DNA from: an uncultured Micrococcales bacterium
Lineage (GTDB): Bacteria > Actinomycetota > Actinomycetes > Actinomycetales > Microbacteriaceae
DNA: 59,147 nt
NCBI GenBank assembly: GCA_903935175.1
Contig: CAIZQQ010000044.1
Coordinates: 1-59,147, forward strand
Direction of reading: 5' to 3'
The position numbers and the translations under genes were made by a program. A model generated the notes under the pieces. The model made no database searches and had not been told where the DNA came from. It was given only the letters and a program-made list of their open reading frames with translations. Below are positions 1-59,147 of the stretch, in pieces (position 1 is the stretch's first letter; each line of letters begins with the position of its first letter).

Positions 1-1
1 G

Positions 2-1396
2 CAGATAACTTACCTTTTGTTCGTTCGCCGGCTTGATGACATTCAGACGCTCAAAGAAAACAAAGCCAACACCCTTCGTCAGCCGGTCGAAGACCCAATT
101 TTCAACTCGAACCAAGCCAACCTGCGATGGGGAACCTTCAAAAACTTTGACTCGCAGCGCATGTTCAATGTTGTCAAGGATGAAGTCTTCCCATTTCTGA
201 AGGAATACGCCGCCCAAATGGACGGTGACGGAACAACTTATTCTGAGCAGCTCAAAGACGCGCTCTTCAACATCCCTACCCCCGCGCTCTTGAGCAAGGT
301 AGTGGAACTTCTCGCTGACATTCCAATGGCTGATCGAGACACAAACGGCGATCTATATGAGTATTTGCTTTCCAAGCTCGCGACAGCAGGCGTGAACGGT
401 CAGTACCGAACCCCGCGCCATATCATCGACCTCTTGGTTCACTTAGTAGCACCTAAGCCAAATGATGAAATTTGCGACCCGGCCGTCGGAACCGCCGGCT
501 TCCTGGTTGCAGCCAGCGAATACATCCGCCGCGAACACCCTCAAGCACTGACCGATGAGGCACAACGAAAGCATTTCCATCGTTCCATGTTCCACGGGTA
601 CGACAACGACCAAACCATGGTTCGCATTGGCGCAATGAACCTTTTGCTTCACGGTATTGAACAACCAGATCTAATTCGCCAAGATTCTTTAGCCGAACCT
701 CTGCCTGACACCCGAGGCCTTGACTCTGACCGATTCAGTTTGATCTTGGCAAACCCTCCATTTTCGGGTTCTTTGGATAGCGAAACAGTTTCTGCAGACT
801 TGCAAAGAATCGTTCAGACAAAAAAGACAGAACTTTTGTTCCTTGCTGCGATTGTGAAACTTCTGAAAGTCGGTGGCCGCGCAGCAGTTATTGTCCCCGA
901 TGGCGTGCTCTTCGGCGCGTCGAAGGCACACCAACGCCTAAGAAAATTGCTTGTAGATGAGCACAAATTGGACGCAGTAATCAACTTGCCTACCGGGGTA
1001 TTTCGGCCATACGCAGGTGTATCTACGTCAATTCTCCTCTTCACCAAGACAAATTCTGGCGGTACTGATCGCGTCTGGTTCTACAACCTTGAATCCGATG
1101 GATTCTCTTTGGACGATAAAAGGCTTCCAATTGAGGCAGATGAAATTCCGGATTTGAAAAATAAATGGGCAAAAAGTAAGGACCCTTCTAATTCCACATC
1201 GAGAACTGAAAAAAGCTTTTTTGTCCCTGTCGATGAAATTCAAGGCGCGAAGTATGATCTTTCCTTTAGCCGCTACCAAGAAGTAATCCATGAGGAACTG
1301 GAACACAGAATTCCTAATTTGATTTTGGAAGACCTTGCAAAAGTTGAGTCCCAGATTTCACTAGAAACCGAAGCTTTGAGAGCACTATTCAAATGA
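2..1396 (+). CDS. hsdM: Type I restriction-modification system, DNA methyltransferase (M) subunit; 5' end truncated by window edge
   Basis: Frame is open to base 2 (..QITYLLFVRRLDDIQTL), so the listed start at 17 is probably internal. DPAVGTAGFL and NPPF methyltransferase motifs. Confidence 0.95.
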   Translation, partial: QITYLLFVRRLDDIQTLKENKANTLRQPVEDPIFNSNQANLRWGTFKNFDSQRMFNVVKDEVFPFLKEYAAQMDGDGTTYSEQLKDALFNIPTPALLSKVVELLADIPMADRDTNGDLYEYLLSKLATAGVNGQYRTPRHIIDLLVHLVAPKPNDEICDPAVGTAGFLVAASEYIRREHPQALTDEAQRKHFHRSMFHGYDNDQTMVRIGAMNLLLHGIEQPDLIRQDSLAEPLPDTRGLDSDRFSLILANPPFSGSLDSETVSADLQRIVQTKKTELLFLAAIVKLLKVGGRAAVIVPDGVLFGASKAHQRLRKLLVDEHKLDAVINLPTGVFRPYAGVSTSILLFTKTNSGGTDRVWFYNLESDGFSLDDKRLPIEADEIPDLKNKWAKSKDPSNSTSRTEKSFFVPVDEIQGAKYDLSFSRYQEVIHEELEHRIPNLILEDLAKVESQISLETEALRALFK

Positions 1397-2529
1397 AAAG
1401 AGTGAAGCTCGGCAGTCTTGTCGATGTAATTCGCTCACCCTTACCCAAACTTGGCCATGGTGAGCTAAGTTATGTTGCTACCGGGGATGTCGGCGAACAT
1501 GAAATCACGGGAATTCAACTGCATCAATATGGAGAACAGCCTTCACGAGCCAACCTCAAATGCCAACCTGGAGACATAATCCTGGCGCGGATGGCCAACA
1601 CAACCAAAGTTTTAGTAATCGATGATTTCAATGCAGCCTATGTCTACTCCACTGGGTTTGCGGCCTTACGGATAAAGAGCGATCAAATCACAGTCGATTT
1701 TCTCGCCCACTTACTCCGAAGCAGTGAATTTCAAAGGCAAAAAGATCAAGCGTCCACAGGGGCGACTCAAAAGGCAATTCTGGATGACGCCTTGCTCCAG
1801 CTGGAAGTTTCTGTTCCCGAGCTTGATTTTCAGCGTAAATTTGCGGAAGCCCTAGACAACTGCAGAAGACAACTTGTTGCTCGATGCGGACAGCTGGAAG
1901 TGCTTGCCGAAATGAGAAAATCACTCTTCCAGGAGGCAAAGTCGCAATCGATGCAGAGCGAAATAGTTTCTCAAGTGGCATCAGTTTGGGACTGTTCACA
2001 TTCAACGCCGAAGTGGACGAATGCTGGGCAAATTTGTTTGCGAACTCCAAACCTTGGTAAAGGCGATTGGGTTTGGGACGACAAGCGCTACGTGAGTGAA
2101 GAGGATTTCACGAACCGAAGTAAAGGCGGAGCAGCGCAACCAGGAGACATAATCCTAAGCCGCGAGGGAACTATAGGAATCGCTGCCATAGTCGAAGAGG
2201 GAATGATGGTTTGCATGGGCCAAAGACTTGTGCAAGTTCGAGCAAATACATCAATAATCCTTCCCGAGTACTTGTTGGCGCACCTTCTTGACGTTTTGCG
2301 ACCAGAGGTGATTTCCAAAGTGATGGTTGGTTCCACTGCTCAGCATTTGAATGTTTCGGACTTGAAAAACCTTCCAGTCCCGATAATCGAAATTGGTAAA
2401 CAACTTGAGTTCAGCGAGAAGTGGAACATCGTCAAAGCTTTGATGGATGAAGAAAAGAAATCACTCGATCTCATACAGGAACTCAAAATGTCTCTCCAGC
2501 GACAGGCATTTGGTCGTGACCATGAGTAA
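1393..2529 (+). CDS. hsdS: Type I restriction-modification specificity (S) subunit
   Basis: 4-nt overlap with hsdM; two target-recognition-like halves (..PGDIILARM.. and ..PGDIILSREGTIG..). Confidence 0.93.
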   Translation: MKRVKLGSLVDVIRSPLPKLGHGELSYVATGDVGEHEITGIQLHQYGEQPSRANLKCQPGDIILARMANTTKVLVIDDFNAAYVYSTGFAALRIKSDQITVDFLAHLLRSSEFQRQKDQASTGATQKAILDDALLQLEVSVPELDFQRKFAEALDNCRRQLVARCGQLEVLAEMRKSLFQEAKSQSMQSEIVSQVASVWDCSHSTPKWTNAGQICLRTPNLGKGDWVWDDKRYVSEEDFTNRSKGGAAQPGDIILSREGTIGIAAIVEEGMMVCMGQRLVQVRANTSIILPEYLLAHLLDVLRPEVISKVMVGSTAQHLNVSDLKNLPVPIIEIGKQLEFSEKWNIVKALMDEEKKSLDLIQELKMSLQRQAFGRDHE

Positions 2530-5500
2530 CTTCAGCTTCATCGCAAACGAGTGGCCCGAGGTCTTTGAAGAGTGCTCTCTTGCTGAGACTTACCTTTCGA
2601 ATGATCCTCGCTCGGCCTGTATCTACGGACGTCGGGTTGCTGAGATGCTCGTTCAGTACATTTACGAAGTTTCCGGTTTGCCCGAGTCGTACGTTTCTGA
2701 CCTGGCGGCTCGGGTAAACGACCCAGCTTTCAAGAACCTCACTGGGCACAGCATCACCTACCGGTTGAATGCTATCCGCAAGGTTGGTAACACCGCAGCG
2801 CACGGCACTGGAACAGTGAGTTTGGAAACGGCGACGCAAGTTCTGCGAGACCTCCACACCGTCGTCAAATGGGCGATGTTCAACTATTCGACAAACCCAG
2901 GCGCTGTACCTTCGAATTCTGAATTCGACCCAAAGCTCGCAGCAGCGCGAGCCCCATTGTCAAAGACTGAAGTCACTGCACTTTTGCAGAAGTTCGAAGA
3001 CCAGGATGCTACACACGCCGCTGCAATTCGTCAAAAAGACCAGGCAATCGCTGAGCGTGACGCCGAACTCGAAGCATTGCGTGCACAGATTGCTGCTGCG
3101 AGAGCCGCTAATGGTTCGACCCTCGAACCTGGAATCGATGAGGCTGCTACTCGCGTCTACATCGACGCCTATCTAAAGGAATCGGGCTGGCCGCTAACTA
3201 ACAATGGCGACCGCGAATTCGAAGTCACCGGTATGCCTAACCAGCAAGGCATCGGTTTTGTTGATTATGTACTTTGGGGGGCGGATGGCCTTCCCCTTGC
3301 TGTTGTTGAGGCGAAGCGCACGAGCAGAAGCGCACAGGAAGGCCAACACCAGGCAAAGCTTTACGCGGACTGCTTGGAAGCAATGTTCAACCGCCGCCCG
3401 GTGATTTACTACTCGAATGGTTACGAAACCTGGATCTGGGACGACGCCAATGGCTATCCGCCTCGCGAGGTTGCCGGTTACTGCACGTCTGAAGAGCTCG
3501 AACTTCTCATCGCTCGCAGAAATACTCGCGGAGTTCTTTCAGACGTTTCGATCGACGCCACTATTGTTGAACGGCCTTACCAGCACCGAGCAATCCGTGC
3601 AGTAGGTGACGCTTTTGAGCGGAAGCAGCGCGAGGCGCTGTTGGTTATGGCAACCGGTGCCGGAAAGACGAGAACCGTCGTCGCTCTCGTCGACCAGTTA
3701 ATGAAGGCCAACTGGGCTAAGCGAGTTCTTTTCTTGGCAGACCGACTCGAACTGGTCAAACAGGGAGGAAATGCGTTCAAAGCATTCCTGCCTCATGAAA
3801 CTACTGTGAACTTACAAAACGAACGCAATTCCAATGGACGCGTTTATGTTGCGACATACCCGACCATGATGGGGCTCATCAATGAGTTGGACCAGAACGG
3901 AGAACGCCGATTCGGACCTGGCTATTTTGATCTCGTTGTGATTGATGAAGCACACCGATCTGTTTACGCGAAGTACGGCGCCATTTTTGAATACTTCGAC
4001 AGCATGCTTCTAGGGCTCACGGCGACGCCAAAAGACGAGGTAGACCACAACACCTATCGCTTGTTCAACCTCGAGGATGGTGTACCGACAGACGCCTACT
4101 CCTTGGACGAAGCGGTTGCCGATGGTTATCTCGTTCCGCCTAAGGCTGTTGCGGTTGGCACCACTTTCCTTCGTCAGGGAATCAAATACGACGACCTGAC
4201 CGAAGAAGAACAGGACCAGTGGGATTCACTGGAATGGGGCGAAGACGGGGCTCCCACTGAAGTTGGTGCTGCTGAAATCAACCAGTTCCTCTTCAACGAA
4301 GACACCGTTGACAAAGTCCTCGGCACGTTGATGTCTGATGGCTACAAGGTGGCAAGTGGTGACCGAATCGGTAAGACCATCATCTTCGCTAAGAGTCAGC
4401 AGCATGCGGAGTTTATTGAGAAACGTTTCAACATTGGATGGCCGGAGTTCGGTGGCGAGCTTGCGCGCGTCATCACCTACCAGGCCTCCTATGTCGCCGA
4501 CCTCATCGATAAGTTCAAGCAACCAGAGCAAGCGCCGCACATCGCGATTTCAGTGGACATGCTGGACACCGGCATTGATGTGCCAGAAGTTGTGAACTTG
4601 GTGTTCTTCAAGCCAGTGCGTTCAAAATCAAAGTTCTGGCAAATGATTGGACGAGGCACACGCCTTTGCAAGGACATCTTTGGGCCTGGTCAGGACAAGA
4701 AAGACTTCTTAGTCTTCGATTTCTGCGGAAACCTGGAATACTTCAGCCAAGATTTGCCAGGGTCTGCCGGTTCAATCCAGAAACCCTTGAGCCAGAGGAT
4801 CTTCGAAGCGCGCGTTGCCCTGACCGCAGCGTTGGACGTTCTCAATACTGAAGGTGAACCAAGCATCAAAGACCTTCGCGATGCGACGGCAGACACCCTT
4901 CGTCAATTCGTTCAAGGCATCAATCTAGAAAACGTCTTGGTTAGGCCGCACCTGCGCGCGATTGAAGGTCTCAAGAAGCCCGAGATTTGGACGGCACTCG
5001 GAGAAACGCAAGTCGCGCAGCTTGTTGAAGTTTCTGGGCTACCAAGTGCCGCGCAAGACAACGATGAAGATGCCAAGCGCTTCGACATGCTGATCCTGAC
5101 CAGACAACTGGCTCAACTCAATGGTGATGAAGGTTCTGGCGATAAAACTCGCCTCACAATCCAGCGTATTGCCCAGAACCTACTCACCAAGCTGAACATA
5201 CCAGCCGTTGCCGAACGCGCTGAGTTACTTGAAGCACTCGCGAGCGAAGAATGGTGGATCGACGTTTCGCTTCCAATGCTCGAACACGCGCGCAAGCGAA
5301 TACGCGGGTTACTCCGCTTCGCTGACAAAAACACTCGAGTGCCCGTCTATACAGACTTTGAAGATACATTCACTGGCTCAAAGATCATTGACCTTCCAGG
5401 CGTTACCCCAGGGACTAACTTCGAACGCTTCAAGCAAAAAGCCGAGGCTTACCTCCGTGCTCACGAAGATAACCTCTCACTGCAAAAACTTCGCCGAGGA

Positions 5501-5893
5501 AAGTCGCTAACTCAATCTGACTTGGACGAGCTTGGCCGCATGCTTGAAGAGTCTGGTGCCGCTCAGTCGGAAATAGAACTTGCCGAGTCATCAGCTGGGA
5601 GCCTTGGACGATTCATCCGCTCGTTGGTTGGGCTGGAACGCAGCGCTGTCGAAGAAGCATTCGCCGGATTGCTCAATCGACAGACCTTTGGTGTGAACCA
5701 AATTAGGTTTATTGAACTAGTTGTCGATGAACTAACTCGTAACGGCTCTATGGACCCTGGACGCCTTTACGAGTCGCCATTCACGGACTACTCACCGGCA
5801 GGACCTGACCAGATCTTCGAGGGCTCGGACGTTCGCCTGATTGTTGACCTGGTAACGACGGTCAATGAGTCAGCCGACAGCGCTGCAGCCTGA
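2522..5893 (+). CDS. hsdR: Type I restriction endonuclease (R) subunit, DEAD/DEAH helicase
   Basis: Likely start MSNFSFIANEW at 2522, overlapping the hsdS stop. ATGAGKTRT Walker A, DEAH box, MIGRGTRLC motif VI, HSDR_N-like nuclease region (VVEAKRT). Confidence 0.95.
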   Translation: MSNFSFIANEWPEVFEECSLAETYLSNDPRSACIYGRRVAEMLVQYIYEVSGLPESYVSDLAARVNDPAFKNLTGHSITYRLNAIRKVGNTAAHGTGTVSLETATQVLRDLHTVVKWAMFNYSTNPGAVPSNSEFDPKLAAARAPLSKTEVTALLQKFEDQDATHAAAIRQKDQAIAERDAELEALRAQIAAARAANGSTLEPGIDEAATRVYIDAYLKESGWPLTNNGDREFEVTGMPNQQGIGFVDYVLWGADGLPLAVVEAKRTSRSAQEGQHQAKLYADCLEAMFNRRPVIYYSNGYETWIWDDANGYPPREVAGYCTSEELELLIARRNTRGVLSDVSIDATIVERPYQHRAIRAVGDAFERKQREALLVMATGAGKTRTVVALVDQLMKANWAKRVLFLADRLELVKQGGNAFKAFLPHETTVNLQNERNSNGRVYVATYPTMMGLINELDQNGERRFGPGYFDLVVIDEAHRSVYAKYGAIFEYFDSMLLGLTATPKDEVDHNTYRLFNLEDGVPTDAYSLDEAVADGYLVPPKAVAVGTTFLRQGIKYDDLTEEEQDQWDSLEWGEDGAPTEVGAAEINQFLFNEDTVDKVLGTLMSDGYKVASGDRIGKTIIFAKSQQHAEFIEKRFNIGWPEFGGELARVITYQASYVADLIDKFKQPEQAPHIAISVDMLDTGIDVPEVVNLVFFKPVRSKSKFWQMIGRGTRLCKDIFGPGQDKKDFLVFDFCGNLEYFSQDLPGSAGSIQKPLSQRIFEARVALTAALDVLNTEGEPSIKDLRDATADTLRQFVQGINLENVLVRPHLRAIEGLKKPEIWTALGETQVAQLVEVSGLPSAAQDNDEDAKRFDMLILTRQLAQLNGDEGSGDKTRLTIQRIAQNLLTKLNIPAVAERAELLEALASEEWWIDVSLPMLEHARKRIRGLLRFADKNTRVPVYTDFEDTFTGSKIIDLPGVTPGTNFERFKQKAEAYLRAHEDNLSLQKLRRGKSLTQSDLDELGRMLEESGAAQSEIELAESSAGSLGRFIRSLVGLERSAVEEAFAGLLNRQTFGVNQIRFIELVVDELTRNGSMDPGRLYESPFTDYSPAGPDQIFEGSDVRLIVDLVTTVNESADSAAA

Positions 5894-5952
5894 TTTGCTT
5901 GTCTAGATAACGAAAGTTTTCGGCGCAATGAGTGCCCAATTGGGAGGGTCGC

Positions 5953-6219
5953 TCAACCCCACATGTTTTCTAGTTCCCGATTAATAGCGCCAAACCACTG
6001 ACTGGCACTCTTGAAATTTGTCTCTCTCAGAGCTCCTAGTGCAACTCCAGCGACAATGTATGTCGACAGGGCAAAAAGTGAATCGATGTAGTCAGAGTTC
6101 AAGTGATGGAGAACCTCTTTTAGCGAAGGTTTGTTGGAGTCGCTGATCCACACGTGCGCTATGGCATCTCTGTTATTCCAGATCTCGGCTCTCGCTGACC
6201 ACATCCGCAAGTCACTCAA
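5953..6219 (-). CDS. small hypothetical protein
   Basis: 88-aa ORF, TTG start with AAGG a few nt upstream; sits between hsdR and the drm operon. Confidence 0.35.
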   Translation of the reverse strand: MSDLRMWSARAEIWNNRDAIAHVWISDSNKPSLKEVLHHLNSDYIDSLFALSTYIVAGVALGALRETNFKSASQWFGAINRELENMWG

Positions 6220-6343
6220 GCAGCCTTTTTCAGTTAATTTTTTGGAGATCCCCGTCTACATAGGCTAGCCAACACCTACAAAAAGTAGGTGATGGAAAGA
6301 AGCTACATTAAATGCAGGGTCGCTCCCGCATTTCGTCCAAGGT

Positions 6344-8236
6344 CTAGCTTTCGAAGAACCCTTTGAAAGAAGCATCCGTCGTTGTGTCACCGACGAGGGT
6401 CGCTCGATCAAGTCCTTGATTGAACTGTTGGCAGGCCGTCTCGGGCAAAAGGCAGCAGTTATGGCAGGCGGCTAGATTTGTGCCAAAAGTTCCTTGCCCA
6501 GCTTTGCCTAGTTCCATGCATACAGGGTCATTAGAGCACCATTGAGCAGCTGTGACGGCACCCTCAAACACCTTCTTCATAGCATCAGGCCGCGACATCT
6601 CAACTAGCCCACCCATGGTCCCATCTGCGTCCGCTGCAGCCGTGTAGATCAGGAGCCCCGCCATGCCCTCACCCACGTAAATTCTTTCCATCAACGATGC
6701 CGCGATGTAACCGCAATCGTTGACAAGTTGCTGAATTAGAAGGTGCGAAATTGTATGAAGGAGTACTCTTCTGGCATCGTTTGGGGCATCAGGATTTGAC
6801 CTGTTTTTATCGATCAGCCTGCTCTCAATAGGTGCTACGCGGCTTTGCACACCTGCCTGGGATTCCCACTCAGCCAATTTTGTTTCATCAAACTCGATGA
6901 AGATACCCTCACCAACATAGCGAACAGCCGGAAGCCAGCGAGATTTTGCACCTGCCCATTTTTTGCTCATGAGCTTTTTTCCTAGTGCGAGGTCCAAAAT
7001 TCTCGGCATTAGTCTTGAAAATCCGGTCTGTGCAGTAGTTTTCGTCAGCGTAGGTACCGCGTGAATGTTAGCTACTCCCTCAATGTGGTTTGAGTACCCT
7101 ACCTCACGTATCCTAAGAACTTCATGTTCGATTGGAGTTCGAAGAGCCTCCCATTCCCTCATCTCTAGGCTCTTTATGGTCACCTTTTCTTCGTTTACAT
7201 CCGTAACCTGGGAAGAACCAAATCGAATCGCTAAACGCTCAGCGATTTCAGGTCTCTTAAAGTTCTTGAACTCCAAGCCGATCGTGGCGTAGGCAAAAAT
7301 CGCCAGCTCGTCAAAGTCATCCCCCAAGATGAAGTGTTCCGTGGACAACGCTAGATAGTGTTTCTCAATAGCTTCGTCTAACGCATCAACCTTCGGAGTG
7401 ATTTTTGGAATCAATAGAGAACTGACCTGATTCGAGTAATACAAGTTGGTTGCATTTCTAAGAATCAACCTCACTGGGTTTACACAAACTTCGTGATCAT
7501 CGAGCCAAGGCCTAGAACCTGTGCACAAGTACTTGGCACCACCGTCTGTGAGCCGGTTGCTCAAATAGGTGCCACGTTCTTCTTCAGCGTCAGCATCTCC
7601 AGAAGTTGCCTCATTTGTGCCTGCCAGCGTGCGTGTTGCCTTGCATGATTTGCAGGTAACTCTCTGCCCTTTCAGATCACCTGAGCCACTCGATTCAATG
7701 ATCAATGAGTTTTCAGAACACGTTGGAACTATTGTCTTGTGGACCCATTGAAGCCATGGGAACTCGTCGATGTGACCGTCTTCGCAAACAATAATGAAGT
7801 TGACCTGAACAACTCGGCGTTTTTTATTTTCCTTTGATTCGCAATTTGGGCAGTTCGCTAGTTTTTGATCGTCTTTCTTAAGACGAGTCAAAGACCTGCA
7901 GTTGTAACAGAGTGCCCAAGTGGGAAAAACGGATGCAGAAATGTGTTCCGAGTACTCTTTTGTTTTGAAGTCAGCACCTTGTGCTGGCGGGTACGTGAAG
8001 AACTCAACATTGAGGGCTTCTGCAAGGTTGGGATCGACCAGCTTGCACTTGTCGGGGATGTCCTGGACATATCTCATGTCAGGAATACCGTTACTAGAGG
8101 CGGCGATACCGGCCTCGCGTTTATACCAAGAGTCGAGGCCCGGCATAACGACGGAGAGGCCTTCTTTGAGAATCGAAAGAGACCCAGGCCCGGCACCTTG
8201 AATTACAGTGCTTTGCCTTATCGAGTGCTTTGCCAT
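6344..8236 (-). CDS. drmB: DISARM-type DrmB protein (DUF1998 domain)
   Basis: Cys-rich zinc clusters (CYNCRSL, CPNCES, CEDGHIDEFPW) and a DUF1998-like C-terminus (RRVLLHTISHLLIQQLV..CGYIAASLMERIY..GLLIYTAAADADGTMGGL). Start overlaps the drmA stop. Confidence 0.85.
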   Translation of the reverse strand: MAKHSIRQSTVIQGAGPGSLSILKEGLSVVMPGLDSWYKREAGIAASSNGIPDMRYVQDIPDKCKLVDPNLAEALNVEFFTYPPAQGADFKTKEYSEHISASVFPTWALCYNCRSLTRLKKDDQKLANCPNCESKENKKRRVVQVNFIIVCEDGHIDEFPWLQWVHKTIVPTCSENSLIIESSGSGDLKGQRVTCKSCKATRTLAGTNEATSGDADAEEERGTYLSNRLTDGGAKYLCTGSRPWLDDHEVCVNPVRLILRNATNLYYSNQVSSLLIPKITPKVDALDEAIEKHYLALSTEHFILGDDFDELAIFAYATIGLEFKNFKRPEIAERLAIRFGSSQVTDVNEEKVTIKSLEMREWEALRTPIEHEVLRIREVGYSNHIEGVANIHAVPTLTKTTAQTGFSRLMPRILDLALGKKLMSKKWAGAKSRWLPAVRYVGEGIFIEFDETKLAEWESQAGVQSRVAPIESRLIDKNRSNPDAPNDARRVLLHTISHLLIQQLVNDCGYIAASLMERIYVGEGMAGLLIYTAAADADGTMGGLVEMSRPDAMKKVFEGAVTAAQWCSNDPVCMELGKAGQGTFGTNLAACHNCCLLPETACQQFNQGLDRATLVGDTTTDASFKGFFES

Positions 8237-11200
8237 TACTCGTCTCCCTCAAGTTCTGCATAAGGTTTCGCAATACGAATTACGGTCTGGCCATCCACGC
8301 TTCTCATGGACGTCATGACCATTATTGACTTGTCCTTTACGACTGGAGGCTTCAAACTTTCGCGCCTGCCCCTCATAAGCGCCGGAACTACGGTGTCGTC
8401 GTGGAAACCTTCATATTCGACCTTGTATGGGTACGACCAATTTGAAGGGCTGTAAGCCTGCATGTAAGCCTTCAACGACTTGATGTGATGTTCAAAATCA
8501 ATCTGGCTCTGGTCTTGCAAACCTAAGCTTTGCACCCGCTCGCGAAAGACCTCAACACAGGAGTCAAAATGCACCCAGTCGATTGCATCTGGAGAACCAT
8601 TTGAAGGCACGGTCATTCTGTAGAGAGCAATCAGAGCGCCATTCAAACCGTGATTCATCGCTTGAATTGCAAAGGGGGTTACGCTTAGAGGCTCAACCTG
8701 AGCATAGAGAGTCTGATGATAAGACTGGAATCGTTCATACACGCTTCGATCCCTAGCGCGGCCGGTGTTGTAAAGCATGACAACAAGTCCCGGGCCAACT
8801 GAACGAGCTCGCCCGACGCGACCAGAAACCTGGATGTACTGCGAGGTTGTTTTCGGTTGGCTCATGATGGTGAGGAGGCCTAGGCGGGGTACGTCGACAC
8901 CTACTTCCATGATGCTCGAGGCTAGGCATGTATCGTAGCCTTTGACATCCCAACTTGGCTTTGCAAGTCGTTCTAGAGCCCCGGATACTTTGTTTGAATC
9001 GATACGACTTGTTAGTTCCAAGATCTTGTTTGGATACGTTCCCTTATCAACTCCGTCTGGGAAACGTTTGCCAAGTCGAATGCCGCCAATTACATCTCTA
9101 GTAACCGACAGCATCAGTGTCATCGTAGTTCCAAGCTCTTTGAGGCTGTTGAAAAACCAAACAGACGTGCGATAGAAATCCATGGAGGCGTCTTTTTCGT
9201 CGGGAACCATGTTTGGAGCCTGCTTTAAGATCGCCGCGAGCTGGGCCGCAGCATTCTGCGCACTGCCGAAAGTGGCAGGGCTCACGCCTAGGTAAAGACT
9301 GCCCTTTTCTTTTTCTCCAGTTTCTTTGTTGACCATAACCGTAGAGAAAAAAGTTTCATTCGCTCTGTCGATAGCCTGAGGGAACAGCATGACTTTCTCC
9401 CTGCCATACAGACCTCTGACTTGGGCGACAAAATTGCGTGTGGTAGCCGTCGACGCCACAATTTTCGGTCGTACGATTTTTTCGCCTCGAGTGTCGGTAC
9501 ACAATTTCTCAATCACGGGTTCATAGAGCCCGACCATTGAGCCTAGAGGGCCCGAAATCAGGTGCAATTCATCCTGAATAATCAACGCCGGAGGGGGGCC
9601 GATACGTTCTCCGTTCGAGTCGATGTTGAAGATCGACTTAGCCTCCTCTTTCCATGCAAGTTGGGCAAACTTATCTACTGTGCCGAGAATAAAGGTTGGT
9701 TGCTCTTCGTAAACGTCCTCGTCGGTTATCCAAATCGGAAGTGGGTTGTCGACATCGCCGTAGACACAATCTTGATCTGGGCACAGGAAACGAATTGTGG
9801 CTTTTGACCCTGTGTTTGGGACTCGGCTGAAACCTTTCCAGAAACCAGTGCTTTTTGCGCTTCCTTTACGCGGCTGCTCCCACCAACCGAATTTTGCTGC
9901 GCAAATCGGACACTTTGTAAGGATGAAAGGGTTCGGGCTATCCTCTTTGCGGTACTTGGGGTCTTTGAGTTCAGCAAGGCCATCCGCTCGCGAGTTTGGA
10001 GTGGTGTCTCGCCCCAGCCAAACTCCAATCGAAATTGGCTTTTTCCCAAGTTCTGAGGAGTTCATGCTGCGCTTCTGCTCCAAGACCGCGATGAGCCCAG
10101 AACTGCGTTCAAACTGCTGAATGGTTAGAAGTCGAAGGGTGTAGCGCATCAGCACTTCGACGCCCATGTTCTGGTCTGGCTGAGCTGTAAGACGGTTGTA
10201 AAGAATGGTGAAAGCCGCCGCTCCTAAATAAGCTTCAGTTTTACCGCCACCCGTAGGAAAGAAGATTAGATCAACTTCGTCACGCGTTGGGTCTTCTTTA
10301 TTGACCAGACCAGGAATGATGGCGAGCAAGAAAGCGATTTGGAATGGCCGCCAGGAACCATAGCTTCCGGAGGGTTCAGACTTTGCTTCTAGTGCAAACT
10401 GCTCTCCCGGAAGCCAATTCCTGGGTGACCTCTTACCGTTTTTTTGTTGCTCATACATGGCCTCGTTAGCCCACTGAAAAGCCTTGAAAACTTTTTCCTG
10501 TTCTTGATCAGCGAGAAGCTTGAGGCCGTCTCCGATCCTGCTTTTTATGTGCAGCGCCTTCGCCGTTAAGGCATTGACCACGGCAGAATTCTCTGGAGCC
10601 AGGATCATGGATTTCTCGGACTCCTCTTGAATCCACTCGCTGTATGAGTCGACGAACTCAGTCAGTTGACCGATTACAGAAGTGTGGGAATCTTCGGCCA
10701 TCGACTTCATTGAAATGGATGGCAAGTAGTCAAAGTCGAGAACCTCTTGATAAAACTTCGGCAACGCAGCTGTTTCGATACTTCTTAGAGGTTGCCCCGG
10801 CACTTCTTGCCAATGAGCGGAAGTTCCGTGCCCAGTACCGAAGTTCAAAGCATGACGGTACAGGTGATCAAGCTCCTGCTGCTCCATTTGCTCAGAGGCC
10901 CGGGATTGTGTTGGTACTAGATGCCCAACACCGACGACTTCGAAGCGCAAGTGAGACTGAAAAACGTCCTTGTCTTTATCAGATTCACCCAGGTTCTTGG
11001 CCACAAGCGTCGCGATAAGAATTAAGCGCCCGTCTGCTAGCGTGCCTCCTTTGCGTAACCTCAAGTAAACGTTTACGTACTCGCTGGCTGCGCCTTCGAG
11101 CGGTATCTTATGGAGCCGATTAAGGGCAAATTTGGCCGATGTCCATTGCTCTTCAAATGAGCCTGAGATCGCGATTCGCTTCCAAGCTTGCGCCGGTTTG

Positions 11201-11718
11201 CGTTCGCCAATTTTTATTTTTATTTCCTCATAGATTGCGCCGCTGAACTCAACTTTGAGTTGGTCGCCTTCGGAAAGAGCAATTTGAAAGGTCAGACCCA
11301 TTGCACTTGGAAACAGTTTTTGGGACTGCTCGAGAGAAAAGTCATCGTCATCAACGTTTGAATCCCGACCGCCGCCTACGACGTCGACTTTTGGTTCAGG
11401 CGGTGCATCGCCTTCCTCGTCATCAATCTCATCAATCGCCTGTGGCGCGGGTGTCAGATCGACAGGCTCGTTGCTAGATTTTTCCAGCTTGTGTAGGACA
11501 CCTGTTCCATAAAGCTTTTTTGGTTCCTTTCCCTGAATGATTAGTTCATTAGTGGCTGGATCAACTATCTTGTCCCTTGAATTTTCAGCGGGGATAACAT
11601 GAACGCCCTCGGCGTCGGGTTCCGGCAACTTGAAAGCATTTGGAGATATAGGAAGAACTGGCCCCCAGGTTTCGTTGACGATATAGTCGACAACCTTGTC
11701 ACGTGATTCTGATCCCAA
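8236..11718 (-). CDS. drmA: DISARM-type DrmA helicase
   Basis: FFPTGGGKTEAYLG Walker A, IIQDELHLI, ASTATT, QVSGRVGRAR; adjacent to the DUF1998 protein. Confidence 0.85.
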   Translation of the reverse strand: MGSESRDKVVDYIVNETWGPVLPISPNAFKLPEPDAEGVHVIPAENSRDKIVDPATNELIIQGKEPKKLYGTGVLHKLEKSSNEPVDLTPAPQAIDEIDDEEGDAPPEPKVDVVGGGRDSNVDDDDFSLEQSQKLFPSAMGLTFQIALSEGDQLKVEFSGAIYEEIKIKIGERKPAQAWKRIAISGSFEEQWTSAKFALNRLHKIPLEGAASEYVNVYLRLRKGGTLADGRLILIATLVAKNLGESDKDKDVFQSHLRFEVVGVGHLVPTQSRASEQMEQQELDHLYRHALNFGTGHGTSAHWQEVPGQPLRSIETAALPKFYQEVLDFDYLPSISMKSMAEDSHTSVIGQLTEFVDSYSEWIQEESEKSMILAPENSAVVNALTAKALHIKSRIGDGLKLLADQEQEKVFKAFQWANEAMYEQQKNGKRSPRNWLPGEQFALEAKSEPSGSYGSWRPFQIAFLLAIIPGLVNKEDPTRDEVDLIFFPTGGGKTEAYLGAAAFTILYNRLTAQPDQNMGVEVLMRYTLRLLTIQQFERSSGLIAVLEQKRSMNSSELGKKPISIGVWLGRDTTPNSRADGLAELKDPKYRKEDSPNPFILTKCPICAAKFGWWEQPRKGSAKSTGFWKGFSRVPNTGSKATIRFLCPDQDCVYGDVDNPLPIWITDEDVYEEQPTFILGTVDKFAQLAWKEEAKSIFNIDSNGERIGPPPALIIQDELHLISGPLGSMVGLYEPVIEKLCTDTRGEKIVRPKIVASTATTRNFVAQVRGLYGREKVMLFPQAIDRANETFFSTVMVNKETGEKEKGSLYLGVSPATFGSAQNAAAQLAAILKQAPNMVPDEKDASMDFYRTSVWFFNSLKELGTTMTLMLSVTRDVIGGIRLGKRFPDGVDKGTYPNKILELTSRIDSNKVSGALERLAKPSWDVKGYDTCLASSIMEVGVDVPRLGLLTIMSQPKTTSQYIQVSGRVGRARSVGPGLVVMLYNTGRARDRSVYERFQSYHQTLYAQVEPLSVTPFAIQAMNHGLNGALIALYRMTVPSNGSPDAIDWVHFDSCVEVFRERVQSLGLQDQSQIDFEHHIKSLKAYMQAYSPSNWSYPYKVEYEGFHDDTVVPALMRGRRESLKPPVVKDKSIMVMTSMRSVDGQTVIRIAKPYAELEGDE

Positions 11719-13395
11719 TTAATTACCCCTAACTAGCTTTTCAATAACCTTTGCTGGCATAACACATACGAGCTCTGCCAGCGATCTAGTGCTTGAAATG
11801 TAGAACGTTTCGCGTGACGATGCCCCATCTTCAAACTCAATCAAGAGAATTGCTGCCGATTCCATACCTTTAAAGGCATGGGCTGTGCCCCAACGTACTT
11901 TTCCTTTTTTCGGCGCTTCAATCGGGGTGGTTTCTAGTTTCAAAGTTGCAACTAGATTCTCAAGCAACTTTTTATTGGAGCTTAGAATCACTATGTCTTC
12001 AAGGGGAAAAGTCTTGGCTAGCCTCGAAAGTTGGGCTTTCGCCTCATCTTCAATCGAATCACCGGCGTTCATGCGGCGCAAAGTAGGCGCGACACCGGCC
12101 TCTGTCCGCCTGTAACTGGAATACAGAGTTGGCTCTTTGAGGATCTGCATGATTGTGTCGCCAATTTCCTTGGTGTTTCTGCAGTTGACATCTAGCGGGC
12201 TAGCTTCGAAGGCGTTTGGAGCTTTTCGCTTCAAGTTTTCCAACGCTAAATCACCCGCGAGGTATATTGCTTGATGCGTGAAATCACCGAAAAAGAACGA
12301 AGGGCTATTTGCAAGACCGTTCTCAAGTGAGAGATCCAGCACATCCAGATATGCATCTAGACAGAGGTCTTGGGCTTCATCGACGATTAGGCAATCGAAC
12401 CTCTCTAAGGGGCCTTGCTCGATGATTGCCGCTTCAGCAAGGGAGGGTAGAGTCTCTCTCCACCAAATTGAGTCGTTCTCATCAAGAGGGGTTTGACCTG
12501 TCAATTGCGTCATATATGAGTGAATGTGGTGAACTTCGACATAGTTGTAGTCAGATAGTTCCTGCTTTAAGTACTTCGCCAACACCTTGTTGAAACAAAC
12601 AAACAATGTTCGGTCGCCTCGCTGGTGCGCGCGTTTTGCCTCGGCGATAGCAATATGGGTTTTCCCAGTGCCTGCCACGCCCGAAATAATCACTGGCGAC
12701 TTCTTACCTTTGACAAGCTCCATGATCAATTTTTGTTCTGCAAGCGCCTGACCGAGTGAAGCATTCAATTCAGCGATTCGCATGTCAGCTGTCTTAGTTA
12801 TCTGGACATCCGGTCGCAAAAACATTGCTATTTCATTGATCTGGGGAACGGAAGCCAATTTCGAAGGATCGACATTGTTCCAGAATCCTCGGAGGTCTAT
12901 CCAGTTGTCCATCACGTTGGAGAGGGACCCTTTGATATCCTTCTTCAGGTCCGAACTGTCGAGGATCATCCAAGGCTTGATTTCAGGAGTCGGGTCGATG
13001 TCCTCTTTTTTCCCGCCCGTTAGCCAAGCGACAAAACCAAATGGAATATCGTGAGTGTTGAGGTTCTGACTCTTTAGATATTTCATGACTGCATACATCG
13101 CGTTGTATGCCTGCTTTATCGGACCCTTCTCTGAAATCTCACCGTTATATCTCCAAACTCCCTTTCTAAACGTGACACTATCGTGACTCTTGACTTCAAC
13201 GAAGATCACGCCTTTGCCAGGTATGAGGACGACCATGTCAGCCTCCCCCTGCCCGGTCGGAATGTCACCGAATATGTCTAGTGAGTGAAGGGCAATCCAA
13301 TTGTCGGCCCCTTTAACGTCACGCAATAGGTTGAAGAGCGCGATTTCCCCTTTGGGAGCAGTCTTGCTTATGAAATCTGGACGCATCTGGACCAT
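11719..13395 (-). CDS. NERD-type nuclease domain fused to SF1 (UvrD-like) helicase
   Basis: N-terminal GEADMVVLIPGKGVIFVEVKS; ISGVAGTGKTHIA; DCLIVDEAQDL; GTAHAFKGMES. Abuts drmA. Confidence 0.85.
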   Translation of the reverse strand: MVQMRPDFISKTAPKGEIALFNLLRDVKGADNWIALHSLDIFGDIPTGQGEADMVVLIPGKGVIFVEVKSHDSVTFRKGVWRYNGEISEKGPIKQAYNAMYAVMKYLKSQNLNTHDIPFGFVAWLTGGKKEDIDPTPEIKPWMILDSSDLKKDIKGSLSNVMDNWIDLRGFWNNVDPSKLASVPQINEIAMFLRPDVQITKTADMRIAELNASLGQALAEQKLIMELVKGKKSPVIISGVAGTGKTHIAIAEAKRAHQRGDRTLFVCFNKVLAKYLKQELSDYNYVEVHHIHSYMTQLTGQTPLDENDSIWWRETLPSLAEAAIIEQGPLERFDCLIVDEAQDLCLDAYLDVLDLSLENGLANSPSFFFGDFTHQAIYLAGDLALENLKRKAPNAFEASPLDVNCRNTKEIGDTIMQILKEPTLYSSYRRTEAGVAPTLRRMNAGDSIEDEAKAQLSRLAKTFPLEDIVILSSNKKLLENLVATLKLETTPIEAPKKGKVRWGTAHAFKGMESAAILLIEFEDGASSRETFYISSTRSLAELVCVMPAKVIEKLVRGN

Positions 13396-13397
13396 AA

Positions 13398-14939
13398 CTA
13401 AACTCTCAAAACTTTCCTAAGTTCATGGGGCTGACATGTCGAAGGCCCCGCATCGGGATCCTCGACCATCGCCAGTATAAACACCGCGTCTCCAAAGCCA
13501 TCCAACTGCTTGGTAACGATCTCCGAATTCCGAATCCGTTCTAGATCGCTCGATGTCACAGCCTCTGCCATGTACCCTCGAGCCTTCTGCCCCACGGCTA
13601 TCAAGTTCGCACGCAAATCAGATCCAAGCGCCTCCAGTCTTGAAATCTCTTGGTCAGTGAAGTTGAGTGCCAGAAGTAAGTTGTGCCAGTCCTTCTTTGC
13701 CCTTGGTGTGGTGAAGTCAACGTTCTCTAACCAATCGTCGAGATAGTTAGCAGTTTTCACTCCCGAAGCCTTTAGTTTTCGAATGACCGCATTTTTACCC
13801 TCGGCTGCGACAAGTTCGGAGACACGTCGCTTCCACTCTGTTCGCCCTTTAGCGAATTCATGGAAGGAGATCCCCATTGAAATCTGCGCTTGGTCCATTA
13901 AGAAGTCTTCCTCCGCACCATCCCTCAATTCAAAGAGGATGTCCCCTACCTCAAGACTCTTGCCTGGAATCCTGTACTGCACAACTAGATCCCCATCTTC
14001 ACCGGTTGACAGAACACTGACTTTTTTTGCCTGAGCTTCAACAGGCATTATGTAACCTTTGGCAAGCTTTACAACCCGGCAGTCCAATGAGCCTCCGCCA
14101 GAATAAGTTTCGTAGTCCAGTTGTTGTGGACCGTCTTGAAAGGCCTCAAAGATCTCATTTTCAAGTTCTACGCTGCCGAGCAATAGCACTGGTCCAACCA
14201 CCGTGAACACAGGTTTTTTTACGCCAGGTAATCCCGGCACTAAGTCCTGAACGACCTTCTGGGGTTCGTGGCCAGCTAGCCAATTTGCACAAAGGAACTT
14301 CGCTTTGGAGGTGGCGCCCCCCAGCAATAGCGCCCGCATGTAGTTGTCTGATAAACGTTTTGGTGCGGCGAGAATCAAAACTTGTTCGTAAACACTGGTG
14401 TCAAGGCGAAAGAAGCTTTGCAATTGAACGATGTCTACAGCGTCTACATCTGTGTGCAAAGAAACAAAATGGCCAACAGAAGCTCGCTGTCTATCTTTTT
14501 CAGTGACAATAAGCGTTCGTTTACCAAATAGATGTGAAGAAAGTGCGTCACTAAAGTGCTCATCAGATTCCCTAAGAGTTTCCAGAGATCGCCTTAGCGA
14601 GAGCGCCGAGTCCCTCGCTTCACTTCCAAGCGCGTGCGCAGAACTCGCAATCTGATAGTTCAATTCTTCGATTCGGCTATCCCAGTGGAGTTTGGCGTCA
14701 TGACTCGGGGCTAGGTAACCTCTCAAGTCCCAGTGAATATGGGCTAACAAAGAACCAAGGTTGGGCAACACTAGACCGTCGATATTGAGACTCTTCTGGA
14801 TTCTTCCGAGGTGGTGGAAAGCCTCTTGCCTCGCCTTATCTTCAAATGTCAAGACTTGGATGGACTGCTGGTCCCACAACGCAGCGAGATTCGCGAATCG
14901 CTTTTCGATTGCTTTTATGTCCATCACACCCACCCCCAA
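13398..14939 (-). CDS. uncharacterised defence-operon protein; possible DrmE-like/degenerate Rossmann-helicase fold
   Basis: 513 aa, co-directional, 2-nt gap to the NERD-helicase. Segment RTLIVTEKDRQRASVG..EQVLILAAPKRLSDNYMRALLLGGATSKAKFLCANWLAG resembles an inactive helicase-like fold. DrmE relation is a guess. Confidence 0.6.
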   Translation of the reverse strand: MGVGVMDIKAIEKRFANLAALWDQQSIQVLTFEDKARQEAFHHLGRIQKSLNIDGLVLPNLGSLLAHIHWDLRGYLAPSHDAKLHWDSRIEELNYQIASSAHALGSEARDSALSLRRSLETLRESDEHFSDALSSHLFGKRTLIVTEKDRQRASVGHFVSLHTDVDAVDIVQLQSFFRLDTSVYEQVLILAAPKRLSDNYMRALLLGGATSKAKFLCANWLAGHEPQKVVQDLVPGLPGVKKPVFTVVGPVLLLGSVELENEIFEAFQDGPQQLDYETYSGGGSLDCRVVKLAKGYIMPVEAQAKKVSVLSTGEDGDLVVQYRIPGKSLEVGDILFELRDGAEEDFLMDQAQISMGISFHEFAKGRTEWKRRVSELVAAEGKNAVIRKLKASGVKTANYLDDWLENVDFTTPRAKKDWHNLLLALNFTDQEISRLEALGSDLRANLIAVGQKARGYMAEAVTSSDLERIRNSEIVTKQLDGFGDAVFILAMVEDPDAGPSTCQPHELRKVLRV

Positions 14940-16009
14940 ATCTGCACGCCAACCGGCGGATTCCAGCCAAGTGTCACTTCAAAATCGCTCAAACGTTTAT
15001 GTTGACTTGCTGTTTCAAGAAAAGTCTCGATTGCGATGTTTTGCAAATTCGGCTTTGACGTTTCCCAAAGAGCGATGAGGCACTTATCTCTAAGCACGGT
15101 TTTTTGGGAAAGAGATGCCATCGCGATGTTTCCATCAAGGCAAACGAAAGGGAACATCTCTAAGGCTGCCCTCGCGGGGCTTCCAGCCTCTGGAAAGCTG
15201 GCCACTTGGTCAATCACGTTTACGAAATGAGGATGTTGATCATTTGAAAGGTTGTCGAGCCTTGCAACATCGAGGATCTCATCGTGGTCAATGTTTAGAA
15301 CGGTGTCATGCAATTCGACATCTCGAAAGAGCAATCTTCCATACTCTCTAATGTCGGACGCAGGGCCAAATACAGCTAACGTGGGGCAAATTTGGTGTTC
15401 CCACCCTTCGAACCTTTTAAACCATGCTTCGATTTGATCTTGCTTAAAATCTGGCCGAGTTATCTTTCGATCTCGAATCTTTCTCGCAGAGGTATTTGAG
15501 TCACCACTTTTATGTGGAACGCCAGATGGAACCTCAAAAAACCGAATCGCCTTAGTTGGGCTCGACTCTCCCAGTCTGGAGGTTGAAGGGAAAACGTCGC
15601 GTTTCACGGTGAGGCCATTATTGAACTTGAAAGTCAATGCAGTTTTATCGGCGGGATTTGCTCCTGGTTCGATGCCAACTAACTGGCCGACAAAGTTTGC
15701 GGGTGGGGTGACTAACCCATCTTTTTGGTCCCAAATGGCTCTCATCTGAACATTTTTGCCGATTCTCAACGCAGAAAGCTCTATACGTTCAGCACTGTTT
15801 TGGCCTGAAGCGTAAGCAGCTCGGCTGAAGCCAATAGCCATTGCAAGCGAGACCATGTCGATAACAGGAACGGACAAAAGGATTTTTTTGAGGACCATAC
15901 CCGATGCTTGGGCCGCATAAATCTTGCGCCCTAAGTCAATAAACGACGTAAACCACTCACCGAGCGGCATCCACTCGTCTTCTATATGGGTTTTGGCAAA
16001 GAAATTCAT
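14924..16009 (-). CDS. uncharacterised defence-operon protein
   Basis: 361 aa, overlaps the next gene by 16 nt; first gene of the five-gene drm-like operon. No recognised domain. Confidence 0.7.
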   Translation of the reverse strand: MNFFAKTHIEDEWMPLGEWFTSFIDLGRKIYAAQASGMVLKKILLSVPVIDMVSLAMAIGFSRAAYASGQNSAERIELSALRIGKNVQMRAIWDQKDGLVTPPANFVGQLVGIEPGANPADKTALTFKFNNGLTVKRDVFPSTSRLGESSPTKAIRFFEVPSGVPHKSGDSNTSARKIRDRKITRPDFKQDQIEAWFKRFEGWEHQICPTLAVFGPASDIREYGRLLFRDVELHDTVLNIDHDEILDVARLDNLSNDQHPHFVNVIDQVASFPEAGSPARAALEMFPFVCLDGNIAMASLSQKTVLRDKCLIALWETSKPNLQNIAIETFLETASQHKRLSDFEVTLGWNPPVGVQIWGWV

Positions 16010-16110
16010 CTCGCCCCCTTCGCTACCAACTGTGGTTTCACACTACAGCCCACTCCAGACACAACCGAGCAAGTTTTGAGATTGAAGGATGACCACCATC
16101 GATGACCTGT

Positions 16111-16647
16111 CTAGAGGACGACTTCTAGATCCGTTGCATATTCTTTGATGTTTTCTATTGCGGCTAAAGCTTGACTCGCACATTCACACTCACCCGAAGA
16201 TATCTTCGAGAAGTGGAGCACGAAAAACCTAAGCCAACGCAGGTCGTCTTCGATAGAGGACTCGCAGTACTCGCCAGAGTTGTCTCCGTACCACTGAGCC
16301 TGATGTGCCGCGAACAGTGCGTGCACTGCAAGAAAGGCCTCTGCCTCAAATCCGTGATTTTCAGCATGTTCAAGGTGAATGTCACGTGCCTGAACCACTG
16401 CAATTGATAGAGAGCGTTCCTTGAATTCATACCCACTCAAGTCACTCTTCATTTCAGGACCTTCAGACCAATGCTTTTCGATGGCTGCATTTTGGTTTGC
16501 AAGGTCAATGGCAACGCTTAGACAACAGACATTCGCCCAAAGAACTGGAAAGAGTCCAGCTTGTTCCGTCTCCGGTTCCTCAGAAAAGAAGAATGGCTCG
16601 TCGTCAGACCCAAGTTCTTCTTCTAGGTTTGCGAATGTGATCATCAT
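16111..16647 (-). CDS. hypothetical protein
   Basis: 178-aa ORF, co-directional with and ~100 bp upstream of the drm-like operon. Confidence 0.65.
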   Translation of the reverse strand: MMITFANLEEELGSDDEPFFFSEEPETEQAGLFPVLWANVCCLSVAIDLANQNAAIEKHWSEGPEMKSDLSGYEFKERSLSIAVVQARDIHLEHAENHGFEAEAFLAVHALFAAHQAQWYGDNSGEYCESSIEDDLRWLRFFVLHFSKISSGECECASQALAAIENIKEYATDLEVVL

Positions 16648-16768
16648 CTCTCCAATCCACTTGAGTTCAGATTAGTTGTAGCTACAGACAGTGAGTGTCA
16701 TTATTTCAAACAGCTTGACCGTGAGGATTTGGGCTGGCCATGCGCCTTCATCAACTGCGCTGTCAGGG

Positions 16769-17239
16769 CTAAAGGCCGTGCAACCTGCGCCAAATTAAGC
16801 TCCTCTTTAGAGGATCGTATGTTTTTGGTTGTTGTGATGTCAGCATCGTGCGGAGTTCTACATACATTTCATCAGGTGTGTCTAAAAGCGCTTGGCGAAA
16901 GTGTGGCATGTTCATCACCGAAGCGATAGCTGCTGCCCATAGAGCCCAGGTGCTGTCTGTAACTCTTGCATTGCGCCTGAGTTCGAGTTCATCCTCACAA
17001 AGCTGGAGGTAGTCAACTATCGCCCTGGCGTCCGCTTCAGAATCTGGTTCTTCTAGAAAGTGGCTTGCCCTCCACTTGTTGCTCGAAGACTTGACAATGT
17101 CCCAATACTGCTTTACATACTCCATCTCGAGATCGCGGTGCATCTGACGAGCGTGGTACGTAACTTGCCAGGCTGCCAAGATGATGGCGGTTGCAGTCAC
17201 CGCCTGAAAGACGATCGACCAACTCGCGTATGTGTCCAT
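16769..17239 (-). CDS. small membrane-anchored hypothetical protein
   Basis: 156 aa; one N-terminal hydrophobic segment (WSIVFQAVTATAIILAAWQVTYHARQM) then a charged helical region. Confidence 0.6.
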   Translation of the reverse strand: MDTYASWSIVFQAVTATAIILAAWQVTYHARQMHRDLEMEYVKQYWDIVKSSSNKWRASHFLEEPDSEADARAIVDYLQLCEDELELRRNARVTDSTWALWAAAIASVMNMPHFRQALLDTPDEMYVELRTMLTSQQPKTYDPLKRSLIWRRLHGL

Positions 17240-17346
17240 GAAGAATCCTCTCGATACAAAATCGTTACGCCGATTTTATGGAGCTCGGTTGTAACGAATA
17301 AACAGTAGCCCTATTGTGATATCAACAAAATCTGGAAGGGACACAG

Positions 17347-17820
17347 ATGGCAAATTTACTAGAACTTAAGGACCGTGTGGGTCGGTACCTTCGCGAGTCT
17401 TATAGCGATGTTCGTCTAGCAAACGGAGTGGATGGTTACGCTGTCCCCTTTGATAACTTCTCGATCACTGTCTACGTGAGTGAAATGACGGACCCAAAAT
17501 TTCTGCAGTTCGCAGAGGAAAATGACCTGCCCCTCACTCGAGTTTTTGTCAGATCTTGGGTCTCTAAGGACATCCAACCTTCTGCAGATTTCTACAAGTT
17601 CATGGCCGAGGAGTTAACTGGGAAGCTGTCGCTACAGGTTGGAGTGGCAGATGATAAAGAAGCCGGTACAAAGGTGGCTTATGTCTACTGTGTGATTCCA
17701 GGTGACACTATCGATCCAAACGAACTTAAATGGGCGGTCCATTCCGTCCTTTGGGAGAGCAATACTATGGGCACGGCATTGAAAGAAAAATTCGGTGCTA
17801 AGTGGATGTTCGAGGGTTGA
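17347..17820 (+). CDS. YbjN/TY-Chap-like putative peptide-binding chaperone domain protein
   Basis: 157 aa; overall YbjN/T3SS-chaperone-like alpha+beta pattern; precedes and overlaps the AAA+ gene. Confidence 0.55.
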   Translation: MANLLELKDRVGRYLRESYSDVRLANGVDGYAVPFDNFSITVYVSEMTDPKFLQFAEENDLPLTRVFVRSWVSKDIQPSADFYKFMAEELTGKLSLQVGVADDKEAGTKVAYVYCVIPGDTIDPNELKWAVHSVLWESNTMGTALKEKFGAKWMFEG

Positions 17821-19069
17821 AATTAACCGTTCTCAAATCACCGACCGGGTGCTCCAAGAGGCGAAGCGGCGCAATAGAAATCCAGCACAAGTTATAGATG
17901 TTCTTTACGTCGCTATCAAGCAACTTGAACTCTCTGGCGATGCCAAAACGACATGGAACGAAAATCTAGCCACACTTGAACAGAACAGTACCTGGGCGCG
18001 GGGTGATGGAAACGTCTCCGTGGGCGATGAGGCCAACGAAGCAATATCTATACTCCTAGAAAAAGAGGGTGACGAAAAGGTCCTTGATGAACTTCTGGCG
18101 CTGGCACAAAACTCCGCCGATTCATCCGCGCCGACGAGCAGCCCATCTGCTAGACAAGCCACTGATCCCAAGCCTAAGGTCGAGAAGTCAGAGCCAGAGC
18201 TTGAGAAAGTACTCGAAGAAGCTTCGAAAACTCTAGAAGCTTGCTTGGCCGAACTTGATTCACTCGTGGGCTTGGCAGAGGTGAAGAATCAAATCAAGTT
18301 GCTGATTGCAACTCACCAAGTCAACGAGGAGCGAATCAAAGCAGGGCTCAAGACTGTCACACCTGGCAACAATTTGGTCTTCTCTGGTGAACCAGGCACC
18401 GGAAAAACAACGGTCGCTCGAATAGTTTCAGAAATTTACCGTTCCATCGGTCTTTTAGAAAAAGGGCACTTGATAGAAGCCGGCAAGTCTGACCTAGTTG
18501 GAGAGTACGTGGGGCAGACTGCACCCAAAGTCAAAGATATTGTCAAAAAAGCCCTCAACGGCACCTTGTTCATAGACGAGGCCTATTCGCTTAACGAAGG
18601 ACGTCTTGGTGGCTACGGCGAAGAGGCGGTCGCCACGCTGCTTCAAGAAATGGAAAACAACCGCAAAAAACTCGCCGTGATAGTTGCCGGCTACAGCGAA
18701 GAAATGGACCTTTTCATAAAAAGCAACCCCGGATTACGTTCGCGTTTTAACACTGTGATCGACTTTCCAAGCTACTCCCCTGAGGATCTAACGGAGATCT
18801 TCAGAAGGATGGCAGACTCTCACGACATCAAACTAGGAAAGGGTGTCGAAGAAAAGCTCATTCAACATTTCAAGTCTGTTGATACATCTGGGGCTGCTGG
18901 AAATGGTCGCTATGTTCGCAAATTGTTTGAGCGTATGAACAACAACCTTAGCCAGCGTGCGGTGGCCGATGGCGTCATCGAGCTCAAGGAGATAACGGCT
19001 TTCGTGCCTGAAGATGTGCCAGACAATCTAGATTCGCAGCCTAAAAACAAACAGCGAATCGGCTTTTAG
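17795..19069 (+). CDS. CbbX/CfxQ-family AAA+ ATPase
   Basis: SGEPGTGKTTVARIV Walker A, LFIDEAYSL Walker B, GLRSRF arginine-finger region. Exact start uncertain. Confidence 0.88.
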   Translation: MLSGCSRVEINRSQITDRVLQEAKRRNRNPAQVIDVLYVAIKQLELSGDAKTTWNENLATLEQNSTWARGDGNVSVGDEANEAISILLEKEGDEKVLDELLALAQNSADSSAPTSSPSARQATDPKPKVEKSEPELEKVLEEASKTLEACLAELDSLVGLAEVKNQIKLLIATHQVNEERIKAGLKTVTPGNNLVFSGEPGTGKTTVARIVSEIYRSIGLLEKGHLIEAGKSDLVGEYVGQTAPKVKDIVKKALNGTLFIDEAYSLNEGRLGGYGEEAVATLLQEMENNRKKLAVIVAGYSEEMDLFIKSNPGLRSRFNTVIDFPSYSPEDLTEIFRRMADSHDIKLGKGVEEKLIQHFKSVDTSGAAGNGRYVRKLFERMNNNLSQRAVADGVIELKEITAFVPEDVPDNLDSQPKNKQRIGF

Positions 19070-19090
19070 TCTTGGGCAGTGGTTATCTAA

Positions 19091-19345
19091 CTACTTCACC
19101 CGCACCTTGCCACACGTGAACATCAGCACCGTGTGCTGGCACGACCGGTTGAATATCACTAGTTCGTTGCGGGGTGCGGCTTTTGCCTTGGCCGCGTGAA
19201 TCTCGCAGATGTTCTCAGATGCCCGGCACCGCGAGCAGACCAAAAGATGCGTTCGGGGCAACTCACAGCTGTCGTACTCGCACCGCTCTTCATTCTCTTG
19301 CTCGAGAATCGTGAACAGCTCTTGATCAAGGCCGACGTCGTTCAT
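19091..19345 (-). CDS. small Cys/His-rich protein
   Basis: 84 aa; C-x4-C, C-x2-C, C-x2-H arrangement suggests metal binding; last gene of the long minus-strand operon, overlaps the upstream gene. Confidence 0.55.
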   Translation of the reverse strand: MNDVGLDQELFTILEQENEERCEYDSCELPRTHLLVCSRCRASENICEIHAAKAKAAPRNELVIFNRSCQHTVLMFTCGKVRVK

Positions 19346-19917
19346 GCGTGGCTCTCATCGTCAGGCTTCACGAGGCTGCCAACGGGGATGCTGAACACTC
19401 GCCGTTTAGCGTTCTTCTCGTTCGCATCGTGTCGATCGAGCAGGCCTAGGCCGTCGATTTCGTCTTCAATTCCTTTTGTCGGGCCGAAGAAAAAGTTGTC
19501 GGCAATGTCTAGCTGGTACGCCATCACTAACGCAGCCACGACTTCATCGGCGATTTGAGCAAAATCTGTCAGCGGCGAGAAGTCACGCGAAACATTAGGC
19601 AGGCCACCGAAGCCGTTCTCGTCGAGAAACTCTTCGGCGGTGACTGTTGGGGTCGACCATCCGAGTATTTGAAGTTTGATGAGGTCGTCTTGTGTTAGCG
19701 GCGGGTCACAAACTACGTTTCCGGAAATCTCGACGTGAATCAGGTCGCCGGAAGCGTCGAAGAAGACTCCTGGCGAGCGCGTTGCCTTGCGATTGCTCAC
19801 CTGTCGATAGGTGTAGAACTCCGCTGAGTGGAGCGCTATCACTCGGTGGATGAGGTGGACGATTACCTGTTTGAGCGGGTTCCACTCTTTGCCTGCGAGG
19901 TCGCGGTGTTTTTCCAA
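19342..19917 (-). CDS. TY-Chap-like protein (paralogue of 22103-22687)
   Basis: Shares V/MEISGN..P.L......GW..P.VT..E......N.......F..FG..K by eye with the 22103-22687 product. Confidence 0.65.
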   Translation of the reverse strand: MEKHRDLAGKEWNPLKQVIVHLIHRVIALHSAEFYTYRQVSNRKATRSPGVFFDASGDLIHVEISGNVVCDPPLTQDDLIKLQILGWSTPTVTAEEFLDENGFGGLPNVSRDFSPLTDFAQIADEVVAALVMAYQLDIADNFFFGPTKGIEDEIDGLGLLDRHDANEKNAKRRVFSIPVGSLVKPDDESHA

Positions 19918-20523
19918 CTACTCCCCCAGCTTTTTGTGCTTTCGAGCAAACTCCTCAACCACAGTTGCTTCTAGCAGCCCTTTAGTGCAGAAAAACTGAA
20001 GAACGCTGAGCCAAGTCGGGAATTCACCATCACGCAGCTCTAAAGGGTCGGCTTCACCAAAATGAATGTGCTTACCCTTGAAATCTCGTGCGCCATTCGC
20101 CAGACGATCGTCGATCAAATAAGCCCCAGCATTGCGGTGTTTGTTGTGCGAGAGAATTAGGCGCTTGTAAAGGTGGTTCTCACGCTCGGGATGTTTTTCG
20201 TCTCTGATGCCTGTGTCAAATTTGTCATGAACCCACTTGAGCTTGTCAGACCAGGCGCTCGGGTTGTTCCAAGGTGCGGTGGAGAGCAGGTAAACGTCAA
20301 GTTTCGTTGACTGCGTGAGCGCGATTACTGCGTCAATCGAATCTGGGTATGGATCCATGAGAGAAAAGATCCCTGGCGCATCATCGATCCCTTTACGCTT
20401 GCCGTCAATTTCTGGAAATTGCGCCAGCAGTTCGGAAGGGAGTTTTTCAATCCCTGTAACAAAGTCAACAACCACGTTGTCCATGTCGATGTAAACGATT
20501 TCCTTTTCACGATTCTCAATCAT
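19918..20523 (-). CDS. 5' nucleotidase, NT5C/deoxyribonucleotidase family (HAD)
   Basis: IVYIDMDNVVVDF HAD motif I, LLSTAPWNNPSAWSDKLKWV, LIDDRLANG. Confidence 0.85.
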   Translation of the reverse strand: MIENREKEIVYIDMDNVVVDFVTGIEKLPSELLAQFPEIDGKRKGIDDAPGIFSLMDPYPDSIDAVIALTQSTKLDVYLLSTAPWNNPSAWSDKLKWVHDKFDTGIRDEKHPERENHLYKRLILSHNKHRNAGAYLIDDRLANGARDFKGKHIHFGEADPLELRDGEFPTWLSVLQFFCTKGLLEATVVEEFARKHKKLGE

Positions 20524-21248
20524 TTAGTCTCCTCACTTTTGGTCTCGTTTTTTACAACTTCCTGATGGATTTTCTCCACACTTCGCATCCCCTCGATAGC
20601 CCACGCTTGAGCTTCGTTTTTGTCGAGGAATCTCCGGCTGTCTCCAGATATTCGAGTGTTTGGGTCGTCGCCGGGCAGCCAATAGGCGGCCCAATAGGCC
20701 GGGCCTGCGACAAAACTAACTCGGCCGTAAGCGTGGCCGGTTGGATTTTCCTGATGTTGATAGGTGCGCCTCGACCCGTCATCTAAGAAATAGAAGCCCT
20801 CGGGCAGTTTCTCAGGCGCTACGAAAACTTGAAAGTCTGTGCTTGCAATTTCCTTGTCCCGGCGAATCTTGCGCCGTTTAGCTTCCATGCGCTTATCGAC
20901 TTTAGCGACCACCGTAATACAGCCAGGAATTAACTTCGATGCAGTTTCAGGCGTGAGGTCTTCTGTTTCCAAAACCTCATCGTCCAACCACCAATAATCC
21001 TCACGCCAAAAGGTTGGGCCGTGCAGTGAGGGAACCCAATAGAGGAAATCCTTGCTCCAGTGAAGCCAGCGTGCGGTCTCGGCGTGGCGCAACCAAAGTC
21101 CGCGATCGCGTTCGTACTCGCAAATGCGAACGTGCACGAATCTGCAGGCATCATCGAGGCTTAGAGTCTCGAATTCGAGAGCAGGTGAGTTCGTGTTGTT
21201 GGGCGAGCCATCAGACTTAGCCATTTGAATCACTCTCCTTCTGAACAA
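20520..21248 (-). CDS. uncharacterised protein
   Basis: 242 aa, overlaps both neighbours (ATGA-type junctions); Trp/Tyr-rich, no recognised family. Internal start at MAKSDG possible. Confidence 0.65.
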   Translation of the reverse strand: MFRRRVIQMAKSDGSPNNTNSPALEFETLSLDDACRFVHVRICEYERDRGLWLRHAETARWLHWSKDFLYWVPSLHGPTFWREDYWWLDDEVLETEDLTPETASKLIPGCITVVAKVDKRMEAKRRKIRRDKEIASTDFQVFVAPEKLPEGFYFLDDGSRRTYQHQENPTGHAYGRVSFVAGPAYWAAYWLPGDDPNTRISGDSRRFLDKNEAQAWAIEGMRSVEKIHQEVVKNETKSEETK

Positions 21249-22050
21249 TCGGAAACGCTTGAGGGAAATCTTGCTTCGCTACCCCTAGCGAGATGATGTC
21301 AAAATCGAACTCCCCTTTGATCATTAGCTCGCCCATTCGATAAGTGGGTTCCCAAAGCAAAGTTGACTTATTGAACCACCACTGCGACCAGGCGCCATCC
21401 ATGCAAAATAGTGCCAGATACTTACCAGGGCCATCACCTCGAGCTCCAAATCGAAGCAGCCTCTCGTCGGTGATGGTACCTTGCTCGGCAGGTTCGTTGG
21501 TGCGGAAATCGAAAAAGATGCGCTCGTCTTTCGATAAGTCGAAGACTTCGAAGGCTTGGATGTACCTGCTGGCATTGCGCTTACCCCCGGCATCCTCTAC
21601 CCAAAGCACACGTTGCTTATTCGAGTTGTCGGTGATGTCGGCGATCTTGACCATGCGAGCCAGTGGGTCTGCCTTGATTCGGGCGTAATAGATGTCGTTG
21701 GTCACATCGTCTTTGCGGGTAAGCAGTTCTGCGATCTCGGCTGCGCGCTCGCTGACGCCCCAGCTAACCAGATCGGCCTGGGTCACTTTCGGCCAAGCTT
21801 CATCGCCGGAATCTTCGATAACGTCGTGTAGCCAAGAGGCGGCAACCGCATCGGCCTGTTCTTGTGAGGGAAGGTGATCGAAACCGGGCAACTGCTGCAC
21901 GTTCTCGGCCACACGACGAGGGTGGTCGATGTAAGCACGCCCAGCTTTATCAACTTGGATGCGGTGCACGAGCTCAGCGATTCGCCGAGGTCTATCGACT
22001 ACCGGTTGTAGGAGCAGCTTCTCGATTTCTAACTTCTGATCGATCTTCAT
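21217..22050 (-). CDS. HD-domain hydrolase, RelA/SpoT-like metal-dependent phosphohydrolase
   Basis: DHPRRVAENV..AVAASWLHDVIEDSGDEAW..KIADITDN, the HD-hydrolase signature as in SpoT-type enzymes. Confidence 0.8.
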   Translation of the reverse strand: MKIDQKLEIEKLLLQPVVDRPRRIAELVHRIQVDKAGRAYIDHPRRVAENVQQLPGFDHLPSQEQADAVAASWLHDVIEDSGDEAWPKVTQADLVSWGVSERAAEIAELLTRKDDVTNDIYYARIKADPLARMVKIADITDNSNKQRVLWVEDAGGKRNASRYIQAFEVFDLSKDERIFFDFRTNEPAEQGTITDERLLRFGARGDGPGKYLALFCMDGAWSQWWFNKSTLLWEPTYRMGELMIKGEFDFDIISLGVAKQDFPQAFPIVQKESDSNG

Positions 22051-22102
22051 GCCATCTCCTTACATTTTTAGGTTAGGTGTTACCACCGACATTTATGTGC
22101 CT

Positions 22103-22687
22103 CTATATAGAAGCCTCTGACGACTGTCTTGGCTCACACATGTCTTCGTGCCGACCGGGCAGCGCAAAGATTTCTCGGTCAGGGTTTCCCTCTGAATACT
22201 TGAGACGAGATAACTTCTTCAAACCTTCGACGTAATCGGCCTTGGCCTTAGTCGAGAACCCCCAGAAATCATCCTCGACCATGTCGAAAACGCCCACGAG
22301 CGTCACAAGCAGAAACTCGGCGATGTCGACCGGGTCGTCGGTCGGCTCATAGAAGCGCACGAAGTTGGGGTTCGAACCGCCACCACTCTCGCGGTATTCG
22401 GCCTCGGTAACCTCCGGGCGCGTCCAGCCATAAAACTCGAGCTCGACATACTCGGCCTCACTCAGCTTGGGTTCGAGTTGCAGATTGCCCGAAAGCTCCA
22501 TCTGAACCCTGCCACCATCGACCTTGATTGCCTGAAAATATGGCGAGGTGTAGGGGCTCAGTGAGAAACGGCGGATGTACGTTTGAACGCTAAACATGTT
22601 CCCCCGTCTCACATCTTCGAGCAAGCGAATGAGAACGTGACCGATCGGCTCCCACTGCGGGCCAAGTAGTGGATTAGTCGCAATCAC
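22103..22687 (-). CDS. TY-Chap-like protein (paralogue of 19342-19917)
   Basis: MELSGNLQLEPKLSEAEYVELEFYGWTRPEVTEAEY and downstream similarity to the second paralogue. Confidence 0.65.
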   Translation of the reverse strand: MIATNPLLGPQWEPIGHVLIRLLEDVRRGNMFSVQTYIRRFSLSPYTSPYFQAIKVDGGRVQMELSGNLQLEPKLSEAEYVELEFYGWTRPEVTEAEYRESGGGSNPNFVRFYEPTDDPVDIAEFLLVTLVGVFDMVEDDFWGFSTKAKADYVEGLKKLSRLKYSEGNPDREIFALPGRHEDMCEPRQSSEASI

Positions 22688-23604
22688 TAGCTACGAAGCA
22701 CCTGATCAGCAACCACGACGAGAGTCTTCTCGCGATGGGCTTGCACAGAGCTTCTGTACCACGCAACAACAACCAGCTCGAGCAACTCGTCTAGGTCGAA
22801 CTGGTGCAGCCAACGTTCTAGCGCAAACGAATCGCCATCGCCGTGTTGTAGAAATGGGTCTGGAAACTTTTGCCAAAGCTTGTCGCAATTCTTCAGTGCA
22901 CGCTTGCGTCTGGCCGACAGCTCACTAAGTGTGAGACCTTCGGTGTCGTATAGGTGCAACGGGCCACCGTTCCAGAGCTCACCTTGGCGCAAAAGTCGTT
23001 GCAACTCTGCTTCGACCGCCAGGTGCTGCGCTTGCGGGATATTAAAACCGACGTTCCCGTTCTCTCGAGCGAGAAATGCCAGAATCAGGTCGTCGGCTTC
23101 GGCCTTACCCGGTTCGAGGTAGGCGTTGCGAATTGAGCTATCTAGGCTCTCTAAGCTTGCTCGCTGCTCAAAAGGTCGCGAGAAGATTCTTGGTCTGATA
23201 ACCGTGCGCTTTGGCTTGTAGCCATAGCGCTGGCAAAGGTCGGTGTATGGCGCAACCTCTCGCTCAAGAGCCGGAATCAGCTTCTCGTCAACCGGCCCAG
23301 AGATTGGGTAAGGCAACATGGGCAGAAGCTCCTCACCATCCCTGATGTAGAACTCACCCTTGTCGCCGCAAGGGCGAACCATCGCGTACTTATAGTCGAG
23401 TGAAACCAACAGGTGACAATTTTTAAGGTCTCCTCTGAGCCACTCGTCGAAATTGCGCATCGAATCGGCATCGACGTAACACTCGCCCAGGTAAACCAGG
23501 GGGTAGTACTCACGCAAGGAGCACTCGATAACAAAGAACGAGTCTTTGCGGGATCGACCTCGAACCTCGTGCCGAACTCCGATTGCTATTGATTTACATT
23601 CCAA
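22687..23604 (-). CDS. uncharacterised protein
   Basis: 305 aa, overlaps the downstream gene; KAEADDLILAFLAREN is weakly reminiscent of a PIN/FEN-type acidic motif; not assigned. Confidence 0.6.
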   Translation of the reverse strand: MECKSIAIGVRHEVRGRSRKDSFFVIECSLREYYPLVYLGECYVDADSMRNFDEWLRGDLKNCHLLVSLDYKYAMVRPCGDKGEFYIRDGEELLPMLPYPISGPVDEKLIPALEREVAPYTDLCQRYGYKPKRTVIRPRIFSRPFEQRASLESLDSSIRNAYLEPGKAEADDLILAFLARENGNVGFNIPQAQHLAVEAELQRLLRQGELWNGGPLHLYDTEGLTLSELSARRKRALKNCDKLWQKFPDPFLQHGDGDSFALERWLHQFDLDELLELVVVAWYRSSVQAHREKTLVVVADQVLRS

Positions 23605-23631
23605 TGCTGTTTCCTTCCGTTCGTTCCATTA

Positions 23632-24198
23632 TTAGGCGGCGTTGTTGAGAACGCCAGCCCTCCAAAAGTCGACATCAGCCGTCTCAAGTAGCCAACGCTC
23701 GAAAATCGAGTTGGAAAGTGCATGAGAGCAGCGATTTGCGCGAATCAGGTCGATCGCTTCTTCGGGTGAATAACCATCGCGAATCAGAACCAACGCGGTG
23801 ACCAGACCTGAACGGTTCCAGCCGGCTTGGCAACGGATGAGCACACGCTTGCCTTCCTTCCAGTCGCGGTGGGCCTCACGCACCAAAAAGGCGAGGTCGC
23901 GCTCTGGTGAAAAGTCGGTCATGTCGCCGTCATCGAAACCAAAACGCACTTCTTTAACCCGCCACGACACTCCGTTGGCTCGCGCGTAAAGCGTATAAAC
24001 CGAATCGAAGTTCGTGCGAGTGATGCGGCAAGCTCCAGCTTCGGCGATTGCCTTGCGCTCGAAGTATCCGAGAGAAGCTCCCGAGCGCGAATCGGCCAAC
24101 GGGTGGTAGCCGACCACGTCGGTGTCATCTGTGCCGCCCTGCCAAAGACCTGCAACAATCTCTGACCAAAGCGGATCTATTCTGTAGCCGTTGCACAT
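23632..24198 (-). CDS. dual-specificity/rhodanese-associated phosphatase-like protein
   Basis: VLIRCQAGWNRSGLVTALVLIRDGYSPEEAIDLIR, a Cx5R(S/T) Cys-phosphatase loop. Confidence 0.82.
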   Translation of the reverse strand: MCNGYRIDPLWSEIVAGLWQGGTDDTDVVGYHPLADSRSGASLGYFERKAIAEAGACRITRTNFDSVYTLYARANGVSWRVKEVRFGFDDGDMTDFSPERDLAFLVREAHRDWKEGKRVLIRCQAGWNRSGLVTALVLIRDGYSPEEAIDLIRANRCSHALSNSIFERWLLETADVDFWRAGVLNNAA

Positions 24199-24199
24199 G

Positions 24200-25171
24200 T
24201 TAGTTTCTCCTATCTGTAGTGCAAACCGTGTTGTAAATCTCCTCCACCACGAGAGCCCAGGTTTCTGGGGTCTCCTTCAGTGGTTGATAGCCACCCGCGC
24301 CGCCAATAATCACACGGCCCTGCGCATAAGCGTTTGCCTTTTGTGCGATCATCTGCGCGGCGTAACGGTAACCCTTCCCGGTGTAGTTGGCGAGCTGGCC
24401 TAGATTGCCCGAGCCAGTGTGACCATCAGCACCTGCAGCAAGCAAGATGACATCCGGTTGATATTTGTCGATGATGTCTGCGGCAGCGTCGATGCACGCC
24501 ATGAAAACTTCATCATTCGCACCGTGTTCAACATTGAAGTTGTATTGATGCTTCTCTGGGTTGTGCAGTTCACCAGCGACGCCGGTCTGCATCGTCGAAT
24601 CCGCCGGATAGCCCGAAGCTAGGTGAATCGAAATGCAAGGAATACCCGAAGCCTCGAGCAGGTGCATCACGCCGTCGCCAGCGTGAATGTCCCAGTCGAT
24701 GTAGAGCACCTTCAGGCCCTGCGCTTGCAAGAGCAAGGCTGCGGCAGCCATGTCGTTGAAAACACAGAAACCAGAACCGGATGCGCGACGCGCATGGTGT
24801 TTTGCCCCTTGCGGGTTGAAAACAACAAGAGCTTCGCCCGTGAGTAACGCCTCAACGGCACGCATTGTGCCACCAAACATGGCGCAACCGGCAGCTGCCA
24901 CCGACGGCTTGTTTTCGTACCATTCGCCATTGGTGCCGGCTAGCGTTCTCGAAACGTAATTGCCATCGTGAACGAGTAGCATCGCACGCTTGTCAGTTTC
25001 TACCTTGTCGGCAGGTTGAGGGTGAATGACCCGGACGCGCTCGCCAAGGCGCTTCTTTAGAAGCGCGGTCGCCAATTGGGCGCGCACCGGATTGGTTGGG
25101 TGAGAGCCATCGCCCTTTCCCAAAAGCCAATCCAGATATAGGTCATCGTAGGTGACTAGAAGTTGTTTCAT
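24200..25171 (-). CDS. HDAC/AcuC/acetylpolyamine amidohydrolase-family deacetylase
   Basis: NPQGAKHHARRASGSGFCVFNDMAAAA, LYIDWDIHAGDGVMHL, LAAGADGHTGSGNLGQL metal-site motifs. Confidence 0.9.
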   Translation of the reverse strand: MKQLLVTYDDLYLDWLLGKGDGSHPTNPVRAQLATALLKKRLGERVRVIHPQPADKVETDKRAMLLVHDGNYVSRTLAGTNGEWYENKPSVAAAGCAMFGGTMRAVEALLTGEALVVFNPQGAKHHARRASGSGFCVFNDMAAAALLLQAQGLKVLYIDWDIHAGDGVMHLLEASGIPCISIHLASGYPADSTMQTGVAGELHNPEKHQYNFNVEHGANDEVFMACIDAAADIIDKYQPDVILLAAGADGHTGSGNLGQLANYTGKGYRYAAQMIAQKANAYAQGRVIIGGAGGYQPLKETPETWALVVEEIYNTVCTTDRRN

Positions 25172-25177
25172 GTTGGT

Positions 25178-25606
25178 TTACTCTTTCTCCGATTTCTCGG
25201 TCGTTGCTAGGGTTTCGGAAGTAATCGCTTCGGTTTGTCGAATGCGATCGTCGAGCTCTGCGTCGGTGAGCGGTTCACGCGCACCTTCGTCTTCGACGGC
25301 GAGCATCGCTGCCCAGACGCCGTGCAGAGCATCCGTGAATTCATAGCCGCGGGTTTTGCCAACTCGCGACTTGAAGTTTGAATACTTGAGCTCGCCTCCG
25401 CGGTCGAGGAACCATTCGAGGAAAGGCCCGTCGGTCACGAAAACTCGGTAGGGGTAATCGCCCTCTGGCGATCGTTTGATCTCGACGCCCGCCTTTGCAG
25501 CGAGCAACTCGAGTGAATGGCGATCGCGAGCACGCACGGTTAGCACTCCAGGGTGCTCTGGCTTGCGAACGATCGAGATGAATCCGGTATCAGTAAAAAT
25601 CCACAT
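25178..25606 (-). CDS. small conserved-looking hypothetical protein
   Basis: Start reassigned to MWIFTDTGFISIV at 25606, preceded by AAAGGA at suitable spacing; listed upstream start (25645) less likely. Confidence 0.65.
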   Translation of the reverse strand: MWIFTDTGFISIVRKPEHPGVLTVRARDRHSLELLAAKAGVEIKRSPEGDYPYRVFVTDGPFLEWFLDRGGELKYSNFKSRVGKTRGYEFTDALHGVWAAMLAVEDEGAREPLTDAELDDRIRQTEAITSETLATTEKSEKE

Positions 25607-25761
25607 AGGGCAGGTGTCCTTTCTAGACGTAAGTTTTTGTGGCAATGCGAGTTTTCGTGAGGGTGCAGCAAAGCAGGCTTGAGGTTGCGGCGGCAGGTTT
25701 AGTTCTGCTGAGGCAGGTTTAGGCCAGGGCTAAGTGCTTAGGCAATGACGGGCAAGGTGTC

Positions 25762-25804
25762 TCGGCGGCCGCCGGCGAAAGGGGTGAAAAACGGCGGCCG
25801 CCGA
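25762..25804. repeat. 12-bp perfect inverted repeat in an intercistronic gap
   Basis: TCGGCGGCCGCC-19 nt-GGCGGCCGCCGA between the vWA gene and the 25178-25606 gene. Confidence 0.8.
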
Positions 25805-25816
25805 ACCTTGTCTGCG

Positions 25817-27160
25817 CTAGATCTCTTCGTTGTCGCCGGTCTTGGGGCGACGCTCTCTGAAGTTCGTCTTGTCGCGCATCACGCGGTTGCTGGTTTCGCG
25901 CATGCGCTTCGACTTCACGCCGTCATCCATCATGGCGAACGAGGACATCTCGCTGGTGTGACGGAAGAGACGAGCCTGCTGGCGGGCAGACAGGTTCGCG
26001 TTGCGAGCCCATTGTTCGAGCGCAACTCCGGCTTCGGTCAACATGGCGTCGGCCTCGGCAAAAGCGCCTCGGTCGTAGAGGTCTTGAGCCGCGCGACGCA
26101 CGTCTTCGAGACGCAGCGCCTTTAGCTCGGCCACGATGTCTTCATCGCGAGCCGGCTCGACCCAGTTGTCCTTGTCGACCAGTTCGAGCGTGATGCGCTT
26201 TTCACCGGTGACCAAGTCGCCTGAGACGAGGTCGGTGTACTGCCAGCGAACGATGATTCCCTCGACTTCGCGAAGCTCGATCTCTGGGTCGCGCAGCGCA
26301 AGCGTCGCGTCGAACACCCAGTTCTTCTCTTCGGCGGTCGAAAGGTCGCCCAGTTCGGCAACGGCGAGCGGAGCATCCCAGTTGAATCGACGAACCCAGC
26401 CACCCTTGCGAACACGAGAACCAGGGCCGGCGACCTCGCGGGCGAGCTCGATTTCTACGCGCAGACCCGAAACGGTCTTCTGCAGCATGTCTTCGATCTC
26501 GGCGTTGAGTGCGTCAACGGCCTCGTCGATGCGAATGGCAGCAACGTGGTTTCCGGCACCGGCACCAGCGACCGCATCGAGGATGCGCTCGTCGTAACCC
26601 TCACCGATTCCGATGGTGGTTGTGGTGATGAAGTGCTCGGTTGCGGCAGCCGCTAGCTGGCCAAGCGACTCTGGGTCTTGGTTACCCGAGTTTGCCTGAC
26701 CGTCTGACAGCAGAATGACCGCGGCCTCGATGCCTTCGGGTGCCGAAGCAGCCTCGGCTAGGCCGAAACGGTAACCGGCCTCGAGGTTGGTCGAGCCACC
26801 CGGCTGCAAGTTCGACACCAGGCGGCGAAGCGCTGCCATGTCGGTGTCGCCGATGCGAACCAGCGGCTGGTCGGTGATGGCAACGTCGTCAAACGTCACC
26901 ACCGAGATGTAGTCGGCTGGGTTTAGGCGGCCGAGAATGTCAAGAATGGTGCCCTTGACGAGCTCGAGTCGCCCGCCGCCCATCGAACCCGAACGGTCGA
27001 CGACGAAAACGATCGCCTTGTCTTTGCGAACGATTTCTTCGGTGCGAGCTGGCGCGGTCGGGGCGGTTGCCTCGACCATGATGCCGATCGAGGTCGGCTC
27101 TGCGCCCTCACGGCCCTTAACTAAGTTGTGTTCAAATTTGATTTCAATCACGTCTATCAC
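25817..27160 (-). CDS. vWA-domain protein
   Basis: VFVVDRSGSMGGGRLELVKG MIDAS motif, LLSDGQANSG. Confidence 0.9.
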   Translation of the reverse strand: MIDVIEIKFEHNLVKGREGAEPTSIGIMVEATAPTAPARTEEIVRKDKAIVFVVDRSGSMGGGRLELVKGTILDILGRLNPADYISVVTFDDVAITDQPLVRIGDTDMAALRRLVSNLQPGGSTNLEAGYRFGLAEAASAPEGIEAAVILLSDGQANSGNQDPESLGQLAAAATEHFITTTTIGIGEGYDERILDAVAGAGAGNHVAAIRIDEAVDALNAEIEDMLQKTVSGLRVEIELAREVAGPGSRVRKGGWVRRFNWDAPLAVAELGDLSTAEEKNWVFDATLALRDPEIELREVEGIIVRWQYTDLVSGDLVTGEKRITLELVDKDNWVEPARDEDIVAELKALRLEDVRRAAQDLYDRGAFAEADAMLTEAGVALEQWARNANLSARQQARLFRHTSEMSSFAMMDDGVKSKRMRETSNRVMRDKTNFRERRPKTGDNEEI

Positions 27161-27273
27161 GTCCTTTCGAAGACTCTTATTTGGTGCTGCTTTGAAATCT
27201 GGGTGGATGCTGACGCGAACCTTGCGGTGCGCATCCGTGTTGGCTAACTGGGTTTGCCTCGTCGGCCCCGGCG

Positions 27274-28299
27274 TTATGCGGCCAACACCAACTCGTGAGC
27301 GGCGTTGAGCGCCGACATGTGCAGCAGGGATCCGTCGCGCAGCACACCTTCGGCGGCTACGAAGCGGTCTGGCTTGTTGCGCAGGCAGCCGTCTGACTGA
27401 ACCTGGTCTAGACCGAGACGCTCGATGCGCTCGACAAAATCGCGAGCCAGCTGCGAACGGCAGACCTTGTAGGCCTTGGTTAGCGACTCTGGCAGGTAAG
27501 CATCGAGGATGCTCTCCAACCGCTCGGCGAGAGTGTCGGGGTGATCGAACACTTCGATGGCTAGCGGCGAACCGGCGATTGCCACGAGCACACCGCGCTG
27601 ACCGTAGATCGGTTCAGGCTTTTCGAGCTTGAGCGCTGCGATTTCGGCCTCGATCTCGACGCGCATTTCGACTAGCGACTCGGTTGGGCGCACCTTGTTG
27701 TTGCGCATGCCGAATTCGCGAACCTTGTTCCAAACTTCGCCCTGATCGGCCATGGCCTGGTGAACGGTGCCGTTCGATGCCTTCTGCATTCCGCGAATAG
27801 CTGAGCGAACTCCGGCTGGTGCACGGCGACCGCCGAGCTTTTGAGTGGCCACGCCACCCCAGCGACCTGCTTCGACGCAGACGACTGGCAGTGCGGTGGT
27901 AACTCCGGCCCCGACTAGCACGGTGCGGGTAAGTGCTCGGTGCTGCCATCCGCCTTCAAGAAGTGTGCCTTCAAGAAGCAGAACCGGCTGGCCGAGTTCG
28001 TTTTTGACGTTTAGTGTGCCAACCGACGGAACATCGCCCTCGACAACGGCAACCTTGCCGCCGGTCTCGGTGACATAGTCGCGGGTTTTGACAGGGGCAT
28101 CTGTGAAGATTGGAAACCAGGTGAGGTTGCCGTAGCGCTGACCGCGACCTAGGTGCATGGTTGGCAGTTGCTTCATGACCTTGGTTGAAGCTGGCTTGGC
28201 GGTGCGCACGGCACGGCCGGTCTTGGCGTCGGCAATGACATCGGCGATTGGCTTCTGGCCTCGCAGGCTGTCTGCCCAGTTGTTGAACTCTTGGTTCAT
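27274..28299 (-). CDS. ARPP-1-like protein (ARG and rhodanese-phosphatase associated)
   Basis: Start reassigned to MNQEFNNWADSL at 28299 (AAGGA RBS). ..PVLLLEGTLLEGGWQHRALTRTVLVG..LPVVCVEAGRW resembles the ARPP-1 family. Confidence 0.7.
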   Translation of the reverse strand: MNQEFNNWADSLRGQKPIADVIADAKTGRAVRTAKPASTKVMKQLPTMHLGRGQRYGNLTWFPIFTDAPVKTRDYVTETGGKVAVVEGDVPSVGTLNVKNELGQPVLLLEGTLLEGGWQHRALTRTVLVGAGVTTALPVVCVEAGRWGGVATQKLGGRRAPAGVRSAIRGMQKASNGTVHQAMADQGEVWNKVREFGMRNNKVRPTESLVEMRVEIEAEIAALKLEKPEPIYGQRGVLVAIAGSPLAIEVFDHPDTLAERLESILDAYLPESLTKAYKVCRSQLARDFVERIERLGLDQVQSDGCLRNKPDRFVAAEGVLRDGSLLHMSALNAAHELVLAA

Positions 28300-28337
28300 A
28301 CGATCACATCCTTCGGTTGGAGAAGTACCATAACACA

Positions 28338-28361
28338 AATAGTTTTTATGAGCAAACTATT
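28338..28361. promoter_or_regulatory. perfect inverted repeat in the ARPP-1/NrtR-like divergent promoter; candidate NrtR-like operator
   Basis: AATAGTTT-ttatgagc-AAACTATT. Confidence 0.65.
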
Positions 28362-28409
28362 CCCGACAAATGGCGTGTCGCTGTGTTTCTGGTGTTTCTA
28401 ATGTAGATT

Positions 28410-29318
28410 ATGAACATGACCACCGACATTTATTCTGACAAGGCCCTCGACCTAGTGATTTTCACCGTCGTCGACGAGGCGACACTTAGGTCGAAAGTTT
28501 GGGATGACGAGCTCATCTCACCCAGCTATGCCGGCCAAAAGGGCAGCTACGGGCTTTCGCTGTTTGCCGTCACCGTGCCGGCCGACACCGCTCTATACCC
28601 GCTCGCCAGTGGGCAGCGCGTGCTGCCCGGCGGCTACCTCGGCAAGAGTGAATCGCTCGAACAAGCCAGCCACCGCATCGCCCAAGATCGACTCGGCCTT
28701 TCGCTCAAAACGAAGATTCGGCAACTGGGCATCTTCGACGACCCCAAGCGCGACCCCAACGACCGCGTGCTTTCGTTCGCCTACTGGGGCATGGTCAATT
28801 TCGAAGACATCCGCAAATTCTTAGGCGGCAAAGAGCGCGTCGGCCTCGAGCTGATCTGTTCACAACTTTTCATGGACAAGTTCGAGCGCGAAAACGGCAC
28901 GCTAGACAAGTTCGACGGCGTCTCTCGCTTCGGCAATCGAAAGATGCCGGATGCTAAGCGCAAGGTCGGGCACGACAAAACTCTCACGAGCCAAACCAAG
29001 AGCGGGCGCATCCTAGGTTTAGACCACGACGACATGGTGTTCTATGCGTGGAGGCAGCTGCGCCATGCGTTTGACGGTCGCCTCGATCCGTTTCGCTACC
29101 TCGGCATCAACCCGCTCGGCGAAGAGTTTCGCTTGAGCGATCTGCAAGAGTTCACCGAGGTTTGCCGCGGCGAGCGCGTTCAACGTGATGCGTTTAGGCG
29201 CATGATGCTGGCCGAAACTTCGTATCTCAGTTCCACCGGCCGCACCGACTCGAAGCGCCCTGGCAAGCCGGCGAATCTCTACGAACTGAGCGCTCCGCCG
29301 CCAGCGCACGAGCAGTAG
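28410..29318 (+). CDS. NrtR-like Nudix-domain transcriptional regulator
   Basis: Nudix-like N-terminus (LPGGYLGKSESLEQASHRIAQDRLGL) plus C-terminal winged-helix-like region (LTDLQEFTEV-type: LSDLQEFTEVCRGERVQRDAFRRMML). Start may be 28416. Confidence 0.8.
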   Translation: MNMTTDIYSDKALDLVIFTVVDEATLRSKVWDDELISPSYAGQKGSYGLSLFAVTVPADTALYPLASGQRVLPGGYLGKSESLEQASHRIAQDRLGLSLKTKIRQLGIFDDPKRDPNDRVLSFAYWGMVNFEDIRKFLGGKERVGLELICSQLFMDKFERENGTLDKFDGVSRFGNRKMPDAKRKVGHDKTLTSQTKSGRILGLDHDDMVFYAWRQLRHAFDGRLDPFRYLGINPLGEEFRLSDLQEFTEVCRGERVQRDAFRRMMLAETSYLSSTGRTDSKRPGKPANLYELSAPPPAHEQ

Positions 29319-29364
29319 TGTTGCACTAATTAGATTTGAGCCGAACTAGGGGATGAGGTAGCAG

Positions 29365-31149
29365 ATGGTCATCATGATCCCGCAAAAAATCGACAACCAG
29401 AACCCGATTTCTGAGAAGGAAGTTTTTCAGGCTCTGAATTTGATTGGCAATAGGCCAAATTGGATTGTGATTCACGCTCTAAAGCAAGCCCGATCAATCA
29501 AGAATCTGTCCGCAGAGACAGACTTCGTTGTGATTGCCCCGGGTATGGGCATCGTTCTAATCGAGGCCAAAGGGGCAACTGGAGTCAAGATCGAAGGCAA
29601 CTCCTGGAGTATGGAAGGGGTACCTGAGGACGCGAAACATAAGGACCCGCTTGGCCAACTTGATGGGGCCGCGGCAAACATTCGTCGTTACCTGCGAAAA
29701 CAGAAACTTATAGATAACGGCACCCCAGTGACCAGGCTTGTGTGGTTCAACAAACTCTCGGAAGGGAACATTGACGACAGCAAGAAGGACAAGGGAATGG
29801 AGCTGTTTCCCTGGGAACTAGCTTGGCTTGAAAATCTCGAGGATGCCCAGTCCATCATCGAGAGAAACTTGCGCAACCACACAAAAGAACATCCCGAATT
29901 CTGGGGGGCAAAGCTAGACGGCAGCTCACTAACCCCGGACCTGGCAAGCAAGATTGCGGCAGCACTCCGTGTTGACATCGAGGTCACCAGTGACAAAGCG
30001 AGTGAAGCTAAAGCCCGTGCCGTACGGATAAGCCAAGCGACAAAGGAGCAGTTAAAGTGCCTCAGTTTGGTTTCATCCAACCCATATCTCTATTTCGAAG
30101 GTGGTGCCGGCTCTGGCAAGACGCAGTTGGTCATTGAGAGCGCACTCAATTTGGCCTCGCAGGGAAAATCTGTGCTCTTGACCGCGTGGAACAAGATGAT
30201 GGCTGAACGCTTGGAAAGAAGATTTGCTGGGGTGCCTAATGTACACGTCGAAGACGTCGGCTCTATGCTTGCCAGCATCGCGATGCAAGAGCGACCCGCT
30301 GAAGTAAGCAAAGATGACTGGTACGATCGGGAACTCGCAACACTGGCTAGTAAAGAGATAGCCGCCCATCGTGGCCTTGCGTCATTTGACGCTATCTGTA
30401 TTGATGAATTTCAAGACATCGCCACCAAACCAGCGGTTTGCAAAGCAATTTTTTCTCTAATTAAACCTGGCGCAAGCCCCACCATTGTGCTTGCGGGTGA
30501 TGACGAGCAACAAATCATGGCGACTGCATCGAAAGTGAATGCCTTCCAGGCGGCTCAAGCACTCAACCCAGGTTTTATACGTATCACCCTCAACGCAAAC
30601 TGCAGGCAGGCTCCTGAGCTATCTATCGCCGTACACAACTTTCTCGAAATGGATTCGACTCAACTCAATCACCTGGTTCCCTACGGGGGCGAACACAGTT
30701 TTGAAGTGATCCCTACCGATGAAGCGAGCCAACTGAAAGATCTAGCTCGAGTGATAAACCGACTTTTGGAGAGATTTGAGGGCAAAAACATTCGAATACT
30801 CAGCCCATTCGGTGCAAAGAGATCAAGTCTTGCGCTACTTTTTGCAACACCTAGCGATGAAATCCATAGCAAAGAAGTAAAAAAGTTGATGCCTCTTTTG
30901 CGTCATGAATCCAGCCCCGATGGCAAAATCACGTGGCGCTCGATTTCCTCATTCAAGGGATTAGAGGAGGATGTGATTGTGATCGTTGACATCAACGAAG
31001 AGGCAAGAGATTGGCTTGAAGGCGAACGTAAGAGCCTTCGCGAGCAACTTTATGTCGGTATGACTCGTGCTCGGTTCCACCTCTACATGCTGGTGAGCGA
31101 TGGGCTTTACGAGGCAAACACAAACGTTGATGGCTCAGTAATAAAGTAA
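29365..31149 (+). CDS. NERD-type nuclease domain fused to SF1 helicase
   Basis: TDFVVIAPGMGIVLIEAKG; GGAGSGKTQLVIE; ICIDEFQDI; LAGDDEQQI; SFKGLEEDVIVI; YVGMTRAR. Confidence 0.87.
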   Translation: MVIMIPQKIDNQNPISEKEVFQALNLIGNRPNWIVIHALKQARSIKNLSAETDFVVIAPGMGIVLIEAKGATGVKIEGNSWSMEGVPEDAKHKDPLGQLDGAAANIRRYLRKQKLIDNGTPVTRLVWFNKLSEGNIDDSKKDKGMELFPWELAWLENLEDAQSIIERNLRNHTKEHPEFWGAKLDGSSLTPDLASKIAAALRVDIEVTSDKASEAKARAVRISQATKEQLKCLSLVSSNPYLYFEGGAGSGKTQLVIESALNLASQGKSVLLTAWNKMMAERLERRFAGVPNVHVEDVGSMLASIAMQERPAEVSKDDWYDRELATLASKEIAAHRGLASFDAICIDEFQDIATKPAVCKAIFSLIKPGASPTIVLAGDDEQQIMATASKVNAFQAAQALNPGFIRITLNANCRQAPELSIAVHNFLEMDSTQLNHLVPYGGEHSFEVIPTDEASQLKDLARVINRLLERFEGKNIRILSPFGAKRSSLALLFATPSDEIHSKEVKKLMPLLRHESSPDGKITWRSISSFKGLEEDVIVIVDINEEARDWLEGERKSLREQLYVGMTRARFHLYMLVSDGLYEANTNVDGSVIK

Positions 31150-31167
31150 GGCCTTGGTGTTGATCGC

Positions 31168-31557
31168 CTAAAAAGGAGAGTCTTTGGCGCCGGGAGCTCT
31201 ATTTGGCGAGATTGACGGAGGGCTCTCCACGGGCGCGGGCCTACAAAAGAGAATGCGGCATGCACCTTTACATTGTCGGCACTCAAACATCGAACATCTG
31301 CAGTCGGCTTGTAGTTGAGTGCAATCGTGGCAGCGGTGGCACTCACAGGCGGTTAGATATGCCTGGCAAACATCACACTTACATAAGCAGTCGTAAATCG
31401 ATTTATCACACTCGTGACATTTCTCACAACGACAAGAACCCCCGAGGCATTCTTCGCACTCGCTACAGATTTCATGATCGCAGTCACCGCTAGCGGAACC
31501 ACAACTTTCACAGCACCCGCATAGATCGGGATCCCCAAAGTAGCCTGCCACTCTCAC
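31168..31557 (-). CDS. cysteine-cluster repeat protein, putative multi-zinc-site
   Basis: 129 aa with tandem CxxC/CxC modules (CRCEKCHECDKSIYDCLCKCDVC..CECHRCHDCTQLQADCRC). GGGGAG upstream of GTG codons at 31557/31551. Confidence 0.6.
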   Translation of the reverse strand: MRVAGYFGDPDLCGCCESCGSASGDCDHEICSECEECLGGSCRCEKCHECDKSIYDCLCKCDVCQAYLTACECHRCHDCTQLQADCRCSMFECRQCKGACRILFCRPAPVESPPSISPNRAPGAKDSPF

Positions 31558-31657
31558 TCCCCTAAATCATGTGTTCACTAACGCTAACGCCACTATACAT
31601 TTGGCCGTGCATCCGTGCGAAGATAGTCAAAACTGAAATAGCTGCAAGGAGCCAGCC

Positions 31658-32206
31658 ATGAGCCAGAACCGCTTTTCGACCATCCTAGAAAAAGGCCTAT
31701 TCGCCAGCCGCTGGCTTCTCGCACCGCTCTATGTAGGTCTGGCCATTGCCCTGGTACTCGTGCTGTGGCGCTTCGGCGAAGCGTTCATCAAGCTGGCCGC
31801 CAGCATGGTTTCGGGCGAAGACCACGGATTCGTGCTCGAACTGCTAGCCCTGCTCGACCTGGTGCTGCTGGCCAATCTGATTCTCATCGTGATTTTTGCC
31901 GGATACGAGAACTTCGTGAGCAAGATCGACGCCGCGAAAGAGAACGTTGACCGCCCACACTGGATGGGCACCATCGACTTCTCGGGTCTGAAGCTCAAGC
32001 TAATCGGCTCGTTGGTTGCCATCTCGGTGATCGAGCTGCTCAAAGACTTCATTCACCTGGGCGAAGACCCATCGGCCAAAATCGGCGACGGCACCATCTG
32101 GCGAATCGTGATTCACCTGGTCTTTATGCTCTCAGGGCTTACCTTCGCGGTCATGGACTTCGTCGCATCGAAGATCGCCCCACACGGCGAAGCTGCAACG
32201 CCCTAA
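31658..32206 (+). CDS. YqhA family (UPF0114) membrane protein
   Basis: ASRWLLAPLYVGLAIALVLVL..ELLALLDLVLLANLILIVIFAGYENFVS family signature. Confidence 0.9.
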   Translation: MSQNRFSTILEKGLFASRWLLAPLYVGLAIALVLVLWRFGEAFIKLAASMVSGEDHGFVLELLALLDLVLLANLILIVIFAGYENFVSKIDAAKENVDRPHWMGTIDFSGLKLKLIGSLVAISVIELLKDFIHLGEDPSAKIGDGTIWRIVIHLVFMLSGLTFAVMDFVASKIAPHGEAATP

Positions 32207-32225
32207 CGTCAAACGATTTCATGGG

Positions 32226-32247
32226 CGGATGCTCGGGGCCAAGCCCC
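32226..32247 (+). repeat. 22-nt direct repeat, copy 1
   Basis: CGGATGCTCGGGGCCAAGCCCC, identical to 34045-34066; contains a small GGGGC..GCCCC hairpin. Confidence 0.85.
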
Positions 32248-32368
32248 CGCGCTCACCAACGTTTGACACTCGCGGCTCATAGAGGCCACGCCATCCACCA
32301 TTTAGACGTAGTCTGAGACAGACAGATGTGCCCAATTAAGCAGATTTAATCTCAGAGAGGACCCCTCC

Positions 32369-34039
32369 ATGAAAAAGACCCTTCGCACTGTCGCGGCCGT
32401 CGTATCAGCCGTGGCCATGAGCCTCGCTATGTTGGTGGCTACCGCCGCCCCGGCGAGCGCCGTAAACATCAATACCTTGCCTTGGCCAACTCTGGCCGTT
32501 TATGAAGTCGGTGACACGCTAGACCTAGATTTCTCGTGCAAGGCATCTGCCGACGGTGAAGTTTTCGGACCATCTTCGTCACCATTGCAGTTTGACGCCC
32601 CTCCGGGAACAACTCTCGACCCTGACTACCACCTACGCGGCACCCTAACAACCACCGGAACCTTCGACCTAGGCATGATTCGCTGCTACAGCGGGCAAGA
32701 CAACCAGTTTGGTTGGTTCAACTTTGGTATCGGCAACATGGTCGTTGTCCCAGCAACTACTCCAGCGCCAGAGCTGACTCTGACTCAGATCAACACCGCC
32801 GACTGTGGCTACGAACTACAACTGTTGCTTCCGTCAGCCCCTGACGCCGGAACCGTTCAGCTAACCTTCACCACTGCAACCGCAACGGCGACAGCGACGC
32901 TGACAAACATCTTGCCGATGACCATCTACCAAATTCCGGTCAAAGCTGGAAGCATCCAGTCATTGAGCGATAACTTTTTGGTTGCCTCGGTCTCACCGCA
33001 GGGCGTTATTCCGATCAGTTGCAACGAAGAAGTCGCAGTGAGAATTTCGTATCAGAGCATGGGCGCAGCAGCTAGCTCTATGGAATTGGGCGGCTACGTT
33101 CCAAGCGCGAAGAATTCAACCCCTAGCCTGCAGAGCGAAAGCTACGACGACCCAGCCTGCACCATTCGTGTAACGGGAGTTATGCCGAGCCTTGCGTTCG
33201 ACGCCACCCCGCAGCTCTACGTTGCGACCGATGTGTTCGGCTACTACATCTACCTTGACGAAGTTTCGAGCGGAAAGATGTTTAGCTACGAGTTTCCACT
33301 CAACTCTAAAGAGACTATCGAGTCTCTAGACGGCGTGAAGAACGTCACCTCTTGGGGCACTGAGCCTAACTGTGCTGGTCAATTCTGGTTCGTTACTCTG
33401 AATGCTCTGAACGAGGGCTACGAGAATGTGACGGTCGATGCCAACTTGATCATCAACGTTCCACCGGTGCAGTGTGCACCTGGCACTTTCTCGCAGACCG
33501 GTTCGGCTCCGTGCACCGACGCTGCGCCAGGCTTCTTTGTCTTGAACTCGGGCGAACGAGCACAAACCCCTTGCCCACTTGGTGCCTTCTCTGCCGACTC
33601 GCGTTCGACAAGTTGCCAGTCAGCACCTAAGGGCTACTACGTCAAAACTACGGGTGCCTTGGCGGCAACCAAGTGTGCAACTGGGTTAACCACCGAGCTA
33701 ACCGGAGCTCGAAGCATCAACGAGTGCTACAAGCAGAAGTTCCAGACCGCTAAGGCCATCAAGACCCCGGCCAAGCTTAAGTTTGGTGGCAAGCACGAGA
33801 CCGCAGGTCGCGCCGATGCTGGCATGAACTTGAACGCAGTCGCAACCGGTTCTTGCACCGTGACCAAAATCAACAAAACGGTCAAGCAGAACGGCAAGAA
33901 CGTGAAGCAGCCTCGCTGGGTAATCAAGGCCACCAACAAGGCAGGTAACTGCAAGGTGACCTTCAGCAACGATGGCGACTACACCTACAAGCCGTTCACC
34001 GTCACCAAGACCATCAAGGTGAGCAAGACAGGCAAGTAA
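32369..34039 (+). CDS. secreted protein with Cys-rich TNFR/ephrin-receptor-like repeats
   Basis: Signal peptide (MKKTLRTVAAVVSAVAMSLAMLVATAAPASA); repeats CAPGTFSQTGSAPCTDAAPGFF / CPLGAFSADSRSTSCQSAPKGYY. Confidence 0.8.
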   Translation: MKKTLRTVAAVVSAVAMSLAMLVATAAPASAVNINTLPWPTLAVYEVGDTLDLDFSCKASADGEVFGPSSSPLQFDAPPGTTLDPDYHLRGTLTTTGTFDLGMIRCYSGQDNQFGWFNFGIGNMVVVPATTPAPELTLTQINTADCGYELQLLLPSAPDAGTVQLTFTTATATATATLTNILPMTIYQIPVKAGSIQSLSDNFLVASVSPQGVIPISCNEEVAVRISYQSMGAAASSMELGGYVPSAKNSTPSLQSESYDDPACTIRVTGVMPSLAFDATPQLYVATDVFGYYIYLDEVSSGKMFSYEFPLNSKETIESLDGVKNVTSWGTEPNCAGQFWFVTLNALNEGYENVTVDANLIINVPPVQCAPGTFSQTGSAPCTDAAPGFFVLNSGERAQTPCPLGAFSADSRSTSCQSAPKGYYVKTTGALAATKCATGLTTELTGARSINECYKQKFQTAKAIKTPAKLKFGGKHETAGRADAGMNLNAVATGSCTVTKINKTVKQNGKNVKQPRWVIKATNKAGNCKVTFSNDGDYTYKPFTVTKTIKVSKTGK

Positions 34040-34044
34040 TAACT

Positions 34045-34066
34045 CGGATGCTCGGGGCCAAGCCCC
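34045..34066 (+). repeat. 22-nt direct repeat, copy 2
   Basis: Identical to copy 1; the pair flanks the 556-aa secreted protein gene. Confidence 0.85.
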
Positions 34067-34088
34067 TGCGCAACCTAAGCCGCACGAG

Positions 34089-34118
34089 CGGGGTCGATTT
34101 CGTATCGGCCCCGTTTTT
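34089..34118 (+). terminator. rho-independent terminator
   Basis: CGGGGTCGAT-ttcgt-ATCGGCCCCG followed by TTTTT, downstream of the 556-aa secreted protein. Confidence 0.75.
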
Positions 34119-34156
34119 GCGTTGGCGGCCGCTTGACCGGTTGGCTTTGCGCTAGC

Positions 34157-34723
34157 CTAAGCCGCGTTTTTAGCCGTGGATGCTGGCATACCGAATGCGG
34201 CCACCACAGGGTATTCGAGGTAGTCGGCATACATCGCCAGCTGCGGCATGCGCCAAGCGTAGTCGCGCGCGATTTGAGCTAGTGCCGCCCAAAAGAACAC
34301 GTTGAGCAGGTCGACGGCGAGGTGTGAAACGGAGTCGCCGGGGAATGCTCGGCCGAGCATCCGTCGCAGCATTGTCGGGGCATCGCTGAGCCCGAATCGG
34401 TGCAAGGCGGCGCGGGTGCTGAACTCGATCTGGCGGGCGCGGTGGGGGTTCCAAATGGCGTTGCCGCCGGGCTGGTGAAGCAACTCGTGGGCCACTCTCG
34501 CCTGCGACACAACTGCGCCGTCTAACCGGTCGAAAAGCTCGGCGAAGGCCGCCACCTCATAACCGCAACGGCGCAAATCGAGCACGTCTGGGTAGTAGAG
34601 CATGCGATAAAACGGCGCGTGCGTGACGACGGTTTCGCCCCAGTTTTCGATCGCCTCGTCGGGGGCGTCGAGTTCGTCTCGTTCACGCATGAATACATTG
34701 TCTGTCGCGTGCGATAGATTCAC
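34157..34723 (-). CDS. hypothetical protein
   Basis: 188-aa ORF, isolated and flanked by divergent/convergent genes. Confidence 0.6.
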   Translation of the reverse strand: MNLSHATDNVFMRERDELDAPDEAIENWGETVVTHAPFYRMLYYPDVLDLRRCGYEVAAFAELFDRLDGAVVSQARVAHELLHQPGGNAIWNPHRARQIEFSTRAALHRFGLSDAPTMLRRMLGRAFPGDSVSHLAVDLLNVFFWAALAQIARDYAWRMPQLAMYADYLEYPVVAAFGMPASTAKNAA

Positions 34724-34726
34724 AAA

Positions 34727-35272
34727 ATGATCCTCAAAGGTTGCTGGTACTTTCTAGTTCTCATCTTTTTCGCCACGGTCGCCGTCTACTTTTTCGGCAA
34801 CGCGGCTGGCTGGGCCATCGGTCTGTTCGTCTTGAGTTTCGTCGGGGCCATCGTCTACAAGGTGCTCACAGCGGGCAAGGCCGATGCCGCCGCTTTGGCG
34901 GTGCAGCAGGTGCGCGTGGCTCAAAAATTCTCGGATGTTCTGCCTCTCGACCTCGCCGACCAAGCCAAGAGCGCGCCGCGGTTGGTGCCCGAGGGCTCAG
35001 GTGATGGCTGGACCATCGACACCGACGGCTACACCCAGGTTCCGCAAGGTGATGAGCCACTCGAGCTCACGTTGGTGTGCCAATCGGCAGCGAACGCCGG
35101 CACCAACACCGTTCTCGTGGCCCTTGGCCAACTGGTGATCGGCAAGGTCAAGTCAGACCAACTCGAAGAGCTTTATCAGGCAGTGATGTCGGCCGGCGGC
35201 ATGGCTCGCTGCGTTGGCACGGTGTCTGAGATCGACGTTGCCAAGCCGTTCGGTCTAATCAAGGGCGAATAA
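34727..35272 (+). CDS. membrane-anchored hypothetical protein
   Basis: Two N-terminal hydrophobic segments then a soluble domain. Confidence 0.65.
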   Translation: MILKGCWYFLVLIFFATVAVYFFGNAAGWAIGLFVLSFVGAIVYKVLTAGKADAAALAVQQVRVAQKFSDVLPLDLADQAKSAPRLVPEGSGDGWTIDTDGYTQVPQGDEPLELTLVCQSAANAGTNTVLVALGQLVIGKVKSDQLEELYQAVMSAGGMARCVGTVSEIDVAKPFGLIKGE

Positions 35273-35299
35273 CGATTTATTCTTGTTAGTGGAGGAATC

Positions 35300-35839
35300 G
35301 TGACCGAAAAGAAGACCAAGCTGTGGGTGAAAGCCTCAGTGAGCGCAGGCGTAACAGCAGGCAATAGCAAGCCACCGAAGCCCGAAAAACCAAAGGGCTC
35401 TCGCGCCTGGATCTACGCAACCGTCGGTGTTGCCGCCGCACTCATTGGTGGCGTCGTGTTCTATGGTCAGGTCATTTACCCAGATCAGCGAGCTGAGCAA
35501 ATCGCCAAGAACGACATCATCGCCTGTGAAGGTTTCTACAAGGCCCTGCGTGCCGAAAAGAAAGACGTCGACGACGCTTTCAAGCAGGTGCTCAACGCGA
35601 GTGACGACGCCATCGAACTTTATGACCCTGAGTTCAACGATTCAGACCCGAACTTCGGCAAGGTTTATGAAGCCTTCTTGCGCCTCAGCGACGCCGGCAT
35701 TTCGGCGCTAACGGGAGACTTAGTGCTTGGGTTTGAGAGCTTTAACCGCGAAATTGTTCGCACCGAAGATGTTTGCTACCCGATCTTGGTAGCGGCCGAG
35801 CGCGAAAAACTTCGCCAGAGCCCAGCACCGACAAACTAG
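35300..35839 (+). CDS. single-pass membrane hypothetical protein
   Basis: GTG start after AGTGGAGG; TM segment AWIYATVGVAAALIGGVVFYG. Confidence 0.65.
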   Translation: MTEKKTKLWVKASVSAGVTAGNSKPPKPEKPKGSRAWIYATVGVAAALIGGVVFYGQVIYPDQRAEQIAKNDIIACEGFYKALRAEKKDVDDAFKQVLNASDDAIELYDPEFNDSDPNFGKVYEAFLRLSDAGISALTGDLVLGFESFNREIVRTEDVCYPILVAAEREKLRQSPAPTN

Positions 35840-35880
35840 AGCTGACCGCTCGCAAGCCGAGCAACTTCGACACAAAAAAC

Positions 35881-37173
35881 CTATTTCGCCTCGAGCATGT
35901 CGTGGCGCACGATGATTGCGTCGCGAGCCGGGCCCACGCCAATCGCCGAGATGCGACATCCGCTTAGCTTTTCAAGCGCAACGACGTAGTCTTGCGCGTT
36001 CTTCGGTAACTCGTCGAAGGTGCGGCAGGTCGAAATGTCTTCGTCCCAGCCAGGGAACATTTCGTAAACCGGCTTGGCGTGGTGAAAGTCGCTCTGCGAA
36101 ACAGGCACTTCGTCAACGCGCTTGCCGTCGACCTCGTATGCCACACAAACCGGAATTTCTTTGATGCCGGTGAGCACGTCGAGCTTGGTGAGCACGAAGT
36201 CGGTGAGGCCGTTGATGCGCGCCGAATAGCGGGCGATCGGGGCGTCATACCAGCCACAGCGGCGCGGGCGGCCGGTGGTGGTGCCGTATTCGTGGCCGGT
36301 TGCGCGCAGTTGCTCGCCCCACGCATCGAATAGTTCGGTTGGGAACGGGCCAGCGCCAACGCGGGTGGTGTAGGCCTTGACGATGCCGATAACGGTCTTG
36401 AATTCGCGAGGGCCGATGCCAGAACCCGTGGATGCTCCACCGGCGGTTGCGTTCGACGAAGTCACGAATGGGTAGGTTCCGTGGTCGACGTCGAGCATGG
36501 TGGCCTGGCCGCCCTCGAAGAGCACGTTCTTGCCGGCTTGGAGCGCTTCGTGCAGCTCTAGCGCGGTATCGGCAACCATCGGGCGCAGACGCTCGGCGTA
36601 GGTAAGCAGTTCGGCCACGACCTCATCCACTCGTATTGAAGCGCGGTTGTAAACCTTGGTGAGGAGCTGATTCTTCTGAACCAGGGCGCCTTCGACCTTT
36701 TGGCGCAGAATCGATACGTCAAAGAGGTCTTGAATGCGAATGCCAACGCGGTTGATCTTGTCGGCGTAGGTCGGGCCAATTCCGCGGCCGGTGGTGCCGA
36801 TGGCGCGCTTGCCCAAAAAGCGCTCGGTGGTCTTGTCAATGGTGACGTGATAAGGCGTGATGACGTGTGCGTTGGCCGATACGCGCAGGCGCGAGGTGTC
36901 GATGCCGCGGGCGTTCAGTGCGTCGATTTCGTGAAACAGAACCTCTAGGTCAATGACCACGCCGTTAGAAATAACTGGGATGACGCCCGGCGTCAGAATG
37001 CCAGACGGAAGAAGGTGCAGGGCGTATTTTTCGTTGCCAATGACAACCGTGTGCCCGGCGTTGTTTCCGCCGTTGAATTTGACCACATATTCGATGTGCT
37101 CGGCTAGCAGGTCGGTGGCTTTGCCTTTACCTTCGTCGCCCCACTGGGCTCCGATGATCACGACAGCAGGCAT
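35881..37173 (-). CDS. purA: adenylosuccinate synthetase
   Basis: [55 protein letters not shown]. Confidence 0.98.
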
Positions 37174-37267
37174 GAGCTCTCATTTCTTCACGGGAGTCTT
37201 TGTGCCTCAAGGCACCTCTCAAGTTTATCGCTAGAGAAGTTAGAGCCCTAGACGAACCTGGGGCGAA

Positions 37268-37402
37268 TCACCGATGATCGATGAAATACTCGTCGTCTTC
37301 TATGAACTCTTCGCTGTCGAGACGGCGCAGCCCATCTTTATCTATAGCGAGCAGCGTGAGCACAGACAGTCCGACAAGGGCTAACACAATCAAAATTTCC
37401 AT
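37268..37402 (-). CDS. 44-aa putative small membrane protein, absent from the supplied ORF track
   Basis: My translation: MEILIVLALVGLSVLTLLAIDKDGLRRLDSEEFIEDDEYFIDHR*. GGGGGAG RBS 6 nt upstream of ATG; one TM segment then acidic tail. Confidence 0.5.
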   Translation of the reverse strand: MEILIVLALVGLSVLTLLAIDKDGLRRLDSEEFIEDDEYFIDHR

Positions 37403-37419
37403 CTAATACTCCCCCAAAA

Positions 37420-37464
37420 AAGACAAAGAGCAAGGTGGGGTTAACCTTGCTCTTTGTCTTGTGT
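37420..37464 (-). terminator. rho-independent terminator of the 1202-aa protein gene
   Basis: AAGACAAAGAGCAAGG/CCTTGCTCTTTGTCTT, perfect 16-bp arms, 9-nt loop, with A-run at 37416-37420 (U-tract on minus-strand transcript). Confidence 0.85.
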
Positions 37465-37479
37465 GGAACAAGCCGAATA

Positions 37480-40400
37480 CTAGTCCTGCCAGTTGAAGGT
37501 GACGCGAGCGGTGCTTGCGGCCTTGGTCGTGGTAGACAAGTTGATTCGGGCTGAAATACCAGCCTTCTTCAAAGCTGAGATGATCGCTACCGCGCGGTTC
37601 AGAGCAAGGTCGCGGTTTGCGCCAACACCCTGTACGGTGATCGAGACCATGTTGTGGTCAGCCTTTACGGCTCTCGCCTCGTTGACTAGCTTCTTCAGGT
37701 TGGCCGCGCTTAGCTTTGACGAACCGGTCTTGAAGCCGATGCCTACTAGCGAGCTACCCTTGCCGGCCGCCACTGCAATCGCAGCGTCGATGGCGGTCTG
37801 CACTGCAGTTGCACGTGCCTGCAGAGCGGTCTTCGCAGCTCCAGCTGGAAGGGCGTTGACTAGAGCGGTAGCAGCTGTTAGGTCGCTTGCGCTTAGGCTT
37901 CCTTCAGCCTTCGAGACAGCACCGTCAGCAAGAGCAACTTGAGCTGCGCCTTCTGCAACCAGCTTCGCAGCCAGGGCCGAAGCCTTGTCAGCCTCGGCGG
38001 TAGCCTGCGCGGCTTCAGCAGTAGCCTTGTCAGCCTCGGCGGTTGCCTGAGCAGCTAGGGCAGTCGCCTTAGCGGTGTTAGCCGCAATGACGTCAGCCTG
38101 GGCAGCCAGAACATCCTCTAGAGCATCCTTGATTGAGCTTGCTGGAAGTGCATTCACAAGAGTGGTTGCAGTAGCCAGGTCGACAGCAGTGTCAGATGCC
38201 ACTGCAGCGTTGGCCGCAGCGATAGCTGATGCGAGTGCAACGGCTGCGTTTCCGCCGTTGACAATAACCTGAACAGCAGCGACGCGAGCGCCGAATGCGG
38301 TCTTTCCGGCACCGGCAGGCAGTGCGTCAACCAAAGTGGTGGCCGCGTTTACGGTTGCCTGAGTGTTAGCAGCTTCGGCAGCAGCAACGGCAGTTTCAAC
38401 CGCCGTGACAACTACACCGACCGCTGTTGCTCTAGGAGCAAGACGGGTCTTTAGAAGTCCAACAGGTAGATCTGCGATCGCGTCAGTTGCAGCGTCGACA
38501 GAGGCCTGTGAGTTAGCAACTTCGGCAGCTTCAACAGCGGCAATAGCTGCTGCACGCAGTTCTCCTGCAGCTTCATCGTCAAGATCTGCTGCGTTCTGAA
38601 CACCAACAAGTTCAGCTAGCAAGCCGGTCTTGGCATCGCTGTCATCTAGCGCTTCAGCTTCGAGAACTGCTGCATCGATGTCATCCTGGTCAAGCGAGGC
38701 GGCGGCTACTGCCACAGTCTCGGTGACGTCGACAACAGGCTGCTGAGCGTCAACTCGAGCAAGCAAGTCATCCTTGTCAGCTGAGTCTTCCAAGGCGTCA
38801 ACGGCGGTCGCTGCTAGGTCTAGGTCTGCCTGAACATCGCTATCCTCGGCGTCTTCGACTAGAGCAGTGGCTGCGTTTAGGGCAGCTAGTGCAGCAGCAG
38901 CATAGATTGCCTCCTGCTGTGCATCCACGCGGGCCTGAAGGTCAGCCTTTACAGTGCTGTCTGCCAGTTGGTCAACTAGGTCGAAAGCAGTGTTCAGAGT
39001 CACCTGGGTGTCGGCAGCTTCTGCAGCCGTTACCGAAGCAGTTGCGATGTCATTTACGACACCCTGCTGAGTAGCCAAGCGGGCAAGAAGAGCTGTGCGA
39101 ACGGTTCCAGATGGCAGACTGACCACTAGGTCGAGAGCATCGGTCAAGTCAGACTGAAGGTTTGAGACCTCTGCTGCGGTGACCGAGGCGGTAGCGAGAC
39201 CGTTCAGAACGAGTTGCTGAGCAGCAATCTGGCCAAGCAAGTTGTTCTTCACTGCTCCAGCCGCAAGAGTCGCAACCTGAGCTGCAGCGTAGTTCAACGC
39301 CGCTTGAGTGTCGTCAACAATCGCGTGAGCAACGGCTTTCGCTGGGCGGTTTGCCTCGACATCGGAAACAATGTCGGCTAGGCGGTTGACCAGCACGGTC
39401 TTGGCTGCACTTGAAGGTAGAGCTGCGACAAGTGCGCTTGCAGCGTCAGAGTCTTCATAATCAAGGGAAGTTTCTGCAGTGGTCACTGCCACACCGGCAG
39501 CTGCAAGGGCAGCAGCCGCAGCAGCCGCAACAGCCGCGTCGATGACACCCTGCTCGGTGACGATACGAGCCAACAGAGCAGTCTTTTCTACTCCCGAGGC
39601 CATTGCGTTCACTGAAACGGAAGCAGCGTCAAGGTCGGCTTGTAGGTCGCTGAGTTCGGCTTCCTTGACCAAAGTGAATGGCACCTGTGCTGCGAGTCGA
39701 GCTAGCTGAGTGGTCTTGCTTGCTCCCGCCGGCAACGCGACGACTGCTTCGTTTGCGTCATCCCAGTCAGCCTGAAGGTCGCTTGCGATAGCTGCGGTTA
39801 CTAGAGCTGTTGCAGCGTCCACGATGTTTTGAGCGATAACTGCTTGCTCTGCGTTGATACGAACCTGAAGTGCAGTTTTGACTGCTCCTGCGTTCAATGC
39901 CGAAACGGCAGTTTGAGCTGCATCGAGATCAGCCTGAACAGCTGAGCCTTCAGCGACAACCACCGCAGCGATTGCGTTGATCACCTGAAGTACATAGGTA
40001 AGGCGTTCGGTGAGTGCAGTTTTGGTTGCGCCGGCAGGAAGTGCGTTGACAAGAGCGAGAGCGGTGTTGCGGCTTGCAGTGGTGTTCGCACCTTCTGCGG
40101 TTACAACCGCTGCCGTTGCGGCAGTTATGGCTGCAGCGGCATTTGCGTCAACCACGGCTTGCTGGGCAACGATGCGAGAAACAAGCGAGGTCTTCAAAGC
40201 CGAAGCAGGGAGAACCTGAACTAGGTCGTTTGCGTCATCGAGATCAGACTGCACGTCTGAGGCCTCTGCTGCAGTAACTGCAGCAGTTGCTAGGCCGTTA
40301 ATAACGCCTTGCTCGGTAACAATTCGCGACTGAAGTATGGCACGGCCCGCACCGAATGGAAGCATGTTTACCAACACCTGTGCAGCGTTTAGGTCTGCCT

Positions 40401-41064
40401 GAAGGCTTGACCCCTCGGCCTCGGCGACGGCGGTCTCAGGTGCCTGAGCGTTGATCGCGTCTTGAAGAGCTGCCTGGTCTGGTGACAACACTTCGTTCAC
40501 TAGAAGCTGAGCGGCGTCAAGGTCTACCTGTGCGTCGCTGAGCACTGCATCAGCAATGGCTGTAAGGGCTGCGGTTTCGGCGTCGTCCTGCTCGGCGTCA
40601 ATGCGAACCTGAAGAGCGGTCTTAGTCGCACCTGCAGCGAGAACATCGACAGCTGCCTGTGCAACGGTTCTTGAAGCGGCGGTGTGTGAAGTTTCGGTTA
40701 GGGCGACTTTCGTGGTTGCCCAAGCGTTGGCTACAACAGCAAGGCGACCTTCAAGAGCCGTCTTGGCTGCACCCGCTGCAACAGCGGCCAGCTTGGTGTT
40801 GGCATCGGCAATTCCAGCAGTTGAAGCGCTGGCTTCGATCGCTTCGACGGCGGTGGTTGCGTTGACCACGTCTAGAGCTTCTTGTAGCGCAGCAAGACGC
40901 GCGGTCAGAGCGGTCTTAGTCGCGCCCGCCTGCATTTCAGCAATGCGCTCACCGAGTGCGTCCAGTTCCACCTGAGTAACAGCCTGAGCTGACACGGTTG
41001 CTACGAGGTTGGTTCCAAGTGCTAGGCCCGGTAGCAAGAGTGCACTTACAAGTTTCTTGTTCAT
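37480..41064 (-). CDS. large secreted Ala-rich helical-repeat protein with OmpA/MotB-like C-terminal domain
   Basis: Start reassigned to MNKKLVSALLLPG (signal peptide). About 20 repeats around (V)NALPAGAxKTALxxRLxxxQ; C-term IGFKTGSSKLSAANLKKLVNEA..NRDLALNRAVAIISALKKAGI. Confidence 0.85.
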   Translation of the reverse strand: MNKKLVSALLLPGLALGTNLVATVSAQAVTQVELDALGERIAEMQAGATKTALTARLAALQEALDVVNATTAVEAIEASASTAGIADANTKLAAVAAGAAKTALEGRLAVVANAWATTKVALTETSHTAASRTVAQAAVDVLAAGATKTALQVRIDAEQDDAETAALTAIADAVLSDAQVDLDAAQLLVNEVLSPDQAALQDAINAQAPETAVAEAEGSSLQADLNAAQVLVNMLPFGAGRAILQSRIVTEQGVINGLATAAVTAAEASDVQSDLDDANDLVQVLPASALKTSLVSRIVAQQAVVDANAAAAITAATAAVVTAEGANTTASRNTALALVNALPAGATKTALTERLTYVLQVINAIAAVVVAEGSAVQADLDAAQTAVSALNAGAVKTALQVRINAEQAVIAQNIVDAATALVTAAIASDLQADWDDANEAVVALPAGASKTTQLARLAAQVPFTLVKEAELSDLQADLDAASVSVNAMASGVEKTALLARIVTEQGVIDAAVAAAAAAALAAAGVAVTTAETSLDYEDSDAASALVAALPSSAAKTVLVNRLADIVSDVEANRPAKAVAHAIVDDTQAALNYAAAQVATLAAGAVKNNLLGQIAAQQLVLNGLATASVTAAEVSNLQSDLTDALDLVVSLPSGTVRTALLARLATQQGVVNDIATASVTAAEAADTQVTLNTAFDLVDQLADSTVKADLQARVDAQQEAIYAAAALAALNAATALVEDAEDSDVQADLDLAATAVDALEDSADKDDLLARVDAQQPVVDVTETVAVAAASLDQDDIDAAVLEAEALDDSDAKTGLLAELVGVQNAADLDDEAAGELRAAAIAAVEAAEVANSQASVDAATDAIADLPVGLLKTRLAPRATAVGVVVTAVETAVAAAEAANTQATVNAATTLVDALPAGAGKTAFGARVAAVQVIVNGGNAAVALASAIAAANAAVASDTAVDLATATTLVNALPASSIKDALEDVLAAQADVIAANTAKATALAAQATAEADKATAEAAQATAEADKASALAAKLVAEGAAQVALADGAVSKAEGSLSASDLTAATALVNALPAGAAKTALQARATAVQTAIDAAIAVAAGKGSSLVGIGFKTGSSKLSAANLKKLVNEARAVKADHNMVSITVQGVGANRDLALNRAVAIISALKKAGISARINLSTTTKAASTARVTFNWQD

Positions 41065-41173
41065 CAAATCTTTCCTTATCCACATCAAGTGAACGCAAGC
41101 GAATGTGCTTGCTCGCTCTATTGAAGTTGGAGAGAGAAGAAGAAACTAGCGAAAACTAACCAGACAAAAGACA

Positions 41174-41962
41174 TTGTTCGTTTTTTGTTCGATAAACGAA
41201 ACAACTGCACACAAAGTGCCTCTAACTTTTGAATTGGGGTTATTTCGGAATATACTGAACCTATTAGGTGGGGGCCAGATGAACTTAGAGTACGTAAGTC
41301 GACTAATCAGAGTTATCACTCATTCACAAAACCTTGACTCATTCTGTCGCAATGCTGTACATAACCTGTGGTCGGGGCAGCGCTTCTCATCGGTGCGCTA
41401 CTACACCCTGGCTCAAGATGGAACGCTTCACAAAGCTGCCGGCTATTCAACTTCGGGTGACACTACCAAGGCTGAGAACATCGCAATCTCTTCGAACCAC
41501 CCTGCTGCCCAAACCGTAAAAAGCGGCAAGGCTTGCTTAGACGACAAAAAGATAAAAACCCTCTCGGTTCCGATTATGCGAGACGGATGGTTGTTCGGGG
41601 TTTTGATTCTCGAACCCTTAGACCCAGCTTCTGACTCGGTCGATGAGACTGAACTCATGGCCTTGGGTCACGCCTTGGCTGTCTATATAGATGGAGCAAT
41701 GAGCGGCAAGTACAAGGCTCGATTCGAGCCGGCGGGACAAACGCAAGACGAGCTTACGCAGAGGCAGTTGCAAATTCTTAGAGGAATGGATGAAGGGCAC
41801 ATTTACGCGCAGATCGCATCGAACCTTCATGTCAGCGAGTCACTGGTCAAACAAGAGGCATCGAAAATCTTCCGCTTTCTCGGCGTCTCGAACCGATCAG
41901 CCGCGCTAAAGGCCGGCCGTGAGCTTTTGGCGGCTTTGGCCGCCCCCCCCCCCGCGACTTAA
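41174..41962 (+). CDS. LuxR-type HTH regulator with GAF-like N-terminal domain
   Basis: C-term LTQRQLQILRGMDEGHIYAQIASNLHVSESLVKQEASKIFRFLGVSNRSAA; the likely start is within the first ~35 codons (e.g. MNLEYVSRL at 41279). Confidence 0.85.
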   Translation: MFVFCSINETTAHKVPLTFELGLFRNILNLLGGGQMNLEYVSRLIRVITHSQNLDSFCRNAVHNLWSGQRFSSVRYYTLAQDGTLHKAAGYSTSGDTTKAENIAISSNHPAAQTVKSGKACLDDKKIKTLSVPIMRDGWLFGVLILEPLDPASDSVDETELMALGHALAVYIDGAMSGKYKARFEPAGQTQDELTQRQLQILRGMDEGHIYAQIASNLHVSESLVKQEASKIFRFLGVSNRSAALKAGRELLAALAAPPPAT

Positions 41963-41992
41963 CGAACGCGTGAAAGAGTTGGCTATCTCAGA

Positions 41993-42174
41993 CTAGCGAC
42001 GGCCGAACACGTGCTGCTCTACCCAGCAGTGCATGGTGATGGCAGCGGCTGCGCTGGCGTTGATCGAGACAGCAGGCAAGCTCTCATTTCTTCGCCGGAG
42101 TCTTTGTGCACATGGGAACCTCTAAAGTTGTTGGCTGTAAGCGATAAGCCTATAGACGCCTCTGGGGGGAATCA
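41993..42174 (-). pseudogene. chimeric relic: spoU 3' end (41993-42068) joined to purA 5' end/upstream (42069-42174)
   Basis: 41993-42068 matches 44906-44981 with about 6 mismatches; 42069-42174 matches 37163-37270 including the first purA codons, with the ATG destroyed by a 2-nt deletion. Confidence 0.85.
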
Positions 42175-44534
42175 GCTAAGAGTTCTTGAGGAATCTCAAA
42201 TGGCGCTAACCGGTCAATGACCCAGGTCTCAATAATGCTTTCATTTTCAGCTAACTGTTTGTGCCATCCGCTTGCATTGGACATAAAGCGCCGAACCGTG
42301 GAGGGCGCGAATCGAATCGAATTCTTTGCAGCGCCGGCGATGTAGAAAGGAAACTTGATCGCCCTCAAACTGTCGGCTCCGTAAATGGCCTTCAGTCTTC
42401 TTAGGAATTCAATATCCCCACGCGAGCGTGTCGGCAAGAAGTATCCAATTCGACGAAAAACACTCTTTCTCACCATCATCGTCACCGGTGCGTCTCCGAC
42501 AAATCTCATGTTGTTTTCAAGTCCCAGAGTGCCACTCTCGTCCAGTCGCAGATGGTTAGTATGCACTGCTTGTGCCTGAGCGTTCTGAATCAAGAAATGA
42601 ACTTGTGCCTCTAGCCTTAGTGGCGAAGAGTAATCTCCGCAATCGTGAAACGAAATGAACTCTCCCTTCGCAGCCTGAATTGCCAAGTTTCTTGAAACGT
42701 AAGGGCCCCTGTTCGCCGGAGCTCGAAGGACCCGAACGCTCGGGTGCCTAAACGCAGCCAATATTTCTGCGGTATGGTCGCTACTACCGTCGTCTACAAG
42801 CAGCACTTCAATGTTCTTATATGTCGAAGAAAGAATGTTCTCAAGCGTGCCCAAGATCTCATCTGCCTGGTTAAACACAGTTAGAACTACGGAAATCTTT
42901 GGTGTTTTCTTAGTCTTGACTGGGCTCTGGTGAAATGCAAACTGCGTTTCCAGCTGGTTCAGCCGCTGCTGCAAAGGAGTGCTGTCTCGATTGGACAACT
43001 GATTTAGCCTCGTGGTGAGAAAGAATACCTCGAGACTTAACCCGAATTCCCCAAGGACATCTCTTGCGATTTGATCAGCCAAAGTGAGGTTCCCGCTTTT
43101 CGAGCAAAGATACGAATAGAGAATCAAAGCCTGCTGCCGTTGCCCAGGTGAATCAAAAAAGTTGGACCACCACTCTAGTGAGGGTAAATCTGCATCGACA
43201 AGGTCAGGCAAGGAGTCCAGATATCTGAAGCAGTAGTCGAGGGCATCTTGTGGCTTACTAAGAACAAGCTGAGCTAAATCAGGGTGCCTAAAGAAATCGC
43301 ACCTTACCGACGCTCCAGCCAATGAAATCAGGTATTCGTAGTTTGATTCGGAGTAAATGCCTGACTCGAAAGGTAGATGTGTCACAGCGTCTCGCTGTAG
43401 AGCGCTGGACAAGAAATGCGATACGACGAAATCTTTCAGCTGCAACTGGCGATCGACCCGGGCATCCAACCTTAAGCAATTCGGAATCAGCTCGGCTGCT
43501 ATGCCCTCGGCGCGAACAGGTAACTGCTTTATGAACTCTAGCGAGTTGGGATTAGACACCAGGCCGCTCGAAAAATCCACTGCAAGCTGGCTATAAACTT
43601 CGAGCCATCGACTCGAGAATTTGCTTTTCACTGCACTCGACATGGTTACCTTATGAAGTCTCCGCTTAGCTGATTGCACCTGAAGCGCAACGGCCCTTAA
43701 CTCTTGATCTTTGGGCAGCGTCCAACCGAGGCGCTCGGTCATGTTGCAAACTTGCATCGCTTGAGTGAGGCAGAAATTGTCTCTGTTTATCTCCAGAGAC
43801 ATCAACTGCTGAAAAAACCAGGGCCAAGAACCCTCTAAGCCGCTTTCCTGGATGACTTTAACCTGTTGTGCATCGTTCAATCGAAACTCGTCGTAAAGCG
43901 AGGTGTGCTGCGTTCGAGAAGGCTGTTCAATCGGTGTCAGCCAACTTTTTGCCCTCGGGATCACCCACATGGACGCACCTCGACTCTTGGCCGCCTTTGC
44001 AAACCAAACATCGGCCATGCCCGGGTCGCGAAACTCGTTGAAATTCAACCCCCATTTCGCCTGATCAAATAGTGTCGTCCCGGTGCCAAGAACACTCGCT
44101 GGAGTCAGGAATGGTTCTGGGCCAGCGAAGTGATAGACGTACCTGTTCTCAGATATAGACGTCACGGTTTCGGGCAAGACGAACCCGTGCACGCCGACTG
44201 CGCAAGCACCTCCGGAAATCCTCAAATACAGCAACAACCTCGCAACGTAGTCGTTTGGATAGAGTATGTCGTCGTCGACAGTTGCGTAGAACTTTAACTT
44301 GGATTCGGTTAGAAAATAGAACTTACCATTGTCCCGTAAGTCGCCAGTGACCTGTGAGCGTTGAACCACAATCTTAGGGTTATCAAGAAACGACGGCACA
44401 GAAGAATAGCCGTTGAGGTAAACACCGAGCTGGCCGCATTGAGGCAAGAGTGATTCAACGACTCTTCGCAAAGAGTCGATGCGCGACGGTATTGAAGCCA
44501 CCCCAATGAAAACCTGCTGCTGCTGGTTCCCCAC
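42150..44534 (-). CDS. two-domain glycosyltransferase (GT2 C-terminal half; N-terminal GT-like half)
   Basis: C-term KISVVLTVFNQADEILGTLENILSSTYKNIEVLLVDDGSSDHT; N-term VFIGVASIPSRIDSLRRVVESLLPQ..FYATVDDDILYPNDYV. Confidence 0.88.
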   Translation of the reverse strand: MGNQQQQVFIGVASIPSRIDSLRRVVESLLPQCGQLGVYLNGYSSVPSFLDNPKIVVQRSQVTGDLRDNGKFYFLTESKLKFYATVDDDILYPNDYVARLLLYLRISGGACAVGVHGFVLPETVTSISENRYVYHFAGPEPFLTPASVLGTGTTLFDQAKWGLNFNEFRDPGMADVWFAKAAKSRGASMWVIPRAKSWLTPIEQPSRTQHTSLYDEFRLNDAQQVKVIQESGLEGSWPWFFQQLMSLEINRDNFCLTQAMQVCNMTERLGWTLPKDQELRAVALQVQSAKRRLHKVTMSSAVKSKFSSRWLEVYSQLAVDFSSGLVSNPNSLEFIKQLPVRAEGIAAELIPNCLRLDARVDRQLQLKDFVVSHFLSSALQRDAVTHLPFESGIYSESNYEYLISLAGASVRCDFFRHPDLAQLVLSKPQDALDYCFRYLDSLPDLVDADLPSLEWWSNFFDSPGQRQQALILYSYLCSKSGNLTLADQIARDVLGEFGLSLEVFFLTTRLNQLSNRDSTPLQQRLNQLETQFAFHQSPVKTKKTPKISVVLTVFNQADEILGTLENILSSTYKNIEVLLVDDGSSDHTAEILAAFRHPSVRVLRAPANRGPYVSRNLAIQAAKGEFISFHDCGDYSSPLRLEAQVHFLIQNAQAQAVHTNHLRLDESGTLGLENNMRFVGDAPVTMMVRKSVFRRIGYFLPTRSRGDIEFLRRLKAIYGADSLRAIKFPFYIAGAAKNSIRFAPSTVRRFMSNASGWHKQLAENESIIETWVIDRLAPFEIPQELLADSPQRRL

Positions 44535-44905
44535 AGGCCCTCCCCTAAGTACTTACTGACTAAGTGGGTTAGAACCCACGCTCCGAATACAAACCTGGCT
44601 AAACGGACAAACCATGAACGAATTCTCACGTTTAGCAAAAAACACTTATTCGATTTCCTTGTTGAAGATTGAACGAGTTATTAAAAAATCACTCTACATG
44701 TTCCTAATGCGGAACGTGTGGCTGCCTTTTGTTTTTTGCGTTGTAACCAGAGCTTCATCTCGAGCTTTAGTTAGGGTCAACTAGAAGACAATATTCTTTG
44801 GATAGGGGCCCTCAAATCCGGTCGCAACCTGTTTTCTGCTATCACGGTTATAAGCCCCCGCCCCAAAAAAATTAGCCTCACGCTAGTTCCGGTGGTTAGC
44901 CCGAC

Positions 44906-45628
44906 CTAACGCCGTCCGAACACGTGCTGCTCAACCCAGCAGTGCATGGTGATGGCAGCAGCTGCGCTGGCATTGATCGAGCGGGTTGAGCCGAACTGGC
45001 TGATCTCTAGAAAAACCTCGGATGCTGCCAGCGCAGCCTCACTCAAACCGGGGCCCTCTTGACCGAACAAGAACACGCACGCCTCAGGCATGTCGAAGGT
45101 TTCGATCTTTTGGCAGCCTTCGACGTTGTCGATGCCGATGATCGGCAGTGCGCCGCCCCCGGCACCCAAACCGCAAGTGCGGGCCCATTCGACGAACTCT
45201 TCGACGGTGTTGTGGTGACGCACGTGTTGGTAGCGGTCGGTGACCATGGCCCCACGCCGGTTCCAGCGACGGTGGCCGATGATGTGAACCTCGGCTGCCA
45301 GAAACGCGTTGGCGGTGCGCACGATCGAACCGATGTTTAGGTCGTGCTGCCAGTTCTCGATGGCAACGTGAAACTTGTGGCGGCGCGAGTCGAGGTCGGC
45401 CACTATCGCATCCATGCGCCAGTATCGGTAGTGGTCTAGCACATTGCGGGTGTCGCCGTTTTCGAGCAGCTCGACGTCGAACGGTGAGTTCGGATCGGTG
45501 CCGGCACCCTCGGGCCACGGTCCTTCCCACGGGCCAACGCCCCAGGTGGTTTGCTCGGGTGTGGGAGTTGGGCCTGCGCCAGAGTGCGCGTGCGCATCCG
45601 CGCTGTTTGCCTCAAGTTCATCACTCAC
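44906..45628 (-). CDS. TrmH/SpoU-family RNA 2'-O-methyltransferase
   Basis: NLNIGSIVRTANAF-type motif (LNIGSIVRTANAFLAAEVHIIGHRRWNRRGA), VFLFGQEGPGLSEAAL, SINASAAAAI. Confidence 0.92.
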   Translation of the reverse strand: MSDELEANSADAHAHSGAGPTPTPEQTTWGVGPWEGPWPEGAGTDPNSPFDVELLENGDTRNVLDHYRYWRMDAIVADLDSRRHKFHVAIENWQHDLNIGSIVRTANAFLAAEVHIIGHRRWNRRGAMVTDRYQHVRHHNTVEEFVEWARTCGLGAGGGALPIIGIDNVEGCQKIETFDMPEACVFLFGQEGPGLSEAALAASEVFLEISQFGSTRSINASAAAAITMHCWVEQHVFGRR

Positions 45629-45666
45629 CCGATAAGCCTAACCAAGGCGTTTGGTAGCCTTGACCC

Positions 45667-46440
45667 ATGGCAGATCGCAGCAATATCAAATCTTGGCTCA
45701 CCGACATGGATGGTGTGCTGGTACACGAGGGTCAAGCCCTCCCAGGCGCAGCACAACTTATCAAACAGTGGCAAGACAGTGAGACGCCGTTTCTGGTGCT
45801 CACCAACAACTCGATTTACACTCCGCGCGACCTGTCGGCCCGCCTGCGTGCGACCGGACTAGACGTTCCCGAAGATCGCATCTGGACATCGGCCCTGGCC
45901 ACCGCCGCCTTCTTGCACAAGCAGAAGCCCTATGGATCTGCATTTGTAATCGGTGAGGCCGGTATGACCACCGCCCTGCACGAGATTGGCTATGTTCAGA
46001 CCGACCAGAACCCCGACTACGTAGTGCTCGGTGAATCGCGCAATTTCAATTTCGACATTCTCACCAAGGCCATTCGCCTGATTAACAACGGCGCGCGCTT
46101 CATTGCCACCAACCCAGATGCCACCGGGCCATCGGCCGAGGGCGTGTTGCCAGCAACCGGTTCGGTCGCTGCGCTCATCACCAAGGCGACCGGGCGCGAG
46201 CCATACATTGTTGGCAAGCCAAACCCGATGATGTTCCGCTCGGCGATGAACAAGATTTCGGCGCACTCAGAGTCGACCGGCATGATTGGTGACCGCATGG
46301 ATACCGACGTGGTTGCCGGCATCGAAGCTGGCCTGCACACCGTGCTCGTGCTCACCGGCATCGCCGACGACAACGAGATTTCGAAATACCCGTTCAGACC
46401 AACCGAGATTCTGAACTCAGTCGCTGACCTTCTCGACTAA
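45667..46440 (+). CDS. HAD-IIA family (NagD-like) phosphatase
   Basis: WLTDMDGVLVHEGQALPGAAQLIKQW; FLVLTNNS; GKPNPMMFRSAM; MIGDRMDTDVVAGIEAGLHTVLVLTG. Confidence 0.93.
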   Translation: MADRSNIKSWLTDMDGVLVHEGQALPGAAQLIKQWQDSETPFLVLTNNSIYTPRDLSARLRATGLDVPEDRIWTSALATAAFLHKQKPYGSAFVIGEAGMTTALHEIGYVQTDQNPDYVVLGESRNFNFDILTKAIRLINNGARFIATNPDATGPSAEGVLPATGSVAALITKATGREPYIVGKPNPMMFRSAMNKISAHSESTGMIGDRMDTDVVAGIEAGLHTVLVLTGIADDNEISKYPFRPTEILNSVADLLD

Positions 46441-48090
46441 TTACTTGATCGTGTAAACCTTGGTGACGGTAGTGCCGCCAACCACGGTGATCTTCACGGT
46501 GTACTTGCCGGCCTTAGGCGCGGTGTACTTATAAGTAGTCGCCGAGAAAGAGGTCGGGGTCTTCACCAAAACGCTCTTGCCGTTTACGGTCACGGTTACC
46601 TTCTTGCCCTTGGCAAGAGTCGCCTTCACCGAAATCACGCGCTTGGCTACCGAAACCGAAACAACCGGCTTTGGCTCGCTCCAGGTGATTGCGGTGATTG
46701 CGGTGCCGGCAATGCCGCGACCGTCAACATAGGCAACCACAACGTTCTGAACGCCAGGTGCGGTAGCGGATGCTGCTACCGAAACCTTGCCCGCCGCGTC
46801 GGCCACTCCGCTGGTCGAGGCCAGGGTGCCCTTCGAGTTGGTGCTGAACTGAACCACTGCGCCTGGTACAACTTCGCCGATTGCGTTCTTGATGGTGAAG
46901 TTCACCGTCTTAGCCGCGTTGATGGTTGCGGTGTCGGTTAGCTTGGCAGCAGAAACCGCTGGGGCTCCCATCTGAACCAAATGACCCCAAACGCGGTCGT
47001 ACTTCTCGAGAACGGCACCACCCAGGGTTGGGTAGAAGCCGGTAGCTAGCTCGTTGGCAACGTCAGAGTTCCAGGCGCAACCGCGAGTTGGGCAGCTCCA
47101 CTGGTTCTTCACGGTGCGAACGTTCTCGGCTTCTTCTTGAGTGTTGGTGTTCTTGAAAGTGAAGGTGACCTTGCCGGCTGCATCGGTAACTCCACTTACG
47201 CCACCTTCGTGCCCAGCGGTCTTGGCAGCATCAAGCGGCGAACCATCGGCCTTTAGCCAGTTCGAGCGCTTTTCTGGCGCCGTCTGGTTGATGTTCAGCC
47301 AAACCGTGGTTCCTGCAGGAACCGGCGTGACGCCATCTGCCTCGGTAACCACATAGGTCAACGAGCTGGTCGCGCCAGCGGTGAACCACTTGAGGTAGGC
47401 GGGTGATCCGGCGATGTTATACCAGGCCGAAGCATCCCAGGTGTCTAGGGTTAGATCTTTCTGCTCAGCAATCAAGCGGATGTTGCGGGAGGTGTCGACC
47501 GCACCGGCTTTCTTGTGGAAAGAGAGGTCGATGATGTCGATGATCTGCTTGGTCTCGGTGTCGAACATCTTTGGAGCAACCTGCGAGTAAAGCGAGTTTG
47601 CCGGCATCTTGCTTCGGTCGGTAGGAATCGGGTCACCCTCTGAACCGAGGTTGTTGTTCTTGAGAACAAAGGTGACCTTACCTTCGGCGTTGGTCATGCC
47701 GTCAACGATGATGCCCGGGTCGGCGATGGTGGTCTTGTCGCCCACCTGCATTTTGGCGTTTGAAAGCGACCACTGCTTGTTCACGGCCAACTTGATGGCG
47801 TGGTTGGCAATCGGGTTGCCGTCTTGGTCGGTAGCCAGGTAGGTGAGGCTGGTGGTTGAACCGGCCTCAACTGGGTAGCGGTAATAGCGAAGACCGTCTT
47901 TGTAGTAGTCCTTGGTGACCCACTCGGCGGCGTCTTTCGCGCCATCCCAAGCGTTGCTCGCGGTGATTACCGGCGAGACCAAGCGAATGGTGGCCATGGT
48001 CGGCTCGGCGGCTGCGGCTGGTGACACGGCGATGCCGATACCGGCTAGGGCCGTGGCGAAAACTGCCAGTGCTGCGAACAATCTCTTCAT
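46441..48090 (-). CDS. secreted Ig-like (Big_1-type) repeat protein
   Basis: Signal peptide MKRLFAALAVFATALAGIGIAVSPAAAA; repeated G.VTFTFKNTNT / GKVTFVLKNNN modules; Lys-rich beta C-terminus. Confidence 0.82.
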   Translation of the reverse strand: MKRLFAALAVFATALAGIGIAVSPAAAAEPTMATIRLVSPVITASNAWDGAKDAAEWVTKDYYKDGLRYYRYPVEAGSTTSLTYLATDQDGNPIANHAIKLAVNKQWSLSNAKMQVGDKTTIADPGIIVDGMTNAEGKVTFVLKNNNLGSEGDPIPTDRSKMPANSLYSQVAPKMFDTETKQIIDIIDLSFHKKAGAVDTSRNIRLIAEQKDLTLDTWDASAWYNIAGSPAYLKWFTAGATSSLTYVVTEADGVTPVPAGTTVWLNINQTAPEKRSNWLKADGSPLDAAKTAGHEGGVSGVTDAAGKVTFTFKNTNTQEEAENVRTVKNQWSCPTRGCAWNSDVANELATGFYPTLGGAVLEKYDRVWGHLVQMGAPAVSAAKLTDTATINAAKTVNFTIKNAIGEVVPGAVVQFSTNSKGTLASTSGVADAAGKVSVAASATAPGVQNVVVAYVDGRGIAGTAITAITWSEPKPVVSVSVAKRVISVKATLAKGKKVTVTVNGKSVLVKTPTSFSATTYKYTAPKAGKYTVKITVVGGTTVTKVYTIK

Positions 48091-48133
48091 TTTGGGTTTC
48101 CTGTTCAGTTGATGCTCTGAAATCGAATTCGGG

Positions 48134-50155
48134 TTACGGAACGATGATGGTTACGGTCTTCGACACCGAGCCACCCTTGATAACCAGCTTGTGGCTACCC
48201 TTGGCGAGCTTGATGGTGTTTGAGGCCTTGGCGCTCGATGGCTTGAAGGTGTACTTCTTCTTGCCCTCGGTGACGGTTACGGTCTTGCCCTTGAGGTTGA
48301 GGCTGGTGAACTTGGCAGCGCCCTTTGCGGCGACTACGTCGATCGACGCGGTGCCCCAATTGAGCACGGATGTCGCTACCGAAACGCCAGCGGCAATCTT
48401 GAACTCTGCGTTAGCGGCATCGGCGAACTGGGTGCCGGTGGTGTCAACCACGGTTGCGGTAAGCGTTTGAGCTCCTGCTGCGGTTGCGCTAGCTGGAACG
48501 GTGACGAGACCGGCCGCGTTCGAGGTTACGCGCACGGTTGGGGTCGCGATCGAGCCGTTTCCTGTTGAGGTAACGTCTAGGTCGACTCCGGCGATGCCGT
48601 TGCCGAACCGGTCGGTCACCTTGAACTGAACGTTGGCTGCGGTCGACGGAACGCCGATTTGCCCGTTCGCTACGGCGACGACTGCGCGAGCATCCGCTTT
48701 GCCACCAACAACACATTCCATTTCGTGAGTCTTCTTGGTCGTGCCGGTGTAGATAGTGAAGATGGTGCTGCCCGGCTTGGTGCAGGCGAAGACGAGTCGC
48801 TGTGGGTAGGTGTAGCCGAAGGTGAGGCTGCTAACCATCTGCGAAACATCGGCGTAGCTAGCCGCGGTCTTGCTGTTGGTAACCAGACCGATGCGGCCGC
48901 CGTTCGAGGCAACCACCTTGATGTCTGGTGCGTAGAGCACATTCGGAATCGAGTTCTTTAGGTAGGTGATGGTGAGGTTCACCACGTTGGTGTCACCGAG
49001 GCCAAGGCCCTTGGTGTCGATCGGTAGTGGTGGGTTGACCGCCATTTCTGGGGTGCCAGCACCGACTACAACGTTGCCACCGGCGTCGGCGGTTAGGCCA
49101 CCGCGGCTGACGATGTTCAACTTCGAAGCACTTGCCTTGATGTTGATGTCAGTTACTAGCTGTGGCCAGAACATGTCGGCCGACTCGTCTAGCTCGTTAG
49201 AGGTTGGCCAAAGGTTGAACGACACGAAGCCGCGCTGTCTCTCTTTGGTGTCTGAGTTCACCGAGGTGAATGCGCCAACTTCTTTAACGGTGTTCTTGTT
49301 CGGAAGGCTGAACGAAACGTAGCCGTTGGCGTCGGTTAGCTTGGTGCCCTTGAACGAGCCCCACTTGCAAATCTTGCACTGAGGGTCGGCTGGCAGGGTG
49401 ATCGACTTGCCAACCAGTGGCGTGCCCCAAATGTCGGTGACGCTGTATTTAACTTGGATGGTCGAACCGGCCTTGTACGACTTGACGAACACCTGGGCAT
49501 ACTCAGGTAGCCAGTCGCGCTTGAACACAGACCAGAGCCAAGTTTTTTCGTCTAGGTCGCTGTCGACACACTCATAAGGGTTGACGCCACACACAGACTC
49601 AGGGCCGGTCCAGGTTCCGCGAAGCTTGATGATCGGGTAAAAGCCAGGCTCTTGCCAAAGCATAACCATGTTGCCCACGGTCGGGTCTTCTTCGGCGGTG
49701 CCCGCGCGAAGACCGACGTATAGGTTGTCTTCGGCCTGTGCCGGGTTGGTAAGGGTCAGGGTGATCGATGCGTTGCCCAGCTCATCGGTCAGTGCGATGT
49801 TGTCGTTTCCCGCGATTGAGTCGGTGAAGTCAATGTCGCCGCCCGGCAAGAACTGAATCGACTTGTTGGCGTTTACTGCTCCGCCGATGTAACGCACGGT
49901 GACCGACTGGCGGTCGGTGCGTATCCACGCGGTGCTGTGCTGTGAGTCGCTCTGGGTTTGCAGCACCGAGTTCACGTCGAACTCGCGGCGGTACTTTTCG
50001 AAAACGCCGTCTTCTTGCAGCACGTGCAAGTTGGTCCAGCTCAGGTTACTAACCCAGGTCACGGCAGCCGAGGCTGGAGTGGTGGCAACTAGGCCAACGA
50101 GCAGGAGTGATGAAGCAGCGATAGCTGCGGCGATGCGGCGAATAACTGTGCGCAC
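48134..50155 (-). CDS. secreted Ig-like repeat protein, related to 46441-48090
   Basis: Likely start MPVRTVIRR (50161) or the GTG at 50155, followed by a signal peptide; Big_1-like VQFKVTDRFGNGIAGVDLDVTSTGNGSI. Confidence 0.8.
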   Translation of the reverse strand: MRTVIRRIAAAIAASSLLLVGLVATTPASAAVTWVSNLSWTNLHVLQEDGVFEKYRREFDVNSVLQTQSDSQHSTAWIRTDRQSVTVRYIGGAVNANKSIQFLPGGDIDFTDSIAGNDNIALTDELGNASITLTLTNPAQAEDNLYVGLRAGTAEEDPTVGNMVMLWQEPGFYPIIKLRGTWTGPESVCGVNPYECVDSDLDEKTWLWSVFKRDWLPEYAQVFVKSYKAGSTIQVKYSVTDIWGTPLVGKSITLPADPQCKICKWGSFKGTKLTDANGYVSFSLPNKNTVKEVGAFTSVNSDTKERQRGFVSFNLWPTSNELDESADMFWPQLVTDINIKASASKLNIVSRGGLTADAGGNVVVGAGTPEMAVNPPLPIDTKGLGLGDTNVVNLTITYLKNSIPNVLYAPDIKVVASNGGRIGLVTNSKTAASYADVSQMVSSLTFGYTYPQRLVFACTKPGSTIFTIYTGTTKKTHEMECVVGGKADARAVVAVANGQIGVPSTAANVQFKVTDRFGNGIAGVDLDVTSTGNGSIATPTVRVTSNAAGLVTVPASATAAGAQTLTATVVDTTGTQFADAANAEFKIAAGVSVATSVLNWGTASIDVVAAKGAAKFTSLNLKGKTVTVTEGKKKYTFKPSSAKASNTIKLAKGSHKLVIKGGSVSKTVTIIVP

Positions 50156-50242
50156 GGGCATCCTTTCGGAAATGTCCAACAAGAAAAATCTCGGCAACGC
50201 GCGCACACGCGTTTGTAGAAAGTATAAGTTGTTAAGCCTTTT

Positions 50243-50260
50243 CGTGAAAGCGGTTTCGCG
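50243..50260. promoter_or_regulatory. putative LacI-family operator upstream of the 48134-50155 gene
   Basis: CGTGAAAGCGGTTTCGCG, 16/18 match to CGTGAAAGCGATTTCACG at 56247. Confidence 0.65.
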
Positions 50261-50344
50261 CAATCGTTATCGGTAATTTATTACGAGTTTCCTGTGAACC
50301 TGGCGCTGGTTTTTGGCACGACGCGAGCAGTTTCGCTCTGGCGA

Positions 50345-51355
50345 CTAGGCAGTTTCGCGAATGACCAGTTCGCTCTTCAGGATGCGCGGCTCAACCTCTT
50401 CGCCACGCAGCTGCGCGATCATCAATTCGGCGGCAGCCTCACCGAGCGCCACAATGTCTTGGCGCACGCTGGTTAGTGCTGGTCGCGCGGTTTGGGCAAC
50501 CACCGAGTCATCGAATCCGATGATTTTGATGTCTTCTGGCACCCGCAGTCCGGCTTCTTCGATGGCGGCCATCGCGCCAACAGCCATCAGGTCGTTCGAA
50601 GCGAAAACGCCGTCGATTCCCTCGCCCTTTTCGAGCAGGCGAGCCATGGCTGCACGGCCGCTTTCCAGGGACCAGTCACCTGCGGCGATCAACTTTTTCG
50701 ATGGTACGTGGCCAGATTCGCGGTAGGCCTGGCTGTAGCCGTCGAGACGTGCGGCACCGGCGGTGGTTTCGATGTCACCCGTGATGATGCCAACTTGCTT
50801 GCATCCGCGTGAAAAAAGGTGCTTGGTCGCAGCTAAAGCGCCACCAAACGAGTCGGTGTCGACAAACGGAAAATCGCTGCGCGAGTGCGGGGTGCCGGTG
50901 ATCACGATGGGCAGATTCTGCTTGCGCAGACGCTTGATCAGCGCATCCTTGTGAAGTTGGAAGAAGATCGCACCATCGACCTCGCCGCCCATGAGGTAGT
51001 GGGCAACCGGGCCATCGACCGATTCGAGCGGGGTAACCATGAGCAGAGTCTGCAGCTCGTTCTCCATCAGAACTCGGCTGATGCCCGAGGTGACGGTTGC
51101 CCAGAATGGGTCGGCAAAGATCGAAAGGTCGTCGTCGATCACCACGGCGATGAGGCCGGTGCGGCCAGAGGCCAGGGCCGAAGCTGCACGGTGTTTTTTG
51201 TAACCAAGTTTTTTGACGGCCGCGTTGACGGCATTGGTGCGGTCGGGGTGAACGTTTTCGTCACCGTTGAGTACGCGCGAAACGGTTGCCTCAGAGACTC
51301 CAGCGGTTTTGGCGATTTCTGCATAAGTCGCTCGCGGAGCGCTCTTTGATGCCAT
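50345..51355 (-). CDS. LacI-family transcriptional regulator
   Basis: ATYAEIAKTAGVSEATVSRVLNGDENVHPDRTNAV HTH; GVFASNDLMAVGA sugar-binding domain. Confidence 0.96.
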   Translation of the reverse strand: MASKSAPRATYAEIAKTAGVSEATVSRVLNGDENVHPDRTNAVNAAVKKLGYKKHRAASALASGRTGLIAVVIDDDLSIFADPFWATVTSGISRVLMENELQTLLMVTPLESVDGPVAHYLMGGEVDGAIFFQLHKDALIKRLRKQNLPIVITGTPHSRSDFPFVDTDSFGGALAATKHLFSRGCKQVGIITGDIETTAGAARLDGYSQAYRESGHVPSKKLIAAGDWSLESGRAAMARLLEKGEGIDGVFASNDLMAVGAMAAIEEAGLRVPEDIKIIGFDDSVVAQTARPALTSVRQDIVALGEAAAELMIAQLRGEEVEPRILKSELVIRETA

Positions 51356-51398
51356 CGTCGTTACCTTGCCTTATTAGTTGCAGCTGTCAGCGCTTGAA

Positions 51399-52784
51399 TT
51401 AGCGACCGACCGAAGCGAGCACCGCTCCGTTACTTGCAATAATAGCGGCGTATGCCTTGGCACTGTCTTTCGGTGTGCGCACCTGGGTTTCAAAATCAAC
51501 GTGAACAAGTCCGAAGCGCTTGGCATAGCCTTCGGCCCATTCGAAGTTGTCCATGAACGACCAGCCGAAGTATGAGCGAATCTTTGAACCATCTTCAGCA
51601 GCGCGGATGACCGCTGCAATGTGATCGCGAATGTACTCGACTCGACGCTCGTCGTGAACTTCGCCATCGGCGTCGATACCCTCTGGGTAGGCGGCACCGT
51701 TTTCGGTGATTGATACCTCTTTGAACTCGGGCCAGTCGCGCTCGATGCGCATGAGTAGGTCGTAGAGACCATCTGGTGTGATCGGCCAGCCCATGTCTGT
51801 GGTCGGCTCAGGCACTTGACCACTTGCGCGCTGCGGGAACGGGAACGGACCGCCGTCTTCGGCAGGCTTGTCGCTCTCGGCAGGGTTCGACAGGAACGAG
51901 TCGGAGTAGTAGTTGATGCCCAAGAATTCGCTGTCGATCTTTGCGATGTCCATGTCACCGTCTTTGATAACACGGGCAAGCTTGTCACCGTAGTGGTCGA
52001 CCAAAATCTGTGGATAAACGCCGTGAAGTTGTGATTCGATCCACCAGCGGTTGATGTGGGCATCTTGCAGCGCGGCCAAATCATATACCTCGGGGTTGCT
52101 ACCCTCGGCCACTCTGAAGTTGGTCATGTTTAGCGTGATGCCCGACTCGATGTCTGAGTGAACCGCACGCATTGCACGAGTCGCTTCGGCGTGAGCCAGC
52201 ACGCTGTGGTGGGCGGTGGCAATCGAGAAGTCAAGGTCTTCCATGCCCGGAGCGTGAACACCGCTCATGTGGCCAAGCCAGGTGTAGCACCAAGGCTCGT
52301 TCAGGGTGATGATCTTCTTGGCGCGGTCACCAAACTCGGTCGCGCTTGCAGCGGCGTAGTCGGCAAACTGACCAACGATGTCACGGTTGGCCCAGCCACC
52401 GCGGTCGTGATTGGCCTGCGGTAGATCCCAGTGGTAGAGGGTCGGCACCGGTGTGATTCCGGCATTCAGCAGTTCGTCGATCAGGCGGCTGTAAAAGTCA
52501 AACCCGCGCTGCTCGCGCTGTGCATCGCCCTGTGGGTAAAGTCTCGGCCAGGCGATCGAGAAGCGGTATGCCTGAACGCCGAGGTCTTTCATAAGGGCAA
52601 CGTCTTGTGGGTAGCGGTTGTAGTGGTCGCAGGCAACATCGCCGTGCTCGCCGCCGACTACTTTGCCGGGGGTGTATGAGAAGGTGTCCCAGATGCTCGG
52701 CCCTCGCCCGTCGGTGTGCGCGGCTCCTTCGATCTGGTAGCTAGAGGTGGCTACGCCCCAAGTGAAATCGTCTGGAAAGTTCAT
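51399..52784 (-). CDS. GH1 beta-glucosidase
   Basis: FPDDFTWGVATSSYQIEGA, TLNEPWC, ITENGAAYPEG. Confidence 0.97.
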   Translation of the reverse strand: MNFPDDFTWGVATSSYQIEGAAHTDGRGPSIWDTFSYTPGKVVGGEHGDVACDHYNRYPQDVALMKDLGVQAYRFSIAWPRLYPQGDAQREQRGFDFYSRLIDELLNAGITPVPTLYHWDLPQANHDRGGWANRDIVGQFADYAAASATEFGDRAKKIITLNEPWCYTWLGHMSGVHAPGMEDLDFSIATAHHSVLAHAEATRAMRAVHSDIESGITLNMTNFRVAEGSNPEVYDLAALQDAHINRWWIESQLHGVYPQILVDHYGDKLARVIKDGDMDIAKIDSEFLGINYYSDSFLSNPAESDKPAEDGGPFPFPQRASGQVPEPTTDMGWPITPDGLYDLLMRIERDWPEFKEVSITENGAAYPEGIDADGEVHDERRVEYIRDHIAAVIRAAEDGSKIRSYFGWSFMDNFEWAEGYAKRFGLVHVDFETQVRTPKDSAKAYAAIIASNGAVLASVGR

Positions 52785-52786
52785 GA

Positions 52787-53695
52787 CTATCCCTTCACTG
52801 CTCCATCCATGACACCGCTTACGAGGCGTCGGCCGACAACTACGAACAAGATCAGCAGTGGGAAGGTGGCCAAGAAGGCTCCACCCATGTTGAGTGCGTA
52901 GTCAAGTGTGTAACTGCTCTTGAGCTGGTTCACGGCAACCTGCACGGTGAACACCTGCGGGTCGTTCAACACGAGCAGAGGCCACAAGAAGTCGTTCCAG
53001 GTGGCCAAGAAGCTGAACAAACCTAGAACGAAACCGCTCTGCGCGATGATCGGAAACACGATGCTCCAGTAAACGCGGAACACTCCGGCACCATCGATGC
53101 TGGCAGCTTCGAGAAGTTCGTTCGGAATCTGAGCGTCGATGATTTGGCGCATCCAGAACACACCGAAGGCAGTGACCAGAGCCGGCACAATAAGCGCGGT
53201 CAGGGTGTTAATCCAGCCCAGCTCGCTAACCAGCATATAAAGCGGGATGATGCCCAGCTGGCTCGGCAACATCATGGTTCCGATGACGAAAACGACCATG
53301 AGCTTGCGGCCCTTGAAGTTGAGCTTCGCGAAGGCGAAGCCGGCAATCGACGAGAAGAATACTTGGGCGATGGCTACGACCGTACCCACGAAAACGGTGT
53401 TAAACAGAGACCAACCAAAGAACGGGTTTGCAGTGAAAACGTCTTGGATTACCTCAGGAAAGCGAGGCCCCGGAACCAGTGTCGGCGGAACCTTCGAAAC
53501 TTCTTCGTTTCCGTTCGACGCGACGATGTACATCCAGTAAAACGGGAACACCGAGAGCAATGCCACCAGCGCTAGCGTGATGTAGCTGGCCAGCGACATC
53601 TTGCGCCAGCGCGGAGTGCGGCGACGCTTGAGTTTCATGGCTTTGCCCGATTCATCGAAATCGAAATCGGTGTCGTTGGTTAGGTTCACGCTCAC
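52787..53695 (-). CDS. sugar ABC transporter permease (MalG-like)
   Basis: Start reassigned to GTG at 53695 (GTGA overlap with upstream permease stop); EAA-type motif ELLEAASIDGAGVFRVYWSIVFPI. Confidence 0.93.
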   Translation of the reverse strand: MSVNLTNDTDFDFDESGKAMKLKRRRTPRWRKMSLASYITLALVALLSVFPFYWMYIVASNGNEEVSKVPPTLVPGPRFPEVIQDVFTANPFFGWSLFNTVFVGTVVAIAQVFFSSIAGFAFAKLNFKGRKLMVVFVIGTMMLPSQLGIIPLYMLVSELGWINTLTALIVPALVTAFGVFWMRQIIDAQIPNELLEAASIDGAGVFRVYWSIVFPIIAQSGFVLGLFSFLATWNDFLWPLLVLNDPQVFTVQVAVNQLKSSYTLDYALNMGGAFLATFPLLILFVVVGRRLVSGVMDGAVKG

Positions 53696-54747
53696 TTGCT
53701 GTCCTCGCTTGCGATTCGACGGGTGAGCCAGAAGTTGATGGCAGAAATCACGAGAACGATCAAGGTGATCATGATTCCAACCGCTGCGGCGTAGCCCCAC
53801 TTGTTGTTCACGAAGGCCTGCTCGTATAAGAACAAGGTCAGAGTAGAGAACTGGCGGCTGTCTCCACCGTTGAAGTTACCGCCGAGGGTCAAAGGCTCTG
53901 CGAACACCTGTAGACCACCGATGGTGCCAACGATGAGCACGAAGGTGATGGTGTTGCGAAGTTGTGGCAGCGTGACGTAACGGAAGGTTTGCCACTTTGA
54001 AGCTCCATCTAGCGATGCCGATTCATAGAGCTCGTTTGGAATCGCAAGCATGGCTGCCAAGAAGATGAGTGAGTTGTAGCCAACCCAGCGCCAGGTAATC
54101 ATGGTAGCGATAGCGATGTGGCTCGGAATCTGTTCGGTGATCCAGTCAATGTGGCGGTCGAAGCCGAAGATGTCGAGCATCAGGTTGATTAGACCAAAGT
54201 CACGACCAAAAAGCTGCCCGAAGATAATGGCGATGGCTAGCACCGAGGTGATGTTCGGCACCAAGAGGATGGTGCGCCAGAACGTAGCAGCCTTCAGGTT
54301 CGGGTTGCGCAAAATGGCTGCCAAGCCAATCGACATGATCATGGCGGGGATGGTCGAGAAGAACCAGATGCTGAAGGTGTTTCCAACGGCCATCCAGAAT
54401 TGACCATCGTCAAGAAGCAGCGCGAAGTTGTCGAAGCCAACAAACGGATGCTCGAGCTCTAGTGGATCCCAGTTGAAGAATGCGATGTAGGTCGAGTAGA
54501 CCACCGGCGCGAGGCCGAAGATAAGAAACATGATGAAGAACGGGGCGGTGAAAACATAACCCCAGCCTGGGTTCAGAGCACGAATCGAGCCCGACTCATC
54601 GCGACGCGAAGGCTTGCGCTTTTTCGGTGCGCCTGGCTGAGCATCTGCTCGCCACGGTGAAGGGGCCGCTGTGCGACGGCCCCTCCGACCGTTCGAGTTA
54701 CCCGAGGTCTGACTTGCGTCAGAAACGGGAGACTTGTTGTTCATCAA
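53692..54747 (-). CDS. sugar ABC transporter permease (MalF-like)
   Basis: ELYESASLDGASKWQTFRYVTLPQLRNTI EAA loop; multiple TM segments. Confidence 0.93.
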   Translation of the reverse strand: MMNNKSPVSDASQTSGNSNGRRGRRTAAPSPWRADAQPGAPKKRKPSRRDESGSIRALNPGWGYVFTAPFFIMFLIFGLAPVVYSTYIAFFNWDPLELEHPFVGFDNFALLLDDGQFWMAVGNTFSIWFFSTIPAMIMSIGLAAILRNPNLKAATFWRTILLVPNITSVLAIAIIFGQLFGRDFGLINLMLDIFGFDRHIDWITEQIPSHIAIATMITWRWVGYNSLIFLAAMLAIPNELYESASLDGASKWQTFRYVTLPQLRNTITFVLIVGTIGGLQVFAEPLTLGGNFNGGDSRQFSTLTLFLYEQAFVNNKWGYAAAVGIMITLIVLVISAINFWLTRRIASEDSK

Positions 54748-54808
54748 CTAATTCCTAATCAGATTTGTTTCAAAAAATTCAGAAGATTTATTGCGCGTCT
54801 GAGCGTCG

Positions 54809-56122
54809 CTAACCGACCGATTTTTTGATTTCAGACAGGGCTTGTTGCCACGCCGCCGCCGGAGTTTGCTTACCGATGGCTACGCGAGATAGCGCTTGAC
54901 CGAAGATGTTGTCGATCGCACGCTGCTTCTTACCTTCGAAGATCGGCTTCAGCTGAAGTGCACCTGCGGTGTAAATGGCACCGACCGGCGCGTTGTTGAA
55001 GAACGGGTCTTTGAAGTTCTTTAGAGCCGGGTCGTTGTAGAGCGACGATGCCGATGGGAACAGACCGTACTTCTTGAAAATGGTCAACTGCTGAGCAGGG
55101 GCAAGGTACCAAGACATGAATTCCCAAGCGGCGGTCTTGTTCTTGGCCGACTTTGGAATGGTCAGCTGTGAACCACCGAGGTTTCCACCACCGCCAGGCA
55201 GGTCGGCGATGTCCCACTTGCCCTTGGTCTTTGGAGCCTGCTGCTTGATGTAGTCCATCATCCAGGCCGGAGCAAGGATGGTCGCGAAGATACCGTTGTT
55301 CATACCGACGTTCCAGTCAGAAGTGAACGAGTTGATGCGGGTACCGATGTTTGCCTTCAATGCCTTGGTGGTGGTGTCGAATGCCTTCTTCACGGCTGGG
55401 TTGGTCGAGTAAATCAACTTGCCATCTTTGGTGTTGTTGTTCTCGTAGTACTTTGCGCTGGCCTGGTTTAGAACAGCGTTGTAGATGGTTCCGGCGTTGT
55501 CAATGAAGCCGTAGCAAATCTTCTTTTTCTTGCAAGAATCCTTCTCGGCAGTGGTTAGCTTCGAGTTGTACTTCTGGCCGGTCGAGATGAACTTCTCCCA
55601 GGTTGGCCATAGAGCGCTAACTGCCTTGCGGTCGGTTGGTAGACCGTGCTTCTTGAATAGGTCAACACGGTAGGCAACCTGCATGCCTCCAACGTCGGTC
55701 GGTAGACCGAAGACGGTGCCGTCGTAGCCAACGCCCTGATCCCAGCGCCAGTCTAGGTAATCCTGATCGATGTTTGCGACGTTGTAAGGAGCCTTACGTA
55801 GGTCTTCGAAGTATGAAGGGTAAGAGCGGAAGTAGCCGGAGTATGAAACCTCGACGGCTGCGATGTCAGGGGTCTTCTTCGCCAAGAAGGCGGTGATCAG
55901 TGACTGGTGGTGGGCGTCGAGCTCACCTTTTTTGATCTGAAGGGTCACCTCTGGGTGCAGCTTCTTGTATTCGGTGATGGCCCATGGCTCAATAACGTTT
56001 CCGAATGACCAGATGGTGATGGTTACCGGGGTGGCTGCCTTAGCCGGCTGCACCAAACCCAGGGTTACAAAAACAGTGAGTAGCAGAGCGCTGATTCGCT
56101 TGAGGTTTCTCATGATCTTCAT
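54809..56122 (-). CDS. extracellular sugar-binding protein of ABC transporter
   Basis: Signal peptide; ITIWSFGN..ITAFLAKKTPDIAAVEV; C-terminal SBP signatures. Confidence 0.92.
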   Translation of the reverse strand: MKIMRNLKRISALLLTVFVTLGLVQPAKAATPVTITIWSFGNVIEPWAITEYKKLHPEVTLQIKKGELDAHHQSLITAFLAKKTPDIAAVEVSYSGYFRSYPSYFEDLRKAPYNVANIDQDYLDWRWDQGVGYDGTVFGLPTDVGGMQVAYRVDLFKKHGLPTDRKAVSALWPTWEKFISTGQKYNSKLTTAEKDSCKKKKICYGFIDNAGTIYNAVLNQASAKYYENNNTKDGKLIYSTNPAVKKAFDTTTKALKANIGTRINSFTSDWNVGMNNGIFATILAPAWMMDYIKQQAPKTKGKWDIADLPGGGGNLGGSQLTIPKSAKNKTAAWEFMSWYLAPAQQLTIFKKYGLFPSASSLYNDPALKNFKDPFFNNAPVGAIYTAGALQLKPIFEGKKQRAIDNIFGQALSRVAIGKQTPAAAWQQALSEIKKSVG

Positions 56123-56215
56123 CTTGTTCTCCTTTTGGCCGAGGGGTAAGGGTATCGCTGTGCGACGACACCCTTACCGCTTCGACTGTTTTTTATTCGG
56201 AAAGGTTATTGCTTG

Positions 56216-56233
56216 CGTGAAATCGCTTTCACG
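56216..56233. promoter_or_regulatory. LacI-family operator 1 in the divergent SBP/GH16 promoter
   Basis: CGTGAAATCGCTTTCACG; exact reverse complement of operator 2. Confidence 0.85.
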
Positions 56234-56246
56234 TCTTACTATTGTG

Positions 56247-56264
56247 CGTGAAAGCGATTTCACG
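56247..56264. promoter_or_regulatory. LacI-family operator 2 in the divergent SBP/GH16 promoter
   Basis: CGTGAAAGCGATTTCACG; centres of the two operators are 31 bp apart. Confidence 0.85.
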
Positions 56265-56320
56265 AACAAGTTGAATTACTATCGAATTACAAACTGTTAC
56301 CAAAGTGTAACCGACAGAGT

Positions 56321-57286
56321 GTGCGTTCTGGCGTCGAACTTTTGTTGTGCCTAAAGAGAGGTATCACTATGAAGAAAAACATCATGCGCCTAGCGGCCTT
56401 CGCCGCAATCGCCGCACTCGCGCTCGGCATGGGTGCACAAACCGCGGCTACGGGCGCGACATCCAAGAAGCTTGTTTGGGCACTCGAGTTCAAGGGCAAA
56501 GCCAACGTCAAGCCATCGAGCTCTGTCTTTAGCTACGACGTGGGCGGTGGCGGTTGGGGAAACCTCGAACACCAGGCATACGTTGACACCAACGTGAAAA
56601 CCGACGGCGTCTCGCAGGGCAACCTCGTGTTCAAGGCAACCAAGTACTCGCCGAACATCGACGAAGACATTTACTACGAATGCCCGATCGCAACCATGGG
56701 CTCTGCCTGTGAGTTTTTGAGCAGCCGCATTCACACCAAGGGCAAGCTCGCCTTCCAGTACGGCCGCCTAGAGGCACGCATCAAGAACCCGAAGGGTGAC
56801 GGCACCTGGCCAGCATTCTGGATGCTCGGCAATGACTTTCCCGGCAACCAGTGGCCGAACTCTGGTGAGATCGACATCATGGAGGGCAAGGGAGCCAACC
56901 CTTGGACCGTTTGGGGAACCGTTCACGGCCCCGGCTACTTCGGTGGCGATGGCATCACCGGAACCCACGCGATGAACAGCCCGCTCTACTCGACCTACAA
57001 CGTTTATGCAATCGAGTGGTTCCCGAACAAGATCAACTGGTACATCAACAACAAGTTGTTCCACACGGTCACCCCAAAGAGCGTCGGCACCAACAAGTGG
57101 GTGTTCAACAAGCCTTACTTCATGATTTTGAACCTAGCTATGGGCGGTCGCTTCACCGGTGACCTAGACCCAGACCTGAAGTCGGCGACGATGTACGTCG
57201 ACTACATTCGCTACTACACAATCAACGGTCAGGGCAAGATGACCGGAACCGCTGCAGCAATCAAGGCTGGTAAGCCAACCAAGTAG
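56321..57286 (+). CDS. secreted GH16 beta-glucanase (laminarinase-like)
   Basis: GRLEARIKNPKGDGTWPAFWMLGNDFPGNQWPNSGEIDIMEGKG, GH16 catalytic ExDxxE motif. Start probably MKKNIMRLAAFAAIAALALG at 56369. Confidence 0.95.
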   Translation: MRSGVELLLCLKRGITMKKNIMRLAAFAAIAALALGMGAQTAATGATSKKLVWALEFKGKANVKPSSSVFSYDVGGGGWGNLEHQAYVDTNVKTDGVSQGNLVFKATKYSPNIDEDIYYECPIATMGSACEFLSSRIHTKGKLAFQYGRLEARIKNPKGDGTWPAFWMLGNDFPGNQWPNSGEIDIMEGKGANPWTVWGTVHGPGYFGGDGITGTHAMNSPLYSTYNVYAIEWFPNKINWYINNKLFHTVTPKSVGTNKWVFNKPYFMILNLAMGGRFTGDLDPDLKSATMYVDYIRYYTINGQGKMTGTAAAIKAGKPTK

Positions 57287-57303
57287 CAATATTTACGAGG
57301 ATG

Positions 57304-57338
57304 CTCCCCCGCGGCCACGCTTCGGGGGAGTTTCTTTT
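57304..57338 (+). terminator. rho-independent terminator after GH16 gene
   Basis: CTCCCCCG-loop-CGGGGGAG followed by TTTCTTTT. Confidence 0.8.
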
Positions 57339-57345
57339 GCCGCAG

Positions 57346-58569
57346 TTAGGCCGTGTCTTGTGGTGCTTGTTTTGCCGCAGCCAGAGCGCGCATTTGCGGT
57401 GACGAAGTAATTGCCAAGGCGGCCAGAGCCACACCGATGGCGAGTGCAATGTAGACCGGCTGCACGCCAACCTGGTCGACCGCAAAGCCGACCGCGACAA
57501 ACGAAAGCATCGGGCTGGCGTTCCAAACCGCCATCTCGAGGCTGAACACGCGCCCGCGCAGGTTGGCCGGCACCTGGCGCTGAACCACCGTGTTGAGCAA
57601 CGGAATCACCGGAGCAAACGAGAATCCGAGCACCACACCGAGCACCAGCATGGCCCACTGCGGGAGCAAGAAAGCCATCGGCAACATCGCGGCAGAAATA
57701 CCAAACAACACCAGACGAAGCAGGTTGGGGTAGCTCATGCGATTCGCCAACCACTCATAGGCAAGCGACCCAAAAACACTGGCCGTCGCCATCGTGGCAA
57801 TCAAGAACCCCAAACTCTCGGGTTGCCCGATGTCGTTAAAGTAGCGCGGCAGCACGACCATCTCGGTCGGAATGTAGATGAGGCTAACCGCCAGCAGCGA
57901 GATGAACAAAATCGCGACGGCCGGGTAACGGCCAAGCGCGCGCACGCCTTCAAGCGCATAACGAATCGGGCGTTTGATGTCGTCGTCTGCGCTGGCCGGC
58001 TCTTGCTTCTCAATTACTTTCACGGCCAACATAAACAACGCGGATGCTGCGCCAGCACCCGCAGACCACCAAAACGCCATCATCGGGCCAGAGAAACCAA
58101 TCACGATTGCACTAATGGCCGGGCCAACCGCAAACCCAGCGGCGAAAACGGCCTCGTGCAGCGAGTTGGCTCGGTCGAGGGTGAGCCCGGCCTTGGCCGC
58201 GACATCCGGCACCAAAGATTTGCGGGCCGACTGACCACCAGGCGAAAAAATGTTTCGAAGCACGGCAAGCAAGATCAGCGACCAGAGGTTGATAGCGCCA
58301 AAAACCGCCATCAGCGGAAAAGCGATGGTGGTTAAAACCGTTACTGCCTCGGCGGCCCAGGCCACGCGACGGCGGCCAATCGAGTCGATGAACGAACCCA
58401 TCATTGGGGCGAGCAGCAGCCCCGGAATGCTGCTTATGGCTATGACCACAGCGCCTTGCGCCGACGACCCGGTGACATCGAGCACGAGCCACGGCAGGGC
58501 AATGAAGATGATGCTGCCAGAGATGACTCCGGCGAAGTTAGAAGCCTGGGTCAGAACGAAGGCGCGCAT
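57346..58569 (-). CDS. MFS transporter
   Basis: 12-TM-like pattern; ..APMMGSFIDSIGRRRVAWAAEAV signature loop. Confidence 0.9.
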   Translation of the reverse strand: MRAFVLTQASNFAGVISGSIIFIALPWLVLDVTGSSAQGAVVIAISSIPGLLLAPMMGSFIDSIGRRRVAWAAEAVTVLTTIAFPLMAVFGAINLWSLILLAVLRNIFSPGGQSARKSLVPDVAAKAGLTLDRANSLHEAVFAAGFAVGPAISAIVIGFSGPMMAFWWSAGAGAASALFMLAVKVIEKQEPASADDDIKRPIRYALEGVRALGRYPAVAILFISLLAVSLIYIPTEMVVLPRYFNDIGQPESLGFLIATMATASVFGSLAYEWLANRMSYPNLLRLVLFGISAAMLPMAFLLPQWAMLVLGVVLGFSFAPVIPLLNTVVQRQVPANLRGRVFSLEMAVWNASPMLSFVAVGFAVDQVGVQPVYIALAIGVALAALAITSSPQMRALAAAKQAPQDTA

Positions 58570-59133
58570 TTAGCGCAGGCCTAGATCATCCAAGGTAATG
58601 GCGGTGAGGTATTTGAAACCGGCGTCTTCGATCACCTTTTGCGCGCCGGTATCGCGGTCGACCACGGTGGCAACCGCAACCACGATCGCGCCAGCGGCCT
58701 TCAGTGCTTCGGCTGCGGTTAGCGGTGAGCCGCCAGTGGTCGAGGTGTCTTCAACCACGACTACCTTGCGGCCGGCCACGTCTGGGCCTTCGACCTGACG
58801 ACCCATGCCGTGCGCCTTGGCTGCCTTGCGAACCACGAATGCGTCGATTGTGCGACCACGAGCCGCACCTTGGTGAAGCACTGCCGTGGCCACTGGGTCG
58901 GCACCCATGGTCAGACCGCCGATTGCGTCAAAGTCGGTTACACCGTTGGCGTCGAGCAGGTCGAGAATCACCTGGCCGATTAGTGGCGCGGCCTCGTGGT
59001 GCAGCGTGGCTCGGCGAAGGTCAACGTAGTAATCAGCCTCAAGCCCGCTCGATAGGGTCACACGGCCGTGCACGATGGCAAGTTCTTGGACAAGCTCAAC
59101 AAGGCGTGGTTTTGAAGGTGAAGAAAAGGTCAT
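58570..59133 (-). CDS. pyrE: orotate phosphoribosyltransferase
   Basis: LSSGLEADYYVDLRRATLH; VVVVEDTSTTGGSPLTAAEALKAAG PRPP-binding motif. Confidence 0.95.
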   Translation of the reverse strand: MTFSSPSKPRLVELVQELAIVHGRVTLSSGLEADYYVDLRRATLHHEAAPLIGQVILDLLDANGVTDFDAIGGLTMGADPVATAVLHQGAARGRTIDAFVVRKAAKAHGMGRQVEGPDVAGRKVVVVEDTSTTGGSPLTAAEALKAAGAIVVAVATVVDRDTGAQKVIEDAGFKYLTAITLDDLGLR

Positions 59134-59147
59134 GACTCAATCCTAAA

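Follow-up and report, generated by a model that had tools for sequence, protein, structure and literature searches.

The question raised by this locus is what kind of task is carried out by an operon that resembles the predicted ADP-ribose conflict systems and lacks the enzyme on which they are centred, the ADP-ribosylglycohydrolase (ARG). The operon lies in a window (i.e., the whole stretch of DNA analysed, 59,147 nucleotides) from a freshwater actinobacterium. The reading preferred here, to which a probability of about 0.5 can be assigned, is that the operon represents a variant of the ARG-centric systems, a probably inducible "modification eraser" conflict system in which a deacetylase of viral lineage has taken the ARG slot.

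Operon layout and the regulatory region

Twelve open reading frames run along the minus strand from 28302 to 19091, divergently from a regulator with a Nudix and a winged-helix domain; all of them, and the regulator itself, were confirmed at the positions originally predicted. Starting from ARPP-1, whose ATG at 28302 is preferred to a TTG at 28338, they encode a vWA protein, a 155-aa protein, a histone deacetylase-fold enzyme (HDAC), a dual-specificity-type phosphatase (DSP), a 305-aa protein, a TY-Chap3 protein, a MESH1-like HD protein, a 242-aa protein, a 5'-nucleotidase, a second TY-Chap3 protein, and an 84-aa Cys/His protein. The intergenic distances, in the same order, are 113, 171, 6, 1, 27, −1, 52, −32, −4, 0, and −4 bp, with 4 of the 11 junctions overlapping, 5 spanning 0–52 bp, and 2 being larger. 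The operon is, in other words, tightly packed, even though describing its genes as mostly overlapping was a slight overstatement. ARPP-1, vWA, HDAC, DSPc, NT5C, one TY-Chap3, and the NrtR winged helix score above the respective Pfam cut-offs, while the second TY-Chap3, the HD domain, and the regulator's Nudix part fall slightly below.

The regulator (28410–29318, plus strand, 302 aa) combines the two elements by which the NrtR family is recognized, a Nudix fold and an NrtR winged helix, the latter scoring 40 bits against PF21906 and the former a sub-threshold 16 against a NUDIX Pfam cut-off of 21; the NCBIfam NtrR model gave 28.6 against a cut-off of 400. Its nearest PDB entry is AraR (5bs6), and 3gz5 was matched as well. 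The catalytic glutamates of the Nudix box are gone in all 12 relatives compared, whereas the fold is kept, a pattern that fits a ligand sensor.

A candidate operator, a palindrome with 8-bp arms and an 8-nt spacer (AATAGTTT-8 nt-AAACTATT), is located at 28338–28361, upstream of a −10-like hexamer (TATGGT, 28327–28332, minus strand). The arms are identical in another genome (G030), and the half-site AATA(A/G)TTTGC is largely kept in most of the ten aligned species. When the region was shuffled 2000 times, arms of 8 bp were reached in 47 cases, so that the palindrome by itself provides moderate evidence. The NrtR site of Mycobacterium smegmatis has 8-bp arms and a 7-nt spacer (PMC6800001). Taken as a whole, the operon is probably under an ADP-ribose-sensing switch, in which an ADP-ribose-type ligand would relieve repression by the NrtR-like protein.

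It is known that M. smegmatis NrtR needs acetylation of K134 to repress, and that blocking this acetylation derepresses nrtR (PMC6800001). Since repression requires the acetylated lysine, an HDAC might regulate its own operon, the deacetylated NrtR being unable to repress and the operon being locked on after induction. The position of the HDAC within NrtR-divergent operons of this genus is in line with this possibility; however, related NrtR/ARPP operons do without an HDAC, and the viral HDACs described below have no NrtR in the stretches fetched, so that we consider it very unlikely.

A known gene set from which ARG is missing

The ARG-centric ADP-ribose systems are a prediction of Iyer et al. 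2022 (PMC9503650, section 3.8), who reported Nudix-HTH, R-P phosphatase, HD, 5'-nucleotidase, vWA, TY-Chap, and ARPP proteins together. Nearly every part of the operon is listed there, and its composition is thus mostly explained by these systems: a one-component Nudix-HTH regulator is found (the systems have a Nudix- or WYL-HTH), the coupled rhodanese-phosphatase, HD or HAD phosphatases correspond to the DSP, HD, and NT5C proteins, vWA and TY-Chap chaperones accompany ARPP, and no operon protein gave a Pfam match to an ADP-ribosyltransferase or a sirtuin, an absence that fits the same scheme. Since these families had already been grouped, the suggestion that the set might be undescribed does not hold for most of it. 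The original statement that HDACs had been linked to such pathways before found no support in that work, where "histone deacetylase" occurs only in the reference list. The idea of an NAD/ADP-ribose conflict system agrees with it; what the original prediction missed is the absence of ARG and the virus-associated lineage of HDAC and DSP.

No ARG (PF03747) was found among the operon proteins or in the whole, 92%-complete genome (G000). In close ARPP loci of related Actinobacteria, an ARG-DSP pair adjoins NrtR/ARPP in 9 of 12 cases and a Macro domain in 1 of 12, and here the place of ARG-DSP is occupied by the HDAC-DSP pair; Macro is present in three sister species (G007, G028, and G035). Phylum-wide, ARPP loci belong mostly to a distant ARPP group lacking the operon genes. 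Two elements are new, namely ARG missing with HDAC-DSP in its place, and an HDAC subfamily that is shared with viruses and was not found in about 680 other actinobacterial genomes. As neither ARG nor Macro is present, there is no known ADP-ribose deconjugase, and the link to ADP-ribose rests on NrtR, ARPP, and the overall resemblance.

ARPP-1 (27274–28302, minus strand, as all the following), a putative ribose-acting enzyme, scores 184 bits (PF20208), with Cys142 and Gln residues invariant. The vWA protein (25817–27160), a predicted chaperone, retains the MIDAS motif (DxSGS...T...D), and the two TY-Chap3 proteins, predicted to be chaperones and, for copy A, to bind peptides, score 28.2 (copy A, 22103–22687) and 26.9 bits (copy B, 19342–19917) against the PF22552 cut-off of 27. 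The HD protein (21217–22050) reaches 16.1 against a Pfam cut-off of 22, which its orthologue L051 exceeds; it matches the (p)ppApp hydrolase 7smg (E=1.6e-8), its H-HD-ED-N residues are invariant in 4 relatives, and it is assigned to the MESH1/(p)ppApp-hydrolase kind. The DxD motif is intact in the HAD-type 5'-nucleotidase (NT5C, 19918–20523), which in one genome (G072, L020) is fused to HD.

Among the unnamed proteins, the 155-aa one (25178–25645) belongs to the operon core, being conserved in at least nine species; in a more distant genome (L306) it adjoins ARPP/NrtR/ARG, and a PDB fold search with its AlphaFold model (pLDDT 81) yielded nothing below E 0.1. The 305-aa protein (22687–23604; model pLDDT 48, low confidence) has a single weak homologue (30%) at the equal operon position of G045, and the 242-aa protein (20520–21248) has no match in Pfam, NCBIfam, PHROG, PADLOC, or PDB. 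The idea that either might be a hidden ARG is unsupported, with no family or PDB match for them. The 84-aa protein (19091–19345), probably zinc-binding, has copies near the operon in 4 other species, and C22, C27, H33, C37, C40, C47, H50, C69, H71, and C78 are invariant in the five copies.

The order NrtR-ARPP/vWA-155-HDAC-DSP recurs in other species of the genus. The distribution is patchy (HDAC in 8 of 67 genomes, vWA in 14), with a strictly co-occurring core: across the 67 genomes, the hypergeometric p of co-occurrence with vWA is 5e-7 for HDAC and 4e-6 for ARPP. The recurrence and co-occurrence indicate a grouping beyond chance, and co-conservation, one of the points on which the original prediction had been staked, is borne out for the core. 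The neighbours are defence genes: DrmA/DrmB and a type I R-M system lie in the window; elsewhere the operon lies near DrmA/B (G008), DruE (G028), a type IIG gene (G007), or MkoA-like genes (G041 and G045), the core thus adjoining DISARM-like, Druantia-like, Mokosh-like, or restriction genes across the genus. No PADLOC model convincingly matched any operon protein or the regulator.

These data also bear on the possibility of a metabolic or stress operon for the salvage of adenosine nucleotides or polyamines, with incidental defence neighbours. The (p)ppApp-hydrolase likeness of HD and the occurrence of NT5C and NT5-HD fusions would suit such a role, as would the fact that the HDAC fold includes polyamine deacetylases, encoded by eukaryotic (giant) viruses (PMC9992855). 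Salvage is nevertheless improbable: of the genus's 67 species only 14 have the operon, its modules vary, its defence neighbours differ each time, and the chaperones and ARPP would have no obvious part in such a pathway.

Viral relatives of the deacetylase and phosphatase

The HDAC (24200–25171) scores 164 bits against PF00850 and has a complete zinc/His/Tyr active site (H125, H126, D159, D161, D249, and Y295 invariant in alignment A6, H163 in alignment A1). Its profile is nearest to HDAC6, a lysine deacetylase, and acetylpolyamine amidohydrolases (APAH), considered in view of the giant-virus enzymes, do not appear in the top 60 hits of the profile search. The same subfamily occurs in at least 155 viral contigs (43–50% identity), and gp204 of Microbacterium phage Magritte is a relative at 37.5% identity; the annotations of this phage from 1 to 124 kb include no NAD or ADP-ribose genes. 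The subfamily was not found in about 680 other actinobacterial genomes, which hold nothing nearer than AcuC. That the enzyme is a housekeeping AcuC is ruled out by the score gap and by the tree, in which AcuC and the virus/host group are split at 100/100; identity to AcuC proteins on plasmids is about 29%. When rooted with AcuC, the tree nests the host HDACs within the viral ones (AU p ~0.02–0.03, a modest value for a clade chosen post hoc from the tree already seen). The HDAC is part of a lineage found in freshwater actinobacterial viruses and was probably captured from them.

The DSP (23632–24198) matches PF00782, carries the signature C-x2-G-x-N-R (RCQAGWNRSG; alignment A3), resembles protein Tyr/Ser phosphatases, and shares 42–57% identity with DSPs of freshwater actinobacterial viruses. 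Among 80 fetched viral contigs with HDAC, 69 have the same DSP, adjacent to HDAC in 47. The DSP subfamily is, however, present in 213 viral contigs, and of the 80 best only 28 have an HDAC within 4 kb. Being frequent in such viruses without HDAC, the DSP beside a viral HDAC is partly background, which weakens the independence of the pairing. The DSP probably also belongs to the virus lineage and was probably taken from it, its own tree being of low support. Against a viral origin of the entire operon speak vWA, ARPP, NT5, and the 305-aa protein, which had no viral relatives in single-sequence scans, although HDAC and DSP had been searched with alignments, a more sensitive approach; HD has distant viral relatives only.

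An alternative is that the operon erases protein modifications in general, without being specific for ADP-ribose, and reverses changes imposed by phages or defence toxins: the HDAC would act on lysine acetylation, the DSP on phosphorylation, and ARPP and the chaperones on damaged proteins, while DSP-HDAC in phages would serve the mirror purpose. The likeness to HDAC6 and to protein Tyr/Ser phosphatases points in this direction, and so does a pair that travels in viruses without ARPP relatives in those single-sequence scans. However, the NrtR-type sensor, HD, the 5'-nucleotidase, and the corresponding ARG-DSP pair of relatives suggest nucleotides, and a substrate cannot be read from a similar fold. 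We regard this alternative as unlikely, yet worth weighing.

Proposed mechanism and comparison with known systems

According to the ARG-variant reading, the NrtR-like protein would repress the operon until ADP-ribose-type molecules rise through viral protein ADP-ribosylation or NAD breakdown; the products would then erase the imposed modifications. ARPP might act on ribose adducts, DSP, HD, and 5'-nucleotidase might strip phosphates from freed adenosine nucleotides or from modified proteins, and the vWA and the two TY-Chap3 proteins might hold the modified targets. The HDAC, in the ARG position, would deacylate protein lysine or an acyl-ADP-ribose product. What the sequences show is the gene order, the active sites, the co-conservation, the loss of ARG, the defence-island setting, and the viral kinship, whereas the ligand, the repression, the anti-viral effect, and the enzyme substrates, that of the HDAC included, are inferred. 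More tentatively, and with the odds somewhat against it, ARG may have been swapped for a virus-captured deacetylase-phosphatase pair, and host and phage would both remove an acyl mark carried either by proteins or by a derivative of ADP-ribose.

If so, there would be an acylation arm of the phage-host conflict, with the same HDAC on both sides. An HDAC common to a host operon and to frequent freshwater actinobacterial viruses suggests that the acylation of proteins or nucleotides is a field of conflict so far overlooked, and the exchange of ARG-DSP for HDAC-DSP narrows the possible targets of both pairs. To our knowledge, no host system reversing virus-imposed modifications by the predicted route has been tested so far; this locus, for which operator, sensor, and enzymes can all be predicted, is a compact case that lends itself to testing.

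The operon shares with ARG-centric systems the regulator, ARPP, DSP, HD, 5'-nucleotidase, vWA, TY-Chap3, and variable modules; it differs in having an HDAC next to the DSP and no ARG, and in its extra proteins, the 155-aa one of the core and those of 84, 242, and 305 aa. Like NrtR and AraR, its regulator has a degenerate Nudix domain and a winged helix, is divergent from the operon, and faces a palindrome with 8-bp arms, but it adjoins a conflict-type operon instead of NAD or arabinose genes. In freshwater actinobacterial viruses the same DSP and HDAC subfamilies are frequently side by side, in the order DSP then HDAC by a terminase gene and without the remaining operon. Finally, the HDAC has the fold and full catalytic residues of AcuC and acetylpolyamine amidohydrolases and differs from them in belonging to a separate, virus-associated clade.

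The operon and its control region

The twelve-gene operon (ARPP, vWA, 155-aa protein, HDAC, DSP, 305-aa protein, TY-Chap3, HD, 242-aa protein, NT5C, TY-Chap3 and 84-aa Cys/His protein) runs leftward from 28302 to 19091, opposite the gene for a 302-aa NrtR-like regulator (28410-29318); every coordinate given for them in the original prediction was reproduced. The window is one contig of an actinobacterial assembly (1.5 Mb, 92% complete, 228 contigs), whose nearest named relatives are Micrococcales/Microbacteriaceae MAGs, apparently from freshwater. The gaps at successive junctions are 113, 171, 6, 1, 27, -1, 52, -32, -4, 0 and -4 bp. Pfam assigned ARPP-1, vWA, HDAC, DSPc, NT5C, the NrtR winged helix and TY-Chap3, with one TY-Chap3 copy above the cut-off and the other slightly below; the HD protein scores under the cut-off, and its closest solved structure is the (p)ppApp hydrolase 7smg (1.6e-8).

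The RelA/SpoT-type residues of the HD protein (H43, H75-D76, E79-D80, D138 and N142) are invariant in four relatives. The zinc and proton-relay residues of HDAC are kept in 26 host and viral sequences, except for H163, whose invariance was seen in the host set only. The DSP signature R-C-Q-A-G-x-N-R-S-G is kept, single substitutions aside, the MIDAS residues of vWA and the DxD of NT5C are intact, and ARPP has one invariant Cys plus several Gln. The catalytic glutamates of the regulator's Nudix box are gone in all twelve relatives, so that the protein fits a sensor rather than an enzyme.

A candidate operator, the perfect palindrome AATAGTTT-N8-AAACTATT, is located at 28338-28361, with a -10-like TATGGT immediately downstream; its design is the same as that of the M. 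smegmatis NrtR site, which has 8-bp arms and a 7-nt spacer (PMC6800001). Since shuffled sequence yields such arms in about 2% of cases, the stronger argument is conservation: the arms have the same sequence in genome G030, and most of the ten species aligned largely keep the left half.

Conservation and genomic setting

Among the 67 genomes of the genus, vWA is present in 14, HDAC in 8 and ARPP in 9 (one being a fragment at a contig end). The expectation that the components would be conserved together elsewhere is borne out, vWA being found in every HDAC genome (p ~5e-7) and in 8/9 ARPP genomes (p ~4e-6). The order NrtR/ARPP-vWA-155-HDAC is shared by the window, G008, G035 and G064, and in G035 it continues as 149 aa-PDDEXK-Macro. 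G041 has NrtR/vWA-155-HDAC-DSP-TY-HD-84, G045 has NrtR/vWA-155-HDAC-DSP-322 aa-HD-NT5, and G030 shows NrtR/vWA-155-HDAC up to the contig end; the gene set is shuffled in G025, and G028 harbors NrtR/ARPP-vWA-155-Macro, as does G007 with one additional 155-like gene. DSP follows HDAC in six of the eight cases in which the next gene can be seen. The assemblies compared are draft MAGs; contig ends interrupt several of the operons, and a single gene may account for the two HDAC fragments seen in G008.

The operon sits in defence islands whose other members differ between genomes. In the window they are a type I restriction-modification system, DrmA/DrmB and NERD helicases; G008 has DrmA/B, G028 has DruE, G007 has a type IIG enzyme, and both G041 and G045 have MkoA-like helicases. 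In the window, the island at 17-14939 contains type I restriction-modification genes (about 17-5893), DISARM-like DrmB (6344-8236) and DrmA (8236-11718), a NERD-helicase (11719-13395) and a 513-aa protein with no match in Pfam or PADLOC (13398-14939). A second NERD-UvrD helicase (29365-31149), with a homologue in the G008 island, lies directly behind the regulator. The operon end faces a convergent gene for a CbxX/SpoVK-type AAA ATPase (IetA-like, 17795-19069), a relative of which, in the sister genome G008 (L053:6715-8907), adjoins DSP-HDAC and DrmB/DrmA.

The HDAC-DSP pair and its viral relatives

Order- and phylum-wide searches for the operon HDAC subfamily gave only AcuC-like proteins (up to 137 bits), and the matches listed from plasmids have less than 30.5% identity, each being either an AcuC or a class II HDAC. 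A scan of viral contigs disclosed the same subfamily in at least 155 of them, with up to 50% identity; the best isolate match is Microbacterium phage Magritte gp204 (37.5%). The terminase adjoining the viral HDAC/DSP genes shares 79% identity with its counterpart in an Actinomycetia phage from Dishui Lake, and these viruses are accordingly assigned to the actinobacterial phages. Beside DSP-HDAC, L127 (6619-7197) and 44 other viral contigs encode a protein of about 190 aa without Pfam match, resembling by eye HslV/proteasome subunits (Ntn hydrolase); phage DSL-LC01 (L294) has an annotated HslV gene close to the same terminase.

An operon-type DSP also occurs in 69 of the 80 viral HDAC contigs fetched (of at least 155), being directly ahead of HDAC on the same strand in 47; in the remaining 22, the two genes are on opposite strands with the terminase between them, about 2.5-3.8 kb apart. 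DSP by itself is commoner (213 viral contigs; of the best 80, 28 have an HDAC no farther than 4 kb away), so that co-presence is partly background, and the informative part of the association is the adjacency and the pairing in the host. When the tree is rooted with AcuC, the host HDACs fall into a single clade (99/97) nested among viral sequences; monophyly of the viral HDACs is rejected (p-AU 0.02-0.03), and the DSP tree agrees, weakly. The simplest reading is a transfer from virus to host.

Putative function and relation to ARG-centric systems

The ARG-centric systems, named after an ADP-ribosylglycohydrolase (ARG, PF03747), have been predicted to counter viral ADP-ribosylation, with a Nudix-HTH regulator, R-P phosphatase, HD, HAD 5'-nucleotidase, vWA, TY-Chap1-3, ARPP, Macro and helicases as parts (Iyer et al. 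2022, PMC9503650); no functional test of any of them was found in the open-access literature. Of 12 ARPP loci in related Actinobacteria, nine have ARG-DSP, two a stand-alone DSP and one Macro beside NrtR/ARPP. L306 and L309, two more loci from the phylum, have ARG as well. In the former, from a distant actinobacterium, a relative of the 155-aa protein adjoins ARPP, NrtR and a 912-aa ARG protein (L306:4185-9158), and therefore this family belongs to ARG systems too. In G072 (L020:11164-12141), NT5C and HD are naturally fused beside NrtR, ARPP and ARG-DSP, which is evidence that the 5'-nucleotidase and HD act in one pathway. At L024:6532-11897, the NrtR/ARPP pair is flanked by two Macro-domain genes, in the place of ARG. 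In G008, the HDAC-type operon is separated by about 5 kb from an ARG-DSP gene and a relative of the 84-aa protein (L015:3752-5948); thus, both versions can share one contig. ARG-DSP, Macro and HDAC-DSP are exchanged beside the same core.

As read from the sequence, the operon combines a candidate sensor-type Nudix repressor, intact enzymes and chaperone-type proteins with a patchy distribution in defence islands. During infection, an ADP-ribose derivative would derepress the operon, whose products would then remove modifications and recycle the nucleotides so released. Of the steps in this proposed mechanism, that of the HDAC is the most uncertain: the HDAC profile is nearest to HDAC6, which favours lysine deacylation; activity on acyl-ADP-ribose would fit the ARG/Macro counterparts; and control of NrtR acetylation is a third option, such acetylation being required for repression in M. 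smegmatis (PMC6800001).

PF03747 was not found in the window's genome (92% complete); this is thus the same kind of system without its eponymous enzyme. Unlike the ARG-centric systems, the operon carries HDAC, which is not among the parts listed by Iyer et al. 2022. Compared by sequence with the systems in the open-access literature, it is a variant of the ARG-centric class rather than a member.
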